DNA of 64,000 nucleotides from contig NZ_CP121473.1 of NCBI RefSeq assembly GCF_033954455.1, forward strand, positions 1,474,501 through 1,538,500, given 5' to 3'. The notes beneath the pieces were generated by a model that did not search any database, was not told the origin of the DNA, and saw only the letters and a program-made list of their open reading frames with translations. Positions 1 to 64,000 of the stretch are shown piece after piece (the first letter of the stretch is position 1; the number at the start of each line of letters is the position of its first letter). The translations under genes and the position numbers were made by a program. The stretch is from Thiorhodovibrio litoralis. GTDB lineage: Bacteria > Pseudomonadota > Gammaproteobacteria > Chromatiales > Chromatiaceae.

Positions 1-707
1 CCCGGGTGGGACTGCTGCGGTTGCATCGTGCCGGGCTCATTGTGCTGCCGCCACCGACCTGCGGCAATGGCAATGGGCGGCGCTTCGTCCCGCGCCCCGA
101 GTCCCGGCCCGAACCGATCCCAGTGTCCGTCCCGCTGCGCGCGCTCAGCGGCTTGCGCCTGGCGCGCGTTGATGATCGAAGGGCCTCGCAATTATGGAAC
201 GGCCTGATCGAGCGCTACCACTACCTCGGCTACAGTCCCCTGCCTGGTGCGCAGCTGCGCTACCTGATCCAGTGGGATGGCGGTCTGCTCGGCGCCATCG
301 GCTTTGGCGCGGCGGCCTGGAAAGTCGCTGCCCGCGACCGCTGGATTGGCTGGACGCCCGCGCAGCGCCAAGCACACCTGGGACGGGTGCTCAACAACGC
401 CCGCTTCCTCATCCTGCCCTGGGTGCAGGTCAAACACCTCGCCTCCAAGGTGCTGTCCTTGGCCGCGCGGCAAGTCAGTGTCGACTTTCCCGCCCGCTAT
501 GGCGAGCGTCTGGTGCTGCTGGAGACCTTTGTCGAGACCCCACGCTTTGCCGGGACCTGTTACCGTGCCGCCAACTGGCACGACTTGGGCGAAACCACCG
601 GGCGCGGCAAGTGCGACCGCACCCATCGGGCCGCGCTGCCGCGCAAGGCGATCTATGTCTACCCGCTGGCGGCGGACTTCCGCGCCGCCCTGGGGGTGGT
701 GGCATGA
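1..707 (+). CDS. DruA-like DUF4338 protein, 5'-truncated by window edge
   Basis: The visible part covers about the last 234 residues and is the same protein as the complete 293-residue copy at 34597-35478. It matches the DUF4338 family, best known through DruA of the Druantia anti-phage system. Recognisable stretches are the YHYLGYSPLPGAQLRYLI block and the RFLILPWVQVKHLASKVLS block with a downstream GTCYRAANW segment. Here it is an IS passenger or accessory gene: its stop overlaps the transposase start (ATGA at 704-707), so the two are probably translationally coupled. No other Druantia gene is present, so a defence role is not implied. The first complete codon is at position 3. Confidence 0.85.
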   Translation, partial: RVGLLRLHRAGLIVLPPPTCGNGNGRRFVPRPESRPEPIPVSVPLRALSGLRLARVDDRRASQLWNGLIERYHYLGYSPLPGAQLRYLIQWDGGLLGAIGFGAAAWKVAARDRWIGWTPAQRQAHLGRVLNNARFLILPWVQVKHLASKVLSLAARQVSVDFPARYGERLVLLETFVETPRFAGTCYRAANWHDLGETTGRGKCDRTHRAALPRKAIYVYPLAADFRAALGVVA

Positions 708-2074
708 TCGCGCTGGCCTCTGAACTGCAGGACATCTCTCTGGGCGACAAGCGCCTGAATCATCGCGCCCAACAGGTGCTTGAAACCCTCGGCGCCAAGC
801 CGACACAAAGTATTCCCGGGGCTTGCAACGGTTGGTATGAGACCCGGGCCGCCTATCGCTTTTTCGATCATCCCACGGTCACCGCCGAGCAGATCCTCGC
901 ACCCCATTTTGCTTGTACCGAAGAACGTCTGCGCGAGCATCCGCGGGTGCTGTGTATCCAAGATACCAGCGAGCTGGACTATACAACCAAAAAAGGCATT
1001 GTCGGTCTTGGGCCACTGAACTTTGAGAGCCGCTATGGGATGTACATCCATCCCACCTTGGCGGTCACGCCCGAGCGCCTCGCGCTGGGGCTGCTGGATT
1101 TGCACACTTTTGTGCGCGAGCCCGGTAGCCTGGGCCAGGACAAAGACTCGCGCCGCCCACTGGAGGAGAAAGAAAGCGTGCGCTGGGTCGATGGCTACGC
1201 GCGCGTCAATGCGCTGGCCGAGGAACTGAGCGACACGCGCTTGACCTATGTTGCCGATCGCGAGGGCGACATCTACGACCTGTTTGTTGAAGCGCCCATC
1301 CCCGAGAACAGCGCCGATTGGCTGGTACGGGTGCAGCATCGCGACCGCTGCTTGGCCGATGGCAGAAAGCTCAATGAGGCCCTGGACGCCGCCCCGGTGC
1401 TCACCGAGATCACCTTCGAGCGTCCCGCCACCAAGGGGGCCAAAGCACGCCAGGTCACGCAGGAGATCAAGGTGGTGCGCGTGACCCTGAAGGCACCCTG
1501 GCGCCCGGATCGCACCTTGCCCGATGTCACGGTCACGGCTTTGCTGGCCACCGAGGTCAATCCGCCCGCCGGCGAGGAGCCACTCAACTGGCTGTTGCTG
1601 ACCAATCTGGCGGTGCAGAGCGCCCAAGAGGCCATCGAGACGCTCTCCTGGTATCTTTGCAGGTGGCAAGTGGAAATTTTTTTCCGGATCTTAAAAAGTG
1701 GCTGCCGCATCGAGGAGCTGCAGCTCGAGACGCGCGAGCGCCTGGAGCCGGCGCTCGCTTTGTACATGATCATCGCGTGGCGGGTGCTGTACCTGACCAT
1801 GCTCGGGCGCGAGTGCCCGGAGTTGCCTTGCGATGCGGTCTTTGCCGAGGAGGAATGGAAGGCGGTCTATCTGGTCACCCAGAAACAAGCGCCACCCGAG
1901 CAGCCGCCCTCGCTCGATACCATGGTGCGCATGGTCGCCTCCCTGGGCGGCTTTCTCAACCGCAAATCCGATGGGTTCCCGGGACCGAAGACGCTCTGGA
2001 TTGGGTTGCAGCGCATCCCCGATTTTGTCATGGCGCTGGAGGCTTACCGCAGCGTCAGGGATAGTTATGGGTAA
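704..2074 (+). CDS. IS4-family (Tn5-like) DDE transposase, copy 1
   Basis: A 456-residue transposase starting at the ATG that overlaps the upstream stop. A longer open frame extends back to 194, but that part lies out of frame over the DruA-like gene and is an artefact. The N-terminal region (ELQDISLGDKRLNHRAQQVL) resembles the Tn5-type DNA-binding domain. Catalytic residues of the Tn5 group are visible: first Asp in CIQDTSELDY, second Asp in YVADREGDIYD, and the Glu of the Y-R-E signature in WYLCRWQVEIFFRILKSG. The protein differs from copy 2 at only a few residues, so both copies are recent. The stop lies in the terminal inverted repeat. Confidence 0.93.
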   Translation: MIALASELQDISLGDKRLNHRAQQVLETLGAKPTQSIPGACNGWYETRAAYRFFDHPTVTAEQILAPHFACTEERLREHPRVLCIQDTSELDYTTKKGIVGLGPLNFESRYGMYIHPTLAVTPERLALGLLDLHTFVREPGSLGQDKDSRRPLEEKESVRWVDGYARVNALAEELSDTRLTYVADREGDIYDLFVEAPIPENSADWLVRVQHRDRCLADGRKLNEALDAAPVLTEITFERPATKGAKARQVTQEIKVVRVTLKAPWRPDRTLPDVTVTALLATEVNPPAGEEPLNWLLLTNLAVQSAQEAIETLSWYLCRWQVEIFFRILKSGCRIEELQLETRERLEPALALYMIIAWRVLYLTMLGRECPELPCDAVFAEEEWKAVYLVTQKQAPPEQPPSLDTMVRMVASLGGFLNRKSDGFPGPKTLWIGLQRIPDFVMALEAYRSVRDSYG

Positions 2075-2120
2075 TGGTATGAGTGCGTGCCTGCCTGAAA
2101 CCTAAGCGTTGCTCTAAGCC

Positions 2121-2147
2121 TTGTAAACAGGCTATCAACCTTATACT
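2121..2147 (+). promoter_or_regulatory. weak sigma-70-like promoter candidate
   Basis: TTGTAA at 2121-2126 and TATACT at 2142-2147 are separated by 15 bp, shorter than the usual 17. It sits between the IS end (2081) and the TPR/glycosyltransferase gene. It is the only plausible promoter left, because the IS now occupies the sequence upstream of 2081. Confidence 0.25.
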
Positions 2148-2159
2148 CAATTACCTGTC

Positions 2160-5100
2160 GTGTCTCTTACCATGTTTCAGTCTCAATTGCCGCTCGAACT
2201 CAAAACCGCGCTGATGCTCAAAGACGAGGGCCGGTATCAAGATGCCGAACAAGGCTGCCGCCAATTCCTCACACGTGAGCCCGATCATGCAGAAGCTCGC
2301 TACATCCTTGGCTCCCTGTTGCTGGAACAACTGCGCAGTAAAGAAGCCCTAGCAGAGTTCCAACAGGCAGTCAGCCAAGCACGCGCCAACGGCGACTACT
2401 GGCTCGGTTTGACTCAAGCCTTGCTTGATCTCGACCGCCCGCGCGAGGCCTTCCAGACCATCGACGACCTCATCGGCAAAGGCCTCGACTGGCCAGCCGC
2501 TCTCGAAGTGCGTGAGCGCGCTCGAGAAGCCGTCAACCGTGCCCCCAGCGGCCAGAGCCAGGCTGACAGCCGAGAGACCACCAAGGTCTATGCCGAGCCC
2601 GAATCCGAGTCGTCCTGGACACTCCTGCTGCGTGGTGATCTCAGTTTTTGCGTACCATCGGACATCAAGGATCCGGTCACTTATCTGCTGCTCGAACAAG
2701 AAGACTGGCACGACCCGGCGTTCAGCCTGCTCGAAAGCCTCGTTCAACCCGGGCTGAGGGTCACTGATATTAGCGGCGAATACGGCCTGTTCGGCCTGCT
2801 CCTAGCCCGAACACTCGAACCCGACGGCCACGTCCGTATCCAACTTCCCGACGAAACCGCCCGGAATCTCGCGCAAGCCAGCGCCGGGCGCAATGCCATC
2901 ACCTGTTCGCTGGAACTGCAAGTCGGCCCCTTCACCGCTGCCAGCCAGGTTACAGGCTGTGACCTGCTGATACTTAGTGCTAGCGCCCTGTCGATTGAAA
3001 CCCTCCTCAGCGAAGGCGGCGCCCTAGCCGAGAAAAGCCCCCTCCTCATCCTACACCGGCTTAACGAACAGCCCGAGCCGAGAGCTTGGCATGCTGCCCT
3101 TGAACAGATTGGCCTCAACGTCTATCGCCATCTGCCTGGCCTGAATGTCTTGGTGGAAGATAATCGAATCGACGCGCCCGCACTTGACGCAAACACTCTA
3201 TTTGCATTTACCAGCAAAGAAGCCGAGCAACTGCGTGCCTGTGGACTCCTCGCCGACTGGCCCACAGGGCAAGAGCCATCAACCAAAAGCGCAAAAACCT
3301 GGCAACAAGCCTTTTATGCCTTTCCGTTCGTGGCGAGCCAGTTCGGCGAGCGCATGTTGATTGAGGGTTGGAAAGATACAGACCGCGGGGCTGATCCGCA
3401 CTGGCCGGCCTACGAACATGCCTTGAACGCCTACCTCAGCGCCCAGGCGACTGAGGCCCATCCCACCGAACGACTTGCTTGGCTGCTAAAGTCACGCGAC
3501 CAGCTTGGAGATTTGCTTCAAATTGGTGATAGCCAGTTGTCCACCCTGATGCTGCGCATCCGTGTCCTTTCTGGCTGCGGCGAGCACAAGGCGGCCCTGA
3601 AACTCGCACAAACCCTTTTGCGGCGCCTCGAGAAGGGCTTCGAAGTCGTGCTTGACCGTCCCTTCCTACCCGTTCATTCCCGTTATGATTACCTCGCGCC
3701 GACGCAAGACATTCCGACCTGGCTGCTAGCCGGTATTCTTGAAGCGCTAGAGCGTCTGCGTGGCTCCAGTGCTTGGTTTCCAGTGTCAGAGCCGCCGCGG
3801 CAGTTCGACCAGATGCTCGACGCACACCCCCAGATGCAGCGACGCCATTACCTTTATCGGTATCGGCGCTCAGGCAAATTCTGTGTTCCACACCAGTGTC
3901 GCTTGAGAACCGAAGCAAGCGCCGAGCATCTCAATGCCGATTGGTGGTCGAAATGGCCGATTCAAGAGCGTCCTGACTGGGTTGAGGTCGACAAAGTCCT
4001 CGAGGGCGCTGACGAAACAGATTACGTCGCCGAGGCAGCTGAGTGTTCGGATGCGACAGAAAGGGAGGCTCTGCTACGCAAGGCCATTGGGCTTAATCGC
4101 AACAATATTGCGGCCTACCTCGCCTTAGCTGACTTGATGCTGGCAAAGGGTGACCAGCGCGAAGCGCTTTTTGCATTAAAAGAAGCAGAACGCCTTGGGG
4201 AGCTGCCGTCAAGCGCAAAAGCCGCGCTTGAGCAACTGCCGACAGACTTCCGTGAGTACCAGATCTACCTCGAACGTACTGGGCAAAAGCCAGTGCCGAA
4301 AACAGAGAAGCCCCTGCGAATTTTGGTGGTCACCAACCTGCTGCCACCGCAGGAGATGGGCGGGTTTGGCCGCACCATGTGGGAATTCTGCCAAGCGTTG
4401 ATTAGTCGCGGTCACACTCTGCGCATCCTCACCGCCGAAATGCCGCACCTTTATCGCGATCCCGGCGCTGACATGACGGAAGTCGAGCAGCACGCCAAAC
4501 GCACCCTGCGCCTCTATGGAGACTGGCGCGACGGTCGCACCGTCAGTGAGCCAGACCCCGAGCGCCGTCAGGTCATCGCCAACGCTAACACCCGCGCCAT
4601 CCTCGCCGAGGCCGAGCACTTCAAACCCAACGCCTGCCTGGCCGGAAACCTGGACTTTCTCGACTTCCGCTTCCTGCACGAACTGCTCAAGCGCAACATT
4701 CCGGTTGTCCACCGACTTGGCAACGCTGCCACAGGTTATCCCATCCAGGCCACCCCGCAGTCGCCCCTGTTCTGCCTCGCTGGCGCCAGCGATTGGCTGC
4801 TGCGCGAACTGGCCGCGCAAGGCTACCGCTTCCCCAATACTGCCGTGCTCCCGCCGGGCTCCGAGCTGCACGCCTGCTACCGCGCCTTTCCGGCTCGCTT
4901 CGATGTCTTGCGCCTGTGCTTCGTCGGGCTCGTCATGCCCTACAAAGGCCCGCAAATTCTCATGCAAGCTCTGGCCGAGCTGCATCGGCACGGCATCCCC
5001 TTCACTTGCGAGTTTGCAGGTGACACCACCGCCCCGGAGTTCGTCGAGCAGCTAAAAAGCTTTGCCGGCAATTGGGGATTCACCGACCGCGTTGTCTTCA

Positions 5101-5387
5101 GCGGATACCTCGATCGAACCCGCCTGCCCCAGCTTTATGCGCGCTCAAACGTGCTGGTGTTTCCAAGCCAGTTTGCTGAGCCATTCGGCAAGAGCCAGAT
5201 CGAAGCCATGGCAGCCGGGTTGGTGGTTGTCAGTAGTGGCACGGGCGGCGCCGGTGAGATTGTCCAGCATGAGCGCAATGGATTGTTGTTCGATAAGGCC
5301 GATGCGGGCCAGCTTGCTGAGCAGCTTATCCAGCTTGCGACTGAGCCTGGGATGGAGCGGGCCAATCAGCTGGCGCGACAGGGGTAG
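2160..5387 (+). CDS. TPR / FkbM-like methyltransferase / GT4 glycosyltransferase multidomain protein
   Basis: A 1075-residue protein read from GTG; ATG at 2172 is an equally good start and neither has a clear ribosome binding site. TPR-like helices cover about residues 10-130. A degenerate methyltransferase-like region (LRVTDISGEYGLFGLLLAR) follows at about 195-335, with another TPR-like stretch near 620-690. A GT4-type glycosyltransferase occupies about 720-1075, starting RILVVTNLLPPQEMGGFGRT and containing FVGLVMPYKGP and the donor-site stretch FPSQFAEPFGKSQIEAMAAG. The architecture is typical of proteins that modify flagella or surface glycans, which fits the flagellin genes downstream. 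The stop comes before the usual last helix of GT4; that helix is found in the next frame, so the gene is probably frameshifted at its end. Confidence 0.75.
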   Translation: MSLTMFQSQLPLELKTALMLKDEGRYQDAEQGCRQFLTREPDHAEARYILGSLLLEQLRSKEALAEFQQAVSQARANGDYWLGLTQALLDLDRPREAFQTIDDLIGKGLDWPAALEVRERAREAVNRAPSGQSQADSRETTKVYAEPESESSWTLLLRGDLSFCVPSDIKDPVTYLLLEQEDWHDPAFSLLESLVQPGLRVTDISGEYGLFGLLLARTLEPDGHVRIQLPDETARNLAQASAGRNAITCSLELQVGPFTAASQVTGCDLLILSASALSIETLLSEGGALAEKSPLLILHRLNEQPEPRAWHAALEQIGLNVYRHLPGLNVLVEDNRIDAPALDANTLFAFTSKEAEQLRACGLLADWPTGQEPSTKSAKTWQQAFYAFPFVASQFGERMLIEGWKDTDRGADPHWPAYEHALNAYLSAQATEAHPTERLAWLLKSRDQLGDLLQIGDSQLSTLMLRIRVLSGCGEHKAALKLAQTLLRRLEKGFEVVLDRPFLPVHSRYDYLAPTQDIPTWLLAGILEALERLRGSSAWFPVSEPPRQFDQMLDAHPQMQRRHYLYRYRRSGKFCVPHQCRLRTEASAEHLNADWWSKWPIQERPDWVEVDKVLEGADETDYVAEAAECSDATEREALLRKAIGLNRNNIAAYLALADLMLAKGDQREALFALKEAERLGELPSSAKAALEQLPTDFREYQIYLERTGQKPVPKTEKPLRILVVTNLLPPQEMGGFGRTMWEFCQALISRGHTLRILTAEMPHLYRDPGADMTEVEQHAKRTLRLYGDWRDGRTVSEPDPERRQVIANANTRAILAEAEHFKPNACLAGNLDFLDFRFLHELLKRNIPVVHRLGNAATGYPIQATPQSPLFCLAGASDWLLRELAAQGYRFPNTAVLPPGSELHACYRAFPARFDVLRLCFVGLVMPYKGPQILMQALAELHRHGIPFTCEFAGDTTAPEFVEQLKSFAGNWGFTDRVVFSGYLDRTRLPQLYARSNVLVFPSQFAEPFGKSQIEAMAAGLVVVSSGTGGAGEIVQHERNGLLFDKADAGQLAEQLIQLATEPGMERANQLARQG

Positions 5388-5439
5388 GGACGATGTATGG
5401 CGGTTTACCACCGTGAACTCTGCGAAAACGATTGAAAGG

Positions 5440-7392
5440 ATGTTCTTCGATGCAGGTGATCGAATCAAACTACGGCCGCAAAAATTTTCTGAGCCAGTCG
5501 CTAATAGTGCAATAACGTTACTCGACGTGCGGGAAGTCTCGACTAAATCCTCGATACCAACCGCCGAGGTTATTGTTTTGATGCCAACAATAGATGTTGA
5601 GCAAGCAAAGAAAACTTCTAGGATACTCATGCAACGCGCCGGAATGCCCTGCCAAATTATTCTCCTGTTTGATAGTATCCGACAGGGATTCATTAAGACT
5701 ATCAACGAAATCTATCGCAGAACGAACAGCAATTATGTGGTTTATCTCGCTGAAGACGCCTTTCCAAGTCGTAACTGGCTGAAATGCGCATATCAGTCGC
5801 TTGAAGAGAGTGGAAAAGGTCTGCTTGCATTTAATGATGGGAAATGGTTTGGAGCTACCGCCTCTTTTGGCATGGTGCGCCGTTGTTGGATAGCCGGTAT
5901 CTACAAGAAATCCCTATTTTTTTCTGGCTACACATCCCATGCCGGCGATACTGAAATCAGTGTAATTGCTCGCGCAACCGGTCATCTTGTGTATAATCCA
6001 AACTGTACCTTAATCGAAGTGGACTATGAAAAAGATAACATTGGACTAGCCAATCCCGAAGACGAATTGTGCTTTATAATGCGCTATTTGAATAATTTCG
6101 ACGGGCTCGCTCCAGCGGTTGAACTAGCAAGGTACGCAGAACAGTATGGAGTGACCAGTTCTTATGTCAGTCAAGCCTCGGAGAACCTGAATAAAAAGGA
6201 TGCATCGAGCCTAAGTCGAGAGAGCATTGGGAAAAGATATACAGGTAACGAAGCGGAGGTGGTCTTAGTTAATGGGTTCGTTCATAAAACTTTTAAACAG
6301 GCTTATTTTGATTTTAATAAGCAATTTAGTCGTCGAGGTGAACCTTATTGGCTGCAAAGATGCTGCTCCAAATTTTTTCCAAAATTGATCAGCTTTGATG
6401 AAAGCGGTGAAATAATGGATTACTGCGGTGAACCGCTTGGTCAGTTTGATCCGACTTTGCCCGGCAGAAGAACATTTGAGCCCGAGGGTGTTAATCTGCT
6501 TGCCTTCGTTCAGTGGTTACGAGATTTAGAGGCTGAACTGAATCGTTTGCAGGTCAAACATCGTGACATTAACCCGTCGAATATATTATTTCAAAGAGAA
6601 ACTGGCGAGTTCACTCTTATTGATCTCTCGTGGATGATTGGCGTAAATGAAAAAGATAATCGGCCGGATACATTAAATCCATTTGCGGCAAATGATAGCG
6701 AAGCCATAACGATATTGTCGCGTTTGGCTATTCAGGGCTTAATATCGAAAATTGGAAGAAACGGATACCGTGATGGAAGCAGCACGCGAGAAGGATGGGT
6801 TTACCATCCAATTGCCTTTGAGGGGTATCATGCTAATGTGCACAAATCAGCTGCGCATGATGAGCTAAAGGAAGTGCTGGAATACTGCAATATTTCAGAC
6901 TTGTCAGGACTTCGTGTTTTAGATGTCGGTAGTTCAGTTGGCTTTTTCTCTTTTAATCTAGCAAAGCGCGGCTGCAAGGTAGTAGGAGTGGAGGCGGATC
7001 CAAACGCTTGGGCTGTTGCAGAGGCCCTCAAGATTGCGCATCGTGCTGAAAATGTTTTTTTCCTTAATGAAAATTTCGATGAGCATGTATTAGAAAAGCT
7101 TAGTGGTGAAAATTTTGATCTCGCATTGATGCTGAATGTGCATATGTGGATTTATAAGCAACTCGGTCGAGAGCGAACTGTCAATGTGCTCCGGCAACTT
7201 GCGTCCAAGGTGGAAGCGATGATTTTCCAGACTGCCCATTTGGAAAGCGGTGGAATGTATAGAGTTTCGGAATTACAGAATTCGCGAGATATCAGTCAGT
7301 ATCTTAAATCGTGCGGTTTTAAAAACGTAAAACATCTACGTGATACCACGGCACACGGTGGACGGCGATCACTTTTTCTCTGTCGCACCTAA
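5440..7392 (+). CDS. GT2-like / protein-kinase-like / SAM methyltransferase fusion
   Basis: The frame is open from before 5386 and the first ATG is 5440 (650 residues). Codons 5386-5439 encode RDDVWRFTTVNSAKTIER, which reads as the missing C-terminal helix of the preceding GT4 domain, so this may be the continuation of one larger gene. About residues 40-200 look like a GT-A/GT2 glycosyltransferase (VIVLMPTIDVEQ, YVVYLAEDAFPSRNW). About 265-430 look like a kinase fold, with the catalytic-loop pattern KHRDINPSNILF followed by FTLIDLSW in the metal-binding DFG position. About 465-640 form a class I methyltransferase (LRVLDVGSSVGFFSFNLAKR, then VVGVEAD). The region is visibly more AT-rich than its neighbours, suggesting transfer. 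A role in glycan modification is inferred from context. Confidence 0.7.
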   Translation: MFFDAGDRIKLRPQKFSEPVANSAITLLDVREVSTKSSIPTAEVIVLMPTIDVEQAKKTSRILMQRAGMPCQIILLFDSIRQGFIKTINEIYRRTNSNYVVYLAEDAFPSRNWLKCAYQSLEESGKGLLAFNDGKWFGATASFGMVRRCWIAGIYKKSLFFSGYTSHAGDTEISVIARATGHLVYNPNCTLIEVDYEKDNIGLANPEDELCFIMRYLNNFDGLAPAVELARYAEQYGVTSSYVSQASENLNKKDASSLSRESIGKRYTGNEAEVVLVNGFVHKTFKQAYFDFNKQFSRRGEPYWLQRCCSKFFPKLISFDESGEIMDYCGEPLGQFDPTLPGRRTFEPEGVNLLAFVQWLRDLEAELNRLQVKHRDINPSNILFQRETGEFTLIDLSWMIGVNEKDNRPDTLNPFAANDSEAITILSRLAIQGLISKIGRNGYRDGSSTREGWVYHPIAFEGYHANVHKSAAHDELKEVLEYCNISDLSGLRVLDVGSSVGFFSFNLAKRGCKVVGVEADPNAWAVAEALKIAHRAENVFFLNENFDEHVLEKLSGENFDLALMLNVHMWIYKQLGRERTVNVLRQLASKVEAMIFQTAHLESGGMYRVSELQNSRDISQYLKSCGFKNVKHLRDTTAHGGRRSLFLCRT

Positions 7393-7574
7393 GCATGCTG
7401 CCGCTTGGTTAACCTGATTTAGCGTGTTAAGTCAACCCCTTTAAGCGACGGCTCGTGCTGATGCCGGTTAGACTCCGCCCCAAGCCTCCCTCTGTCGCGG
7501 CGAATCGGCTAGACTCGCCCCTTTGAACGCCAAGCCCCAGATGACGAACATCGGCAGGCGGAGGGGAGAGCCCG
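7393..7574. other. intergenic, nothing recognised
   Basis: No ORF, convincing promoter or terminator was seen between the fusion gene and the decayed coding region. Confidence 0.5.
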
Positions 7575-8187
7575 ATGAGCCTTTGTAGCTTGGCCAAGGC
7601 GAAAGTAAACGGTTTAATTCCATCCTTTCAGGAAGCGGCCGCCGCGATGCGTGACAAAGGCACTAATTTCAGTCAGGAGTTAATTAAGCGTATGGTACAC
7701 CGGCTCGGCGAAACTAGCGAGGCACTCCAATGATCTCGCGCCACTGCCACCCATAGCCTCGGCCTTGGAAAAGGACTACCGGTCAAACAAGTTGCCTGAT
7801 ATCCTCGGCTCCGACCCAGAAAAAGGCCACAATTCTTTCAGTCAAATGACTTCATGAACGCGCTCGAAGCGCAAGGCATCAATCAGGGTAAAACGCGCAT
7901 TACCTTGCGGGCGCTTTTCCATCACAGTGACCAACCGGAACTCCGCGTGGCAGCCGACAGTTATGTCGCCAAATGGCCTAACTGCCCAACTGGCTGGACC
8001 ATCCTCGCCAAAGCCTGCGAGCGCGACTGGTAGGCCGGTGCTTTGGCCGCGCGAAATCCGCGCGCGGAAGCCGGAGTTGGTCTGGCATTGGTCCTACCTC
8101 TGGCTCCTGCGCAAGCGGGAACGCCGGCTTGTGGAGGCCGAACAAGCCCTGCGCGAAGCCCTGAACCGCGCGCCCCCGAGGAGCTAG
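7575..8187 (+). pseudogene. decayed coding region with TPR-like end
   Basis: Protein-like sequence continues across three frames. A 52-codon ORF at 7575-7733 begins MSLCSLAKAKVNGLIP. A second frame carries SALEKDYRSNKLPDILGSDPE up to a stop at 7855-7857. A third runs from 7854 (MNALEAQGINQGKTRITLRA) to a stop near 8031. TPR-like sequence (KRERRLVEAEQALREALNRAP) then ends at 8187. Codon usage looks coding, but there is no single frame. It is probably a broken TPR or glycosyltransferase gene of the flagellar island. The short first ORF could instead be an intact small gene. No start has a strong ribosome binding site. Confidence 0.4.
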
Positions 8188-8340
8188 CCTTTAAACATGC
8201 TAACCATTGCCCGGCACATCACGAACGCGTGGTTCAACCGACGGTGATATTGTCGATTGCATGCGAAGGCCAGTGCGGAACCTGGGGCAGTGATGAGCAG
8301 ACTCTGCTGTGGGCATGCTCGCTGAAAACCCTTTGTCCTC

Positions 8341-8390
8341 CTGTCAGTGACGGGGCGCGCCGACCGTCTCGGTCGACCGCCCCGCTGACA
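8341..8390 (-). terminator. GC-rich hairpin after flagellin 1
   Basis: CTGTCAGTGACGGGGCGCG pairs with the later GACCGCCCCGCTGACA segment to give a long GC-rich stem around a short loop. It lies about 40 bp past the flagellin stop and is conserved in the other arm. There is no clear U-run, so it may stabilise mRNA rather than act as an intrinsic terminator. Confidence 0.5.
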
Positions 8391-8432
8391 ACCTCTCCTT
8401 CCCGTTAGTCGAGGAAACAATCACCTCGTCCT

Positions 8433-9635
8433 TTACTGTAGCAGCGCCAGCGCGCTCTGCGGCGCGGCATTCGCCTGCGACAGCACCGAGATACCAGCCT
8501 GCTGCAGGATCTGCACCCGCGTCAGCTCTGCGGTCTCGGCCGCGAAGTCGGCGTCACGGATGCGCGAACGAGCGGCTGACATGTTCTCAGAGCTCACACT
8601 CAGATTGCTGATGGCCTGGTCGAACCGCGTCTGCACCGCCCCCATCTCAGCCCGCATGCTGTTGATTTGATTCAGCGCCCCGTCGACGATGCCGATGGCT
8701 TGGGTCGCGGTCTCGCGGGTAAGTATATTCAAGTCGGTCAGGTCTTTGGCAGCGGCGGTCGTCGTGGCGCCTTCAAGGGTAGTCGCGGTTACCTTATTGT
8801 CGCTGTCAGTGATGGCGCCACCCGTCACCGTCCAACCAGTGGCAGCTTTGTTGGCAGTAACGGCAATTGTCGAGTTGCCGGCGTTATCAACCCGCACGAA
8901 GGCCCGATACCCGGCATCGGCAACGGCTTTATCCCCGCCATCGATTGCCGTTTGAATCGCCTTGTTCAGATCTGAGACAGCTGCCTCAAGCGACTCCGAA
9001 CCGCCTGTAGTCGCAATTGCGGTGCTGTCTGCGGTGGTAAGCGTGATCGCGCCGATGGTCGCGCCCGTCGATGCGAGCGCCTCGACGTCGGCTTGTGAAA
9101 TATAAGCGCCCACTTGATCCGTACTGCCAAGTTGCGATGTACGTGAGTCGACGCCCGAGACGGCGATCATTTGCCCCTGGTTGGAGCCGACCTGGAAGAA
9201 CGCATTGCTCGTCGTACCGTCAAGAATCGATCTCCCGTTGAACTCCGTATTCAGCGCAACCCGACTGACTTCAGAGATCAGTGCCTTGACCTCGTTGTTC
9301 AATGCGTTCCTGTCGCCTGCGGAGTTGCTACCATTGGTTGATTGAACAGCAAGCTCGCGGATGCGCTGGAGATTGGAGCCGACGGTACTGAGAGCGGCTT
9401 CCGCCGTTTGCGAGAAAGAAATTCCGTCGTTGGCATTGCGCACGGCCTGATTTAAGCCCTTGATCTGGGCGGTGAAGCGCTCCGAGATGGCCAGGCCGGC
9501 CGCGTCGTCCTTGGCGCTGTTGATCCGCAGACCAGTTGACAAGCGTTCCAAGGTGTTGCCCAGCATTTTTTGCGAGTTAGACAGATTGCGCTGTGCATTT
9601 ATCGATTGTACGTTGGTGTTGATAACTTGTGCCAC
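8433..9635 (-). CDS. fliC: flagellin, copy 1
   Basis: A 400-residue flagellin, the filament subunit exported by the flagellar type III apparatus. The N-terminal D0/D1 region (MAQVINTNVQSINAQRN, then LSTGLRINSAKDDAAGLAIS) and the C-terminal region (ARSRIRDADFAAETAELTR to the end ALALLQ) are typical. The middle, about residues 170-300, is the variable surface-exposed part. It starts at ATG/GTG context GTGGCACAAG after an AGGAG ribosome binding site. It differs from copy 2 at six residues only. A sigma-28-type promoter lies about 110 bp upstream. It lies in an inverted duplication beside genes likely to modify flagellin. Confidence 0.97.
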   Translation of the reverse strand: MAQVINTNVQSINAQRNLSNSQKMLGNTLERLSTGLRINSAKDDAAGLAISERFTAQIKGLNQAVRNANDGISFSQTAEAALSTVGSNLQRIRELAVQSTNGSNSAGDRNALNNEVKALISEVSRVALNTEFNGRSILDGTTSNAFFQVGSNQGQMIAVSGVDSRTSQLGSTDQVGAYISQADVEALASTGATIGAITLTTADSTAIATTGGSESLEAAVSDLNKAIQTAIDGGDKAVADAGYRAFVRVDNAGNSTIAVTANKAATGWTVTGGAITDSDNKVTATTLEGATTTAAAKDLTDLNILTRETATQAIGIVDGALNQINSMRAEMGAVQTRFDQAISNLSVSSENMSAARSRIRDADFAAETAELTRVQILQQAGISVLSQANAAPQSALALLQ

Positions 9636-9742
9636 GGTTCGTCTCCTGATTATCCTGATTGGTCCTTAGTTGGACCTTTTAAGCAACCACGTCGGTCTTG
9701 AAGGTGCTGTTCGAGCGGCCCTCTCCCGCGCTCTTGAAGAGG

Positions 9743-9769
9743 CTAACGGCTCGCGGCACATTTCCTTTA
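9743..9769 (-). promoter_or_regulatory. sigma-28 (FliA) promoter of flagellin 1
   Basis: On the minus strand TAAA, 15 bp, then GCCGTTAG; the FliA consensus is TAAA-N15-GCCGATAA, giving two mismatches in the -10 element and an exact spacer. It leaves a leader of about 100 nt before the flagellin start. The same site occurs in the other arm. Confidence 0.65.
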
Positions 9770-10094
9770 GCGACGCCCGAACGGTCATCGCAAGAGGCGT
9801 TCTGCGGCAAGACGGCCAGCTTGTTAGCCAGCTCGCCCCGGCTGCCCCGGTCGGACTTGCTCGATGGTTTGAGAGAACCCTTGGGTGATCCGTTAGGCCA
9901 CCAACGCCGCAAGGACGCGCAAGCGGAACCCACCCCAGTTTGGATGATGGAAACCCGAGAAAAAGCCTTCAAGTTCGGTCTCGGTGGTACTCCGTCGGGT
10001 GCAAATCTGCAACCCTGAATATCATTTGAGAAAAATTCCGCGATGGCGCTAACGCAACAGCTTTGAGCCCGGTCCCATGGATTATTAACCAAAG
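9770..10094. other. region between flagellin 1 promoter and TPR-sulfotransferase gene
   Basis: Up to 9926 it belongs to the inverted repeat; 9927-10094 is unique. Short ORFs here are also present in the other arm but have no codon pattern or start signal that supports a gene. No terminator was recognised. Confidence 0.5.
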
Positions 10095-12089
10095 TTAACT
10101 GAGATTGCTATCGGCGGCGTTGGAGTTAACCGAAAAAACATCTTCTAGTTCTTTTAGGTAGGCCGCATAGCGCTCCCATTTTCTGATCGAATCTGCATAG
10201 ATCGGCTTGGTTACTTGGTGCATGCTCGCGGTTCGAACCCTTCTTGTGTGCTTGTGCGGAAGAAGGCAGGCTGAATCAAAAGGTAGATTGCACGCCTCCA
10301 ACAATGAACGAATTACAACTTCTGGTGAGGTAACTAAGTTCTCGTATTTGACAGAATGGATTGAAATTGGAAGTGTTTCCGACCAGTATTTCATGATCTG
10401 CTCGTATTGTTGGTAATGCTCGCCAAGGGTTTTTAGATCGTCGGCATAGGCATGGCCTTTCTCGAACGGCTGGGTGAATATTGACCAGCATGTTGCCATC
10501 GGATGACGCTCACAGTGGATGACGGTAGCATCGGGGAAGAGTAAGGTGCTTAGCCAGAGGTGGGCAAAGTTATGCGGCATTTTGTCAACAATATGTGCGG
10601 CACTTGAGTTTTTTTGTTCTATCTGCCGGAGGTAATTTGCTGCCATTTTTTTAAAGTCGCATCGACGATAACGACTTAGCACAAAGGTTCCGGTTTTGTC
10701 TCGTTTGATCAATTCTGTCGCCTTGTCGCCAAGCCAGGTCAATTCACCAGCGCCGTGCACTAATGGATGGCATGAAAGAACTTGTTCGACCAGTGACGTG
10801 CCTGAACGAGGCATGCCGACGACGAAAATTGGACGGGTGCTTGGATCTCCCCAATCTTTGCGCTTAGTGAAAAATTTTGGCGTAATGTGTGCTTTAAGCC
10901 ATTCGATATTTGTGTGTTCTGGGTCCCAGTTGTGACCTAAGGATTTTCGCCGCAGTCGATGTCCGAGTGAAAAATGCTCAAATGCCTTATGGTATGATTT
11001 CGATATATCATAGAGTTTTGCTAGCGCAAAGCAGACGATTGTTTTGTGGTCTGGGTCGTATATTTGTTCCTCCAGTCCTTGATGGAGGCTCTCTATTTCT
11101 TGTTTAATCGCCTTGTCGTCATGTAATGCTCCATCATGGACGTAATAGTGGGCTAGCGCTATCACATCATCGGGAGCTAAATCCAATGCGCGCTGGAAAC
11201 TTTTTAAAGCCTCTTTAGAATCACCAAGAGAAACGAGAAAAATTCCCCGTCCACGATGGGCTTTGCTGCAATTGGGGGAGTGATGGATAAGTCGGTCCAT
11301 TTCCGCAACGGCTTCTTCTGTTTGTCCGGAATTGTGTAGGCACTGGGCGTGGGCAATTCTCAGGTCGGGTTTTTCAGGTTGGAAAAACATCGCAGAGCGG
11401 AAATCCTCGGCCGCTTTGTTCCATGCCTTCTGCTTCATTAAACCCCAGCCACGATTCGCATAGGCTTCAGCATAAGCTGGCGCCAGCCTAATGGCGTCAC
11501 TGAACGACGCAATTGCTTCAGTCAGTCTATTGGCTTTTTTCAATGCGACGCCCAGCGTATTGAAAATAGTTGGTGAGTTTGGGGTAATGGATAAGGCTTT
11601 GTGGCAGCGTGAGATTGCTTCGGTGTGACGCTGTAATTTTATCAAGGTTTGCGCATAGCCATGATATGCCTCTGCTGTATTGGGAGCTTTCAGTATTAGG
11701 TTCTCGTAGTGGGGTAACGCTTCGGTGTGTCGATCGAGTGCGGAGAGGGTATCAGCAAATTGGAGTAATGTTTTGGGGTTATCCGGTTCAATTGAAATCG
11801 CGTTCCGGTAAGCTTGGCAAGCTTCCTCGTGGCGTCCTGAATGTACAAGCAGGGTGCCATAAGCGGAAAAAAAATCTGCGACCGTTGGTTTTTTTTTGAT
11901 GGCATTTTGGAAAAGTGTTTCAGCTTCATTGAGTTTATTTTGCTGAAACGCTATCGTGCCAAGCAGATACTCGATTGTGGCATGCTGCGCCGTGGGTAAT
12001 TGCTTTAGTGCTTCTCGGTAATGCGCCTTCGCCTGTATCAGTTGTCCGGCCTCATGGAGGTTAAAGGCTTTCTCGATGATTGATGTCAT
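10095..12089 (-). CDS. TPR-repeat sulfotransferase
   Basis: A 664-residue protein. About residues 1-370 are tandem TPR units (for example AYANRGWGLMKQKAWNKAAEDFRSA split over repeats). About 420-640 form a sulfotransferase domain with the 5'-phosphosulfate-binding loop PIFVVGMPRSGTSLVEQVL and the later DKMPHNFAHLW and HCERHPMATCWSIF stretches. It would transfer sulfate from PAPS to a protein or glycan acceptor. TPR-sulfotransferases are common beside flagellin or surface-glycan genes. The gene fills the spacer between two inverted flagellin genes and is more AT-rich than they are, suggesting transfer. Flagellin or its glycan as substrate is inference. Confidence 0.85.
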   Translation of the reverse strand: MTSIIEKAFNLHEAGQLIQAKAHYREALKQLPTAQHATIEYLLGTIAFQQNKLNEAETLFQNAIKKKPTVADFFSAYGTLLVHSGRHEEACQAYRNAISIEPDNPKTLLQFADTLSALDRHTEALPHYENLILKAPNTAEAYHGYAQTLIKLQRHTEAISRCHKALSITPNSPTIFNTLGVALKKANRLTEAIASFSDAIRLAPAYAEAYANRGWGLMKQKAWNKAAEDFRSAMFFQPEKPDLRIAHAQCLHNSGQTEEAVAEMDRLIHHSPNCSKAHRGRGIFLVSLGDSKEALKSFQRALDLAPDDVIALAHYYVHDGALHDDKAIKQEIESLHQGLEEQIYDPDHKTIVCFALAKLYDISKSYHKAFEHFSLGHRLRRKSLGHNWDPEHTNIEWLKAHITPKFFTKRKDWGDPSTRPIFVVGMPRSGTSLVEQVLSCHPLVHGAGELTWLGDKATELIKRDKTGTFVLSRYRRCDFKKMAANYLRQIEQKNSSAAHIVDKMPHNFAHLWLSTLLFPDATVIHCERHPMATCWSIFTQPFEKGHAYADDLKTLGEHYQQYEQIMKYWSETLPISIHSVKYENLVTSPEVVIRSLLEACNLPFDSACLLPHKHTRRVRTASMHQVTKPIYADSIRKWERYAAYLKELEDVFSVNSNAADSNLS

Positions 12090-12396
12090 GACTTTACCTA
12101 TATGTCTGCGAAGCCGTCCCGGCCAAGCAGGGAGAATACCTTGTCCTGTGGCTATCCCCGTCCACCGCCTTGTGCGAAAATCCGCTTGATGGGAGTCGGG
12201 TCAGGACGTTAAATATTGCTAACGGAGTCCGCGAGCAACTGAGCGATTTGGCTGAATTCGGAGTCCCCTCTATCACCGCAGTGCCGCGCAGTGAGTCGCA
12301 TGTACTGTCTCCATGGTCATCCCGAAGGAGGCGCAACGCTGATGCCCCGAGCCGTCGCATCTCGACCAAGAGCATCAACCGCTGCCGGCATGGAGG
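12090..12396. other. intergenic spacer of the inverted duplication
   Basis: About 300 bp upstream of the TPR-sulfotransferase start. A short open frame at 12170-12430 runs into the repeat arm, has no ribosome binding site and resembles nothing recognised. No convincing promoter was identified. Confidence 0.5.
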
Positions 12397-12553
12397 CCGC
12401 TTGCGCGTCCTTGCGCCGTTGGTGGCCTAACGGATCTCCCAAGGGTTCTCTCAAACCATCGAGCAAGTCCGACCGGGGCAGCCGGGGCGAGCTGGCTAAC
12501 AAGCTGGCCGTCTTGCCGCAGAACGCCTCTTGCGATGACCGTTCGGGCGTCGC

Positions 12554-12580
12554 TAAAGGAAATGTGCCGCGAGCCGTTAG
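12554..12580 (+). promoter_or_regulatory. sigma-28 (FliA) promoter of flagellin 2
   Basis: TAAA at 12554-12557, 15 bp, GCCGTTAG at 12573-12580. It is the mirror copy of the site at 9743-9769, so both flagellins should be FliA-dependent with a leader of about 100 nt. Confidence 0.65.
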
Positions 12581-12687
12581 CCTCTTCAAGAGCGCGGGAG
12601 AGGGCCGCTCGAACAGCACCTTCAAGACCGACGTGGTTGCTTAAAAGGTCCAACTAAGGACCAATCAGGATAATCAGGAGACGAACC

Positions 12688-13890
12688 GTGGCACAAGTTA
12701 TCAACACCAACGTACAATCGATAAATGCACAGCGCAATCTGTCTAACTCGCAAAAAATGCTGGGCAACACCTTGGAGCGCTTGTCAACTGGTCTGCGGAT
12801 CAACAGCGCCAAGGACGACGCGGCCGGCCTGGCCATCTCGGAGCGCTTCACCGCCCAGATCAAGGGCTTAAATCAGGCCGTGCGCAATGCCAACGACGGA
12901 ATTTCTTTCTCGCAAACGGCGGAAGCCGCTCTCAGTACCGTCGGCTCCAATCTCCAGCGCATCCGCGAGCTTGCTGTTCAATCAACCAATGGTAGCAACT
13001 CCGCAGGCGACAGGAACGCATTGAACAACGAGGTCAAGGCACTGATCTCTGAAGTCAGTCGGGTTGCGCTGAATACGGAGTTCAACGGGAGATCGATTCT
13101 TGACGGTACGACGAGCAATGCGTTCTTCCAGGTCGGCTCCAACCAGGGGCAAATGATCGCCGTCTCGGGCGTCGACTCACGTACATCGCAACTTGGCAGT
13201 ACGGATCAAGTGGGCGCTTATATTTCACAAGCCGACGTCGAGGCGCTCGCATCGACGGGCGCGACCATCGGCGCGATCACGCTTACCACCGCAGACAGCA
13301 CCGCAATTGCGACTACAGGCGGTTCGGAGTCGCTTGAGGCAGCTGTCTCAGATCTGAACAAGGCGATTCAAACGGCAATCGATGGCGGGGATAAAGCCGT
13401 TGCCGATGCCGGGTATCGGGCCTTCGTGCGGGTTGATAACGCCGGCAACTCGACAATTGCCGTTACTGCCAACAAAGCTGCCACTGGTTGGAAGGTGGAG
13501 GGTGGCGCCATCACTGACACCGACAATAAGGTAACCGCGACTACCCTTGAAGGCGCCACGACGGCCGCCGCTGCCAAAGACCTGACCGACTTGGATATTC
13601 TTACCCGCGAGACCGCGACCCAAGCCATCGGCATCGTCGACGGGGCGCTGAATCAAATCAACAGCATGCGGGCTGAGATGGGGGCGGTGCAGACGCGGTT
13701 CGACCAGGCCATCAGCAATCTGAGTGTGAGCTCTGAGAACATGTCAGCCGCTCGTTCGCGCATCCGTGACGCCGACTTCGCGGCCGAGACCGCAGAGCTG
13801 ACGCGGGTGCAGATCCTGCAGCAGGCTGGTATCTCGGTGCTGTCGCAGGCGAATGCCGCGCCGCAGAGCGCGTTGTCGCTGCTGCAGTAA
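12688..13890 (+). CDS. fliC: flagellin, copy 2
   Basis: A 400-residue flagellin almost identical to copy 1. The differences are confined to about residues 269-297 (for example GWKVEGG here, GWTVTGG there) and the penultimate region SALSLLQ versus SALALLQ. Conserved N- and C-terminal flagellin domains are complete. The start codon is GTG (12688) preceded by CAGGAGACGAACC. It is followed by a hairpin and then flaG, fliD, fliS and a fliT-like gene in the same orientation, the usual order in polar-flagellum clusters, so this copy is probably the ancestral one. Confidence 0.97.
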   Translation: MAQVINTNVQSINAQRNLSNSQKMLGNTLERLSTGLRINSAKDDAAGLAISERFTAQIKGLNQAVRNANDGISFSQTAEAALSTVGSNLQRIRELAVQSTNGSNSAGDRNALNNEVKALISEVSRVALNTEFNGRSILDGTTSNAFFQVGSNQGQMIAVSGVDSRTSQLGSTDQVGAYISQADVEALASTGATIGAITLTTADSTAIATTGGSESLEAAVSDLNKAIQTAIDGGDKAVADAGYRAFVRVDNAGNSTIAVTANKAATGWKVEGGAITDTDNKVTATTLEGATTAAAAKDLTDLDILTRETATQAIGIVDGALNQINSMRAEMGAVQTRFDQAISNLSVSSENMSAARSRIRDADFAAETAELTRVQILQQAGISVLSQANAAPQSALSLLQ

Positions 13891-13921
13891 AGGATGGGGC
13901 TACACTATAGGGAAGGAGAGG

Positions 13922-13972
13922 CTGTCAGCGGGGCGGTCGACCAAGGCGGTCGGCGCGCCCCGTCACTGACAG
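13922..13972 (+). terminator. GC-rich hairpin between flagellin 2 and flaG
   Basis: CTGTCAGCGGGGCGGTCGACC pairs imperfectly with the following GGTCGGCGCGCCCCG...CTGACAG across a five-base loop. The AGGAGG ribosome binding site of flaG begins directly at the base of the stem. It could separate highly expressed flagellin mRNA from flaG or tune flaG translation. Confidence 0.5.
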
Positions 13973-13985
13973 GAGGACAGAGGCC

Positions 13986-14492
13986 ATGAACGATACTGCA
14001 CTCTCAATTTCAACCAAGGCATTGCAGCCGACCTATGGAAAAGGTCAGGCGGTGAGTGGACGCGGTGCCTGGGAACGGTCGCCGTCGCCCGATGGGGCAG
14101 CGCCACCTCCGCAGACATTGGGCCGTGAGGCGACAAACGCGGTTGTCAATGACCGGCAGGCGTATGGGTTAGATGAAACCCAGGCCGTGAATCCGAGCCA
14201 GCGTGCCGAAATAGCCGCAAACGAAACAGCGAAGCAACAGTCGCCGCGCGCATTGCCGGGTGAAGGCGAGTTGGAAAAAGCCGTGGAATCGATCAACGAT
14301 TTCTTGCAATCAAACAAGCGCTCGCTTGAGTTTTCGGTTGATGAAACGAGCGGTCGCACTGTGATAAAAGTCTGGGATGCCGAAAACGAGAAGGTCATCC
14401 GCCAGATTCCGCCAGAAACCGCCTTGGAGCTTATGGAAAAGCTGCGCGATGGCGACGGATTCGCAGCGACTGGGGTGGCAGAGAAGGCCTGA
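13986..14492 (+). CDS. flaG: flagellar protein FlaG
   Basis: 168 residues. The C-terminal half is the FlaG domain: NDFLQSNKRSLEFSVDETSG, then VIKVWDAENEKVIRQIPPE and ALELMEKL. The N-terminal 80 residues are a low-complexity linker. FlaG influences filament length or attachment in polarly flagellated bacteria. ATG 13986 follows AGGAGG after 9 bases. It lies between flagellin and fliD, the usual position. Confidence 0.92.
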   Translation: MNDTALSISTKALQPTYGKGQAVSGRGAWERSPSPDGAAPPPQTLGREATNAVVNDRQAYGLDETQAVNPSQRAEIAANETAKQQSPRALPGEGELEKAVESINDFLQSNKRSLEFSVDETSGRTVIKVWDAENEKVIRQIPPETALELMEKLRDGDGFAATGVAEKA

Positions 14493-14587
14493 CGGTCAAG
14501 GTATAACGGGAAGTCCAGTAGGGAAAGGCCGGCAAGGACTGAACGTCAGAACGGACGGCTGGGACGCACACAACCTGGGAGGAGACA

Positions 14588-16075
14588 ATGGCCATTAGCT
14601 CACTTGGTGTCGGGTCCGGACTGGATCTCTCAGCCTTGCTGAAAAATCTTGTGTCGGCCGAACGCGTGCCGACCGAGAATCGGCTGAACAATCAGGAGGC
14701 CACACTTCAGGCGAAGATCTCCGCCTATGGCAGCCTGCGAGGAGCGCTCAGCACCATTGAGTCGCCGCTCAAGCGTCTGAGCGAGTTCGAGTCCAAGATG
14801 AGCGTGACCAACTCCGACAAAGATGCGCTGAGCGTCCAGGCGGATGCGGATGCACCAGCGGGCAAGTTCACGATTGAAGTTGACCATATTGCCACGGCGC
14901 AGTCGCTCGCAACGGATACGACCGCTGCTGAGACGTATTTTGCTGTTCGTGAGGATGCCGAGACCAGTGGTGCCAATACTGAGGTCGTAGCTGCCGGCAC
15001 CTCCGCGAGCTTTTCAGTGCAGATTGGATCGAATGACGCCACTGTTATCGATCTGGAAGGCGGTGATGATGGCTTGACGCTTGCTGATCTGCGTGACGCG
15101 ATCAACGATGCGGATGCCGGTGTCACGGCGTCCATCATCAATGACGGCAGTGGGGCGCGACTGGTGATGACAGCCGACGAAACCGGGGCCGCGAACACTA
15201 TTCAAACAACGGCAAATGGTTTCGACGGTGCCGCGAGCGGTGGCATGAATGATGCCCTGTCCTTGGACGGGTCCGACACGGAAGGTAACGGACAAATTAC
15301 GCAAGCAGCCAGTGATGCCTTGGCGACTATCAACGGCATCACCATTAACAGCGCTAGCAATACCCTTGACGGAGCCGTTGATGGGCTGAGCATTACCCTT
15401 CTTGGGGCAACCGACAGTGCCGCGAGCGTGCAGGTTGCCGAGGATCGGAGTGCTATGAGGTCGATTCTGAACGAGTTTGTCGGTGGCTATAATGAGTTGA
15501 TCAACCAGACCAACTCGTTCACAGCTTACAATGCCGAAAATAACAGCGGTGCGCTGCTGACTGGCGATTCAACAGTCCGCGCGGTGCGCAGCATGCTCGG
15601 GAACTCGATGGTGGAGTTCGGTCGCGTCGCTCAGGATTATGGTCCAACGGAAATCGACGGGGAAGAGGTGTCGGTTCGGGTCGGAGACAATCTGGGGCTT
15701 GCTAGTCTTGGAATCGTGTCCAGTAAGACCGGAACCCTAGGTTTCGACCAGACTAAGTTTAATGATGCGGTTGAAATCTATGGTATGGAGAACGTCGTTG
15801 GAGCGGTTAAGGAAATCACTGGCAAGTTCCATGCGGCGGTAACAAGCTTTAGTGACAGCACCGATGGCATGCTCGCGGCGCGCACGAAAGGTTTGCGCGC
15901 GAGTGTCGATGACATTGGTCTGCAACGCGAGGCACTCGACGAACGGATCATGTCGCTGGAGGAGCGTTTGTCGGCGCAGTTTGCTGCCATGGATAGCCTT
16001 GTTGCGCAGATGAATTCGACAAGCAACTACCTCGCGTCCCAGCTTGCTAACCTGCCTGGGTTAGGCAGCAAGTAG
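14588..16075 (+). CDS. fliD: flagellar filament cap protein FliD
   Basis: 495 residues, a normal FliD length. The N-terminal FliD domain (ISSLGVGSGLDLSALLKNLVSAERVP) and C-terminal domain (about residues 240-480, ending in the coiled-coil LEERLSAQFAAMDSLVAQMNS split over heptads) are clear. FliD caps the filament tip and guides flagellin folding. ATG 14588 follows GGAGGAG with good spacing. Downstream fliS follows after 45 bp. Confidence 0.96.
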   Translation: MAISSLGVGSGLDLSALLKNLVSAERVPTENRLNNQEATLQAKISAYGSLRGALSTIESPLKRLSEFESKMSVTNSDKDALSVQADADAPAGKFTIEVDHIATAQSLATDTTAAETYFAVREDAETSGANTEVVAAGTSASFSVQIGSNDATVIDLEGGDDGLTLADLRDAINDADAGVTASIINDGSGARLVMTADETGAANTIQTTANGFDGAASGGMNDALSLDGSDTEGNGQITQAASDALATINGITINSASNTLDGAVDGLSITLLGATDSAASVQVAEDRSAMRSILNEFVGGYNELINQTNSFTAYNAENNSGALLTGDSTVRAVRSMLGNSMVEFGRVAQDYGPTEIDGEEVSVRVGDNLGLASLGIVSSKTGTLGFDQTKFNDAVEIYGMENVVGAVKEITGKFHAAVTSFSDSTDGMLAARTKGLRASVDDIGLQREALDERIMSLEERLSAQFAAMDSLVAQMNSTSNYLASQLANLPGLGSK

Positions 16076-16120
16076 TAAGCTGGCTGAGCACACTGGGGAG
16101 TAGCCGGCAGGGTTGTTCGC

Positions 16121-16531
16121 ATGTATGCTATGGGAATGAGCAAAATCACAGACCAGTATCGGCAGTCCGGCGTCCTGTCGGAGATTGCGGTTGCCGAGCC
16201 TTATCGCATTATTCAGTTGCTGTTTGAAGGTGCGCTTGAGCGCATCGCCGTCGGACGCGGCGCCATGCTGCAAGGCAATGTCGCCAAGAAGGGTGAGCAG
16301 ATCGGCAAGGCCATCAATATCATCGATGGGTTGCGTGGTGTGCTGGATCACAGCAAAGGTGGTGAGCTTGCCGAGCGTCTTGATGCGTTGTATGAGTACA
16401 TGTCTTATCAGCTTCTTCAAGCAAACCTGAATGACAAGCCGGAGATCCTCGACGAAGTGGCGGGTTTGCTGCGCGAGATCAAATCCGGTTGGGATGCCAT
16501 CCCGGTAGAGCAGCGGCAGCCGGCTGGATAA
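16121..16531 (+). CDS. fliS: flagellin export chaperone FliS
   Basis: 136 residues matching FliS: YRQSGVLSEIAVAEPYRIIQLLFEGALERIAVGRGAM, with a central KGEQIGKAINIIDGLRGVLD helix. FliS binds the flagellin C-terminus in the cytoplasm and delivers it to the export gate. ATGs at 16121, 16130 and 16136 are all possible; the first was kept because it lies nearest the GGCAGGG stretch. It is in an operon with fliD. Confidence 0.95.
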   Translation: MYAMGMSKITDQYRQSGVLSEIAVAEPYRIIQLLFEGALERIAVGRGAMLQGNVAKKGEQIGKAINIIDGLRGVLDHSKGGELAERLDALYEYMSYQLLQANLNDKPEILDEVAGLLREIKSGWDAIPVEQRQPAG

Positions 16532-16547
16532 GCTCTCTCGGAGTCCC

Positions 16548-16967
16548 TTGCCTGTGAACATGAGGGCATCCCAGTTTGTTGTTTTCCAACTCGTTGATTT
16601 GCTGAATGATTTTCGGAAAGCGACTCATCACGGCATGCCCAGGGATGTCAATGTTATTGATTCAGAAAACGATCAAGACACTAGCTCGGAAAAACTTGCA
16701 GATCAAAGTTTCACGACAACAGAACTTGCCGCCCTTGATGAGCGTCTGCGGCAACTGCTGTCATCTCCAGAGTTTGCGCAGGCGGTGGCTGATTCGGAAG
16801 CTCGTGACGAGCTAGCTGAAACTCTCCAGGCCATCGATCAACTTCACCGTACGCTGATAGGTGCGGTCAACGATCAGCGCCGTTCCATTGCCGAGGCGCT
16901 CCAGCAGCTGCGCCATGACCAGCACGCCGCCAATGCCTACGACCGCGTGCTCCGCTATTCCCTCTGA
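16548..16967 (+). CDS. FliT-like flagellar chaperone candidate
   Basis: A 139-residue largely helical protein directly after fliS, where fliT normally sits. No strong FliT motif is visible; the helical C-terminal half (LHRTLIGAVNDQRRSIAEALQQLR) has the right length and character for a FliT four-helix chaperone. The start is uncertain: TTG 16548, GTG 16554 and ATG 16560 are in frame and GGAG at 16540-16543 fits the first two. Its end overlaps the start of the OGT-like gene, suggesting translational coupling. Confidence 0.55.
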   Translation: MPVNMRASQFVVFQLVDLLNDFRKATHHGMPRDVNVIDSENDQDTSSEKLADQSFTTTELAALDERLRQLLSSPEFAQAVADSEARDELAETLQAIDQLHRTLIGAVNDQRRSIAEALQQLRHDQHAANAYDRVLRYSL

Positions 16968-18945
16968 CGCGCACCAAATCCATCAGTCAGAACTCCAGTT
17001 GGAGTGTGCTGATACATCGCAGCCTCTGAACCCACTGGCTGACCGACTTCTCGCCGCCGGTCGCTATGCCGAGGCGCTGTCCCACTATGCGCCGCTTTTG
17101 AGCACTCAGCTGGAAGATCCCATTCTGCTTGCTCGCTGTGCGATCTGTCTGCTCCAACTTGGGGAATGGCAGCGCGCAACGCTCATGTTTGATGAGGCAT
17201 TGCGGCTGCATCCGAATTTGGTCGAGGCGTTGCGCGGCCGAGCAGTCCTGCATGCCTTGCAGGGTCAGCTTGAGCAAGCGTTGGAGACCTTCTTGCGTTT
17301 ATACCAACTCGCGCCCGGTGAACCGAACGGGCAGCACAATATCGCGACTACCCTGAATCGGCTTGAGCGTTACGCCGAGGCAGTCGTTTGGTTTGAGCGC
17401 TCATTGGCTGTGGTCCCCGAATTTGGCCGTGCCTGGACGGGGCTCGCTGCAGCGCGCGAGGAACTTGGCGAGCGTTCAAATGCTAGTGAGGCAATTCAAC
17501 GCGCCCTTGCGATCAACCCTTCGGTGCCTCTGCCGCGCCTGATACAGGCGATGCTGAGCTTGCCGAGAGTGGCCGAATCCGAAGAGCAGTCCGAAGCCAC
17601 ACCTGCTGCCTTTTGCCAGGCGATGGCCGCTTTGACTGAGTGGGCCGATGCCGACCCAAACCACCTGTCGGCGCTCGGTGAGCGCGTTGGCGATCGCCAG
17701 CCGTTTCTGCTTGCCTATCGGCCCGGCCAGCATCGCGATCTGCTCAGCGGCTATGGCGATCTGATAGCACGCGCTGGAAATGCCTATTGGTCAGCGCGTG
17801 GATTTCTGCCAATGGCGATTTCGCCGATACGGGCGCGGCCGCGCCTTGGTATTCTCTGTTATTTCATTCGTCGTCACTCCGTTTGGGATATCATCGTCAA
17901 AGGCTTGGTGCGCCACCTGTTACGTACTCGATTTGAGCTAATCATTTACCATACGGGCGTCGAAACGGACGAAGAGACCCGCTGGGCCGAGCGTCATGCC
18001 GAGCGTTTTGTTACCGGGCAGTTGGGGCTTGCGGAGTGGCTGCGGCTGATCCGTGAGGACGCACCTGATGTGCTCTTTTTTCCAGAGATTGGCATGGACC
18101 CGCTGAGCTGTCATCTCGGTGCCCTGCGCCTGGCGCCCTTGCAGGTCGCGAGCTGGGGTCACCCTATTACCACAGGCCTGCCCGAGATCGACATGTTTAT
18201 TTCTGGCGACTTGCTCGAGCCGCCTGATGCCCAGAGCCATTATCGCGAGCGCCTAGTGCAGTTGCCCGGTACCGGCGTTTGCACTGAATGGCTGGATATT
18301 AAGCCCGCTCCGTTGCCAGTCAGCTATTTACGCCAAAGGACCCCTGGACGAGTCCGCCTGTTGTTGTGTCAACACCCATTCAAACACGACCCGGCGGACC
18401 GATCGCTGCTCGCCGAGGTGTTACGCGCCTGCAGCCCCTGTGAGCTCTATGTTCTCAAGCATAGGCGTCTGTCGCGAGCCAGCGATCTTGCGGTCGAGCT
18501 GTTGCGCCAAACGCTGGCCGAAGCTGACTTGGACCTTGAGGTCTTATTCGTCGAGCGCCCGTGGGTGGATCTCGATCAGTTTTTGAGTCTGCTTGCGAAC
18601 GTTGATCTGTATCTGGACTTACCGGCCTTTAGCGGCTACACAACCGCTTGGCAGGCGCTGCACTGCGGTTTGCCCATTGTGACCCTGGAAGGTCCGACGC
18701 TGCGGCAGCGCCTGGCAGCCGGCCTGTTGCGGCAGATTGGACGGCCCGAGAGCATCGCGCGTAACTCCGAGGACGATGTTGCCATCGCCGCCCAGCTGGC
18801 TGCGGAAAGTCGAGACCCAGCCTTGCAGGCGGCACGTCGCGCAGAACTGGCTGCAGCTGCCGTCAAGGCGGATCACCAGGTGGAGACCGTCAGAGCGTTC
18901 GAGCAGACGTTGGTGGATGCGCTGGCGGAGCTTAAGAAAGGATAA
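16915..18945 (+). CDS. TPR O-GlcNAc transferase (OGT/SPINDLY family, GT41-like)
   Basis: 676 residues from ATG 16915; the frame is open back to GTG 16861 and ATG 16936 is also possible. TPR repeats cover about residues 40-215. The C-terminal half is OGT-like: RPRLGILCYFIRRHSVWDII, APLQVASWGHPITTGLPEIDMFISGD, LLLCQHPFKHDP, and LYLDLPAFSGYTTAWQALHCGLPIVTLEG for nucleotide-sugar binding. OGT-like proteins next to flagellin genes glycosylate Ser/Thr of flagellin in several bacteria, and that is the likely role here. The start overlaps the fliT-like gene by about 50 bp. It ends convergent to the methyltransferase gene. Confidence 0.88.
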   Translation: MTSTPPMPTTACSAIPSDAHQIHQSELQLECADTSQPLNPLADRLLAAGRYAEALSHYAPLLSTQLEDPILLARCAICLLQLGEWQRATLMFDEALRLHPNLVEALRGRAVLHALQGQLEQALETFLRLYQLAPGEPNGQHNIATTLNRLERYAEAVVWFERSLAVVPEFGRAWTGLAAAREELGERSNASEAIQRALAINPSVPLPRLIQAMLSLPRVAESEEQSEATPAAFCQAMAALTEWADADPNHLSALGERVGDRQPFLLAYRPGQHRDLLSGYGDLIARAGNAYWSARGFLPMAISPIRARPRLGILCYFIRRHSVWDIIVKGLVRHLLRTRFELIIYHTGVETDEETRWAERHAERFVTGQLGLAEWLRLIREDAPDVLFFPEIGMDPLSCHLGALRLAPLQVASWGHPITTGLPEIDMFISGDLLEPPDAQSHYRERLVQLPGTGVCTEWLDIKPAPLPVSYLRQRTPGRVRLLLCQHPFKHDPADRSLLAEVLRACSPCELYVLKHRRLSRASDLAVELLRQTLAEADLDLEVLFVERPWVDLDQFLSLLANVDLYLDLPAFSGYTTAWQALHCGLPIVTLEGPTLRQRLAAGLLRQIGRPESIARNSEDDVAIAAQLAAESRDPALQAARRAELAAAAVKADHQVETVRAFEQTLVDALAELKKG

Positions 18946-19004
18946 TTTGCTAAGGTGCCATTAGCATTGCGTTCGTTGTGCCCCTACCTTGGTCAGCTGC
19001 GACT

Positions 19005-20144
19005 TTAGCATGACGCAATTGCTTTGGTTAAGGTGCGAGTCAAGTGTGAAAAAACTACTGTTTTTTCGTTTTCGATGGCGTTTAAGTGCTTAGGCATCGT
19101 ATCGGCATAGTCTCGGTAATCTTTGCTAGTCCACTTGTCTACTAAGTCAGAGAATTCTTTGTTTTTTGCTGTGGCTTTTGGATCAAGATTGGTGACTACT
19201 GCTAATCCACTTGGGAATGTTGGAATAGTGACAATTGAAAGGTCGGGTCTTTGTTCCTTAAGCAAAGGAATGATCTTCCATGTGTCCCCTGTCCAGAATT
19301 GTGTCTTTCTTTCGCGTGACGCTGTTATCTCCTCGAGTGGGAAAATATCATGCAAAAGGATGACAGAATTTTCGTGTGCATTCGCTTCGGCGTTGATAAA
19401 ATCGCGGAGTGCTTGGTCAAAGGAGTGGTATCCGTCAATAAAACATAAATCAAATTTTTCACCGCCGAATAATTCGTTAACGTCATGCGCGTGAAAAAAA
19501 TCGTCGCTTGACTGAGAAAATATTTTGGTCCATGCGGTGAGGTCTGCGTTGATTGTCGGTGCTGGATCAATACCTATGCATTTTGTCGGAGGTTGAGCTT
19601 GGCCAAGTGATTGCCCGCTTTCAACGCCGATTTCAAGATAGGTCGTGGGCTTAAGGCTGCAATGGAACCAATCCAGCCACTCATGGTATTGCATGCCTGG
19701 AAAGCGGTCCTGAGCCATTTGCAAGTGGTGCTGATAAATTGTGCGATTCTCACGCTGCATGGTCTGATTAATAGTCGTGGCGAGTTCTTGCAGTCCGCTC
19801 TCATTAATTCCAGCTGCACGCGCTGCTTCCAATTGCGATTCAGCTTGTTTTATTCGGCCGTAACGGGTCAAAATTTCAAGGTAACTCTTCCAAAAGTGGA
19901 GTTCTTGCGGGTTTGCTCTTACGGCAGCTTCAAAAAACTGCAAAGCAACCTCAGTTTGGCCGATGCCATCGGCGAGGAGGGCAAGATTGTGATTGGCCTC
20001 AGCGTGATTGGGTTTGATACGGAGTATTGCATGATAAATCCCTAGGGCTTCTTGGGTGCGTCCGGCGCGGTGATGCTTGGCAGCGTCATGGAACATTACC
20101 GATAGCTGAGTCTTGTTGGAAGAGAGGTTTGGTTGTTCCTTCAT
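19005..20144 (-). CDS. TPR-linked class I methyltransferase (Methyltransf_24-like)
   Basis: 379 residues. About 1-130 are TPR-like helices (AKHHRAGRTQEALGIYHAIL, HAEANHNLALLADGIGQTEVA). About 155-345 form a class I SAM-methyltransferase: TTYLEIGVESGQSLGQA, then KFDLCFIDGYHSFDQALRDF and NSVILLHDIFP, the pattern of the CmcI/TylF-like or Methyltransf_24 group, often sugar O-methyltransferases. It is convergent with the OGT-like gene and more AT-rich than it. Methylation of the flagellin glycan is inferred from context only. Confidence 0.8.
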   Translation of the reverse strand: MKEQPNLSSNKTQLSVMFHDAAKHHRAGRTQEALGIYHAILRIKPNHAEANHNLALLADGIGQTEVALQFFEAAVRANPQELHFWKSYLEILTRYGRIKQAESQLEAARAAGINESGLQELATTINQTMQRENRTIYQHHLQMAQDRFPGMQYHEWLDWFHCSLKPTTYLEIGVESGQSLGQAQPPTKCIGIDPAPTINADLTAWTKIFSQSSDDFFHAHDVNELFGGEKFDLCFIDGYHSFDQALRDFINAEANAHENSVILLHDIFPLEEITASRERKTQFWTGDTWKIIPLLKEQRPDLSIVTIPTFPSGLAVVTNLDPKATAKNKEFSDLVDKWTSKDYRDYADTMPKHLNAIENEKTVVFSHLTRTLTKAIASC

Positions 20145-20551
20145 TACTAGGTCTCTGTCTGTGGGCGAAAATTCAGTTTAATATCTCAAATTTTTCAACC
20201 AGTTTAACCTGTTTGAAATATAAGATTCCAGCTTTCTATGTGAGATAGCTTCGGTTGGTCCTTGGTAACAAAGAGTCGCCGATGCTGGCGTATCCTGTGG
20301 CAAGAATCCAGCTCGTTAACACTGATTGCGGTCTTACGCTGCTCGATCATGGGGTGCTGCGGCCAGTGTGGATACCTTTCAATTTTCGGCGTCATCGCTC
20401 TGAAAAGGTGCAATCGCTTTTGTTTCTCCGTGAGCAATGCCCTGGTTTTGGTGGTCGCTTTGCGGGCTGTCTTGCTGCTTGCTCGATCCCAGTTTGCGGC
20501 TATCATTGGGTATTGGTGTTCAGCATCAAGAGTAGCGATTATCGGTAGCAG
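20145..20551. other. about 400 bp without a recognised gene
   Basis: Both strands hold short open frames (97 and 108 codons on plus, 157 on minus) but none resembles a known family or has a good start. The minus frame runs antisense through the higB remnant, so at least part of it is a shadow. The segment may be the debris that replaced the 5' part of higB. Confidence 0.45.
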
Positions 20552-20653
20552 GTGTCTGTTTCCCGGTGCTATCAAGCGCTCTATGTGAAATTCATCGGTA
20601 CCCATCGGGAATACGATGCCATAGACGCGCAATCCGTCGAGATGGAGATCTGA
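20552..20653 (+). pseudogene. higB: 3' remnant of higB toxin gene
   Basis: 34 codons reading VSVSRCYQALYVKFIGTHREYDAIDA and ending TGA one base before the next ATG. This matches the C-terminus of HigB mRNA interferases (YxxxYVKFIGTHxEYD). The N-terminal two thirds are missing. The tight spacing to the antitoxin gene is the normal higB-higA operon order. Confidence 0.7.
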
Positions 20654-20654
20654 C

Positions 20655-20897
20655 ATGGACATTCGCCCGATTAGCACCGAAGAGGACTATAAGGACGCAC
20701 TGGGTGAACTCTCGGCCTGTTTCAACAATGAACCGCACGCTGATACCACTGACGGCGACCGCTTCGAAATTCTCCTGACGCTTGTTGAAGCCTACGAGAC
20801 CAAGCACTTTCCCGTTGATTTACCCGATCCGGTCGAAGCCATCAAGTTTCGTATGGACCAAGCCGGGCTAACGCCGAATGATCTGGTGCCCGCTTAG
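20655..20897 (+). pseudogene. higA: truncated HigA-type antitoxin
   Basis: 80 residues: MDIRPISTEEDYKDALGELS, then LLTLVEAYETKHFPVDLPDP and EAIKFRMDQAGLTPNDLVPA. This is the N-terminal part of HigA antitoxins, which usually continue into a helix-turn-helix domain (about 115-130 residues). The protein stops just where that domain should begin. ATG 20655 has GGAG at 20644. With the partner toxin also broken, the module is probably dead; a truncated antitoxin that is still expressed cannot be excluded. Confidence 0.75.
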
Positions 20898-20927
20898 TTG
20901 CTGTAGCCTCGATCAAGACAATCCGCC

Positions 20928-21821
20928 ATGCAAACACTGCTCGACCCCACCAACGACTATGTCTTCAAGCGCCTGTTTGTCGGGGCGCCCGAACTGCTGG
21001 TGGCGTTGATCAACGACCTGCGCCCCGATCTGCCCACGATCACCGCAGTCGAAATTCTTAACCCCAGCATTGAGCCCAGCGAACTCAGTGGCAAACACAT
21101 CATCCTCGATGTGCTCGCTCGCGACGCCGAGGGTCACTGCTACAATGTTGAGATTCAGGTGCGCCGTTACGGGGCTTGGCAAAAACGCGGGCTTTTCTAC
21201 CTCGCGCGCACCCTCGGCGGTCAGCTGCTAGCAGAGGAAGACTACCAAGAAATTCGCAGCTCGGTCGGTCTGCACCTGCTGGCTTTCGACCTCTTTACCG
21301 CCACCGAAAGCGAGCGCCAACAAGCCCTGTGGCGCTTTGAGATGCGCGATGAAACCCAGCCCCAGGTCTCGTTGGGGAACATCCTGCAAATGAACCTGAT
21401 CGAACTCAACAAGGCTGATCGTCTTGGGCTCCCACCTGGGCCGTTGCGCGCCTGGATCACCTTTTTCAAGCACTGGCAGGAGGAACTCACCATGGCCGCC
21501 GTGGCTCACGAACCCGTCCAACAAGCCATGAACCGCATCCGCGTGCTCAGCGCCGATGAAGAAGCCCGCCGTCTCGCGTTCGTGCGCGAACGCGCGCTGC
21601 ATGATGAAGTCTCTTTCCTGAATGAGGCAAAGCGTGAGGGCCATCGTGAAGGCTATCACGCCGGCATGGGCACCATGCTCAGGAAGCAAGTTGCCCTGAA
21701 GTTTGGCGCCTTACCCAACTGGGTGGACAAGCAGCTCGCATCAGCGACAGATTCACAGCTGGAAGATTGGGTGGCGGGTGTATTGACGGCAGATTCGCTG
21801 GAAGATGTGTTTCACCAATAG
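20928..21821 (+). CDS. Rpn-family PD-(D/E)XK nuclease
   Basis: 297 residues of the Rpn (recombination-promoting nuclease/putative transposase, PDDEXK_2) family. The start LLDPTNDYVFKRLFVGAPELL is diagnostic. The nuclease core is ILDVLARDAEGHCYNVEIQV with Asp and the E-x-Q pair. The C-terminal segment is helical and charged. In E. coli, Rpn proteins are DNA endonucleases that promote RecA-independent recombination; newer work links some to phage defence. Here it sits between broken higBA pieces at the edge of a recombined tandem array. No ribosome binding site is obvious before ATG 20928. Confidence 0.88.
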   Translation: MQTLLDPTNDYVFKRLFVGAPELLVALINDLRPDLPTITAVEILNPSIEPSELSGKHIILDVLARDAEGHCYNVEIQVRRYGAWQKRGLFYLARTLGGQLLAEEDYQEIRSSVGLHLLAFDLFTATESERQQALWRFEMRDETQPQVSLGNILQMNLIELNKADRLGLPPGPLRAWITFFKHWQEELTMAAVAHEPVQQAMNRIRVLSADEEARRLAFVRERALHDEVSFLNEAKREGHREGYHAGMGTMLRKQVALKFGALPNWVDKQLASATDSQLEDWVAGVLTADSLEDVFHQ

Positions 21822-21825
21822 GCCG

Positions 21826-21912
21826 AGGTCGAATCGCTGGCGCGTCTGGAGCCGGGCAAAAGGCGCTGGAGCTGCTCGTGTTGCGGAGCTTTTCGATGCT
21901 TTGACGCCCCTT
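21826..21912 (+). pseudogene. internally deleted remnant of the coiled-coil membrane protein gene
   Basis: The first part matches the early codons of the gene at 25399-25974 (ESLARLEAGQKAL equivalent) and is joined directly to its last codons (VLRSFSML then TGA). Both the fused ends and the following bases (cggaatcagcaacctga) are shared with the intact gene, so this is a deletion derivative of the same duplication unit. Confidence 0.7.
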
Positions 21913-21944
21913 GAACGGAATCAGCAACCTGAAGGGGTGTTCCG

Positions 21945-22086
21945 GAAAATTCTCAAGAATCGCCGCTTAGTGGTCAATGTCAAGGGTAACGATTACCGGC
22001 TGGTGGTGTCTGTTGCCTACTGCTATCAAGCGGTCTATGTGAAATTCATCGGTAGCCATCGGGAATACGATGCCGTAGCTGGTTGA
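21945..22086 (+). pseudogene. higB: second 3' remnant of higB
   Basis: NRRLVVNVKGNDYRLVVSVAYCYQ followed by AVYVKFIGSHREYDAVAG and a stop: the C-terminal half of a HigB toxin, homologous to the fragment at 20552-20653 but longer. No antitoxin gene follows; instead the first ATPase/nuclease gene of the array begins 43 bp later. Confidence 0.65.
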
Positions 22087-22129
22087 CTGATATGGTTTGG
22101 TGGCCGTTGCAAACTTTCAGGGAATAGCC

Positions 22130-23677
22130 ATGACGCGTCTATCGCTGCCCATTGGTATCCAGACCTTTGCCGAGATTCGCGAAGGAGGGTATTACTATGT
22201 CGACAAAACGGGCTTTGCGTTGCGGCTGTTCTCCGAAGGGAAATACTATTTTCTCTCTCGACCGCGCCGTTTTGGAAAATCGTTGTTTCTGGACACCCTG
22301 GCGGAGTTGTTGGGTGGCAACCGAGGGTTGTTCGCTGGCCTTGAGGCGGAGCATAAATGGGACTGGAGTCGGCGTTATCCTTTGATTCGGCTGAGTTTCG
22401 GCGGTGGGGTGCTGCACAGCCGCGCCAAGCTCGATGAAAAGATCGATGAATTGCTCACTGACAACCTCGAACGCCTGGGCGTAAGTGCCACGCACCGCAG
22501 CCCATCCGGGCGTTTACAGCAGTTAATCAAAAGCACCGCGACTGCTTACGGGGAAAAGGTCGTGGTCTTGGTGGACGAATACGACAAGCCGATTCTGGAT
22601 AATCTCGGGGACAAGGAAACCGCGCGGGCCATGCGCGATGGACTGCGCGATCTCTACTCCGTAATCAAGGACTCCGATGCCCATCTGCGCTTTGTCTTCC
22701 TCACCGGGGTGAGCAAATTTAGCAAGGTCAGCTTGTTCTCGGGGCTTAATAACCTCAAGGACATCACTGTCGATGAACGTTACTCGGCGCTCTGCGGCTA
22801 TACCGAAGAGGATTTGGACCAGGTCTTCGCTCCCGAGCTGGAAGGCCTGGATCGCGATCAGATTCGCGCCTGGTATAACGGCTACAACTGGACCGGCGAT
22901 GCCGTTTACAACCCCTTTGACGTCCTGCTGCTATTCGACAGCCGGCTGTTCCGGCCATGGTGGTTCGAAACTGCCACGCCAACTTTTCTCATCGATGTCT
23001 TGAAGGACAGACATACCTGGCTGCCGGCACTCGGTGACTTGCGCGCCGATAGCGAACTGCTCTCCGCTTTCGATGTCGGCCATATCAGCACAGAGGCACT
23101 GCTGTGGCAGACCGGTTATCTGACGATCGACAGCCAAGAATTTGTCTTTGGCGAATATCGCTATCGGCTGCGCTATCCCAACCGAGAGGTTTATCAAAGC
23201 CTCAACAACAGCCTGCTACGCGCTTGGACGGCCGACGGACAGACAACCCTGGCCAACAAGACCCGCCTGGGCGACCTGCTGCTGGCCAATGACTTTGACG
23301 GCTTGAGAGACCTGATCACTGCCTTTTTCGCCAGCATTCCGCACGACTGGTATCGCAACAACCCGATCGCCCAATACGAGGGCTACTACGCCAGCGTCTT
23401 CTATGCCTATTTTGCCAGCCTGGGGCTTGATCTGACGCCAGAAGAGAGCAGCAATGCTGGTAGGCTGGATTTGGCGGTCAAGTTCAATGGTCAGATTTAC
23501 CTGATCGAATTCAAGGTGGTCGAGCACAGTGGCGAAGGCGCGGCCATGGCGCAACTCAAAGAAAAAGGCTATGCCGACGCATATCGCGGCCAGGGTCAGC
23601 CGATTCATCTGGTTGGGGTGGAATTCAGCGCCGAACAGCGCGCAGTGCTGGGCTTCGAGGTCGAGACGCTGAATTGA
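22130..23677 (+). CDS. AAA-ATPase-like/PD-(D/E)XK protein, copy 1 (type A1)
   Basis: 515 residues. The AAA-ATPase-like domain (PF09820-type) has a Walker A-like RPRRFGKSLFLDTL with GKS at residues 49-51, Walker B VVLVDEYD near 145-152, and LTGVSKFSKVSLFSGLNNL near 191-209. The C-terminal PDDEXK_9-type domain has Asp447 in GRLDL and Glu460/Lys462 in LIEFKV. Variable block 1 (92-144) is type A (VLHSRAKLDEKIDELL); block 2 (about 291-398) is type 1 (LKDRHTWLPALGDLRADSEL). ATG 22130 follows AGGGA; an upstream in-frame start at 22097 is less likely. The family's function is unknown; the fold suggests an ATP-regulated nuclease. Confidence 0.9.
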   Translation: MTRLSLPIGIQTFAEIREGGYYYVDKTGFALRLFSEGKYYFLSRPRRFGKSLFLDTLAELLGGNRGLFAGLEAEHKWDWSRRYPLIRLSFGGGVLHSRAKLDEKIDELLTDNLERLGVSATHRSPSGRLQQLIKSTATAYGEKVVVLVDEYDKPILDNLGDKETARAMRDGLRDLYSVIKDSDAHLRFVFLTGVSKFSKVSLFSGLNNLKDITVDERYSALCGYTEEDLDQVFAPELEGLDRDQIRAWYNGYNWTGDAVYNPFDVLLLFDSRLFRPWWFETATPTFLIDVLKDRHTWLPALGDLRADSELLSAFDVGHISTEALLWQTGYLTIDSQEFVFGEYRYRLRYPNREVYQSLNNSLLRAWTADGQTTLANKTRLGDLLLANDFDGLRDLITAFFASIPHDWYRNNPIAQYEGYYASVFYAYFASLGLDLTPEESSNAGRLDLAVKFNGQIYLIEFKVVEHSGEGAAMAQLKEKGYADAYRGQGQPIHLVGVEFSAEQRAVLGFEVETLN

Positions 23678-23765
23678 CTTGGGGTCTGGTCCAGGGCAAA
23701 ACCTGGCTAGCCTGCTAGACTGCGACCGCAAGCAGAGATAACGGCTACTCGCCTCAGGTCCGCCT

Positions 23766-25316
23766 ATGTCGCGCAAGAAGCTTCCAATCGGTGTTCAGAC
23801 CTTCGCCAAGATTCGCGAAGACGATTACTACTATGTGGACAAGACAGGCTTTGCCCTGCGGCTGATCGAGGAAGGTAGCCATTATTTTCTGTCCCGCCCG
23901 CGCCGTTTTGGCAAGTCGTTGTTTCTGGATACCCTGGCGGAGCTTCTCAGTGGCAACCGGGAGTTGTTCACTGGCCTTGAGGCGGAGCACAAATGGAACT
24001 GGGACCGGCGTCATCCGGTGATTCGGCTGAGTTTCGGCGCCGGAGTGGCGCGCGAGCCTGCGGATTTGAAGGAGAAGATTTGGGAGCAGCTTCGTGTCAA
24101 TCAAAAGGCACTGGGCATCCGCTGCTCGGAGCCAACTGCGCAGGGCTGCTTTGCGGAGCTGATTCGGGAAGCAAAGGTCCAGGCTGGAGCGCCGGCAGTG
24201 GTCCTGGTTGACGAATACGACAAGCCGATTCTGGATAATCTGCACGATCCTGAAATCGCACGGGCCATGCGCGATGGACTGCGCGATCTCTACTCCGTGA
24301 TCAAGGATTCGGATGCGCATCTGCGCTTTGTCTTCCTCACCGGAGTGAGTAAGTTCAGTAAGGTCAGTTTGTTCTCGGGGCTCAATAATCTCAAAGACAT
24401 TACCGTCGATGCTCGCTACTCCGCGCTCTGCGGCTATACCGAGAACGATCTGGACCAGGTTTTCGCTCCGGAGCTCAAGGACCTGGATCGCGACCGGGTT
24501 CGCGCCTGGTACAATGGCTATAACTGGACCGGGGATGCGGTCTATAACCCGTTCGATGTCTTGTTATTGTTCGACAGCGGGTTGTTCCGCCCCTGGTGGT
24601 TCGAAACCGCCACGCCAAGCTTTCTGATCGACGTGCTAACCACGCGTCAGACATTTGCGCCGAAACTGGATCGACTCATTGCCAATGATCGGTTGCTGTC
24701 GGCCTTCGACGTCGACTACATCGCCACTGAAGCGCTGCTCTTCCAGACCGGTTACTTGACCATCGATAGCATGCGCGAGCGCGGTGCCACGACGGAATAC
24801 CGGCTGCGATATCCCAATTTGGAAGTGCGCGCCAGTCTTAATGGTGCTCTGCTCGATGCGCTGAGCGCGCGCAGTTCCGCAGTGGCCGAACACAGCTCTC
24901 GCCTCTACGATCTGTTGCTTGCCAATGACTTCAGCGGTCTGGAACAGCTCTTTACGGCTTTCTTCGCCAGCATCCCGCACGACTGGTATCGCAACACCCC
25001 GATCTCTCAATACGAGGGCTACTACGCCAGCGTCTTCTATGCTTACTTTGCCAGTCTTGGCCTTGATCTGACGCCGGAAGAGAGCAGCAACGCCGGGCGG
25101 CTGGATTTGGCGGTCAAGTTCAATAGCCAGGTGTATCTGATCGAATTCAAGGTGGTCGAGCACAGCGGCGAGGGAGCGGCCATGGCGCAGCTCAAGGCCA
25201 AAGGCTACGCCGACAAATATCGTGGCCGAGGCCAGCCAGTTCATCTCATCGGTGTGGAGTTCAGTGCCGAGCATCGTGCCGTGGTGGGGTTTGCCGTCGA
25301 GACCCTAGCCGGCTAA
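23766..25316 (+). CDS. AAA-ATPase-like/PD-(D/E)XK protein, copy 2 (type B2)
   Basis: 516 residues with the same motifs (GKS 49-51, VVLVDEYD, GRLDL with IEFKV). Block 1 is type B (VAREPADLKEKIWEQLRVNQ), block 2 is type 2 (LTTRQTFAPKLDRLIANDRL and RSSAVAEHSSRLYDLLLAND). Between Walker B and the next helix it reads NLHDPEIARAMRD where other copies read NLGDKETARAMRD. The N-terminal sub-block is LIEEGSHYF. It ends LAG instead of LN. The 88-bp gap from copy 1 is homologous to the gaps before copies 4 and 5. Confidence 0.9.
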   Translation: MSRKKLPIGVQTFAKIREDDYYYVDKTGFALRLIEEGSHYFLSRPRRFGKSLFLDTLAELLSGNRELFTGLEAEHKWNWDRRHPVIRLSFGAGVAREPADLKEKIWEQLRVNQKALGIRCSEPTAQGCFAELIREAKVQAGAPAVVLVDEYDKPILDNLHDPEIARAMRDGLRDLYSVIKDSDAHLRFVFLTGVSKFSKVSLFSGLNNLKDITVDARYSALCGYTENDLDQVFAPELKDLDRDRVRAWYNGYNWTGDAVYNPFDVLLLFDSGLFRPWWFETATPSFLIDVLTTRQTFAPKLDRLIANDRLLSAFDVDYIATEALLFQTGYLTIDSMRERGATTEYRLRYPNLEVRASLNGALLDALSARSSAVAEHSSRLYDLLLANDFSGLEQLFTAFFASIPHDWYRNTPISQYEGYYASVFYAYFASLGLDLTPEESSNAGRLDLAVKFNSQVYLIEFKVVEHSGEGAAMAQLKAKGYADKYRGRGQPVHLIGVEFSAEHRAVVGFAVETLAG

Positions 25317-25398
25317 GCCGAGCGGCTTCGTTGCGGTGGCTTGGCTGAACTGTTCAGCTGCTAGAATCAAAGCATGGAGTCTTCGGGAGACTGGTCAC

Positions 25399-25974
25399 AT
25401 GAATCACTGCCAGCAAATATCTTGCGCCCTCGTGCTTGCCGGCATGAGCCTGGGGGCTTATGGCGTTGACACCGCGCCGCGCATTTCAGATCGCGAGATC
25501 ATCGAGTCGCTCGCGCGTCTGGAGGCTGGGCAAAAGGCGCTGGCGGAACAGACCGATCAGCGTTTCAAGGCGATGGAAGCGATTATCGACCAGCGCTTCA
25601 AGGCGATGGAAGCGAGGATCGACCAGCGTTTTAAGACGATGGAAGCGGGCATCGACCGCCGTTTCGCGGCTGTCGATCAGCGTTTCGCGGCCATCGAAAA
25701 GCGCCTTGATGATCAGATGTTGGTCATGCTCTCGATGTTCTCCGCCTTGATTCTGCTCATTGTTGCACTCTTTGGCTATATCGTTTGGGATCGGCGCACC
25801 GCGCTGCGTCCGCTCGAAGCTCGGCTTGCGGAGCTTGAGCAGGACTTGGAGCGCGATCTGCAACTCCGCCACGAGCAGGGCTCGCTGCCAACGCGGTTGC
25901 TAAATGTGTTGCGGCAACTGGCGAGGGAGGATGAAAAGCTCGCCGGTGTGTTGCGGAGCTTTTCGATGCTTTGA
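25399..25974 (+). CDS. coiled-coil membrane protein with hendecad repeats
   Basis: 191 residues from ATG 25399 (GGGAG at 25385). An N-terminal signal-like segment (ISCALVLAGMSLGAYG) is followed by a coiled coil built of 11-residue repeats of the type DQRFKAMEAxI/DQRFAAIEKRL, about residues 45-100. One transmembrane segment (MLSMFSALILLIVALFGYIVW) and a charged helical tail follow. The topology suggests a periplasmic coiled coil anchored in the inner membrane. Its function is unknown. It lies between copies 2 and 3 of the nuclease array and a deleted remnant of it precedes copy 1, so it seems to be part of the duplicating unit. Confidence 0.75.
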   Translation: MNHCQQISCALVLAGMSLGAYGVDTAPRISDREIIESLARLEAGQKALAEQTDQRFKAMEAIIDQRFKAMEARIDQRFKTMEAGIDRRFAAVDQRFAAIEKRLDDQMLVMLSMFSALILLIVALFGYIVWDRRTALRPLEARLAELEQDLERDLQLRHEQGSLPTRLLNVLRQLAREDEKLAGVLRSFSML

Positions 25975-27280
25975 CGCGCCTTTTACGGAATCAGCAACCT
26001 GACACGGCGTTCGGCAAGAATCTGATGTTGCGCAAAAAGCTTCCGGTTGGTGTCCAGACTTTCGCCAAGATTCGCGGAGATAATTATTACTATGTCGACA
26101 AGACAGGCTTCGCCTTGCGGCTGATCAAGGAAGGCAGCCACTATTTTCTCTCCCGTCCGCGCCGCTTTGGCAAGTCGCTGTTTCTGGATACCCTGGCGGA
26201 GCTCTTCAGTGGCAACCGGGAATTGTTCGCTGGCCTTGAGGCGGAGCACAAATGGAACTGGAGTCGGCGTCATCCGGTGATTCGGCTGAGTTTCGGCGGT
26301 GGGGTGCTGCACAGCCGCGCCAAGCTCGATGAAAAGATCGATGAATTGCTCACTGACAACCTCGAACGCCTTGGCGTGAGCGCCACGCACCGCAGTCCAT
26401 CTGGCCGTCTCCAGCAGTTAATCAAGAGCACTGCGACTGCTTACGGGGAAAAGGTTGTGGTCTTGGTGGACGAATACGACAAGCCCATTCTGGATAACCT
26501 CGGGGACAAGGAAACCGCGCGGGCCATGCGCGATGGGCTGCGCGATCTGTATTCGGTCATCAAGGACTCGGATGCCCACCTGCGCTTTGTCTTCCTGACC
26601 GGAGTGAGCAAATTCAGCAAGGTGAGCTTGTTTTCCGGGTTGAATAATCTGAAGGATATCACCGTCGATGCGCGCTACTCTGCGCTCTGCGGTTATACCG
26701 AAGAGGATCTGGATGGCGTCTTCGCACCCGAGCTGGCAGGTTTGGACCGCGAACAGATTCGCGCTTGGTATAACGGCTACAACTGGACCGGCGATGCCGT
26801 CTACAACCCCTTTGACGTGCTGCTGCTATTCGACAGCCGGCAATTTCGCTCCTGGTGGTTCGAGACCGCCACGCCGACATTCTTGATCGAGGTTCTGGCC
26901 GGGCGGCACACGTTTGCACCCAGTTTGGAGCGCCTGCTGACGGACGAACAGCTTCTTTCGACCTTCGATGTCGACTACATCGCCACGGAGGCTTTGCTGT
27001 TCCAGACCGGCTATTTGACGATCGATCACATGCGCCAGCACGGAGCGGTGACTCAGTATGTCTTGCGCTACCCAAATCTGGAAGTTCGCTCCAGTCTGAA
27101 CAATGCCTTGCTGCATCAGCTGCGCGGTCGCGCGTCAGACACGCCAAGCCAGGCCGCACGCCTCTACGACCTGCTCGAAGCGAATGATTTCAGTGGCTTG
27201 AAAGACCTCTTCACCGCCTTTTTCGGCAGCATTCCGCACGACTGGTATCGAAACAATCCCATCGCCCAATACGAGGGCTG

Positions 27281-27678
27281 ATATGTTTTGACCTGTCAAT
27301 GTTTGGTAGTAACTATTGTTTAACCACCTCTTCTTCTTTGTCTTTTTTCGAAAACGTTGTTCTCGGGCCGGTGATGGCAAACACCTTGGCTCAGGGCACC
27401 CAGCGGCAGACTGCGACGGTGGATCATGCTGATATACGTGGATTGGGTACCACCGGACTTCACTGCGTCGCGGAGCTGGCCTTTCTCTAAGAGCAGGGAT
27501 CGGCACGTGGGATGCCCATGATGGGATTCTCCCGCGCACCACCGGTATAGCCCAAACAAGGGTTCTCCACACCGGCCGCGGATGCCCTGAATCAAGGTGT
27601 CTGTTGGGTTCTCCATGGTTGAATCGATTGGGGTTGCGTCAGCGGGTTGTCAGCATTGGCTCAACATGCGGCCACTGA
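27281..27678 (-). ncRNA. probable bridge/seek RNA region of the IS1111-group element
   Basis: About 400 bp between the transposase stop and the left end of the element contain no credible gene. In IS1111-group elements this region encodes the guide RNA that pairs with target and donor DNA. Exact RNA boundaries and guide loops could not be resolved by eye. The motif GTTCTCCA occurs twice here and once more near the other end of the element. Confidence 0.5.
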
Positions 27679-28890
27679 TCAGACCGCTTGGGCGTTCACT
27701 TGAGGCATCTCCTGGCGCACGATGTCCCAGAGAAAACCGGCCAGCTCCCGGGCAATGGCCACGCACACCAGCTTGGTGTTTTTGCCGGCACCGGTGAGCG
27801 TGCGGTAGCGCCCGCACAGGCGCACCTGCGCCTTCCAGGCGATGCGTCTGGCCCCGGCTGAGGCGTTCACGGCCTTGCCTCGGAGATGCTTGGTCTGGCG
27901 TGCCGGGAAGCGATAGCTCCAGGCCGATTCGATCAACATGCGCCGGGCGTGGCTGTTGCCGGTGAGCGTAATCGCCCCTTGGCGCCGCCGTCCGCCACTG
28001 GAGTGCTCGCTGGGGACCAGTCCGAGGAAGGCCATCAGTTGGCGCGGGGAGTCGAAACGACTGATATCGCCCAGTTCAGCGAGCAGCACGATCGCGGCGA
28101 GCTTGTCGATACCGCGCAGCGCCACCAGGGAGTCAACCACGGGGGCAAGTGACCACTCCGGCAATGCGCGCATGAGCTGATCGGTGAGCTGAGCGACGCG
28201 CTCACCGGCGGCCCGCTCAGCGTCGATGTAGTTCTGTAGCACCACCTGCTGCCAAGGATCGGCCATTTTCAGTCCGGCCAGCCAGTTCTCATGCGCCGCA
28301 CCCCAGCGCGTCTTGCCGGTGGGCCAGTGGTGACCGTGACGCAGCAAAAAGGCGTTGAGCTGCTGACGGGCTTTGCGTTCCTGGGCTTTAATATCATCGC
28401 GCGCGCGGCTGAGATCGCGCATGCGCTCCTGCTCTTGGTCGGGAACCCAAACCGCGGTGAGATCGCCGCTGCGCAGCAGTCGCGCGAGCTTCAGCGCATC
28501 GCGCCGGTCGGTCTTGATGCGCTCGGCGGCTTTCTTGGGAATCAGCGATGGGGCAACGACTTGGCAATCATGGCCGCTGGCGAGAAGCTGGCGATAGAGT
28601 CCATACCCGCAGGGACCGGCTTCGTAGCAGAACAACAGCACCGCTCCATCATAGGCTTCGCTCAGACGGGCGATGAGTTGCTCGATCTTCTTGGGCTTGT
28701 TAGCAATCTCGCCACGATAAATCGGCTCCTGACGTCCCGGCTCAGCCACCGCCACGGCGATGGTGTCTTTGTGCACATCCAGGCCAATATAGGCGCCGTG
28801 CTTGTGTTCCGGCTGGTTACTCCCGTGCAGCAAGGCGGATAGGGACGATGCGCTCTCGATGCGATCGGTTGCTGGGTTAAACTGCTTCAT
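27679..28890 (-). CDS. IS110-family transposase (DEDD recombinase)
   Basis: 403 residues. The N-terminal RuvC-like DEDD domain shows Asp in AYIGLDVHKDTIAVAV, Glu in FCYEAGPCGYGLYRQL and two Asp in IKTDRRDALKLARLLRSGD. The C-terminal Transposase_20 domain shows LVALRGIDKLAAIVLLAELG, then FLGLVPSEHSSGGRRRQGAI with the conserved serine region and TGNSHARRMLIESAW. It catalyses RNA-guided insertion and excision of the element. The ATG at 28890 follows AGGAGAGC. The gene appears intact. Confidence 0.95.
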   Translation of the reverse strand: MKQFNPATDRIESASSLSALLHGSNQPEHKHGAYIGLDVHKDTIAVAVAEPGRQEPIYRGEIANKPKKIEQLIARLSEAYDGAVLLFCYEAGPCGYGLYRQLLASGHDCQVVAPSLIPKKAAERIKTDRRDALKLARLLRSGDLTAVWVPDQEQERMRDLSRARDDIKAQERKARQQLNAFLLRHGHHWPTGKTRWGAAHENWLAGLKMADPWQQVVLQNYIDAERAAGERVAQLTDQLMRALPEWSLAPVVDSLVALRGIDKLAAIVLLAELGDISRFDSPRQLMAFLGLVPSEHSSGGRRRQGAITLTGNSHARRMLIESAWSYRFPARQTKHLRGKAVNASAGARRIAWKAQVRLCGRYRTLTGAGKNTKLVCVAIARELAGFLWDIVRQEMPQVNAQAV

Positions 28891-28930
28891 GACCTGCTCT
28901 CCTCAAGGTGGCTCTGTGTCGGTGGTTCTC

Positions 28931-28963
28931 CATCCTCAACATAACCTACATGCGTTGAGGATG
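28931..28963. repeat. 10-bp inverted repeat near the 5' end of the IS1111-group element
   Basis: CATCCTCAAC at 28931-28940 and GTTGAGGATG at 28954-28963 are exact reverse complements around a 13-base loop. They lie between the transposase start and the terminal inverted repeat, so the hairpin may control transposase expression or mark the end. Confidence 0.6.
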
Positions 28964-29367
28964 GGCAGGTCAAAACATCATGTCTACTACGCCAGCGTTT
29001 TCTATGCCTATTTCGCCAGCCTGGGATTTGACCTGACGCCAGAGGAGAGCAGCAACGCTGGGCGGCTGGATTTGACTGTAAAGTTCAATGGTCAGATTTA
29101 CCTGATCGAATTCAAGGTGGTCGAGCACAGCGGCGAGGGAGCGGCCATGGCGCAGCTCAAGGCCAAAGGCTACGCCGACAAATATCGTGGCCAAGGCCAG
29201 CCGATTCATCTGGTTGGGGTGGAATTCAGCGCCGAACAGCGCGCAGTGCTGGGCTTCGAGGTCGAGACTCTGAATTGACGTGGGGTCTTGCCCAGGGAAA
29301 AACCCAGCCAGCCTGCTAGACTGCGACCGTATCCAGTAGAGAATGGCCACTCGTACCAGGTCCGCCT

Positions 29368-30915
29368 ATGTCGCGCAAAAAGCTTCCAATCGGTGTTCAG
29401 AACTTCGCCGAGATTCGGGAAGGCGGGTATTACTATGTCGACAAATCGGGCTTTGCCTTGCGGCTGGTCTCCGAAGGGAAATACTATTTCCTTTCCCGTC
29501 CGCGCCGTTTTGGCAAGTCGTTGTTTCTGGATACTCTGGCGGAGCTTCTCAGTGGCAACCGGGAATTGTTCGCTGGCCTTGAGGCGGAGCACAAATGGAA
29601 CTGGGACCGGCGCCATCCGGTGATTCGGCTGAGTTTCGGCGGTGGGGTGGCGCGCGAGCCTGCGGATCTGAAGGAGAAGATTTGGGAGCAGTTGCGCGTC
29701 AATCAAAAGGCGCTGGGTATCCGTTGCTCTGAGCCAACTGCGCAGGGCTGCTTTGCCGAGCTGATTCGGGAAGCCAAGGTCCAGGCTGGAGCGCCGGCGG
29801 TGGTGTTGGTGGACGAATACGACAAGCCCATTCTCGATAATCTCGGGGACAAGGAAACCGCGCGGGCCATGCGCGATGGACTGCGCGATCTGTATTCAGT
29901 CATTAAGGACTCGGACGCCCATCTGCGTTTTGTCTTCCTCACCGGGGTGAGCAAATTTAGCAAGGTCAGTCTGTTCTCGGGGCTCAACAACCTCAAAGAC
30001 ATCACCGTCGACGAGCGTTACTCCGCGCTGTGCGGTTATACCGAAGAGGATTTGGACCAGGTCTTTGCTCCCGAGCTGGAAGGCCTGGATCGCGATCAGA
30101 TTCGCGCCTGGTATAACGGCTACAACTGGACCGGCGATGCCGTCTACAACCCCTTTGACGTGCTGCTGCTGTTCGACAGCCGGCTGTTCCGCCCCTGGTG
30201 GTTCGAAACCGCCACGCCAACGTTTCTCATCGATGTCTTGAAGGACAGGCACACCTGGCTGCCGGCACTGGGTGACTTGCGCGCCGATAGCGAACTGCTC
30301 TCCGCTTTCGATGTTGGGCATATCAGCACCGAGGCACTGCTGTGGCAGACCGGTTATCTGACGATCGACAGCCAAGAATTTGTCTTTGGCGAATATCGCT
30401 ATCGGCTGCGCTATCCCAACCGCGAGGTTTACCAAAGCCTCAACAACAGCCTGCTGCGCGCCTGGACCGCCGACGGGCAGACAACCCTGGCGAACAAGAC
30501 CCGCCTGGGCGACCTGCTGCTGGCTAATGACTTTGACGGCTTGAAAGACCTGATCACTGCCTTTTTCGCCAGCATTCCGCACGACTGGTATCGCAACAAC
30601 CCGATTTCCCAATACGAGGGCTACTACGCCAGCGTCTTCTATGCCTATTTTGCCAGCCTGGGGCTTGATCTGACGCCGGAAGAGAGCAGCAACGCCGGGC
30701 GGTTGGATTTGGCTGTAAAGTTCAATGACCAGATTTACCTGATCGAATTCAAGGTTATCGAGCACAGCGGCGAGGGAGCGGCCATGGCGCAGCTCAAGGC
30801 CAAAGGCTACGCCGACAAATATCGTGGCCAAGGCCAGCCGATTCATCTGGTTGGGGTGGAATTCAGCGCCGAACAGCGCGCAGTGCTGGGCTTCGAGGTC
30901 GAGACTCTGAATTGA
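29368..30915 (+). CDS. AAA-ATPase-like/PD-(D/E)XK protein, copy 4 (type B1)
   Basis: 515 residues, all motifs present (GKS 49-51, VVLVDEYD, GRLDL, IEFKV). Block 1 is type B as in copy 2, block 2 is type 1 as in copy 1. The N-terminal sub-block is LVSEGKYYF. The 5' half and the upstream gap appear identical by eye to those of copy 5 (29121-29834 against 30758-31471), so the two share a very recent duplication or conversion. Confidence 0.9.
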   Translation: MSRKKLPIGVQNFAEIREGGYYYVDKSGFALRLVSEGKYYFLSRPRRFGKSLFLDTLAELLSGNRELFAGLEAEHKWNWDRRHPVIRLSFGGGVAREPADLKEKIWEQLRVNQKALGIRCSEPTAQGCFAELIREAKVQAGAPAVVLVDEYDKPILDNLGDKETARAMRDGLRDLYSVIKDSDAHLRFVFLTGVSKFSKVSLFSGLNNLKDITVDERYSALCGYTEEDLDQVFAPELEGLDRDQIRAWYNGYNWTGDAVYNPFDVLLLFDSRLFRPWWFETATPTFLIDVLKDRHTWLPALGDLRADSELLSAFDVGHISTEALLWQTGYLTIDSQEFVFGEYRYRLRYPNREVYQSLNNSLLRAWTADGQTTLANKTRLGDLLLANDFDGLKDLITAFFASIPHDWYRNNPISQYEGYYASVFYAYFASLGLDLTPEESSNAGRLDLAVKFNDQIYLIEFKVIEHSGEGAAMAQLKAKGYADKYRGQGQPIHLVGVEFSAEQRAVLGFEVETLN

Positions 30916-31004
30916 CGTGGGGTCTTGCCCAGGGAAAAACCCAGCCAGCCTGCTAGACTGCGACCGTATCCAGTAGAGAATGGCCACTCGTACCAGGTCC
31001 GCCT

Positions 31005-32552
31005 ATGTCGCGCAAAAAGCTTCCAATCGGTGTTCAGAACTTCGCCGAGATTCGGGAAGGCGGGTATTACTATGTCGACAAATCGGGCTTTGCCTTGCGG
31101 CTGGTCTCCGAAGGGAAATACTATTTCCTTTCCCGTCCGCGCCGTTTTGGCAAGTCGTTGTTTCTGGATACTCTGGCGGAGCTTCTCAGTGGCAACCGGG
31201 AATTGTTCGCTGGCCTTGAGGCGGAGCACAAATGGAACTGGGACCGGCGCCATCCGGTGATTCGGCTGAGTTTCGGCGGTGGGGTGGCGCGCGAGCCTGC
31301 GGATCTGAAGGAGAAGATTTGGGAGCAGTTGCGCGTCAATCAAAAGGCGCTGGGTATCCGTTGCTCTGAGCCAACTGCGCAGGGCTGCTTTGCCGAGCTG
31401 ATTCGGGAAGCCAAGGTCCAGGCTGGAGCGCCGGCGGTGGTGTTGGTGGACGAATACGACAAGCCCATTCTGGATAACCTCGGGGACAAGGAAACCGCGC
31501 GGGCCATGCGCGATGGGCTGCGCGATCTGTACTCCGTTATCAAGGACTCTGACGCTCATCTGCGCTTTGTTTTTCTGACCGGAGTGAGCAAATTCAGCAA
31601 GGTGAGCTTGTTTTCCGGGTTGAATAATCTGAAGGATATCACCGTCGATGCGCGCTACTCTGCGCTCTGCGGTTATACCGAAGAGGATCTGGATGGCGTC
31701 TTCGCTCCCGAGCTGGCAGGTTTGGACCGCGAACAGATTCGCGCCTGGTATAACGGTTATAACTGGACCGGCGATGCCGTTTACAACCCTTTTGACGTGC
31801 TGCTGCTATTCGACAGCCGGCAATTTCGCTCCTGGTGGTTCGAGACTGCAACGCCGACTTTCTTGATCGATGTGCTGGCCGGTAGGCATACGTTCGTACC
31901 CAGTCTGGAGCGCCTGCTGACGGATGAACAGCTTCTTTCGACCTTCGATGTCGACTACATCGCCACCGAGGCTTTGCTGTTCCAGACCGGCTATTTGACG
32001 ATTGATCACATGCGCCAGCACGGAGCTGTGACTCAGTATGTCTTGCGCTACCCAAATCTGGAAGTTCGCTCCAGTCTGAACAATGCCTTGCTGCATCAGC
32101 TGCGCGGTCGTGCGTCAGACACGCCAAGTCAGGCCGCACGCCTCTACGACCTGCTCGAAGCGAATGATTTCAGAGGTTTGAAAGACCTCTTCACCGCCTT
32201 TTTCGCCAGCATTCCGCACGACTGGTATCGCAACAATCCCATCGCCCAATATGAGGGCTACTACGCCAGCGTCTTCTATGCTTATTTCGCCAGCCTGGGA
32301 TTTGACCTGACGCCAGAGGAGAGCAGCAACGCTGGTCGGCTGGATTTGGCCGTCAAGTTCAATAACCAGATTTACTTAATCGAATTCAAGGTGATTGAGC
32401 ACAGCGGCGAAGGCGCGGCCATGGCGCAGCTCGAGGCGAAAGGTTATGCCGACAAATATCTTGGTCAAGGCCAGCCGATTCATCTGATTGGGGTGGAATT
32501 CAGCGCAGAACAACGCGCAGTGGTGGGGTTCGAGGTCGAGACGCTGAATTAA
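31005..32552 (+). CDS. AAA-ATPase-like/PD-(D/E)XK protein, copy 5 (type B3)
   Basis: 515 residues, intact. The 5' half equals copy 4; from just after Walker B the sequence switches to follow copy 3 (type 3 central block, GRHTFVPSLERLLTDEQL). The switch occurs in a stretch conserved in all copies, as expected for homologous recombination between neighbours. Nuclease motif residues are conserved. One substitution (GLEQ-type position reads GLKD) also follows copy 3. Confidence 0.9.
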   Translation: MSRKKLPIGVQNFAEIREGGYYYVDKSGFALRLVSEGKYYFLSRPRRFGKSLFLDTLAELLSGNRELFAGLEAEHKWNWDRRHPVIRLSFGGGVAREPADLKEKIWEQLRVNQKALGIRCSEPTAQGCFAELIREAKVQAGAPAVVLVDEYDKPILDNLGDKETARAMRDGLRDLYSVIKDSDAHLRFVFLTGVSKFSKVSLFSGLNNLKDITVDARYSALCGYTEEDLDGVFAPELAGLDREQIRAWYNGYNWTGDAVYNPFDVLLLFDSRQFRSWWFETATPTFLIDVLAGRHTFVPSLERLLTDEQLLSTFDVDYIATEALLFQTGYLTIDHMRQHGAVTQYVLRYPNLEVRSSLNNALLHQLRGRASDTPSQAARLYDLLEANDFRGLKDLFTAFFASIPHDWYRNNPIAQYEGYYASVFYAYFASLGFDLTPEESSNAGRLDLAVKFNNQIYLIEFKVIEHSGEGAAMAQLEAKGYADKYLGQGQPIHLIGVEFSAEQRAVVGFEVETLN

Positions 32553-33213
32553 CGCCTCGCGGGCTTTGCCTTGCTGGACTTTCCTGTCGATTGCGACCAC
32601 ATCCAGAGAAGATTTCAGAACATATTCACTCGCCACAGGTCCGAAGATGTCGCGCAAGAAGCTTCCAATTGGTGTTCAGACCTTCGCCAAGATGCGCGAA
32701 GACGATTACTACTATGTCGACAAGACCGGCTTCGCCCTGCGTCTGATCGACGAAGGTAGCCACTATTTTCTCTCCCGTCCGCGCCGTTTTGGCAAGTCGC
32801 TGTTTCTCGATACCTTGGCGGAATTGTTCAGTGGCAACAGGGAATTGTTCAACGGGCTCGTGGCGGAAAACCAATGGGACTGGAGTCGCCGCCATCCGGT
32901 AATTCGGCTGAGTTTCGGCGGTGGGGTGCTGCATAGCCGCGCCAAGCTCGAGGAAAAGATAGACGAATTGCTCACTGACAACCTCGAACGCCTGGGCGTG
33001 AGCGCCACGCACCGCAGTCCATCCGGGCGTCTCCAGCAGTTAATCAAGAGCGCCGGGACTGCTTGCGGGGAAAAGGTCGTGGTCCTGGTGGACGAATACG
33101 ACAAGCCCATTCTGGATAATCTCGGGGACAAAGAAACCGCGCGGGCCATGCGCGATGGGCTGCGCGATCTGTATTCAGTCATTAAGGACTCTGATGCTCA
33201 TCTGCGCTTTGTT

Positions 33214-33222
33214 TTTCTGACC
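33214..33222. repeat. target site duplication, left copy
   Basis: TTTCTGACC directly before the IS4-family element, repeated at 35584-35592. Nine bases is the duplication length of Tn5/IS50- and IS10-type elements. Confidence 0.95.
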
Positions 33223-33229
33223 CATACCA

Positions 33230-34600
33230 TTACCCATAACTATCCCTGACGCTGCGGTAAGCCTCCAGCGCCATGACAAAATCGGGGATGCGCTGCAACC
33301 CAATCCAGAGCGTCTTCGGTCCCGGGAACCCATCGGATTTGCGGTTGAGAAAGCCGCCCAGGGAGGCGACCATGCGCACCATGGTATCGAGCGAGGGCGG
33401 CTGCTCGGGTGGCGCTTGTTTCTGGGTGACCAGATAGACCGCCTTCCATTCCTCCTCGGCAAAGACCGCATCGCAAGGCAACTCCGGGCACTCGCGCCCG
33501 AGCATGGTCAGGTACAGCACCCGCCACGCGATGATCATGTACAAAGCGAGCGCCGGCTCCAGGCGCTCGCGCGTCTCGAGCTGCAGCTCCTCGATGCGGC
33601 AGCCACTTTTTAAGATCCGGAAAAAAATCTCCACTTGCCACCTGCAAAGATACCAGGAGAGCGTCTCGATGGCCTCCTCGGCGCTCTGCACCGCCAGATT
33701 GGTCAGCAACAGCCAGTTGAGTGGCTCCTCGCCGGCGGGTGGATTGACCTCGGTGGCGAGCAAGGCCGTGACCGTGACATCGGGCAAGGTGCGATCCGGG
33801 CGCCAGGGTGCCTTCAGGGTCACGCGCACCACCTTGATCTCCTGCTTGACCTGGCGTGCTTTGGCCCCCTTGGTGGCGGGACGCTCGAAGGTGATCTCGG
33901 TGAGCACCGCAGCGGCGTCCAGGGCCTCATTGAGCTTTCTGCCATCGGCCAAGCAGCGGTCGCGATGCTGCACCCGTACCAGCCAATCGGCGCTGTTCTC
34001 GGGGATGGGCGCTTCAACAAACAGGTCGTAGATGTCGCCCTCGCGATCGGCAACATAGGTCAAGCGCGTGTCGCTCAGTTCCTCGGCCAGCGCATTGACG
34101 CGCGCGTAGCCATCGACCCAGCGCACGCTTTCTTTCTCCTCCAGTGGGCGGCGCGAGTCTTTGTCCTGGCCCAGGCTACCGGGCTCGCGCACAAAAGTGT
34201 GCAAATCCAGCAGCCCCAGCGCGAGGCGCTCGGGCGTGACCGCCAAGGTGGGATGGATGTACATCCCATAGCGGCTCTCAAAGTTCAGTGGCCCAAGACC
34301 GACAATGCCTTTTTTGGTTGTATAGTCCAGCTCGCTGGTATCTTGGATACACAGCACCCGCGGATGCTCGCGCAGACGTTCTTCGGTACAAGCAAAATGG
34401 GGTGCGAGGATCTGCTCGGCGGTGACCGTGGGATGATCGAAAAAGCGATAGGCGGCCCGGGTCTCATACCAACCGTTGCAAGCCCCGGGAATACTTTGTG
34501 TCGGCTTGGCGCCGAGGGTTTCAAGCACCTGTTGGGCGCGATGATTCAGGCGCTTGTCGCCCAGAGAGATGTCCTGCAGTTCAGAGGCCAGCGCGATCAT
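33230..34600 (-). CDS. IS4-family (Tn5-like) DDE transposase, copy 2
   Basis: 456 residues, complete, with the same catalytic motifs as copy 1 (CIQDTSELDY, YVADREGDIYD, WYLCRWQVEIFFRILKSG). Only a few substitutions are seen against copy 1 (for example AAVLTEI for PPVLTEI-type, SAEEAIETL for SAQEAIETL). The start codon overlaps the DruA-like stop (34597-34600). The stop lies in the terminal inverted repeat. Nothing suggests inactivation. Confidence 0.95.
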   Translation of the reverse strand: MIALASELQDISLGDKRLNHRAQQVLETLGAKPTQSIPGACNGWYETRAAYRFFDHPTVTAEQILAPHFACTEERLREHPRVLCIQDTSELDYTTKKGIVGLGPLNFESRYGMYIHPTLAVTPERLALGLLDLHTFVREPGSLGQDKDSRRPLEEKESVRWVDGYARVNALAEELSDTRLTYVADREGDIYDLFVEAPIPENSADWLVRVQHRDRCLADGRKLNEALDAAAVLTEITFERPATKGAKARQVKQEIKVVRVTLKAPWRPDRTLPDVTVTALLATEVNPPAGEEPLNWLLLTNLAVQSAEEAIETLSWYLCRWQVEIFFRILKSGCRIEELQLETRERLEPALALYMIIAWRVLYLTMLGRECPELPCDAVFAEEEWKAVYLVTQKQAPPEQPPSLDTMVRMVASLGGFLNRKSDGFPGPKTLWIGLQRIPDFVMALEAYRSVRDSYG

Positions 34601-35478
34601 GCCACCACCCCCAGGGCGGCGCGGAAGTCCGCCGCCAGCGGGTAGACATAGATCGCCTTGCGCGGCAGCGCGGCCCGATGGGTGCGGTCGCACTTGCCGC
34701 GCCCGGTGGTTTCGCCCAAGTCGTGCCAGTTGGCGGCACGGTAACAGGTCCCGGCAAAGCGTGGGGTCTCGACAAAGGTCTCCAGCAGCACCAGACGCTC
34801 GCCATAGCGGGCGGGAAAGTCGACACTGACTTGCCGCGCGGCCAAGGACAGCACCTTGGAGGCGAGGTGTTTGACCTGCACCCAGGGCAGGATGAGGAAG
34901 CGGGCGTTGTTGAGCACCCGTCCCAGGTGTGCTTGGCGCTGCGCGGGCGTCCAGCCAATCCAGCGGTCGCGGGCAGCGACTTTCCAGGCCGCCGCGCCAA
35001 AGCCGATGGCGCCGAGCAGACCGCCATCCCACTGGATCAGGTAGCGCAGCTGCGCACCAGGCAGGGGACTGTAGCCGAGGTAGTGGTAGCGCTCGATCAG
35101 GCCGTTCCATAATTGCGAGGCCCTTCGATCATCAACGCGCGCCAGGCGCAAGCCGCTGAGCGCGCGCAGCGGGACGGACACTGGGATCGGTTCGGGCCGG
35201 GACTCGGGGCGCGGGACGAAGCGCCGCCCATTGCCATTGCCGCAGGTCGGTGGCGGCAGCACAATGAGCCCGGCACGATGCAACCGCAGCAGTCCCACCC
35301 GGGCACTCATGAGCTTGGGGCGGCCTTGGATATCGGTCCACTCCAGCGCGCGGCACACCCGCCGAGCGATCTCCGCGCGCAGCGGCGGCTGCGCCAGCGC
35401 GATCTCCTGGCGAATGCGCGCTAAGTCGGTCTCGTTGAAAGGGCGCCCACATAAACGGCTTGGAATCGCTTGGTCCAT
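34597..35478 (-). CDS. DruA-like DUF4338 protein encoded by the IS
   Basis: 293 residues, complete. It starts MDQAIPSRLCGRPFNETDLA at ATG 35478, preceded by GGGACGGGAG. An N-terminal winged-helix-like region (IRQEIALAQPPLRAEIARRV, then QGRPKLMSARVGLLRLHRAG) is followed by the DUF4338 core: LIERYHYLGYSPLPGAQLRY, RFLILPWVQVKHLASKVLS, GTCYRAANWHDLGETTGRGK. DruA is one component of Druantia defence loci; here the homologue is translationally coupled to a transposase and so is more likely a transposition accessory or regulator. That role is inference. Confidence 0.88.
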   Translation of the reverse strand: MDQAIPSRLCGRPFNETDLARIRQEIALAQPPLRAEIARRVCRALEWTDIQGRPKLMSARVGLLRLHRAGLIVLPPPTCGNGNGRRFVPRPESRPEPIPVSVPLRALSGLRLARVDDRRASQLWNGLIERYHYLGYSPLPGAQLRYLIQWDGGLLGAIGFGAAAWKVAARDRWIGWTPAQRQAHLGRVLNNARFLILPWVQVKHLASKVLSLAARQVSVDFPARYGERLVLLETFVETPRFAGTCYRAANWHDLGETTGRGKCDRTHRAALPRKAIYVYPLAADFRAALGVVA

Positions 35479-35583
35479 GGTCTCCCGTCCCCTTGCTGAA
35501 GATGAAAGGGCATCTCAGCAGAACTCGGGAGCTGTGTCCAGCCCCGGACGACGCTGGGGCGGGGAGATATGGGTAATGGTATG

Positions 35584-35592
35584 TTTCTGACC
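35584..35592. repeat. target site duplication, right copy
   Basis: TTTCTGACC immediately after the IS4-family element, matching 33214-33222. Confidence 0.95.
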
Positions 35593-36658
35593 GGGGTAAG
35601 CAAATTCAGCAAGGTGAGCTTGTTTTCGGGGTTGAACAACCTGAAGGACATCACAGTCGACTCGCGTTACTCCGCGCTCTGTGGCTACACCGAAAAGGAT
35701 ATGGACGAGGTCTTCTGCCCCGAGTTGGAAGGCCTGGATCGGGAGCAGATTCGTGCCTGGTATAACGGCTACAACTGGACTGGTGATGCCGTTTATAACC
35801 CCTTCGACGTGTTGCTGCTCTTTGACAGCCGGTTGTTCCGACCCTGGTGGTTCGAAACTGCCACGCCAAGTTTTTTGATCGACGTGCTGACCGCCCGTCA
35901 GACATTTGCGCCGAAACTCGGCCGGCTGATTGCCAATGACCGGCTGCTGTCGGCCTTTGACGTCGACTACATCGCCACTGAAGCGCTGCTCTTTCAGACC
36001 GGTTACTTGACCATCGATAGCATGCGCGAACGCGGTGCATCGACGGAATACCGGCTGCGATATCCCAATTTGGAAGTGCGCGCCAGTCTCAACGGTGCCC
36101 TGCTCGACGCGCTGAGCGCGCGCAGTTCCGCAGTGGCTGAACAAAGCTCTCGTCTCTACGATCTGTTGCTTGCCAATGACTTCAGCGGTCTGGAACAGCT
36201 CTTCACCGCCTTTTTCGCCAGCATCCCGCACGACTGGTATCGCAACAACCCGATCTCCCAATACGAGGGTTACTACGCCAGCGTCTTCTATGCCTATTTT
36301 GCCAGCCTGGGGCTTGATCTGACGCCAGAAGAGAGCAGCAATGCTGGTAGGCTGGATTTGGCGGTCAAGTTCAATGACCAGATTTACCTGATCGAATTCA
36401 AGGTCATCGAGCACAGTGGCGAGGGCGCGGCCATGGCGCAGGTTAAGGCCAAGGGTTATGCCGATAAATACCGTAGCCAGGGCCAGTTGACTCATCTGAT
36501 CGGGGTGGAGTTTAGCGCCGAACAACGCGCTGTGGTGGACTTCGAGGTGGAAACCCTGGACTAACGCGGCTGGTGCGTTGCCGGCTCGGAAGTTTCGTCC
36601 CTTTGGGTTCAGGTCAAGACGGTGGCCGGATGCCTGAACTCCGGGCAACTCCGGGATG

Positions 36659-38194
36659 TCATCTATCGCCCACTGGGATCAGCACTTGCGTCGAGCCGGT
36701 CGGCAATGCCTTTCGCAACGCATCGCGCAGCGCCGCCTTGGCGTCGGTGTCGCCATGTATCAGGCGAATCTCCTGCGGCGGCGCCGGAATGCCCGTGACG
36801 AAATCGATCAAGTTGCGTTGATCGGCATGCGCCGAGTAGCCGCCGATGGTGTGAATCTGCGCGCGGATGTTGTGGCGCTCGCCATCGAGCATTACATAGC
36901 CGCCGCGTGGGCCATAGCGCTGGATGTCGCGCCCCGGGGTGCCGGCGGCCTGGTAGCCGACAAAAAGCACATCATGGCGCGGGTCGCCGAGCATGGCCTT
37001 GAGGTAATTGACCATGCGCCCGCCGGCGCACATGCCGCTGGCGGCGATGACCACGGCCGGCTGGCGGCTGTGGGCGAGGTAGTTGACCATGCGCTGGTGG
37101 GCGTCGTGGGAGTCGACTGTGATCAGCTGCTCGAACGCCAGCGGGTGGCGGCCGTGGCTTAGGCGCGACTTGGCCTCGGCATCCCAGTGCTTGCGCAGGC
37201 GCTGGTAGCCGCGGGTAAAGTCGGCGGCGAGCGGCGAGTCCAGGACGATTTGTAAGTCGCGCCAGGTGGCCGCTGTCTCGCCTAGCTGGTGAAACAGCTC
37301 TTCCAGCTCATAGAGCAGCTCTTGGGTGCGGCCGATGCTGAAGGCGGGGATGAGCACGGTGCCGCCGTCGGCCAGGGCATGCTCGATGGCCGCGCGCAGG
37401 CGCTCCGCGCGGGCGGAGCGGTCCTGGTGGTTGTGATCGCCATAGGTGCTTTCCAGCACCAGCACATCGGCGCGTTCGGGTGGCTGTGGGCCGGGCAGCA
37501 GCGGCGTGTCGGGTGCGCCCAGATCGCCGGAGAAAACCACACGCCTCCCGGACTTGTCGCCACTCCCGCTGTCACTTTGGCCCCGCTCCTTGTCGGTGCG
37601 ACTGTCGCCGCGCTGGTTTCCAGAACCGGTGGCGCTCTGGTCGGTCTGTCCGCTGGTGCCTCTGTTGGCGCTTGCGTCCATGGCCGAGCGCATGCCTTTA
37701 TCGGAGTCATGGACATCGCACTCCACATAGGCCGAGCCAAGAATATGCCCAGCCGGTTGCAGGCGGATTCGCAGCTTGTCGGTGACTTGATTCCATTGGC
37801 CATAGGGCAGGGCGATGGTGCGCTCCTTGACCACCGCCAGCACTTGTTCGATCAGCTTGCGGTTGCGGGTGACGCCGATCTCGAGCGCATCTTCTAGCAC
37901 CAACGGCAGCAGCTCACTTGATGCCGGGCTGCACAGGATGGGGCCACGATAGCCTGCGGCGAGCAGATAGGGCAGTCGACCGCAGTGGTCGATATGCACA
38001 TGCGTCAGTACCAGGGCGCGAACGGGTGTGATATCGAAGCCGATCTCAAGATGCGCGGCACCGGCGCCATCCGCTCCGGCCTCCGCGCCTTGAAACAATC
38101 CGCAGTCGATCAGCAGCGAGCTGCCGTCTGCCAGCTCCAGCTCGTGGCACGAACCGGTCACGCCATCGACGGCGCCGTGGTGTTTAATGTGCAT
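36659..38194 (-). CDS. beta-CASP metallo-beta-lactamase fold ribonuclease
   Basis: 511 residues from ATG 38194, which has GGGAG eight bases upstream; the longer frame to 38227 lacks this. Metal-binding HVHIDHCG, AGHILGSAY and SGDLG motifs and the beta-CASP section (LIPAFSIGRTQELLYEL, IAASGMCAGGRMVNYL, GYSAHADQ) place it with RNA-processing exo/endonucleases of the YSH1/RNase J-related group. A hydrophilic insert of about 50 residues rich in Ser, Gly, Asp and Arg sits between the HILGSAY strand and VVFSGDLG. It is followed closely by bchE upstream on the same strand (57-bp gap), so the two may be cotranscribed. Confidence 0.88.
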   Translation of the reverse strand: MHIKHHGAVDGVTGSCHELELADGSSLLIDCGLFQGAEAGADGAGAAHLEIGFDITPVRALVLTHVHIDHCGRLPYLLAAGYRGPILCSPASSELLPLVLEDALEIGVTRNRKLIEQVLAVVKERTIALPYGQWNQVTDKLRIRLQPAGHILGSAYVECDVHDSDKGMRSAMDASANRGTSGQTDQSATGSGNQRGDSRTDKERGQSDSGSGDKSGRRVVFSGDLGAPDTPLLPGPQPPERADVLVLESTYGDHNHQDRSARAERLRAAIEHALADGGTVLIPAFSIGRTQELLYELEELFHQLGETAATWRDLQIVLDSPLAADFTRGYQRLRKHWDAEAKSRLSHGRHPLAFEQLITVDSHDAHQRMVNYLAHSRQPAVVIAASGMCAGGRMVNYLKAMLGDPRHDVLFVGYQAAGTPGRDIQRYGPRGGYVMLDGERHNIRAQIHTIGGYSAHADQRNLIDFVTGIPAPPQEIRLIHGDTDAKAALRDALRKALPTGSTQVLIPVGDR

Positions 38195-38250
38195 AGAGGT
38201 CACTCCCTGACCAAGACCATCTATCACGATCGATCAGGCGCCAGAATCGA

Positions 38251-40017
38251 TCAAGCCTCCTCGGGCACCCGCTCCGGCTTGCTGGCCGCAGGCGGCGGTG
38301 TCGGCATGGCGACCTGGGCGCTGCTTGGCTCCGGGCGCGGGCCGCTGCCACCGCAGCCGCCGGGCTGGCATTTGGCGGTACCTGGGGGCAGGTCGCTGAT
38401 ATCCTCAAGCTGCTGATTGCCGCCGCCGCAGGCTTTGGGCATGGCGCCAGAAATCGTCGGTGCCGGGGTGCCTGCGGGGGCGCTACCCGGACGCTTGGCT
38501 GGCGGAGCCTTTTTCCAGGCATTGTGGTCGGGCTCGACGATCTTCGTCTTGTTCTTATCGTAATCGAACTTGATCAGCTTCTTGAACATCGGCCCCCAGT
38601 AGTTCTGCTTACCCAGCTGATAGAAGCGCCGCTCCATGGCGCTCTTGAGGAACGCCTTGATGCAGCCGATCAGATACTTGCGACGGAAGGGGTCGCGCAC
38701 CCAGGGATACTGGAAGAACATCCGCTTCATGTAGAAGCGCCGGTAGTTGGCCATGACGCCATCGAGCAGCTCGGCGCGGTCGATGTTGTCGGGCTTCATG
38801 ATGGGCGAGACGAAGTTGTACTTGGAGTAGTCGAACACCTCGACCTTGTCGCCCATCTCGGTGAACATGTCCGAGAACGGCCAGGGGGTGTACATCGACC
38901 AGTTGGCCATGTCCGCGCCCCAGTCCATGACCATGTTATAGGTTTCTTCCAGGGTCTCTCGGGTCTCGTTCTCCAGGCCGACGATGAACTGCGCCTCGGT
39001 GACGATGCCGTTTTCCTGCAACAGCCGCACCGCGCGCTTGTTCTGCTCGATCGTGGTCTCCTTGACGAAGCGATCCAGATTGAGCTGCGCGGCGGCTTCG
39101 GTGCCGAGCGACACATGCACCAGACCGGCCTTGCGGTAGAAGGGCAGCAGATCCTCGTCGCGCATTACGTCGGTGACGCGGGTGTTGATGCCCCAGTGGA
39201 TGCCCAGATCGCGGTCGATGAGTTCCTGACAGAAATCGACGAACATCTTCTTGTTGATCTGGGGTTCTTCGTCGGCCAGGATGAAGAAGCCCACCCCGTG
39301 GACCTTCACCAGCTCCTCGATCTCATCGACCATGCGCTTGGGGTTGCGCACGCGATAGTCGCGCCAGAACTTCCACTGCGAGCAGAAGCTACAGGTGAAG
39401 GGACAGCCGCGCGCCATGTTCGGGGTGGCCACCGGCACGCCGAGCGGGATGTAGATGTACTTTTTCCACTCCAGGATGCCCCAGTCCGGCCAGATCGCAT
39501 CCACGTCACTGATTGATGGCTCGGCCTCGGGGGCGATGACCTTGCCGTTCTCGTCGAGGAAGGCGATGCCGCGCACGGACGCGCGCTCGGCCGGCCAGCG
39601 GCCTTCGTCGATGCAGCGCACCAGATTCAGGGTGACGGCCTCGCCCTCGCCGCGCACGATGACATCGATCCAGGGTGCCTCGTCCAGCACCTGGTTGTAC
39701 ATAAAGGTGCCGTGGATGCCGCCGAGCACGGTGATGGCGTTCGGATGCTCTTCCTTGGCAATCTGCAGCACGCGCTGGGCGGCGTAGATCATGGGCGTCA
39801 TGGCCGTGGTGGCGATGATGTCCGGCTGGGCCGCGCGGATGGCCTGACGCATCTGCTCGTCGTCGAGTTTGTCCACCAGGCCGTCGATGAACTGGTAATC
39901 TTGATAGCCACCCGATTTCAGATAGCCTGCAATATAGGCAACCCAGGCCGGCGACCAGTTGCCGGCGATGTCGGCGGCACCGGCGCTGTAGTTGGGGTGA
40001 ATGAACAAAATGCGCAT
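38251..40017 (-). CDS. bchE: anaerobic Mg-protoporphyrin IX monomethyl ester cyclase BchE
   Basis: 588 residues. The N-terminal cobalamin-binding-type domain ([20 protein letters not shown], then [15 protein letters not shown]) is followed by the radical SAM core with CxxxCxxC in [19 protein letters not shown]-like sequence. The enzyme makes ring E of bacteriochlorophyll without oxygen, using water as oxygen source, and needs cobalamin and SAM. A Pro/Gly/Cys-rich tail (about the last 70 residues, with ACGGGNQQ and CQPGGCGG) is unusual. ATG 40017 has GGAG eight bases before it. It is divergent from cobD, a cobalamin-synthesis gene. This is the main marker of phototrophy in the window. Confidence 0.95.
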
Positions 40018-40068
40018 GCTGATCTCCGCAGGATTGAACCAAGAGCGGTTCCGCTAACTTGACCGGGT

Positions 40069-40097
40069 ATAGCAGCAAATTCGCTCCGGGCTGTCAA
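40069..40097 (-). promoter_or_regulatory. bchE promoter candidate
   Basis: On the minus strand a perfect TTGACA (40092-40097) is followed after 17 bp by TGCTAT, which is also the start of an extended -10-like TGCTATACC. It lies about 50 bp upstream of the bchE ATG. No clear PpsR or FNR operator was seen. Confidence 0.4.
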
Positions 40098-40213
40098 ACC
40101 TTTGCGGCCCGCCGCCTTGGTCTGCGCTGGGCTGCCCGGGCCCCCGCCCGACCAGGGTCCAGTCAGATCGTCGCCGCTGGTGAGTCGATGCGCGCGCGGT
40201 GCATACTGCGCGG

Positions 40214-41263
40214 ATGACACAAGGTCTTGTTGACTCATGCCAGGGCGGGGAGGGCGATGCACTGGCGCACGGTGGGCGCTTGCAAGAAGCCGCAGCGCGC
40301 TTTGGCATCGCGCGCGCCGACTGGCTGGACCTGTCCACCGGCATTAACCCAAGCGGCTGGCCGGTGCCGCCGGTGCCGGCGTCGTCCTGGCAGCGGCTGC
40401 CTGAGGACAATGACGGGCTGGAGACCGCCGCGCGGGATTACTATGGCTGCAATGCGCTGCTGCCTGTTGCCGGCTCCCAGGCCGCCATTCAGGCGCTGCC
40501 TTGGCTGCGCGGGCCATCGCGGGTCGCGCTGCTGGCACCTGCCTATGCCGAGCACGCCGCCGCCTGGCGTGCGGGTGGTCATCAGGTAACCAGCGCCGAT
40601 GCCCTCTGTGGTCCGCAAGCCCTCGCGCCGCGCGTCGATGAACTGGTCGATGGCAGCGATGTGCTGATTCTAGTCCAGCCCAATAATCCAACCGGCCTGC
40701 GCTTCTCCCACGAGCAGTTGCTTGACTGGCATCGCCGTCTGGCCGAGCGCGGCGGTTGGTTGATTGTCGATGAGGCTTTCATGGACGTCACGCCGGAGCA
40801 GAGTCTGGCTGCCTGCTGCCCGCAGCCTGGGTTGATGGTGCTGCGCTCGCTGGGCAAATTCTTCGGGCTCGCCGGTGCCCGTGTCGGCTTCGTGCTGGGT
40901 GAACCTGATTTATTGGCGCAATTGCGCCGGCGCCTTGGCCCTTGGACGCTCACCGGCCCGGCGCGCTGGGTGGCGACTCAGGCACTGTGCGATCAGGACT
41001 GGCAACTGCAAACCCGCGCAGCATTGGCTGCCGCCGGGCAGCGGTTGTCTGACTTGCTCAGCCGTCATGGTCTCCCGCCGGCTGGTGGCTGTGCGCTATT
41101 TGCCTGGGTGCGCGATGATCGGGCGGAGGCGATTTGGGGCCAGCTTGCGGGGCAGGGCATCCTAACCCGCCTGTTTCGCGAGCCTCCCAGCCTGCGCTTT
41201 GGCTTGCCTGGCGATGAGCAGGCCTGGCAGCGGCTCGAGCGCGCGCTGCGGGGGCTAGGGTAG
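40214..41263 (+). CDS. cobD: threonine-phosphate decarboxylase CobD/CobC
   Basis: 349 residues from ATG 40214 (GTG 40199 also in frame). A fold-type I PLP enzyme: WLDLSTGINPSGWPVPP at the start, LVQPNNPTGLRFSHEQLLDW, WLIVDEAFMDVTPEQS, and the PLP lysine in LRSLGKFFGLAGARVGFVLG. It decarboxylates L-threonine O-3-phosphate to (R)-1-amino-2-propanol phosphate, the nucleotide-loop linker of cobalamin. Divergent from bchE, whose product needs cobalamin. No cobalamin riboswitch was recognised in the 196-bp gap. pyrF follows after 49 bp. Confidence 0.88.
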   Translation: MTQGLVDSCQGGEGDALAHGGRLQEAAARFGIARADWLDLSTGINPSGWPVPPVPASSWQRLPEDNDGLETAARDYYGCNALLPVAGSQAAIQALPWLRGPSRVALLAPAYAEHAAAWRAGGHQVTSADALCGPQALAPRVDELVDGSDVLILVQPNNPTGLRFSHEQLLDWHRRLAERGGWLIVDEAFMDVTPEQSLAACCPQPGLMVLRSLGKFFGLAGARVGFVLGEPDLLAQLRRRLGPWTLTGPARWVATQALCDQDWQLQTRAALAAAGQRLSDLLSRHGLPPAGGCALFAWVRDDRAEAIWGQLAGQGILTRLFREPPSLRFGLPGDEQAWQRLERALRGLG

Positions 41264-41312
41264 AATCTCGGCACCATCCGTCCGCCGCAAGCCCTGAGAA
41301 AAGGCTGACCCA

Positions 41313-42038
41313 ATGACTCAAGATTCTCTCTCCACCAAAGCCATCCCCGTCGATGAGCGCCTCATCGTCGCCCTTGACCTGCCAGATGCCGATGCAGCCA
41401 AGCATCTGGTCCGTGGCATCGGTCCCGCCTGTCGTTTCTACAAAGTGGGCCTCGAGCTGTTCATGGCTGGCGGCTACTTCGATCTGGTCGAATGGTTGCG
41501 GGCACAGGATAAACGGGTGTTTTGCGATCTCAAATTCTTCGACGTGCCAGAGACGGTCGGGCGTGCCGTGCGGCGGCTGCGGGATCGCGAAGTCGATTTC
41601 GCCACCGTGCATGGCAACGACACCATGCTCGAGGCCGCCGCGCGCGAGAAGGGCGATGTCAAAATCCTCGCCGTCACCGTGCTGACCAGCCTCGACCGGT
41701 CCGACCTGGACTCCCTCGGCTTTGCCTGCGATGTCGAGGAACTGGTGCTCTCTCGCGCTCGGAAAGCCCTGCGACTCGGCTGCGACGGAGTGATTTCCTC
41801 CGGGCTCGAAGCACCGCGCCTGCGCGCCGACCTGGGTGAGAACTTTCTGGTCGTTACCCCCGGCATTCGCCCGGTCGACAATCGCCCAGTCGACGACCAA
41901 AAGCGCACGGTCGATATCGAGCAAGCCTTTCGCAATGGCGCGGATTATGTCGTCATCGGTCGCCCCATCCGCGACGCCGCCGACCCACGTGTCGCGGCCG
42001 AACAGGCACAGCGTCAGATTGCCGGCGTCTTCGGCTGA
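41313..42038 (+). CDS. pyrF: orotidine-5'-phosphate decarboxylase
   Basis: 241 residues, normal for the short bacterial PyrF class. Visible motifs are LIVALDLPDADAAKHLV, FYKVGLELFMAGG, the catalytic VFCDLKFFDVPETV with the Lys/Asp array, and VTPGIRPVDNRPVDDQKR. It converts OMP to UMP in pyrimidine synthesis. ATG 41313 follows AAAAGG at good spacing. The next gene starts three bases after its stop. Confidence 0.96.
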   Translation: MTQDSLSTKAIPVDERLIVALDLPDADAAKHLVRGIGPACRFYKVGLELFMAGGYFDLVEWLRAQDKRVFCDLKFFDVPETVGRAVRRLRDREVDFATVHGNDTMLEAAAREKGDVKILAVTVLTSLDRSDLDSLGFACDVEELVLSRARKALRLGCDGVISSGLEAPRLRADLGENFLVVTPGIRPVDNRPVDDQKRTVDIEQAFRNGADYVVIGRPIRDAADPRVAAEQAQRQIAGVFG

Positions 42039-42040
42039 GC

Positions 42041-42424
42041 ATGGAATTCTTTGCCAAAGCCAACTGCCCGCTGACGCCCGAGACACTTCAGCAGCGCCTG
42101 ACTGGCCCCGAGCTCGCGGCCTGGTGCGATGCCATCGACAAAGTGCTCTGGTGGGACGGCGAGCAGGGCGAAATCTACTGCCTCTGGGGCCAGTTCCGCG
42201 TCCAGCGCGAGCCCATCCGCGACGGGCTGCGCTTTACCCTGCCGGGCTGCCCCAACGCCCTGGCCTGGACCCTGACCTGCGACCCGCCGGGCTCCCCCAG
42301 CCCGGGCGTGCTGGTGCACTGCACCATCAACCGCAGCGAGCACGAGCCGGACTTTATCGAGTCCATTGAGCTATTCGTCGAAGACTGGCGCGCCGGCATC
42401 GAGCGCCAGTGCGCCGCTGACTAA
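42041..42424 (+). CDS. conserved hypothetical protein downstream of pyrF
   Basis: 127 residues, no recognised family. It is rich in Trp and acidic residues (DKVLWWDGEQGEIYCLWGQF) and predicted soluble, with no signal or membrane segment. The start ATG is three bases after the pyrF stop, which indicates translational coupling. Codon usage matches pyrF. Function unknown. Confidence 0.7.
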   Translation: MEFFAKANCPLTPETLQQRLTGPELAAWCDAIDKVLWWDGEQGEIYCLWGQFRVQREPIRDGLRFTLPGCPNALAWTLTCDPPGSPSPGVLVHCTINRSEHEPDFIESIELFVEDWRAGIERQCAAD

Positions 42425-42770
42425 GCTCAACCCCGCCGCTTCCACAACCAGGCTCGCAACGGGCCGGTATTCCCGCCTGTTTCTTATCGATTCGTGCATG
42501 TGACGGAAAAATGTCGCCGCCGCGGCATCTTCTTGCCGTCTGGTCGCGAAGGCGCATGGCAGAAGGGTTTTAACCGTGTGGCGAAAGGTGGTGCGGCACC
42601 GCGTGGCGCGGATTTTCGCCAACAGCAAAAGCTGAAACTTCGGCGAGAATTCCGATGCGTCGATAAATTGACGAAAAAGTGGTTTGACTCCTGTCCAAAG
42701 GCTCGTCGAGACAAGGGCAAAGGAGGTTTTTAGTTAAGTAAGTTGTTGTTGGTAAATTAAAAAATAAATG
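42425..42770. other. intergenic region upstream of flagellin 3
   Basis: About 350 bp. A 79-codon frame at 42494-42733 is highly basic, has no ribosome binding site and is not supported. GTCGATAA at 42659-42666 resembles a FliA -10 element but no TAAA lies 15 bp upstream. Confidence 0.5.
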
Positions 42771-42786
42771 TGGCACGGCTCTCGCT
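42771..42786 (+). promoter_or_regulatory. sigma-54 (RpoN) promoter of flagellin 3
   Basis: TGGCACGGCTCTCGCT matches the -24/-12 consensus TGGCACG-N4-TTGCA with exact GG-to-GC spacing and one mismatch in the -12 box (TCGC). It is correctly oriented for the flagellin at 43009 and leaves a leader of about 210 nt. Confidence 0.7.
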
Positions 42787-43008
42787 TATAGGCAAGCAAA
42801 CCGCCATGCGTCCGGTGACTGTCGCTAGAGGCAGCACCGGGCAAGCAGCCAGACTGGCACTGTCAGAACCGGCTGCGGGCATCCGGTGGTTTGTGTGCAG
42901 AGGGATGGTCCCCTGCGCCTGATTCTTGAATAACGCGCGGCCGGCGATGGCCCTGACCCTGTCCCGAAAGAATGACAGGCGCGTCAAGCAGCCGACAGGA
43001 GAGCAACC
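42787..43008 (+). promoter_or_regulatory. long structured leader of flagellin 3
   Basis: The leader holds several inverted repeats, for example CCGGTG at 42812-42817 with CACCGG at 42835-42840, and GCAGCC with GGCTGC further on, before GGAGAG at the start codon. A role in translation control is possible but not shown. Confidence 0.35.
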
Positions 43009-44307
43009 GTGGCACAAATCATCAACACCAATGTTCCGTCGCTGAATGCTCAGCGAAATCTCGCCGTCAATCAAAAGGGGCTCGCTACAACCTTGGAGCG
43101 TCTGTCCACCGGTTTGCGAATCAACAGCGCCAAAGACGATGCTGCCGGCCTAGCGATCAGTGAGCGGTTTACCACCCAGATCAGAGGTTTGGATCAAGCG
43201 ACGCGCAATGCAAATGACGGAATCTCGTTGTCGCAGACCGCTGAGGCGGCGTTAAGCACAGTTGGTACGAATTTGCAAAGGATTCGTGAGCTTTCTGTGC
43301 AAGCAGCCAATGGAACAAACTCGGCAAGTGATCGTAAAGCGCTTGACGAGGAGGTTCAGCAACTAATTAGTGAAGTTCGACGTGTTGCCTTAAACAGTGA
43401 ATTCAATGGCGAGGCAATTCTAGATGGTTCCAAAGGTTCATCGTTTTTTCAGATCGGCCCCAATCAAGGGCAAATGATTTCGATAACTAACATGGATTCG
43501 CGTCCGATAAAATTAGGGAATCAAGAAGCAGCTTTTGTTGATGGTCAAGGGCTGGAAGCGTATCAGTTGGAACAGATGACGAACGACATCGCAGTCACTG
43601 TCGGTGATATTACAATTACACCCGCAGCTATTCCTCCACTCACTCCTCCAGGTGCAACTAATATTGTTGCTGCTGGGCCGCACAATAGTTTAGAAGATGC
43701 GGTTTCAAGTTTGAATGCGGAGATCCAGAAGAAGATAGACGCTGGAGACGACGAGGGTAAAGGCTGGGCTAAAGTAGGATTGAAGGCGTTCCTTAGGACA
43801 AATAATGATGGGACAACAGGTATTGCCATTACGAGTAATTACAATCCAGGTGAACTTGATACGAATGCGTCGATTTTTAGTGTTGCTGGTGGAGCTACAA
43901 ATGGAGTATTGGATGCTGATGGGAATGCTGACGACAAGACCTTGTTTGATGGCAGTGCCTCTGTCATTCAAGCGCTCGATCCCTTGGATGCTACTACCCC
44001 GGGGGTGAGTGTTTTGACGCGACAAGAAGCCTCCAGAGCGATGGGGATTGTTGACGGCGCTTTAAACCAGATTAACTCCTTGCGTGCAGAAATGGGGGCG
44101 GTGCAAAGACGTTTCGAAACCACCATCGATAACCTTCGAGTAGGACACGAAAGCATGTCCGCCGCCCGCTCCCGCATTCGCGATGCCGACTTTGCCGCAG
44201 AGACCGCCGAGCTGACTCGGGTCCAGATCTTGCAGCAGTCTGGTATCTCGGTCTTGACCCAGGCCAATGCGCTGCCGCAGCAGGCGCTGCAATTGCTAGG
44301 CGGCTAA
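43009..44307 (+). CDS. fliC: flagellin, third gene
   Basis: 432 residues. The N-terminal (AQIINTNVPSLNAQRNLAVN, LSTGLRINSAKDDAAGLAIS) and C-terminal (SAARSRIRDADFAAETAELT, QALQLLGG) domains are conserved. The middle part, about residues 165-330, differs from flagellins 1 and 2 and is visibly more AT-rich. GTG start after GGAGAGCAACC. It is far from the other flagellar genes and uses a sigma-54 rather than sigma-28 type promoter, so it may be expressed at a different stage or condition. Confidence 0.96.
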   Translation: MAQIINTNVPSLNAQRNLAVNQKGLATTLERLSTGLRINSAKDDAAGLAISERFTTQIRGLDQATRNANDGISLSQTAEAALSTVGTNLQRIRELSVQAANGTNSASDRKALDEEVQQLISEVRRVALNSEFNGEAILDGSKGSSFFQIGPNQGQMISITNMDSRPIKLGNQEAAFVDGQGLEAYQLEQMTNDIAVTVGDITITPAAIPPLTPPGATNIVAAGPHNSLEDAVSSLNAEIQKKIDAGDDEGKGWAKVGLKAFLRTNNDGTTGIAITSNYNPGELDTNASIFSVAGGATNGVLDADGNADDKTLFDGSASVIQALDPLDATTPGVSVLTRQEASRAMGIVDGALNQINSLRAEMGAVQRRFETTIDNLRVGHESMSAARSRIRDADFAAETAELTRVQILQQSGISVLTQANALPQQALQLLGG

Positions 44308-44538
44308 CGCGATGGCACAACAGATGCTGTCAATCTTGCCGCCGAGGCGCGAATTGGTCAGTCAATTTTCACCAACTGGCGCGGGTGTCGACACGAACAT
44401 CCCGCCAGGGTTTTTCAGACGCGCGGTGCATGCCGTGCTTTCAGTCGGGATTTCGCCAATGTCCGAGCATGGCTAACCCCTGGCTTTGGCGCATAAACCC
44501 AGTCCTCGTGTCACCACAATCTAAACAGGAGAGCGCAC

Positions 44539-44871
44539 GTGTTAGAACTCAATCAAGCCCACTTGTCCGGTCCGATGCCCCGGAATTTGAATACCATCAA
44601 GCAGCAGGCCGAAAGCGCCGAAAAACCGACGGGTTCTGCGACAACTGCGGTCCCGGCGGAAGCGCCAAAGGCGGAGCAGGAAGAGTCGCTGCTCAAAATT
44701 TCAGCGCAAATGTCCAGGCTGGCAACGACAAGCGGCGATAGCCCCCCGAAGCTGACCAGCGCCGCGTCAGCCGCCGAGGCGGCAGCCGGGCTTAAGGGCG
44801 AAAGCTTCATGGAGGCCCAGGCAGGCAATAGCGACAGCCTTCGCCAGCTTGCTGCGCTCTTGCTCGATTAG
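44539..44871 (+). CDS. small protein downstream of flagellin 3, unknown
   Basis: 110 residues from GTG 44539, which follows CAGGAGAG. Low-complexity, Ala/Ser/Glu-rich, with no recognised domain and no membrane segment. A terminator follows. Position after a flagellin gene and the absence of other genes suggest a flagellar accessory role similar to FlaG, but FlaG motifs are not visible. The 231 bp before it contain no gene. Confidence 0.55.
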   Translation: MLELNQAHLSGPMPRNLNTIKQQAESAEKPTGSATTAVPAEAPKAEQEESLLKISAQMSRLATTSGDSPPKLTSAASAAEAAAGLKGESFMEAQAGNSDSLRQLAALLLD

Positions 44872-44913
44872 AGGGGGGGCGGCACAACCGTCATGAACCC
44901 GGCAACCTTAATG

Positions 44914-44950
44914 CACCAGGCCTGAGGGAAAACCTCGGCCTGGTTTGTTG
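44914..44950 (+). terminator. intrinsic terminator
   Basis: CCAGGCCTGAGG and CCTCGGCCTGG form a stem with one bulged base around GAAAA, followed by TTTGTT. It lies between the convergent small flagellin-linked gene and the GH57 gene and could serve the plus strand. Confidence 0.75.
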
Positions 44951-45013
44951 CTGAGGTCCCACATGAAGCAGTCGCCTGTTGGCGGTTCCCTGCTGAAATC
45001 CTCTACCCTGATC

Positions 45014-47260
45014 TCAGGCGAGATAAATCCGCTCAAGCGCGCTGCGGCCGAGGTTGCCATTCTTGTCCTCGGCGACCAGGAAGTAGCGGATGTCGCCTCG
45101 GCCCGGCGGTAACTCGGCTGTGAAGTAGTGCGCGGTGACGCGCGCGCCTGTCTCGCAGGGGTAGGGGCCGTGGTCGGTCATGTCGAATACTTGCTCGCTC
45201 GCCGGATCACCTGCGGCAGGGCGCAGATGCAGCCTGACCCGCGCGATGCCGGAGAGATCGTAGGCAAAGCAATGCAGGGTCGCCTCGCGCGGGGCGGGCT
45301 CGAGTCCATTTGGGCGCCATTGCTGGCCGCCGGGGTTCTCGGGCGTGACCCAGGGCGGGAAGATGGTTGGGCCGGTTTTGTCGCTTTTGGCGTCGGCCAT
45401 GCGCTGGAATTCGGTCCCGGCCAGGGACCATGCCTGGTTGGCGGCGCGGGTGACCTGGCCATCCCACACATCTTGTCCGGTCCAATACCAGTAGTCGCTG
45501 GCCTCGGCAGTGAGCATCAGGCGGGCCAGCTTGGGCAGCAGCGGGTGTTCGGGCTCGGTGTCTTCGAGCGAATGCACGGCGTTTTGCAGCGCGGTCAGCA
45601 CGGCCCAGGAGTTGAGGTCGGGCGAGTAGGGCTCGCGGTAGCGGCTGAACCACTTCATGAACTGCGGATCGCCGTTGTCGGCGCCGCTCCAGGAGCCGGG
45701 CTCGACATGGACAGCCTGACTGGGATCGGGCGGGAAGCGGTCGAGATAATCTGCGATGGTGGTCAGCTCAAAGCGCGGGTCTCCTGCAAGCCACTCGAGC
45801 AGGGCGGCGGTATTGTGGCGGTAGTAGCTCTCGGCGCCGCCGCCGTGGTTGTCGCCATCGGAATGTAGCAGGAAAAACGGCGGATGCTTGGGGTCGAAAT
45901 GGCCGTGGCGTTCGAGCTCGGCGTAGACCTGACCGAGCACATCGGGATATTGCAGGGCGCCGAAGCCGCCGCGCGCGTCCTCGTTGCCAATGTAACGCTC
46001 GGCTGGCACACCGATGATTTTGTGCTCGGTGCCATCCGGGTCGGTGTAGGCCAGGTATTCGGGCTTGAGCAGGCTGGGAGCGATGTCCGAGCCGGTCCAG
46101 ACGTTGCTCAGGCGGAGCCAGTCATCGGCGGGCGGATTGGTCTGCTCGGCCGGGTTGGGCGGCAGCATGCCCTCATTCGGGCCGCCGTAGGGGTAGTCGC
46201 GGCAGGCGCGGTAACGGTGGATGGAGTCGTAGATGACGGCGCGGACGCCGGCCTGATTGAGCGCCGGGATGATGCGCGGATGAAAGGCGGTCTCGGGCGG
46301 GAACAGAATATCGGATGCCGGCGCGCCGAAGACGCGTGGGATGAGCTCACGGTGTTGCTGGATCTGGCGCACGATGTTGCGCGCAGGGATCAGCGGCATC
46401 AGCGGGTGGTAGAAGCCGAAGGCGCTTAAGTCCAGCCGGCGGTTGCCGCTGGCGGTGGTCAGCTTGGCGACCCGACGCAGCTCGGCGGTCCAGTCGCTGA
46501 AGCGGCCGCCGGCGCGACCGGTCTCGGCGCAGCGCTCGAGCTGTTCGATCAGCGAACCGCTCCAGCTGCAGCTCAGGCCCGCGTGGGGTAGTCCCGAGTC
46601 GGCATACTGGCGGATGGCGGCGGGGACAAAGTCCGTATAGGGGCCGCCACGGGTGCTGAAGATGCCGTCCTTTTCACCATCCCAATAATTCGGATCAGCC
46701 GCATCGTAGTAGGGCTGGTGCATGTGCTTGTGGATGCCGAAGTAGAGCTTCGGCAAGTCCTTGCCCGCGCTGATGCGCGGGGTTGCGCTGGGCTTGGTGC
46801 CTTGGGTGCTGCCAGCGTCAGTTTTCGCGCTGCTGCTGATCCCCTTGCGCGCGCCCACTCCGGTCTCTGTCCCGGGGCTGTGAGTAGAAGATGGTGTCGC
46901 GCGCCCTTCGCGCACGAGGTGCAGGGCGCGAAAGGTTTTGATCCAGTCATCGCCGCCGGCGCGGGTGAAGTTGGCTTGGCGGCAGCCCTCGATCTGGACT
47001 TGGATCTCACCTTCGCTGAGCAGGCCGGCGGGGATTTCCGCGCGGTATTGATAGCCTTCCTCGGTGTTATCGGTGAGCCAGACGATCTGCTGGTTGCGAA
47101 ACAGGTGCTCGTGCCCGTGCTGGCGCAGGATGACCTGAGGGAAGGGGATGGCGCCGTCGGCAGTCAGTGTGACGCTGAAGGCGGGGTTGCTGCCTTTCTC
47201 GTCGCAGATGAGCTGCGAGGGGAGTTCGACGGCGAGGAAGCGGGTGAAGATGTCGTTCAT
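45014..47260 (-). CDS. glycoside hydrolase family 57 protein
   Basis: 748 residues. The GH57 catalytic part begins LYFGIHKHMHQPYYDAADPN at about residue 172 and includes GLSCSWSGSLIEQLE and the LFPPETAFHPRIIPALNQAG stretch, which carries the expected catalytic Glu, then FFLLHSDGDNHGGG. An N-terminal carbohydrate-binding-like beta domain (1-115) and a C-terminal beta domain (about 640-748) flank it. GH57 enzymes act on alpha-glucans such as glycogen, which fits a phototroph storing glycogen. A Ser/Thr/Gly-rich linker (about 118-168) joins the first two domains. No signal peptide is visible, so a cytoplasmic role is likely. Confidence 0.85.
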   Translation of the reverse strand: MNDIFTRFLAVELPSQLICDEKGSNPAFSVTLTADGAIPFPQVILRQHGHEHLFRNQQIVWLTDNTEEGYQYRAEIPAGLLSEGEIQVQIEGCRQANFTRAGGDDWIKTFRALHLVREGRATPSSTHSPGTETGVGARKGISSSAKTDAGSTQGTKPSATPRISAGKDLPKLYFGIHKHMHQPYYDAADPNYWDGEKDGIFSTRGGPYTDFVPAAIRQYADSGLPHAGLSCSWSGSLIEQLERCAETGRAGGRFSDWTAELRRVAKLTTASGNRRLDLSAFGFYHPLMPLIPARNIVRQIQQHRELIPRVFGAPASDILFPPETAFHPRIIPALNQAGVRAVIYDSIHRYRACRDYPYGGPNEGMLPPNPAEQTNPPADDWLRLSNVWTGSDIAPSLLKPEYLAYTDPDGTEHKIIGVPAERYIGNEDARGGFGALQYPDVLGQVYAELERHGHFDPKHPPFFLLHSDGDNHGGGAESYYRHNTAALLEWLAGDPRFELTTIADYLDRFPPDPSQAVHVEPGSWSGADNGDPQFMKWFSRYREPYSPDLNSWAVLTALQNAVHSLEDTEPEHPLLPKLARLMLTAEASDYWYWTGQDVWDGQVTRAANQAWSLAGTEFQRMADAKSDKTGPTIFPPWVTPENPGGQQWRPNGLEPAPREATLHCFAYDLSGIARVRLHLRPAAGDPASEQVFDMTDHGPYPCETGARVTAHYFTAELPPGRGDIRYFLVAEDKNGNLGRSALERIYLA

Positions 47261-47624
47261 TGAATGTGACTTGACGCTGATGTGTGGGGCGCCTTTAGGT
47301 GTTTGCTGGGTGTTTTTGCTGGCGCTGAACGTTTAGGTGGCTGTTTTAGACCTGCGCGGATGGCTTTGGACCAGGGGTACGGTTTTGGGTCGCTTTGGAT
47401 AGCTCCGGGTCGGGTAGCGCTCGCGGGGGACGCCGTGAATACGTCCTTGTAGGCTTGCGACGGCATCCATGCCGTCGAACACCCCCGCGAGCCCTACCCG
47501 GCCCGGAGCTGGCGAGTGCATTTGGTTGGCTCGGTTTTTATCGCTGCGGCTAGCGCGTCTGATTGACTGGCGGGTTCTTGCGGCTCGGTCGCGTTGTGGG
47601 TTGGCGCGTTTGGTGCCTATTGTC
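47261..47624. other. intergenic region between GH57 gene and hypF
   Basis: About 360 bp. The middle is taken up by a nested hairpin repeat (47401-47510). No gene is supported. Confidence 0.6.
47401..47510. repeat. nested hairpin repeat element, copy 1
   Basis: Outer arms 47401-47429 and 47482-47510 are near-perfect inverted repeats (AGCTCCGGGTCGGGTAGCGC and its partner). A central 9-bp stem, CGACGGCAT with ATGCCGTCG around CC, lies at 47458-47477. The core GGGGACGCCGTGAATACGTC and TGTAGGCTTGCGA between the stems are shared with the copy at 59413-59520. Confidence 0.85.
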
Positions 47625-50231
47625 TCAGAGATGGCGTTGTGCGGTGCGATCTGTTTGTTGTGTGCTTGCCGTTTCCAGGTTTGCGGCGGCGATCAGGGCT
47701 TGTCCGAGGGCGATGCCGCCGTCGTTGGCGGGGACTTGGCGGTGGGTCAGGATGCGCATTCCGGCCTGCTCGGCTTGGCGGATGACGGTTTCGAGCAGGA
47801 TGCGGTTCTGAAAGCTTCCGCCGGAGAGGGCGAGGGTGTCGATGTGTTGTTCGCGCGCCAGATCGACGGCGAGGTTGGTTAGTGCTTTGGCGAAGCCGGT
47901 GTGGAAGCTTGCGGCGATGCGGGCGGACGTGATGCCGTTGCTTAAGTCGTCCAATAGGGCTTGCCACATCGGAGCGGGGTCGAGTTGGGTGCCCTCGGCT
48001 GTGCGGATGAGGGCGAAGGGGTAGCCGGGATCTTGAGGGGTAGCGTCGGGCGCGGCTTTGGAAAATGCGCCGGCTTGGGCATTGGGGTTGCCAAGTTCGC
48101 CGCTGGCGAGCGCTTCGAGCTCCATCGCGGCTTGTCCTTCGTAAGCAAGCCGCTCGGGGCAGATGCCGAGCGCGGCGGCGACGGCGTCGAATAGGCGTCC
48201 TGTTGATGAACTCAATGGTGCGTTGAAGCCGTTGTCGATCATGCGCAGCAGCGTGTCGATGGGTGCTGCGGTGAGGCCGGGAGCGAGTCCGGGCAGGTCG
48301 TTGAGCCAGGGCCATTGGTCGCGGGCGGATTGCCAGCCGAAGGCGGTGTGCAGTTGAGCGAGGAGGTTGCGCCAGGGCTCGCGCGCGGCGCGGTCGCTGC
48401 CGGGTAGGGGTGTGGGGCGCAGCCAGGCCAGGCGGGTGAAGCTGTGGTAATCGGCGCGCAGCAGTTCCCCGCCCCAGAGGTGACCGTTGCTGCCCCCGTC
48501 GCTTCCCCTATTGCTGCAATAGCCGAGGCCGTCGAGGGCGATGCCGAGCACGGGGCCTGCGTCCTTGGGCCAGCCGTTGTCGGCCAGCACGGCGGCGATG
48601 TGGGCGTGGTGGTGCTGGACCTGGATTAAGGGTGCATCCAGCTCGGCGGCGAGGCGTCGGCCGACGGCACTGCTGCGGTAGTCGGGGTGCAGGTCCACTG
48701 CGATGGCCTGCGGGCGGTGCTGGAACAGGTCGCGATACAGTGCGAGTGTGCGCTCGAATTCGCGCAGGGTCGCGGGCTCGTCGAGGTCGCCGAGATGTTG
48801 CGACAGAATCAGGCGCGGTGCGTCGAGCAGGCAGAAGGTGTTTTTCAGCTCGCCACCGAGTGCGAGGATGGGGGCGGCGTTGTCGAACCCCTCGGGCGCC
48901 AGCAGCGGCGCTGGTGAATAGCCGCGGGCGCGGCGCAGCAGGCGAGGGTGGCCGGCATCGACCCGCGCGAGCGAGTCATCGATGCGGTTGATGATGTCGC
49001 GATCATGCAGCAGCAGCGCATCGGCCATGGGGGCGAGGCGCTCACGCGCGTCCTCGTTGGCGATGGCCTGGGGCTCGTCACTGCGGTTGCCGCTGGTCAT
49101 TACCAGCGGGCGGTCCCAGTCCGCGAGCAGCAGCAGATGCACCGGGCTGTAAGGCAGCATAACACCCAGGCGGTGCTGTCTGGGGGCGATGCCTGGGGCT
49201 AGCTTGGGAGCCAGGTTGGGGGACTGTTTGGGGGCTAGCTTGGGGGCCATATCCTGGGGTGGCCCGTCGCCTCGACTGACGGATTGGCTGGAGAACTGGC
49301 TGTTGTGATCTTCGCTCTTGCGCGCGAGCAGCACGATGGGCGCGGCTGGTGACTGCAGCAGGATGGCTTCCTGCTCGCTGAGTTGGCAGTAGTGGCGAAT
49401 GACGCCAATGTCGCGGGCCATCAGCGCGAAGGGCTTGGCGTCGCGCGCTTTGCGCTGGCGCAGGCGTGTGACTGCCTCGGTATTGGTGGCATCACACGCC
49501 AGATGAAAGCCGCCAATCCCTTTGATGGCGATGATCTGCCCGGCGGCAAGCAGACGGCTGGCGAGCGCGATCGCGTCGACCGCCTGGAGATCAGGCGGCG
49601 CGAGCGGCTGGCCCTGGGTGTCTTCCAGCCAGACCCGTGGTCCGCATACCGGGCAGGCATTGGGCTGGGCGTGAAAGCGCCGGTTGGCCGGGTTGTCATA
49701 CTCGGCCTGGCAGTCCGGGCACATCGGAAAAGCGGCCATGCTGGTGTTGGCGCGGTCGTATGGGATCGCCCGCAGGATGCTCAGCCGGGGGCCGCAGTGG
49801 GTGCAATTGGTGAAGGGATAGCGATAGCGGCGATTGGCCGGCTCGGCAATTTCGGCGGCGCAGGCGGCGCAGGTGGCGGCATCCGGCACAATGGCGGTAT
49901 GCACCTCGGTAGCGGCGCTGGCAATGATCTTGAATTCAGTCTCGCCCGCTGGCGGGGCGCTCCCTGGGGGCAGTGGTGCGCGCTCGAGTCTGTCGATACG
50001 CGCCAGCGGTGGTGCGTGTTCGCTTAGCTGATGACAGAAGGTGTCGGCCGTGTTGCTGTCTGGCGCCCAGAGTCGGATCAGCACGCCGTCGCCATCGTTT
50101 CGCACATCGCCGCGGCAGCCGAGGCTGTTTGCCAGGTGCCAGACATGCGGGCGAAAGCCTACGCCTTGGACCAGGCCGCGGACCCGGACCTGCTCGGCAT
50201 GAAGGCTGGAGGAGGCTTGCGTATGGTTCAC
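47625..50231 (-). CDS. hypF: carbamoyltransferase HypF
   Basis: 868 residues from GTG 50231. Domains in order are: acylphosphatase-like (VRVRGLVQGVGFRPHVWHLA), zinc-binding CxxC motifs (CAACAAEI, CTHCGPR, CPDCQAEY, CPVCGP), YrdC-like (about 205-410) and Kae1-like carbamoyltransferase with VQHHHAHIAAVLADNG and GIALDGLGY. HypF makes the cyanide ligands of NiFe hydrogenase from carbamoyl phosphate together with HypE. An insert with repeated LAPK/LAPG units sits in the YrdC region just before LGVMLPYSPVHLL. No other hyp gene is in the window. Confidence 0.94.
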   Translation of the reverse strand: MNHTQASSSLHAEQVRVRGLVQGVGFRPHVWHLANSLGCRGDVRNDGDGVLIRLWAPDSNTADTFCHQLSEHAPPLARIDRLERAPLPPGSAPPAGETEFKIIASAATEVHTAIVPDAATCAACAAEIAEPANRRYRYPFTNCTHCGPRLSILRAIPYDRANTSMAAFPMCPDCQAEYDNPANRRFHAQPNACPVCGPRVWLEDTQGQPLAPPDLQAVDAIALASRLLAAGQIIAIKGIGGFHLACDATNTEAVTRLRQRKARDAKPFALMARDIGVIRHYCQLSEQEAILLQSPAAPIVLLARKSEDHNSQFSSQSVSRGDGPPQDMAPKLAPKQSPNLAPKLAPGIAPRQHRLGVMLPYSPVHLLLLADWDRPLVMTSGNRSDEPQAIANEDARERLAPMADALLLHDRDIINRIDDSLARVDAGHPRLLRRARGYSPAPLLAPEGFDNAAPILALGGELKNTFCLLDAPRLILSQHLGDLDEPATLREFERTLALYRDLFQHRPQAIAVDLHPDYRSSAVGRRLAAELDAPLIQVQHHHAHIAAVLADNGWPKDAGPVLGIALDGLGYCSNRGSDGGSNGHLWGGELLRADYHSFTRLAWLRPTPLPGSDRAAREPWRNLLAQLHTAFGWQSARDQWPWLNDLPGLAPGLTAAPIDTLLRMIDNGFNAPLSSSTGRLFDAVAAALGICPERLAYEGQAAMELEALASGELGNPNAQAGAFSKAAPDATPQDPGYPFALIRTAEGTQLDPAPMWQALLDDLSNGITSARIAASFHTGFAKALTNLAVDLAREQHIDTLALSGGSFQNRILLETVIRQAEQAGMRILTHRQVPANDGGIALGQALIAAANLETASTQQTDRTAQRHL

Positions 50232-50359
50232 CCGTTGGGATCAACCTGATCGGGTTGGCGGGTCAGCTTGGCTGAGATCGGGTTGGGGGCTGGGCGATCG
50301 GGATGGAAGATGCAGAGAGGGGGAAAGGCTACGGAGGCAAAAAAGCTGCCTGCGAATAA

Positions 50360-50436
50360 TGGTCCGGGCGGCAGGATTTGAACCTGCGACCCCCACAACC
50401 CCATTGTGGTGCGCTACCAGACTGCGCTACGCCCGG
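50360..50436 (-). tRNA. proL: tRNA-Pro (anticodon GGG)
   Basis: 77 nt on the minus strand with encoded CCA. Acceptor stem CCGGGCG pairs with CGCCCGG; the D arm is GCGC/GCGC, the anticodon loop ATGGGGT has GGG, and the T loop TTCAAAT lies within GCAGG/CCTGC. All four stems pair fully. Confidence 0.97.
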
Positions 50437-50445
50437 AAGCGGTGA

Positions 50446-50474
50446 AGAGTAATGACACGGGAGGCGGTTGTCAA
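50446..50474 (-). promoter_or_regulatory. tRNA-Pro promoter
   Basis: On the minus strand TTGACA (50469-50474), a 17-bp spacer and TACTCT (50446-50451), placed to start transcription a few bases before the mature tRNA. Confidence 0.6.
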
Positions 50475-50730
50475 TTTGCGCGATGGGGATCTGAGCGGCC
50501 CATGTCCGAACCATGGCTGCCCAGTGCCTGCTCAATGTTCGCACGCAACCGAGATGTGCACGCAGCGGGCGCCAGCGGACCCACGATTTGGTCAGGTATT
50601 TCGTGATGAGGAGCCCGTAATGGCGCAGTTTCCGCTGTTAAAAACACTGGATTGCATTAGACTCAATCTCATTGACCTTTTTGAGGTGCGCGGGCGAACG
50701 GACTGAGTGTTGATATGGGCGGAAGTCACC
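50475..50730. other. intergenic, nothing recognised
   Basis: Short frames overlap here but none has a start signal or family resemblance. Confidence 0.45.
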
Positions 50731-51726
50731 ATGGCTGCAACTGAATCGAATCGAGAACCAAACCCAGGACTCGGGCCCGGACCCGATCGCGCCGCCGACC
50801 AAGCGACGGGGCAGAATGACAGGCGCGCGGCGCTTAGGCTTTTTCTCGGCGTCGTGCTGCTGTCTGGCGTGCTGGTGGCTGGCGGCGCCTTCCTGTTCTA
50901 CCGCGCCGAGTTGTCTGATGCTGCGGCAGTGGTGCCTGAGGCGAGCCAATCACTGCCGCAGGCTGGTGAGGCTGGTCTGTCGCAAACACCACCGGCGGCG
51001 CTGGCATCGGCAGGCGGGCAGGGCGCGAAGGCCGAGCGTCGCGGGACCCTGATACGCCTGTGGGTCTTTTCACTGGTGATTTTTCTCGCCATGGTGGTCG
51101 GCGGTTGGTTCCTGGTCGATGCGCGCATGAAATGGATTCGCGAGAAGAAGCGGGCGCAGACGCTGGCCGATTTCGATTTCGTGACCAACTTACCCAATCG
51201 CGCCTTGTTTTTCGACCGGCTTGAGCGCATCCATCTGCATTCAGCCCGCTACCGCCGCAGCTACGGACTGATCGTCATGGACCTCGACGGCTTCGGCGAG
51301 GTGAACGAAAAATTCGGCTACAGCGACGGTGATCAATTGCTGATCCGCGTCGGGCGCATGCTGACTAACAGCCTGCGCTACTCAGATACGGTGGCGCGCA
51401 TCGGCGGCGATGAGTTCGCGGTGCTGCTGACCGAGGTCAGCGATGTCGGCGCTGCCATGATGCTGGGGAAAAAAATGGCGGCGGCGATCAGCGCACCCAT
51501 TCGCCTGCCGGGTGGCTATGCGGAGATCACCGCCAGTATCGGCGTGGCGGTATTTCCTGAGCATGGCAGCAGTGTCGATGATATCTTGCAGGCGGCCGAT
51601 CAGGCGATGGATCGCGCTAAGCGCGAGGGTCAAGGCATTTGCTTGCTGGCGCTCTCACCCGACGAATATCCGGACACCGAAGACTTGGCCGCCGGCTTGG
51701 TTGTCGCCGAGGAAGAACTGCCTTAA
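50731..51726 (+). CDS. membrane GGDEF diguanylate cyclase
   Basis: 331 residues from ATG 50731 (GGCGGA upstream; GTG 50707 is in frame but less likely). Two transmembrane segments (LFLGVVLLSGVLVAGGAFLF near 35-55 and LWVFSLVIFLAMVVGGWFLV near 105-125) bracket a short periplasmic stretch. The GGDEF domain (about 145-315) has an intact active site, ARIGGDEFAVLL, and an RxxD product-inhibition site (RYSD) five residues before it. It should make c-di-GMP from two GTP at the inner membrane. It is followed by a hybrid kinase gene in the same direction. Confidence 0.92.
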   Translation: MAATESNREPNPGLGPGPDRAADQATGQNDRRAALRLFLGVVLLSGVLVAGGAFLFYRAELSDAAAVVPEASQSLPQAGEAGLSQTPPAALASAGGQGAKAERRGTLIRLWVFSLVIFLAMVVGGWFLVDARMKWIREKKRAQTLADFDFVTNLPNRALFFDRLERIHLHSARYRRSYGLIVMDLDGFGEVNEKFGYSDGDQLLIRVGRMLTNSLRYSDTVARIGGDEFAVLLTEVSDVGAAMMLGKKMAAAISAPIRLPGGYAEITASIGVAVFPEHGSSVDDILQAADQAMDRAKREGQGICLLALSPDEYPDTEDLAAGLVVAEEELP

Positions 51727-51888
51727 AAGCTGCGAAGTGATGCGTGGTGCTCTTGCCGCGGGCAGCGGTCAACGTATCGTGACGGGCTGCAAGGGCTTCG
51801 GCGACCATGAATATCCGCCGCTGCCGGTCCTTGGGAGTTGATTCAATGCCGCCGCCACAGGAAGCCCAACGAGGTACCGCGCACAGCC

Positions 51889-54800
51889 ATGGGCTCCAAC
51901 AAAGATAAACAACCGAAAGACAAAAACGACAAGGTGACCGGTGCAACCCCTAGCGGACCTCTAATAAAGCCGCCACCACTGGAAGGTTCGGCACTGCCAC
52001 CCGAGTTGATGCTGGCGGCGCATCTGCCTGTCGGTGTCGCGGTCTACTGGCCGCTCGATGACGGCGCTGATTTTGAGATTCTTTATCTCAATCCAGTCGG
52101 TGCGCGCATGCTTGAGCGCGCGGCGGAGGATTTGACTGGGCAGCGCTTAAGCGAGGCGTTTCCTGGTGCGCAAGCCATTGGCGTGCTGGGTGCTCTGCAG
52201 GAGGCCCATCGCAGCGGGTGCCCGCAAAACCTGGACTCCGAGCTGTACCGGGACGAGGGCGTGGAGCTGTGGGTCAATAATCGCCTCCTGCGCCTGGAAA
52301 CCGGCACGCATCGCGGCGCGCTGGTGGCGGTCTTTTCCGACGAATCTGACCTGGTTCAGCTGCGCCGCGACAGCCTGGAGCAACGTAACCGCTTCCGCTT
52401 GGTGTTCGAGAATAGCCTGATTGGCATTTTCGTTGTCGATAACGACCGGCGCATCATTGAGATCAATGACTGTGCCTGCGGCATCTTCGGCTACGACGCC
52501 CAGTCACTGCTCGGTGAGTCGGTGGAAATTCTGCATCTCTCCCCGGCCTCTTTCCAACGCTTTGGTGAGGAGGTGTTCTCCAAGATTGAGAGCACCGGGC
52601 TTGTCGACGTTCGCTACGATCTCAAGCGCGGCAGCGGCGAGGCCTTCCTGGCGGCACTCTCGGGTCGCCCGCTCAATGGTGTCGATCGCGAGGCTGGGGT
52701 CATCTGGGTGGTGGCCGATATTTCAGCCATGTCCCGTGCTGAGGAAGCTTTGCGCGCAAGCGAGGAGCGCTTCGCGTTGGCCGCATCCGGTGCCAACGAG
52801 GGCATCTGGGACTGGGATATCAAGACCAATCGCGCCTATCTGTCGCCGCGCTGGAAGGAACTGATTGGCTACCGCGACGATGAAATCCCTAACCGTTTCG
52901 AGGAGTGGTCATCGCGGGTGCATCCGGATGATCTGTCCGCGGCCAATGCGGCGATCGAGGCCCACCTGCGTGGCGAGACGGAGATGCTCGAGACCGAGTT
53001 TCGCATGCGCTGCAAGGACGGCTCCTGGCGCTGGATTCTGGGGCGTGGGCTGTGCGTGCGCGACGAGCAGGGGCGCCCGCTGCGCATGGCCGGCTCACAC
53101 AGCGATATCGACGAACGGCGGCGCGCCGAGGATCGGGCGCGGTCGCAAGAAGCGCACCTGGCCGCGGTGCTCGACACCGTTCAGACCGGCATTGTCGTGA
53201 TCGATCACGACGAGCACTTGGTGGTGGACGCCAACGAGCTGGCTGCGCAGATTCTCGGTTGCCCGCGCGAGGAGCTGATCGGGGCCCCTTGCGGTGGGCG
53301 CCTGTGTGTGAACCCGCAGGCCTGTCCTTTTGCCGCCGAAACATGGCACGCGGCCTTGCCGATCACCAACCAGGAGGCCGTGTTTGTCCGCGCTGATGGG
53401 GCGCGCGTGGATGTGCTCAAGAGCTCGGTCCCGCTGCGACTGGATGGTCGCAAGCTGCTGATTGAAAGCTTTGTCGACATCTCGTCCATCAAAGAGACCG
53501 AGCAGGCCTTGCGCCGCGCCAAGGAGGAGGCAGAGTCCGCCGCCATCGCCAAGAGCGAATTTCTGGCCAAGATGAGCCACGAGATTCGCACGCCGATGAA
53601 CTCCATCCTCGGCATGACCAAGCTCACGCTCGACACCGAGTTGGACGCCGAGCAGCGCGAGAATCTGGAAATCGTCGATGCCTCGGCGGAATCCCTGCTG
53701 GCGCTGATCGACGACATCCTCGACTTCTCCAAGCTTGAGGCGCATCGGGTGGCGATGGACCCGGTGGATTTCGATCTCAGCGCGCTGTTTGAGGAGGTCC
53801 TCGACGGCTTTGCCTTCCGCGCGGCGGAAAAGGGCCTGGAGCTGATTGAATTCATCGATCCGCAGGTCCCGCTGGGATTGTGCGGTGATTCTCAACGCTT
53901 GCGCCAAGTGCTAGTCAACCTGGTTGGCAACGCGATCAAATTCACCGCAGTCGGCGACATCGTGGTGAGCGTGGAATTGGTGCCTGACCCGAAAGCTCAG
54001 GCTGCTGGGCAGCGTGCGACAGGGTCGGACGACGATGCGAGCGACCGGTCACAACACCTGACGGGCCTTGGCGGAGCCGAAACGGGTTCCAGCATGACCG
54101 GCACGGGTGGGGATGGCGCCAGAAATGGCATGCAGCCGAAATGGCTGCGCTTTACGGTGCGTGATACCGGTGTGGGCGTGGCGAGCGACAAGCAGGCGGA
54201 CATCTTTCTCGCCTTTCAGCAGGCCGACAACAGTGTGACGCGCCAGTTCGGCGGTTCGGGCCTGGGGCTTAGCATCAGCCGGCAGTTGGTCGAGCTGATG
54301 GGAGGCCGGATCGGCCTCGAGAGCACGCCGGGGAAGGGCAGTGAGTTTTGGTTTGAGGTCCCGCTGCCGCCGGCCAGCAGCCCGGTGCCGAGCGCCAATC
54401 TCATGGTGCCTGATCTCAAGGACCTGCGCTGTCTGGTGGTGGATGACAATAGCGCCAATCGGCGTTTGCTGGTCAAAACGCTTGAGGGCTGGGGCTGCCG
54501 GCCGCGCGCGGTGGAAAGCGGGAGCCAAGCGCTCGCGGTGCTGGAAGATGCGAGTGCGACCAACGAGCCCTATCGCATGGTACTGCTTGATCTCCTGATG
54601 CCGGAGATGGACGGTGAGCAGACAGCACGCGCTATCCAGCAGGGCAGGACCTGTGGCGACCCTGACATTCTGCTGCTGGCCTCGGCGAGCGTGCGCGGCC
54701 AGGCAAGTCGCCTGCGCGCCCTCGGCGTGCGCAGCCTGCTGATCAAACCGGTCCGTCAGCGCCAATTGCTGCGCGCCATGAGCCAGGCACTCGCAGGCCC

Positions 54801-55749
54801 CAATTCGGCTGTTGATGCCGCGATGGCGTCGCGCAACCCGAAGCGGATTAGCCAGACAGCATCCTTCCCGGGCGCGCAGGTGCTGCTGGTCGAGGATCGG
54901 CTGTTCAATCGCAAGGTGGCGCTGTCCTATCTGGCGCGGTTTGGTGTCGAGGTGACCACGGCCGCGAACGGGCTGCACGCATTGGAGCTGGCGCGCCAGC
55001 GCGCATTCGACCTGATCCTGATGGATGTGCAGATGCCGTTGCTCGATGGGCGCAAGGCGACGATGGCGATTCGCGATGATCCCGACAATCCCAACCGCGA
55101 TGCGCCCATCGTGGCGATGACGGCGCATGTGCTTGATGGTGACCGCGAGAAGTGCATGAACGCCGGCATGGATGACTATCTGACCAAGCCGATCCGACTC
55201 GACCAGCTTGAGCGGGCGCTTGCGCACTGGCTGAACGACGCCGCGAACAGGCCGCCGTCAGCGCCGGCGAGAGAAGAAAGACCGGCAACGGAAACCTTCG
55301 CGTGGGAACCCTGGCGGGGTGAGTCTCAGGATGCTGAGCGCCAGCCAGATAGGGAGCCGGATTGGCAGCAGGATTCGGAGCCGGATTCGCAGCCGGAGCC
55401 GTCCTTGCCGCCGGAGCTTGAGTCTTTATTCGAAGGGGATACCGACGGGCTTGCGGATCTGCTCGGCACCTTCGTGCACGACGCCGGAGCCGATCTGGAA
55501 AATCTCATGGATGCCTGGCGCACGCGCGACCCCGAGCAGGTGCGGTCCAATCTGCACGCGCTCAAAGGCCTGGTTGGGAACATGGGTTACCAGGCCCTGG
55601 CTGATCGCCTAGCCAGGCTCGAGGATGCTTTCCGCGATGCCGACGCCATTCCGAGCGGAGCGACCGGACTGGAAAAACTCATCGAGCAATTTCAGGGCGA
55701 TCTGAGCGAACTGATCGCGCGGCTGCAAATGCGGCTGGACGGCGACTGA
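51889..55749 (+). CDS. multi-PAS hybrid histidine kinase with two receivers and HPt
   Basis: 1286 residues from ATG 51889 (frame open to TTG 51838). Several PAS domains lie in about residues 35-550 (for example RFRLVFENSLIGIFVVDNDR and ASGANEGIWDWDIKTNRAYL). Then come a HisKA domain with MSHEIRTPMNSILGM, a HATPase with NLVGNAIKF, DTGVGV and GSGLGLSI, receiver 1 (VVDDNSANRRLL, LLDLLMPEMDG, LIKPV), receiver 2 (LLVEDRLFNRKV, LMDVQMPLLDG, LTKPI) and a C-terminal HPt with HALKGLVGNMG. It is cytoplasmic with no transmembrane segment. A Gly/Ser/Thr-rich insert lies inside the ATPase domain. It probably works in a phosphorelay with the regulator encoded next to it. Confidence 0.93.
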   Translation: MGSNKDKQPKDKNDKVTGATPSGPLIKPPPLEGSALPPELMLAAHLPVGVAVYWPLDDGADFEILYLNPVGARMLERAAEDLTGQRLSEAFPGAQAIGVLGALQEAHRSGCPQNLDSELYRDEGVELWVNNRLLRLETGTHRGALVAVFSDESDLVQLRRDSLEQRNRFRLVFENSLIGIFVVDNDRRIIEINDCACGIFGYDAQSLLGESVEILHLSPASFQRFGEEVFSKIESTGLVDVRYDLKRGSGEAFLAALSGRPLNGVDREAGVIWVVADISAMSRAEEALRASEERFALAASGANEGIWDWDIKTNRAYLSPRWKELIGYRDDEIPNRFEEWSSRVHPDDLSAANAAIEAHLRGETEMLETEFRMRCKDGSWRWILGRGLCVRDEQGRPLRMAGSHSDIDERRRAEDRARSQEAHLAAVLDTVQTGIVVIDHDEHLVVDANELAAQILGCPREELIGAPCGGRLCVNPQACPFAAETWHAALPITNQEAVFVRADGARVDVLKSSVPLRLDGRKLLIESFVDISSIKETEQALRRAKEEAESAAIAKSEFLAKMSHEIRTPMNSILGMTKLTLDTELDAEQRENLEIVDASAESLLALIDDILDFSKLEAHRVAMDPVDFDLSALFEEVLDGFAFRAAEKGLELIEFIDPQVPLGLCGDSQRLRQVLVNLVGNAIKFTAVGDIVVSVELVPDPKAQAAGQRATGSDDDASDRSQHLTGLGGAETGSSMTGTGGDGARNGMQPKWLRFTVRDTGVGVASDKQADIFLAFQQADNSVTRQFGGSGLGLSISRQLVELMGGRIGLESTPGKGSEFWFEVPLPPASSPVPSANLMVPDLKDLRCLVVDDNSANRRLLVKTLEGWGCRPRAVESGSQALAVLEDASATNEPYRMVLLDLLMPEMDGEQTARAIQQGRTCGDPDILLLASASVRGQASRLRALGVRSLLIKPVRQRQLLRAMSQALAGPNSAVDAAMASRNPKRISQTASFPGAQVLLVEDRLFNRKVALSYLARFGVEVTTAANGLHALELARQRAFDLILMDVQMPLLDGRKATMAIRDDPDNPNRDAPIVAMTAHVLDGDREKCMNAGMDDYLTKPIRLDQLERALAHWLNDAANRPPSAPAREERPATETFAWEPWRGESQDAERQPDREPDWQQDSEPDSQPEPSLPPELESLFEGDTDGLADLLGTFVHDAGADLENLMDAWRTRDPEQVRSNLHALKGLVGNMGYQALADRLARLEDAFRDADAIPSGATGLEKLIEQFQGDLSELIARLQMRLDGD

Positions 55750-55756
55750 ATCGATG

Positions 55757-55776
55757 CTGGGGAGGGCTCCCCTCAG
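55757..55776. terminator. possible bidirectional terminator hairpin
   Basis: CTGGGGA and TCCCCTCAG flank a GGGC loop between the convergent kinase and regulator genes, with one bulged base. No U-run follows. Confidence 0.35.
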
Positions 55777-57041
55777 CTGATGTGCGCTCGGTTGCGTCCC
55801 TGGGTTTTGGCGAGGTAGAGCGCGGCGTCGGCGATGTCGATCATGGCCGCGAGCGAATGGGATTTGTTCAGCGTGGCGCCGAGGCTGGCAGTCACGCGCA
55901 GCACCGCGTCGCCGTTTGGCACTTCGAGCGCCTCAATGCCATGGCGGATGCGTTCCAATTCTTGATCAAGCTGCGCCGATGCGCGCTCGCCCTTGATGAG
56001 CCAGCAAAACTCCTCGCCGCCGTAGCGCACCAGCAGGTCGTCGCTGTGAATGGTCTTCTGCAGTTGTGACGCCACCCGCTGCAGCACGCGGTCGCCGACG
56101 AAATGGCCGTGGATATCGTTGATCTGCTTGAAGTGGTCGATATCGATCACAACCGTGGCAAACCCCAAGTCCTTCTCTTTCGCATGGTCGTAGGCTTTGG
56201 CGCCGACATCGAACAGGTAGCGTCTGTTGAATAGCTGGGTGAGGAAGTCACGCACGGCCGAGTCGCGCATGAAGCGAATGAACTCCAGGGTTTCGACATT
56301 CTGGGTGATGCGGCAGTAGAACTCCTCAATCAGAAACGGCTTGGCGATGAAGTCATTGGCGCCGGCCTTGAGCAACTTGGCCGAGGTGATGGGCGCGCTC
56401 TGATCAGAAATACCGATGATGCCGATTTGATTGCGGTCGAAGTGCCGGCGCGCCTGCGCGATCAGCGTCTGGCCGTCCATTTTGGGCATGTGGAAGTCGG
56501 TGAGCATCAGGCGGATGTCGTGATGCTGCTGCAGCATGGCGAGCGCCTCCTCGCCGTCAGCGGCCTCCAGCGTCTGGTACCTGTGGGTGCGCAGCAACTC
56601 GCGCAGATAGACGCGGAAGCTCCGCGAATCATCGACGATCAGGACCTTGATCTTGTTGTTGCGATGAATGCGCCTGACCAGGTTGGCGACATAGTCGATT
56701 TCGCTCGCGTTGGTCTTGACCACGTAGTCGATCACATTGGGCTTGGCGAGAATCCGTTCGCGCAGGCCATCATCCATGTAGCCGGTCAGCACGATGATTG
56801 GCAGGCCGGTTTCCACCACCAGATCGACAATCTCGCCATTGGGCGCGTCGGGCAGGTTGAGGTCGAGGATGCCAACGAAGAACTGCTGCGTTCCCTGCTC
56901 AATCAGTGCTTGCGCCTCGCTGAGGGAACCGGCGCCAGCGACGCGGACATCGGCGCGGTCCTCAATGGCTTCGGCAAGATATTGGCGCAGCGAGCGGCTG
57001 TCCTCGACCAATAAGACCTGTTCGCTCGATTCGCTGATCAT
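55773..57041 (-). CDS. REC-REC-GGDEF response regulator
   Basis: 422 residues from ATG 57041, which has AAGGA upstream; a longer frame to 57086 is open. Receiver 1 (about 6-120) has LLVEDSRS, phospho-Asp in GILDLNLPDA and Lys in YVVKTN. Receiver 2 (about 130-250) has LIVDDSRS, LTDFHMPKMDG and IAKPF. The GGDEF domain has RYGGEEF, a permitted active-site variant, but lacks the RxxD inhibitory site five residues upstream. It would make c-di-GMP when phosphorylated, plausibly by the convergent hybrid kinase. Confidence 0.92.
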   Translation of the reverse strand: MISESSEQVLLVEDSRSLRQYLAEAIEDRADVRVAGAGSLSEAQALIEQGTQQFFVGILDLNLPDAPNGEIVDLVVETGLPIIVLTGYMDDGLRERILAKPNVIDYVVKTNASEIDYVANLVRRIHRNNKIKVLIVDDSRSFRVYLRELLRTHRYQTLEAADGEEALAMLQQHHDIRLMLTDFHMPKMDGQTLIAQARRHFDRNQIGIIGISDQSAPITSAKLLKAGANDFIAKPFLIEEFYCRITQNVETLEFIRFMRDSAVRDFLTQLFNRRYLFDVGAKAYDHAKEKDLGFATVVIDIDHFKQINDIHGHFVGDRVLQRVASQLQKTIHSDDLLVRYGGEEFCWLIKGERASAQLDQELERIRHGIEALEVPNGDAVLRVTASLGATLNKSHSLAAMIDIADAALYLAKTQGRNRAHIS

Positions 57042-57405
57042 GTTGCGATCGTTCCTTATGAGAGGGGCAGTGACAAGTGACTGCAAGGTGGCAGGCGGTG
57101 CGGCAGAGCGGTGAGCAACCGGGAGCTCGCAGCGGCGATAGGGCTTGATGCGTCTGGTTCGCTCCCCGGCATTATAGCGTTAATCGGATGATGTTCTGAG
57201 CCGATGGTTGCTCTGGTGGTGTCAGTTGTCGTGCAATTTTCAGGGTTTTGCGACTCGCGTCACAGGCCGGTAGCATTGGGCGCGCGCATTCCGCGATCGC
57301 CGTCAATGCCGCTCGGGCGGGCCGTCGCTGCCAAGTCGTTGGGCGCCGGACGCCGGATTGGACTAAAATCCGGAGTTTTCCCGCCATCAAGCCCGGTCAA
57401 CACAG
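57042..57405. other. divergent intergenic region before dxs
   Basis: About 360 bp between two divergent genes, so it must hold both promoters; none was convincing by eye. No gene is supported. Confidence 0.5.
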
Positions 57406-59370
57406 ATGCCTGACGCCCACGCGCCCGATCCCATGCCCGATCCCACGCCCGATCCCACCATGAGCCGTTTTCCGCTGCTTTCGCAAATTGAGGACCCGGC
57501 CGATCTGCGCGCGCTAAGCGGTGATGAGCTCAAAGAATTGGCTGCCGAGCTGCGTGCCTTTCTGATTGAGAGCGTTTCGCGCACGGGCGGGCACCTGGCC
57601 GCCGGGCTGGGCGTGGTGGAGCTGACCATCGCGCTCCACCATGTTTTTGATACGCCCCATGATCGTGTGGTCTGGGACGTTGGCCACCAGGCCTATCCGC
57701 ACAAGATTCTGACCGGGCGGCGCGATCGCATGCACCGCATGCGCATGAAAGGCGGCCTGTCTGGCTTCCCCAAGCGCAGCGAGAGCCGCTACGACACCTT
57801 CGGCGTCGGTCACTCCAGCACTTCCATCAGCGCGGCGCTCGGCATGTCGATTGCCGCGCGGCTGAAGGGCGAGCGACGGCAGGTTATCGCCATCATCGGC
57901 GACGGCTCGCTGGGGGCTGGCATGGCGTTTGAGGCGCTCAATCACGGCGGCCCGCTCGACCCGGACCTGCTGGTGATCCTGAACGACAATGAAATGTCCA
58001 TCTCGCCGCCGGTGGGGGCCATTAGCAGCCATCTTGCGCGCTTGCTGTCGAGCCGCGTCTATACCAGCATGCGCGAGGGTAGCAAGTCCGCCCTGCGCGG
58101 TCTGCCGCATCTGCGCGAGCTGGTGGGTCGCTGGGAGGAGCACGTGAAGGGCATGGTCATGCCGAGCACCATGTTCGAGGAACTGGGCTTCAATTACATC
58201 GGGCCGATCAATGGCCACGACATGGATGACCTGGTCTCGACCCTCCACAACATGAAATCCATGCCGGGTCCACGCTTTCTCCATGTGGCCACGCAGAAAG
58301 GCCACGGTTACGAGCCGGCCCTGGGGCAACCGGTGCAGTTTCATGGCGTCACACCCTTCGACTCCAAGACCGGGCGGATGCACAAGAAGTCCGGCGGTAA
58401 GACCTACACCCAGATTTTCGGCGACTGGCTGTGCGAGGCTGCCGAGAAGGAGCCACGGCTGCTCGCGATCACTCCCGCGATGCGCGAGGGCTCGGGGATG
58501 GTGGCTTTTTCGGAGCGTTTTCCCGAACGCTATTTCGATGTCGGCATCGCCGAGCAGCATGCGGTGACCCTGGCCGCCGGCATGGCTTGCGAGGGCATGA
58601 AGCCGGTAGTGGCCATTTATTCGACCTTTTTGCAGCGGGCCTATGATCAGCTGGTGCACGATGTCTGCCTGCAAGGGTTGGATGTGACTTTCGCGGTGGA
58701 CCGAGCCGGGCTGGTCGGCGCCGACGGGGCGACTCATGCCGGCAGTTTCGACCTGAGCTTCGGTCGGCCGCTGCCGAATCTGGTCATCATGGCACCGGCG
58801 GACGAGAACGAATGTCGGCGCATGCTGCAGACGGCACTCGAGCATCCGGGCCCGGCACTGGTGCGCTACCCGCGCGGCTCCGGACCCGGTGTGGAGGTCG
58901 ACATCCAGGCTCCCGTGCTGCCGATCGGCGAGGGTGAGGTGTTGCGCCGTGGCCAGGACGTCGCCCTGCTTGGCTTCGGTAGTCGGGTGGCGCCGGCGCT
59001 GGAGGTGGGTGAGGAGGTCGATGCCACTGTGGTGAACATGCGTTTCGTCAAGCCGCTCGATGAGCGTCTGATTCTGGAGCTGGCGGATCAGCACCAACTG
59101 CTGATCACGGTGGAGGAAAATGTCGTCGCCGGCGGCGCCGGCTCGGCGGTCTCTGAGTTACTGGCTGCTCATGGGCTGGCGGTGCGCTGCCTTCATCTTG
59201 GTCTGCCGGATGTCTGCCAGGAGCAGGCCAGCCACGGCCAGCAGCTGCACGCCTGCGGTTTGGACACCGACGGCATCCGTGCCGCCGTGCTGAGCGAGAT
59301 GGCCGATCTTGGTCTTGAGCCGGGGCGGAATCGGGAATCTGATCCGCGACTGACGCAAGTTTCCGCTTAA
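57406..59370 (+). CDS. dxs: 1-deoxy-D-xylulose-5-phosphate synthase
   Basis: 654 residues from ATG 57406; ATG 57433 and ATG 57460 ([20 protein letters not shown]) are alternatives, the last matching the usual Dxs start. Thiamine-diphosphate site [18 protein letters not shown] with [17 protein letters not shown]-type helix ([17 protein letters not shown]) and the catalytic Glu in [12 protein letters not shown] are present. It condenses pyruvate and glyceraldehyde 3-phosphate, the first step of the MEP isoprenoid pathway that feeds carotenoids, phytol and quinones. Codons 9-18 are built from a repeated CCCGATCCCA unit encoding PDP repeats. Confidence 0.95.
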
Positions 59371-59412
59371 CTCTGCATCGCGCCATCTGTTGTTTTTGAG
59401 AATGGGTGGCTT

Positions 59413-59520
59413 GTTTTGGACCGGGTAAGGGTCGCGGGGGACGCCGTGAATACTTCCCTGTAGGCTTGCGATCGCATCCATGCGATCGAACACCCCCGCG
59501 CCCCTTACCCGGCCCAAAAC
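59413..59520. repeat. nested hairpin repeat element, copy 2
   Basis: Outer arms 59413-59440 and 59493-59520 are inverted repeats (GTTTTGGACCGGGTAAGGGT and partner). The central stem CGATCGCAT/ATGCGATCG lies at 59469-59488. It shares its core with 47401-47510 but differs in both stems while keeping base pairing. Confidence 0.85.
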
Positions 59521-59572
59521 CATAAAGTTCGTTTGGGATTGTGACAACGGCTAACGGTCGGAGGTATTGAGA

Positions 59573-60400
59573 ATGACGCAACTTCAGATCGTGCCCATCT
59601 CGGCCTTTGCCGACAATTACATCTGGCTGCTGCGCCGTCCGTCCTCGGCGCGGGTGGCCGTGGTTGATCCAGGTGACGCGCAGCCGGTGCTCGAGTATGT
59701 GCAACGCCACCAGCTGGAACTGGCGGCGATTCTCTTGACCCATCACCATCAAGATCACATCGGCGGCTTGCCGGCGTTGCAGGCGGCCTGGCCGGAGGTT
59801 GAGGTGCTGGCACCAGAGGATCGACGCATTCCGGAAGCGACCCGGCGGCTGGGTGATGGCGATAGGCTGCGGGTCGCGGGCATTGATGTTGAGGCCGAGG
59901 TGCTGTCCGTGCCCGGGCATACCGCGACCCATATCGCCTATCTGCTCCCTGCCTGTTTGCCCTCGGCCAAGCAGTCCCCTGATGACCAAGGACAAGCGTT
60001 GTTCTGTGGCGATACGCTGTTCAGCGTTGGCTGCGGGCGGGTCTTTGACGGCACGGCGGAGCAACTGGCAGCGTCCCTGCGCCGAATCTCGGCGCTGCCA
60101 GCGGAGACCCGCTGTTATTGCGCGCATGAATATGCGCTCGAGAACATCGGTTTTGCGCAATGGGTCGAGCCTGAAAGCCCGGCCCTGGCTGAGCGCACCG
60201 CGGAGGTCGAGCGGCTGCGCGCCGACGGAGTTCCGAGCGTGCCTTCCACATTGGCCATGGAGTTGGCGACCAATCCCTTTCTGCGTGTCGATCAGCCGGC
60301 TGTGATCGCTGCGGCCGAGCGGGCGGCTGGTCGTGTTCTGGCGGGGCCGACAGAAGTATTTGCGGCTTTGCGCCGGTGGAAGGATGAAGACTACGACTGA
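59573..60400 (+). CDS. gloB: hydroxyacylglutathione hydrolase (glyoxalase II)
   Basis: 275 residues from ATG 59573 with GGAGG eight bases before it. Metallo-beta-lactamase fold with THHHQDHIGGLPAL, VPGHTATHIAYLL, LFCGDTLFSVGCGRVFDG and CAHEYALENIGFA; the family-typical C-terminal helices (ATNPFLRVD, VFAALRRWKD) are present. It hydrolyses S-D-lactoylglutathione to glutathione and D-lactate. Its last 17 bases overlap the lnt start. Confidence 0.94.
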   Translation: MTQLQIVPISAFADNYIWLLRRPSSARVAVVDPGDAQPVLEYVQRHQLELAAILLTHHHQDHIGGLPALQAAWPEVEVLAPEDRRIPEATRRLGDGDRLRVAGIDVEAEVLSVPGHTATHIAYLLPACLPSAKQSPDDQGQALFCGDTLFSVGCGRVFDGTAEQLAASLRRISALPAETRCYCAHEYALENIGFAQWVEPESPALAERTAEVERLRADGVPSVPSTLAMELATNPFLRVDQPAVIAAAERAAGRVLAGPTEVFAALRRWKDEDYD

Positions 60401-62003
60401 CGCCGCCGGGAGGCGCGATCCACTCCCCGACCAGTTCGCTCCAGGCGGGCGCATCCCGGGCTGGCTCATCCCAACTTTGCGCGTCCCTGCTTCGCTTGTC
60501 AGGCGCGGCTGCTGGCTGTTGGCGCCGGCGGCCGGAGCGGTGACGGTGTTGAGCTTTGCCCCCTTCGGCTGGTATCCGCTCGGGATGCTGGCCTTGGCGC
60601 TCTGGTATCACTGCCTGCAAGGGCGCAGTGGACGCAGCGCCTTTCTGCTCGGCTGGCTTTACGGCTTCGGGCTGCTGGGTGTCGGCGTGGCCTGGATTCG
60701 TATCAGCCTGAACGAGTTCGGCAATCTGCCAGCGGTTGTCGCTAATGCGATGATGCTGCTCTTTGTTGCCGCCATGGCCCTGTATTACGGGCTCGCGGGC
60801 TGGCTCATTGGGCGCTGGCAGTCGGGCTTGCGGCGCGCCGGGCAAGACTGGGCCGGTGCGGCGCTGCTGCTGCCGGCAGTCTGGGTGCTGAGCGAGTGGC
60901 TGCGCTCCTGGCTGCTGACTGGCTTCCCGTGGCTGTTGCTCGGCAACACCCAGGTCGACTCGCCCTTGTCTGGCTGGGCGCCAGTGCTTGGGGTGCATGG
61001 GCTTAGTCTGCTTGCGGCCCTGTCGGCCGGGCTGCTGTGGCTTGGCTTGGCGCGACGTCGCGCCCGTGTCGGCGCTGTTGTTGTCCTGGTGCTGGTTTGG
61101 GGCGGTGGCACGCTGTTGCGATTCATTCACTGGACGCAGCCGGCGGGTGAGCCGTTTTCGGTCGCGCTGGTGCAGGCGAATATCACGCCCTCACTGAAAT
61201 GGCAGCCGGAGGCACTCGAGCCGAATCTCGAGGCGCATTTGCGCCTGACGCGCGAGCAACTTGGTCGCGGGCTCATCGTCTGGCCCGAAACGGCCATCCC
61301 AAGCTTTTTGCACGAGGTGCGCCAGTCGCTGATCGACCCGCTCGCCGAGCGCGCGCGCGAGGAGGGCTCGGAGATCGTGATCGGCGTGCCCATCATGGAA
61401 AGCGACCGGAGCTACTACAACGGCCTGCTGAGCATCGGCACCGCATCGGACACCTACTACAAACGCCACCTGGTGCCCTTTGGCGAGTACCTGCCGCTGG
61501 GCGCATTGATCGAACCGGTGGTGGACTGGTTCGATGTGCCTATGTCCTCCTTCAGCCCGGGGCGCGCGGATAAGCCGCTGCTGACCGTCGGTGCGCATCA
61601 GGTGGGAGCATCCATCTGCTACGAGGATGTGTTCGCAGACGAGGTCCGCCAGTCGCTGCCGGAAGCAGACTATCTGATCAACGTCTCAAACGACGCCTGG
61701 TTCGGCGATTCGCTCGCGCCAGCACAGCACCTGGAGTTCGCGCGACTGCGTGCGCTCGAGAACGGGCGCTATCTGGTGCGCGCTACTAATACCGGCATTT
61801 CCGCCATCATCGATCAGAACGGACAAGTGCGGGGCGAGTTGCCGGCCTTCGAGCGCGGCGCCTTGGTTGGCGAGGTGCAGCCCTTCAGCGGACAAACACC
61901 CTTTTCCCGCTTTGGCAGCACGATTGCGATTGGGCTGGCAGCGGCTATGCTCGCGCTGAGCCTTTGGCTGGGGCGGGGCTCTGCCGCAGTCAATCCCGGC
62001 TGA
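60384..62003 (+). CDS. lnt: apolipoprotein N-acyltransferase
   Basis: 539 residues from ATG 60384, preceded by GGTGGAAGG inside gloB. About eight transmembrane segments in residues 30-220, then the C-N hydrolase domain with catalytic Glu (IVWPETAIPSFL), Lys (YYKRHLVPFGEYLPLG) and Cys (GASICYEDVFADEV). It adds the third acyl chain to lipoproteins in the inner membrane. The overlap suggests translational coupling to gloB. The first 25 residues are a variable tail. Confidence 0.94.
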   Translation: MKTTTDAAGRRDPLPDQFAPGGRIPGWLIPTLRVPASLVRRGCWLLAPAAGAVTVLSFAPFGWYPLGMLALALWYHCLQGRSGRSAFLLGWLYGFGLLGVGVAWIRISLNEFGNLPAVVANAMMLLFVAAMALYYGLAGWLIGRWQSGLRRAGQDWAGAALLLPAVWVLSEWLRSWLLTGFPWLLLGNTQVDSPLSGWAPVLGVHGLSLLAALSAGLLWLGLARRRARVGAVVVLVLVWGGGTLLRFIHWTQPAGEPFSVALVQANITPSLKWQPEALEPNLEAHLRLTREQLGRGLIVWPETAIPSFLHEVRQSLIDPLAERAREEGSEIVIGVPIMESDRSYYNGLLSIGTASDTYYKRHLVPFGEYLPLGALIEPVVDWFDVPMSSFSPGRADKPLLTVGAHQVGASICYEDVFADEVRQSLPEADYLINVSNDAWFGDSLAPAQHLEFARLRALENGRYLVRATNTGISAIIDQNGQVRGELPAFERGALVGEVQPFSGQTPFSRFGSTIAIGLAAAMLALSLWLGRGSAAVNPG

Positions 62004-62112
62004 AGCCGCTTTGACCCGTCAGCGTGGGTGATGACTGCCAAGCTGCGCTCGGGGCAGGTTGATTCACTCCCGGCAGATTGATTGCCGTTAGATTGATACC
62101 GGGTTGACCGAC

Positions 62113-62688
62113 TCAGGGCAGCTCGACTTTGTCGTAAACCTCCGCCATGGCCAGGCTGGCGTCGATGCCGGGCAGCGGGATAACGTCTTCGAGGTGCGCG
62201 AAGCTTTCCAGATTCCAGCTGTTGTCCGCTTGGCGCTGGTAGAGATCAACGGTGATGCGGTCCTGGGAGATCAACAGATAGGTATGCAGGCTTTCGATCT
62301 CCCTGTAGTTAGCGAACTTAAGCCCCCGATCATAGGCCTCGGTCGAGTCGGACAGCACCTCGACGATCAGGCCCGGATTGGTCACCAGGTCGCGGCGGTT
62401 GTCGTGGAAGTGACGTTCGCCGCAGATGACCATGATATCGGGGTAGACACCGGCCTCGGCGCTGGCGATATGAACCTTCATGTCGCTCGGGTATACGCGG
62501 CAGGGGCGTCGCTTGAGAGCCAGGCTCAGCTCGCGCGCGATGTTCACGACAATCAGATTATGCGCCTCCGAGCCGCCTGCCATGGCGAATACTTCACCGG
62601 CGACGTACTCTGTACGCTCTTCTGGTTCGGCCCGTTCGGCCTCAAGCCAGTCTTCAAAGGTCATGACAGGAACAGGTTGTAACGCCAT
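62113..62688 (-). CDS. Uma2-family (DUF820) PD-(D/E)XK endonuclease
   Basis: 191 residues. Typical Uma2 features: MTFEDWLEAERAEPEERTEY with EYVAGEVFAMAGGSEAHNLI, VYPSDMKVHI, YPDIMVICGERHF and LIVEVLSDSTEAYDRGLKFA, including the D and E-x-L positions of this nuclease variant. Biological role unknown; these genes occur in many copies in cyanobacteria and purple sulfur bacteria. ATG 62688 has GGAG upstream. It is convergent with lnt. Confidence 0.9.
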   Translation of the reverse strand: MALQPVPVMTFEDWLEAERAEPEERTEYVAGEVFAMAGGSEAHNLIVVNIARELSLALKRRPCRVYPSDMKVHIASAEAGVYPDIMVICGERHFHDNRRDLVTNPGLIVEVLSDSTEAYDRGLKFANYREIESLHTYLLISQDRITVDLYQRQADNSWNLESFAHLEDVIPLPGIDASLAMAEVYDKVELP

Positions 62689-62808
62689 GGTGCTGTCTCC
62701 GCGTTGTTTCGGCTTAAGAGATGGCGATCAAAAATGAATTTTCGGTTTTTGGCTTCGCATCGGCGAACCGGTATCATGCTGGATTTGCCGCCGCGCCCGC
62801 CTTTTTGA

Positions 62809-63336
62809 GTGACTGCCGTGCTCGCCATTGTCCACTTTTTTGTTGATATCTGCCTGCTCCGGCGTGCGCCTCAGGATCTGCCTGCCTCGCAGCTGGTTCT
62901 GGGCCTGGTGATCGGGGCCAGCCTGCTTGGGTCCATGCTGCTTGCCATGACCGCCGGCGAGATGGCTCTGATCGGCCTGTTGCAAGGCGCTCTGGATACC
63001 GGCTTTCTGCTCGTGCTCCTCTATGGCATCTTGCGCCTTGTCGACAAGCCGACGCGTTTTCTGCAAACGGGCACCGCGCTGATCGGCGCCGATACCCTGA
63101 TTGGATTATTCGCGCTTTTCCCGCTGAGTTTGGCCGGTAGCGTTGATGAAACCAGTCCCGTGCGCGTCTTGGCGGCCATGGTGTTTCTGATGCTGGTCGT
63201 CTGGGGCGTAACGGCCACTGCGCACATTTTGCGCCATGCCTTCGAGATTCGCCTGAGTCAGGGTGTTTTTCTCGCCATTGCTTACGATGTGCTGTCGTTC
63301 ATGGTGATTGGCGGCATGACGCAGAGCCTGGGCTGA
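62809..63336 (+). CDS. multi-pass membrane protein, unknown
   Basis: 175 residues with about five hydrophobic segments (QLVLGLVIGASLLGSMLLAM, LLQGALDTGFLLVLLYGILR, TALIGADTLIGLFALFPLSL, VLAAMVFLMLVVWGVTATAH, GVFLAIAYDVLSFMVIGGMT). Start GTG 62809 or GTG 62818. No family recognised. It precedes mpl by 19 bp in the same direction and may share a transcript. Confidence 0.75.
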   Translation: MTAVLAIVHFFVDICLLRRAPQDLPASQLVLGLVIGASLLGSMLLAMTAGEMALIGLLQGALDTGFLLVLLYGILRLVDKPTRFLQTGTALIGADTLIGLFALFPLSLAGSVDETSPVRVLAAMVFLMLVVWGVTATAHILRHAFEIRLSQGVFLAIAYDVLSFMVIGGMTQSLG

Positions 63337-63355
63337 GTCAGTTCGGATAATCCTC

Positions 63356-64000
63356 ATGCATTTGCACATTCTCGGTATCTGCGGCACCTTCATGGGCGGA
63401 TTGGCGCTGCTCGCGCGCGAGCTTGGCCATCGGGTGACCGGCTCGGATGCCAATGTCTATCCGCCAATGAGCACCCAACTCGAGGCGGCCGGCATCGCGC
63501 TCTCCCAGGGCTATGACGCGGCGCACCTGCAGCCGGCGCCGGATGTCGTGGTCGTTGGCAATGCGATGACCCGCGGTGTGCCGGCGGTGGAATACATGCT
63601 CGATGAGGGCCTTCCCTATGTCTCAGGGCCGCAGTGGCTGGCAGAGCATCTGCTGGGCGCGCGCCACGTGCTGGCAGTGGCGGGTACCCATGGTAAGACC
63701 ACCACGGCAAGCCTGCTCGCTTGGCTGCTTGAGGATGCCGGGCTCGAGCCCGGGTTTCTGATCGGCGGTGTGCCGGGGAATTTCGGGCAGTCGGCGCGCC
63801 TGGGCGCCGGGCGCTATTTCGTGGTGGAAGCCGATGAGTACGACACGGCCTTTTTCGACAAGCGCTCGAAGTTTCTGCATTACCGCCCGCGCACCCTGGT
63901 CATCAACAATCTGGAGTTCGATCACGCCGATATCTTTGATGACTTGGCCGCCATTCAGCGCCAGTTCCATCACCTGGTGCGCACCGTGCCGGGTAGTGGG
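63356..64000 (+). CDS. mpl: UDP-N-acetylmuramate:L-alanyl-gamma-D-glutamyl-meso-DAP ligase, 3' end outside window
   Basis: The first 215 codons run to the window edge. MHLHILGICGTFMGGLALLA is the Mpl-type N-terminal Rossmann domain and AVAGTHGKTTTASLLAWLLE the Mur-ligase ATP-binding loop; ADEYDTAFFDKRSKFLHYRP and NNLEFDHADIFDDL are also Mpl-type. Mpl recycles murein tripeptide onto UDP-MurNAc. MurC is the nearest alternative, but the FFDKRSKF stretch favours Mpl. Confidence 0.93.
   Translation, partial: MHLHILGICGTFMGGLALLARELGHRVTGSDANVYPPMSTQLEAAGIALSQGYDAAHLQPAPDVVVVGNAMTRGVPAVEYMLDEGLPYVSGPQWLAEHLLGARHVLAVAGTHGKTTTASLLAWLLEDAGLEPGFLIGGVPGNFGQSARLGAGRYFVVEADEYDTAFFDKRSKFLHYRPRTLVINNLEFDHADIFDDLAAIQRQFHHLVRTVPGSG

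Follow-up and report, generated by a model that had tools for sequence, protein, structure and literature searches.

A six-copy array of DUF1703 ATPase/nuclease genes in Thiorhodovibrio litoralis and the exchange of modules among its members

Six copies of a DUF1703 gene

The locus described here lies in a 64,000-nucleotide stretch of T. litoralis DNA (the window) and raises the question of whether a tandem gene array diversifies its products by recombination or holds a fixed set of variants. A sequence-only reading had described six tandem ATPase/nuclease genes carrying every pairing of two alternative forms of one block with three of another, and had raised the possibility of a working diversifier. 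We confirmed six copies, all in one orientation (+ strand), of which four are intact. We denote them by the N-terminal motif (K, EGKYYF; S, EGSHYF) followed by the block-1 and block-2 classes. The intact genes are copy 1 (22130–23677; K-A-1; 515 amino acids; PF09820 E 8.4e-65 and PF08011 E 1.2e-21), copy 2 (23766–25316; S-B-2; PF09820 and PF08011), copy 4 (29368–30915; K-B-1), and copy 5 (31005–32552; K-B-3). The other two, contrary to the first description, are interrupted by insertion sequences, as seen by blastn colinearity. Copy 3 (S-A-3) is split into a 5′ part (26025–27279) and a 3′ part with the nuclease end (28984–29290) by an IS110-family element on the minus strand (27280–28983; transposase ORF 27679–28890; NF033542 E 4.4e-82). 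Copy 6 (S-A-2) is split into 32647–33222 and 35584–36564 by a Tn5-type element, also on the minus strand (33223–35583), whose 626-residue ORF (33230–35110) has 99.5% DNA identity to a Tn5-type transposase ORF at 194–2074. Because two of the six copies are broken, the full set appears dispensable in the T. litoralis genome, in which the PF09820 profile exceeded its cut-off at 14 places, six of them the array copies.

The assignment to ATPase/nucleases was borne out by Pfam. Copies 1 and 2, the two scanned, matched PF09820 (AAA-ATPase_like) at 218.8 and 210.9 bits against a cut-off of 26.1, and PF08011 (PDDEXK_9 nuclease, a PD-(D/E)XK family) at 77.1 and 76.3 bits against 25.5, the domain pair of DUF1703. 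All four intact copies have an RPRRFGKS Walker A and a DEYD Walker B motif, and the nuclease residues Asp-447, Glu-460, Lys-462, and Gln-475 are invariant across 68 aligned sequences.

The array is adjoined by an Rpn-family PD-(D/E)XK gene (20928–21821, + strand; PF12784 E 1.2e-29, TIGR01784 E 5e-23), which holds the same position in the sister species and also adjoins one DUF1703 gene on a plasmid. Among the other identified neighbors, flagellar, TPR, sulfotransferase, and glycosyltransferase genes predominate. In a PADLOC search (2023 library), the four intact copies matched no known defense system convincingly (best E 0.014, Cas4_II), and we recognized no defense island around the array: the neighbors gave only partial matches, the strongest among ten neighboring ORFs being mad2 (E 9.6e-11, over 89 of the 776 residues of one ORF), with a radical SAM protein matching PDC-M51A (E 4.9e-7). 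No methylase was seen among the scanned neighbors, and no RNA element reached gathering score in 21800–36800. Promoter and terminator scans were close to chance (2 found against 4.5 expected, and 16 against 14).

Mosaic structure and module exchange

Block coordinates were set in each copy from residues 92–144 (block 1) and 291–398 (block 2), and classes were assigned by window identity and segment trees. On the + strand, class A of block 1 occupies 22403–22561 (copy 1), 26298–26456 (copy 3), and 32920–33078 (copy 6), and class B occupies 24039–24197 (copy 2), 29641–29799 (copy 4), and 31278–31436 (copy 5). For block 2, class 1 is at 23000–23323 (copy 1) and 30238–30561 (copy 4), class 2 at 24636–24959 (copy 2) and 35887–36210 (copy 6), and class 3 at 26895–27218 (copy 3) and 31875–32198 (copy 5). 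The block-1 tree separated copies 1, 3, and 6 from copies 2, 4, and 5 (ultrafast bootstrap 100) and the block-2 tree gave the pairs 1 and 4, 2 and 6, and 3 and 5, so that the order A1, B2, A3, B1, B3, A2 holds as originally read. The completeness of this set is not significant: the odds first given for it are correct, at 1.5% under uniform draws and 40% (36 of 90 arrangements) with the block counts fixed.

The copies are mosaics with defined borders. Sliding-window identity, named by the sequence-only reading as a check, revealed the block switches in 60-bp nucleotide windows: A and B copies are 30–55% identical at nucleotides ~270–430 and classes 1, 2, and 3 are 34–83% identical at ~840–1190, whereas same-class copies are 83–100% identical in both regions. 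Synonymous sites in the blocks behave likewise, with pS of 0.66–0.89 between classes and 0.15–0.27 within them; the near-saturated former values rule out accelerated amino acid change without transfer in the array, a process that is possible for some dispersed pairs, such as L060 and L059, in which block-1 pS (0.51) equals that of the flanks. Individual pairs show the same mosaic. Copies 2 and 6, with block 2 in common, have pS 0.23 there and 0.38, 0.78, 0.68, and 0.49 elsewhere; copies 2 and 4, with block 1 in common, have pS 0.27 there versus 0.60 in the middle; and copies 4 and 5 are identical in block 1. The separators between the blocks, described as near-invariant, are so in protein sequence but not at synonymous sites, where the middle segment has pS 0.31–0.70 in nine of the ten pairs listed and 0.17 in the tenth. 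The PHI statistic was 0.177, whereas permutations averaged 0.491 and none of 1000 was as low; the test likewise gave 0 of 1000 in the sister array. Recombination among the array copies is thus certain, and the modular reassortment first described is upheld.

We then compared the array with that of a sister species, in which a second single-contig genome holds six intact copies with identical pairs in identical order. An assembly chimera, raised at the outset as a possible source of the array, is thereby ruled out. Copy 2 and its sister counterpart have 97.2% nucleotide identity. None of the 12 block positions (six copies by two blocks) has changed class since the species split, and the one class switch seen is in the N-terminal module of copy 5, whose sister counterpart is S-B-3. 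In block 2, all six orthologous pairs have pN 0.00–0.01 versus pS 0.04–0.12, and so the blocks are not under relaxed constraint; purifying selection acts within each class. Conversion is nevertheless ongoing in both species, as exact tracts of 714 and 1008 bp indicate. The former (29121–29834, + strand) runs from the end of one copy across the spacer into the following copy, of which it includes the N-terminus and all of block 1, and recurs at 30758–31471 (+ strand). Each tract spans one whole block and joins same-class copies, which homology alone predicts, so that preservation of the pairs is no proof of selection. Because pairs and order alike are conserved in the sister species, we conclude that the array is an old, stable repertoire rather than an active shuffler. 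Of the interpretation first offered, recombinational reassortment and the ATPase/nuclease identity stand and the locus as a working diversifier falls; diversification fits better as a process of the whole family on an evolutionary timescale.

Exchange is not confined to the array: it also occurs at loci elsewhere and in a different phylum. The wider set comprised 80 stretches from the listed matches, with at most 10 candidates scored per genome (copy numbers are lower bounds); exact duplicates and five double-fetched loci were removed. Pair analyses used ORFs of at least 400 residues spanning more than 480 profile positions, excluding broken copies 3 and 6, and counts outside the array omitted pairs with both members in it. 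Among 62 pairs with a chassis at least 90% identical, both blocks were the same (80% or more identity) in 23, only block 1 in 16, only block 2 in 8, and neither (both below 70%) in 12, with 3 intermediate. In a scan of 73 pairs (30-residue windows; pairs with a median window identity of 90% or more; windows below 65% counted as switched), the share of pairs with a switched window was 23% at start 11, 37% at 101–111, 30% at 291, and 34% at 361, but only 0–1% at starts 21–71, 131–271, and 401–481. Near-identical relatives thus switch at residues ~11–40, 97–138, 287–310, and 352–392 and almost nowhere else, and the N-terminal sub-block noted earlier proved real, the pair scan delimiting residues ~13–38 as a third exchange module. 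The two parts of the block-2 module (V2a and V2b) switch together with phi 0.93, a value that depends on 7 of 53 gene-sharing pairs, and the remaining couplings range from −0.23 to 0.17; the block-sharing count, switch scan, and coupling test all draw on pairs with genes in common, and among 23 non-overlapping pairs a switch was seen in 10, none with both V2 parts switched. The Calditerrivibrio plasmid pair was too divergent for the switching test.

Classes are also re-used with new partners outside the array (15 of 21 block-1 and 19 of 26 block-2 classes with at least two members), and a nearest-neighbor test flagged 21 of 78 sequences as discordant and 57 as not. In a four-combination survey of 46 of 51 matches (five partial or stop-containing matches dropped; classes by single linkage), 27 Chlorobiaceae copies from four genomes held six four-combination sets, showing reassortment, and none of 500 PHI permutations was as low on 24 of these copies, the three with divergent segments being left out of that test and of the histograms. 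No such set was present in Leucothrix (15 copies) or in one further genome (4 copies), which counts against universal module re-use. By record titles, many bacterial phyla have DUF1703 proteins, often in many copies; matches include 60 plasmid records, 33 phage records (all below 60% identity, the 20 listed at 38.6% or less), and 24 viral contigs (37% or less).

Proposed role of the modules and rival explanations

An AlphaFold model (pLDDT 90, pTM 0.88) places the array proteins among STAND/NB-ARC-like ATPases with a C-terminal nuclease. Its best structural matches, over residues 4–360, are 2qen (Z 15.6, 280 residues, rmsd 3.9) and 2fna, with CED-4 at Z 12.6 and Avs3 at Z 11.3, and the predicted nuclease domain matches CinB (7et0; Z 10.6, 135 residues). 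By sequence, no solved relative was found at E 0.1. The model has the STAND core fold of nucleotide-binding, helical, and winged-helix domains, the winged-helix part being tentatively predicted (domain alone, Z 4.3 or less). The 515-residue protein ends in the nuclease domain and has no C-terminal superstructure-forming sensor repeats; a Pfam scan of copies 1 and 2 (E 0.001) detected no repeat family.

We propose that the array encodes a fixed set of nucleases, all of the STAND-type ATPase/PD-(D/E)XK kind, that are built on one common catalytic chassis and differ in exchangeable recognition modules: V0 (residues ~13–38), V1 (block 1, the helices lying between strand 2 and the strand that bears Walker B), and V2 (block 2, comprising a winged-helix-like part together with the helices that follow). 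Whole modules would be moved between copies and loci by homologous recombination, chiefly gene conversion whose breakpoints fall in the conserved chassis, after which purifying selection would hold each class; this selection makes it most likely that triggers or partners differ among the copies. We infer that the modules set recognition and that binding of a trigger lets the ATPase release or assemble the nuclease, which would probably act on phages, plasmids, or other invading DNA. We give this reading, including a probable role in conflict with mobile elements, an even chance. Its extension, that DUF1703 proteins are widespread compact NLR-like nucleases with three independently inherited modules (V0, V1, and V2a plus V2b) and combinatorial recognition, and that the array is a 2 × 3 set preserved by selection since before the species split, is put forward only tentatively.

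The strongest rival, which we consider possible though somewhat doubtful, is neutral concerted evolution, in which conversion homogenizes the chassis of old paralogues and the blocks are heterology islands that stop it, their diversity being useless. Conversion is plainly active, recent whole-block tracts join same-class copies, completeness of the pairs is not significant, and two copies are broken, all as expected on this account. However, in unlinked loci belonging to other genomes, and in a different phylum, exchange affects the same narrow stretches while the remainder is ~90% or more identical, purifying selection within classes is strong, and the re-use of classes with new partners needs transfer of blocks, beyond their mere survival.

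Alternatively, the modules might read DNA sequence, like the two target-recognition domains of HsdS, giving nucleases of combinatorial specificity. The 2 × 3 = 6 design is that reported for SpnD39III (PMC4190663). Against this, the scanned neighbors include no methylase, and copies 1 and 2 have no HsdS target-recognition domain according to Pfam. By itself, the block-2 domain weakly resembles (best Z 4.3) mostly what, by their titles, are presumably DNA-binding regulators (39 of the 50 matches listed, the other 11 being presumably ribosomal, ALBA, or homing-endonuclease chains), but the winged helix of NB-ARC proteins acts chiefly in the nucleotide switch. Overall, we regard DNA reading as improbable. 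Still less likely is a device against cross-talk, in which the modules permit only homomers; one genome does hold many near-identical copies and the ATPase fold resembles ring-forming proteins, but V1 switches independently of V2 (phi −0.20 and −0.23), which excludes a joint interface unless each module forms its own. Finally, active reshuffling within a strain, by a phase-variable or diversity-generating locus, would account for the direct repeats and recent tracts but is scarcely credible given the order conserved in the sister species and the single orientation of all copies.

On the tentative extended reading, DUF1703 modules would pass between paralogues and between species through recombination, with combinatorial recognition as the outcome. 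The map of exchanged and constant parts turns the question of DUF1703 recognition into a swap experiment. The four intact copies and the six sister-species copies already amount to a factorial experiment, in which two V1 classes are crossed with three V2 classes in an almost constant chassis, so that what each module does, and how the modules interact, is directly measurable.

Comparison with known systems

The DUF1703 family was defined in 2007 by PF09820 and PF08011 (PMC1913061), and the array copies have both domains, the variant Walker A RPRRFGKS, the DEYD Walker B, and the PD-(D/E)XK residues of that definition; the exchange modules that they carry are undescribed in its available text. 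In Cardinium cCpun, 25 DUF1703 paralogues averaging 39% identity recombine intragenically by RDP4, and a midge Rickettsia gives a PHI signal too (2019, PMC6387759). Recombination among many DUF1703 paralogues was therefore already known; in the accessible portions of that report, we found no module map or borders, module independence, tandem factorial array of stable composition, or conserved order. Nor did we find a description of DUF1703 exchange modules among the literature matches listed, which cover few subscription journals.

The SpnD39III hsdS locus likewise generates six combinations by recombination of two N-terminal with three C-terminal variants, but it has one expressed gene, truncated donor genes, inverted repeats, and a Cre-type recombinase (PMC4190663), unlike the present array of six adjacent genes, whose order is fixed. 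Rpn nucleases are also variable PD-(D/E)XK proteins; their variation consists of 4-residue repeats in the C-terminal antitoxin part, and anti-phage activity is an Rpn feature (PMC10327210). The Rpn neighbor of the array belongs to PF12784, another Pfam family than the PF08011 of the array nucleases. RADAR RdrA, PARIS1, and Old-tin are defense proteins listed under PF09820 in a table of PMC10952713 and so, by that table, have their ATPase domain family in common with the array copies, although the intact copies matched no PADLOC model convincingly. With STAND/NB-ARC proteins, the array proteins share a predicted ATPase core fold (Z 15.6 for the archaeal ATPase; 11–13 for CED-4, resistosomes, and Avs3). 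They differ in that no repeat sensor was found (copies 1 and 2), the nuclease is at the C-terminus, and variability is located within the ATPase core and beside the predicted winged helix.

Composition and surroundings of the array

The array at 22130-36564, in a genome of 5.47 Mb on a single contig, consists of six co-oriented copies of one gene, each of about 515 residues; the copies tested (1 and 2) carry PF09820 (AAA-ATPase_like) and PF08011 (PDDEXK_9), i.e. the DUF1703 pair. Spacers of 77-94 bp fill four of the five gaps between copies; the remaining one, which separates copies 2 and 3, holds a 212-residue coiled-coil-like gene (25336-25974). This gene is found at the same place in both Thiorhodovibrio litoralis and the sister species (represented by another genome of the genus), and the RFKAME..DQ repeat units of its protein vary in number (212 residues compared with 190 in the sister). 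An Rpn-family nuclease gene (20928-21821) is located directly upstream of the array, next to copy 1, in both species; we note that an Rpn gene also adjoins a DUF1703 gene of Hydrogenophilus plasmid pTH1. The PF09820 cut-off was exceeded at 14 places in the genome, 6 of which are the array copies, and decayed DUF1703 remnants, one with its central portion missing and the other containing a stop, were seen elsewhere on the contig carrying the window (G000:C1:1389339-1390149 and 1720603-1720764).

Insertions split two of the copies: copy 3 holds an IS110-family element, and copy 6 an element with a 626-residue ORF at 33230-35110 (-). In DNA, this ORF matches the Tn5-type transposase ORF at 194-2074 (+) at 99.5% identity, and it is overlapped on the same strand by an ORF at 34597-35478. 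Beside the array stand flagellar genes as well as genes for TPR proteins and glycosyltransferases. A TPR-sulfotransferase gene is flanked by two oppositely oriented flagellin genes (8433-9635 (-) and 12688-13890 (+)); at 99.1% DNA identity, these are an inverted duplicate that is either recent or converted. An ORF at 5062-7392, overlapping a glycosyltransferase ORF, matched the PADLOC model mad2 in part (E 9.6e-11).

A mosaic with a stable set of pairs

The sequence-only reading had described a block 1 (V1, residues ~92-144) of two classes, A and B, and a block 2 (V2, residues ~291-398) of three, occurring in the copy order A1, B2, A3, B1, B3, A2. Both the classes and the order were upheld by sliding identity and by trees of five segments. 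Copies 2 and 6 have only block 2 in common; copies 2 and 4 agree in block 1 and differ in the middle segment. In the PHI recombination test, no permutation was as low as the observed value for the array in the window (0/1000), for the sister array (0/1000) or for the twelve copies pooled (0/500). Among the ten pairs listed, the synonymous difference (pS) was 0.78-0.89 between and 0.24-0.27 within block-1 classes (copies 4 and 5, identical in block 1, apart) and 0.66-0.84 between and 0.15-0.23 within block-2 classes. Synonymous sites thus support the mosaic independently of protein constraint, and the block mosaic is confirmed. The separating sequence, described as near-invariant, is so in protein only, because pS between copies in the middle segment is 0.17-0.70.

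The second genome of the genus has six intact copies with the same flanking neighbours and with identical pairs of classes in identical order, the orthologues being 91-97% identical in DNA. Superimposed on this are exact tracts shared between copies. In the window, a 714-bp tract (29121-29834 = 30758-31471) covers the final part of one copy, crosses the spacer and takes in the N terminus and entire block 1 of the copy that follows. In the sister, a 1008-bp tract joining copies 1 and 4 starts just before block 2 and continues past the spacer into the following copy, and a third tract of 347 bp links copies 3 and 5. The two long tracts each carry one entire block, break in the middle chassis (the conserved remainder of the gene outside the modules) and join same-class copies, and shorter exact chassis matches (60-131 bp) link different-class copies too. 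Conversion therefore continued after the species split, yet none of the 12 positions compared changed block class between species, which indicates that recombination is active and the set of pairs stable; the one change noted was in the N-terminal module of copy 5. Because same-class tracts are favoured by homology alone, this stability is not proof of selection. The earlier proposal that the locus may diversify its genes by recombination is partly supported: reassortment by recombination is upheld, but the same six pairs stand in the same order in both species. In a third genome of the genus, no six-copy array was present among the matches listed, and its two-copy locus has in common with the window only the DUF1703 gene and a short insertion-sequence match.

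As the earlier estimate held, 36 of the 90 arrangements possible with class counts fixed yield six different pairs. Since both species inherited the array by common descent, it counts once, and the completeness of the set is therefore not evidence of design.

Exchange of modules in other genomes

Matches at E 1e-150 or better were found in 38 of 146 genomes of the same family. From 117 full-length sequences, we obtained 62 pairs with chassis at least 90% identical and not both members in the array. Of these, 23 agreed in both blocks (at least 80%), 16 in block 1 alone, 8 in block 2 alone and 12 in neither (both below 70%); 3 were intermediate. Outside the array, 15 of the 21 block-1 classes and 19 of the 26 block-2 classes with at least two members there were paired with at least two classes of the other block, and one more complete four-combination set was spread over two genomes. 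An earlier nearest-neighbour check had flagged 21 of 78 sequences as discordant and left 57 unflagged.

A border-free scan with 30-residue segments (73 pairs with one or both members outside the array and a median segment identity of 90% or more; switch, below 65%) revealed most switching at starts 11, 81-121, 281-301 and 341-361, with 12-37% of pairs affected, compared with 0-8% elsewhere, including 0-1% at starts 21-71, 131-271 and 401-481. The first peak corresponds to the variable N-terminal sub-block (V0) of the sequence-only reading. Of 53 pairs selected by means of four control segments, 45 were alike in both V2a (287-310) and V2b (352-392), 7 differed in both and 1 was discordant (phi 0.93), although one control segment lies between the two parts and works against detecting V2 switches in this set; V0, V1 and V2 were uncoupled (phi -0.23 to 0.17). 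As these pairs share genes, we also considered 23 non-overlapping pairs: 10 had at least one switched module and none had both V2 parts switched, so that the V2 coupling rests on few events. The absence of V1-V2 coupling suggests that V1 and V2 are not one co-adapted interface.

Exchange also occurs in another phylum: among 27 Chlorobiaceae copies from four genomes, two main block-1 types combine with several block-2 types to give six four-combination sets (classes by single linkage); PHI gave 0/500 on 24 copies, and in two genomes a near-identical block 2 adjoins three different block 1 sequences. One Chlorobiaceae locus, L170, is a tandem five-copy DUF1703 array with reassorted blocks (copy starts 647, 2458, 4231, 6367 and 8147). 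No four-combination set was found among 15 Leucothrix copies or among 4 copies of another genome, which counts against universality of reassortment.

Proposed working and relation to known systems

The comparisons show that a constant catalytic chassis carries discrete exchange modules, transferred via homologous tracts, and that each module class is under purifying selection; between species, the nonsynonymous difference in block 2 was 0.00-0.01 against a pS of 0.04-0.12 in all six pairs. In an AlphaFold model on 68 sequences (pLDDT 90, pTM 0.88), residues 4-360 most resemble two archaeal ATPases, 2qen (Z 15.6 over 280 residues at rmsd 3.9) and 2fna (Z 15.4); next come a wheat resistosome at Z 13.1, CED-4 at 12.6 and Avs3 at 11.3. 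Residues 362-515 resemble the nuclease part of CinB (7et0; Z 10.6, 135 residues). Foldseek alone gave one match at E <0.001, Apaf-1. V1 is modelled as a helix pair (98-116 and 125-140) that follows strand 85-89 and precedes the Walker B strand (144-149), and V2 as helices 285-302, a winged part and helices 352-401. Folded in isolation, domain 274-404 (pLDDT 79, pTM 0.64) gave weak matches: among the 50 listed, all with Z of 4.3 or less, 39 are DNA-binding regulators as judged by title, and the other 11 are ribosomal, ALBA or homing-endonuclease chains. The modules may bind different triggers or partners, upon which the ATPase would change state and thereby switch on the nuclease.

The setting is most likely defence, given the analogy to STAND proteins, a table that lists PF09820 for RADAR, PARIS1 and Old-tin proteins (PMC10952713) and hints from plasmid neighbourhoods. 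The latter are six regions hand-picked, without a control, from the top matches in a total of 60 matching records. One region holds Cas1 together with an Rpn gene and a Piwi protein, another Cas1 and Cas2 with PglW, a third a methyltransferase-HNH pair and a fourth ThiF and patatin genes; the remaining two carry toxin-antitoxin genes.

The definition of DUF1703 dates from 2007 (PMC1913061), and a 2019 study reported recombination among 25 Cardinium paralogues and also among those of Rickettsia (PMC6387759); recombination as such is therefore not new. In the DUF1703 literature searched, we found no description of discrete modules that switch independently, nor of a tandem factorial set or its retention across species. 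The array offers a clear experimental handle. The nearest functional analogue of its 2 x 3 design is SpnD39III, which, for its part, works by inversion within one expressed gene (PMC4190663).
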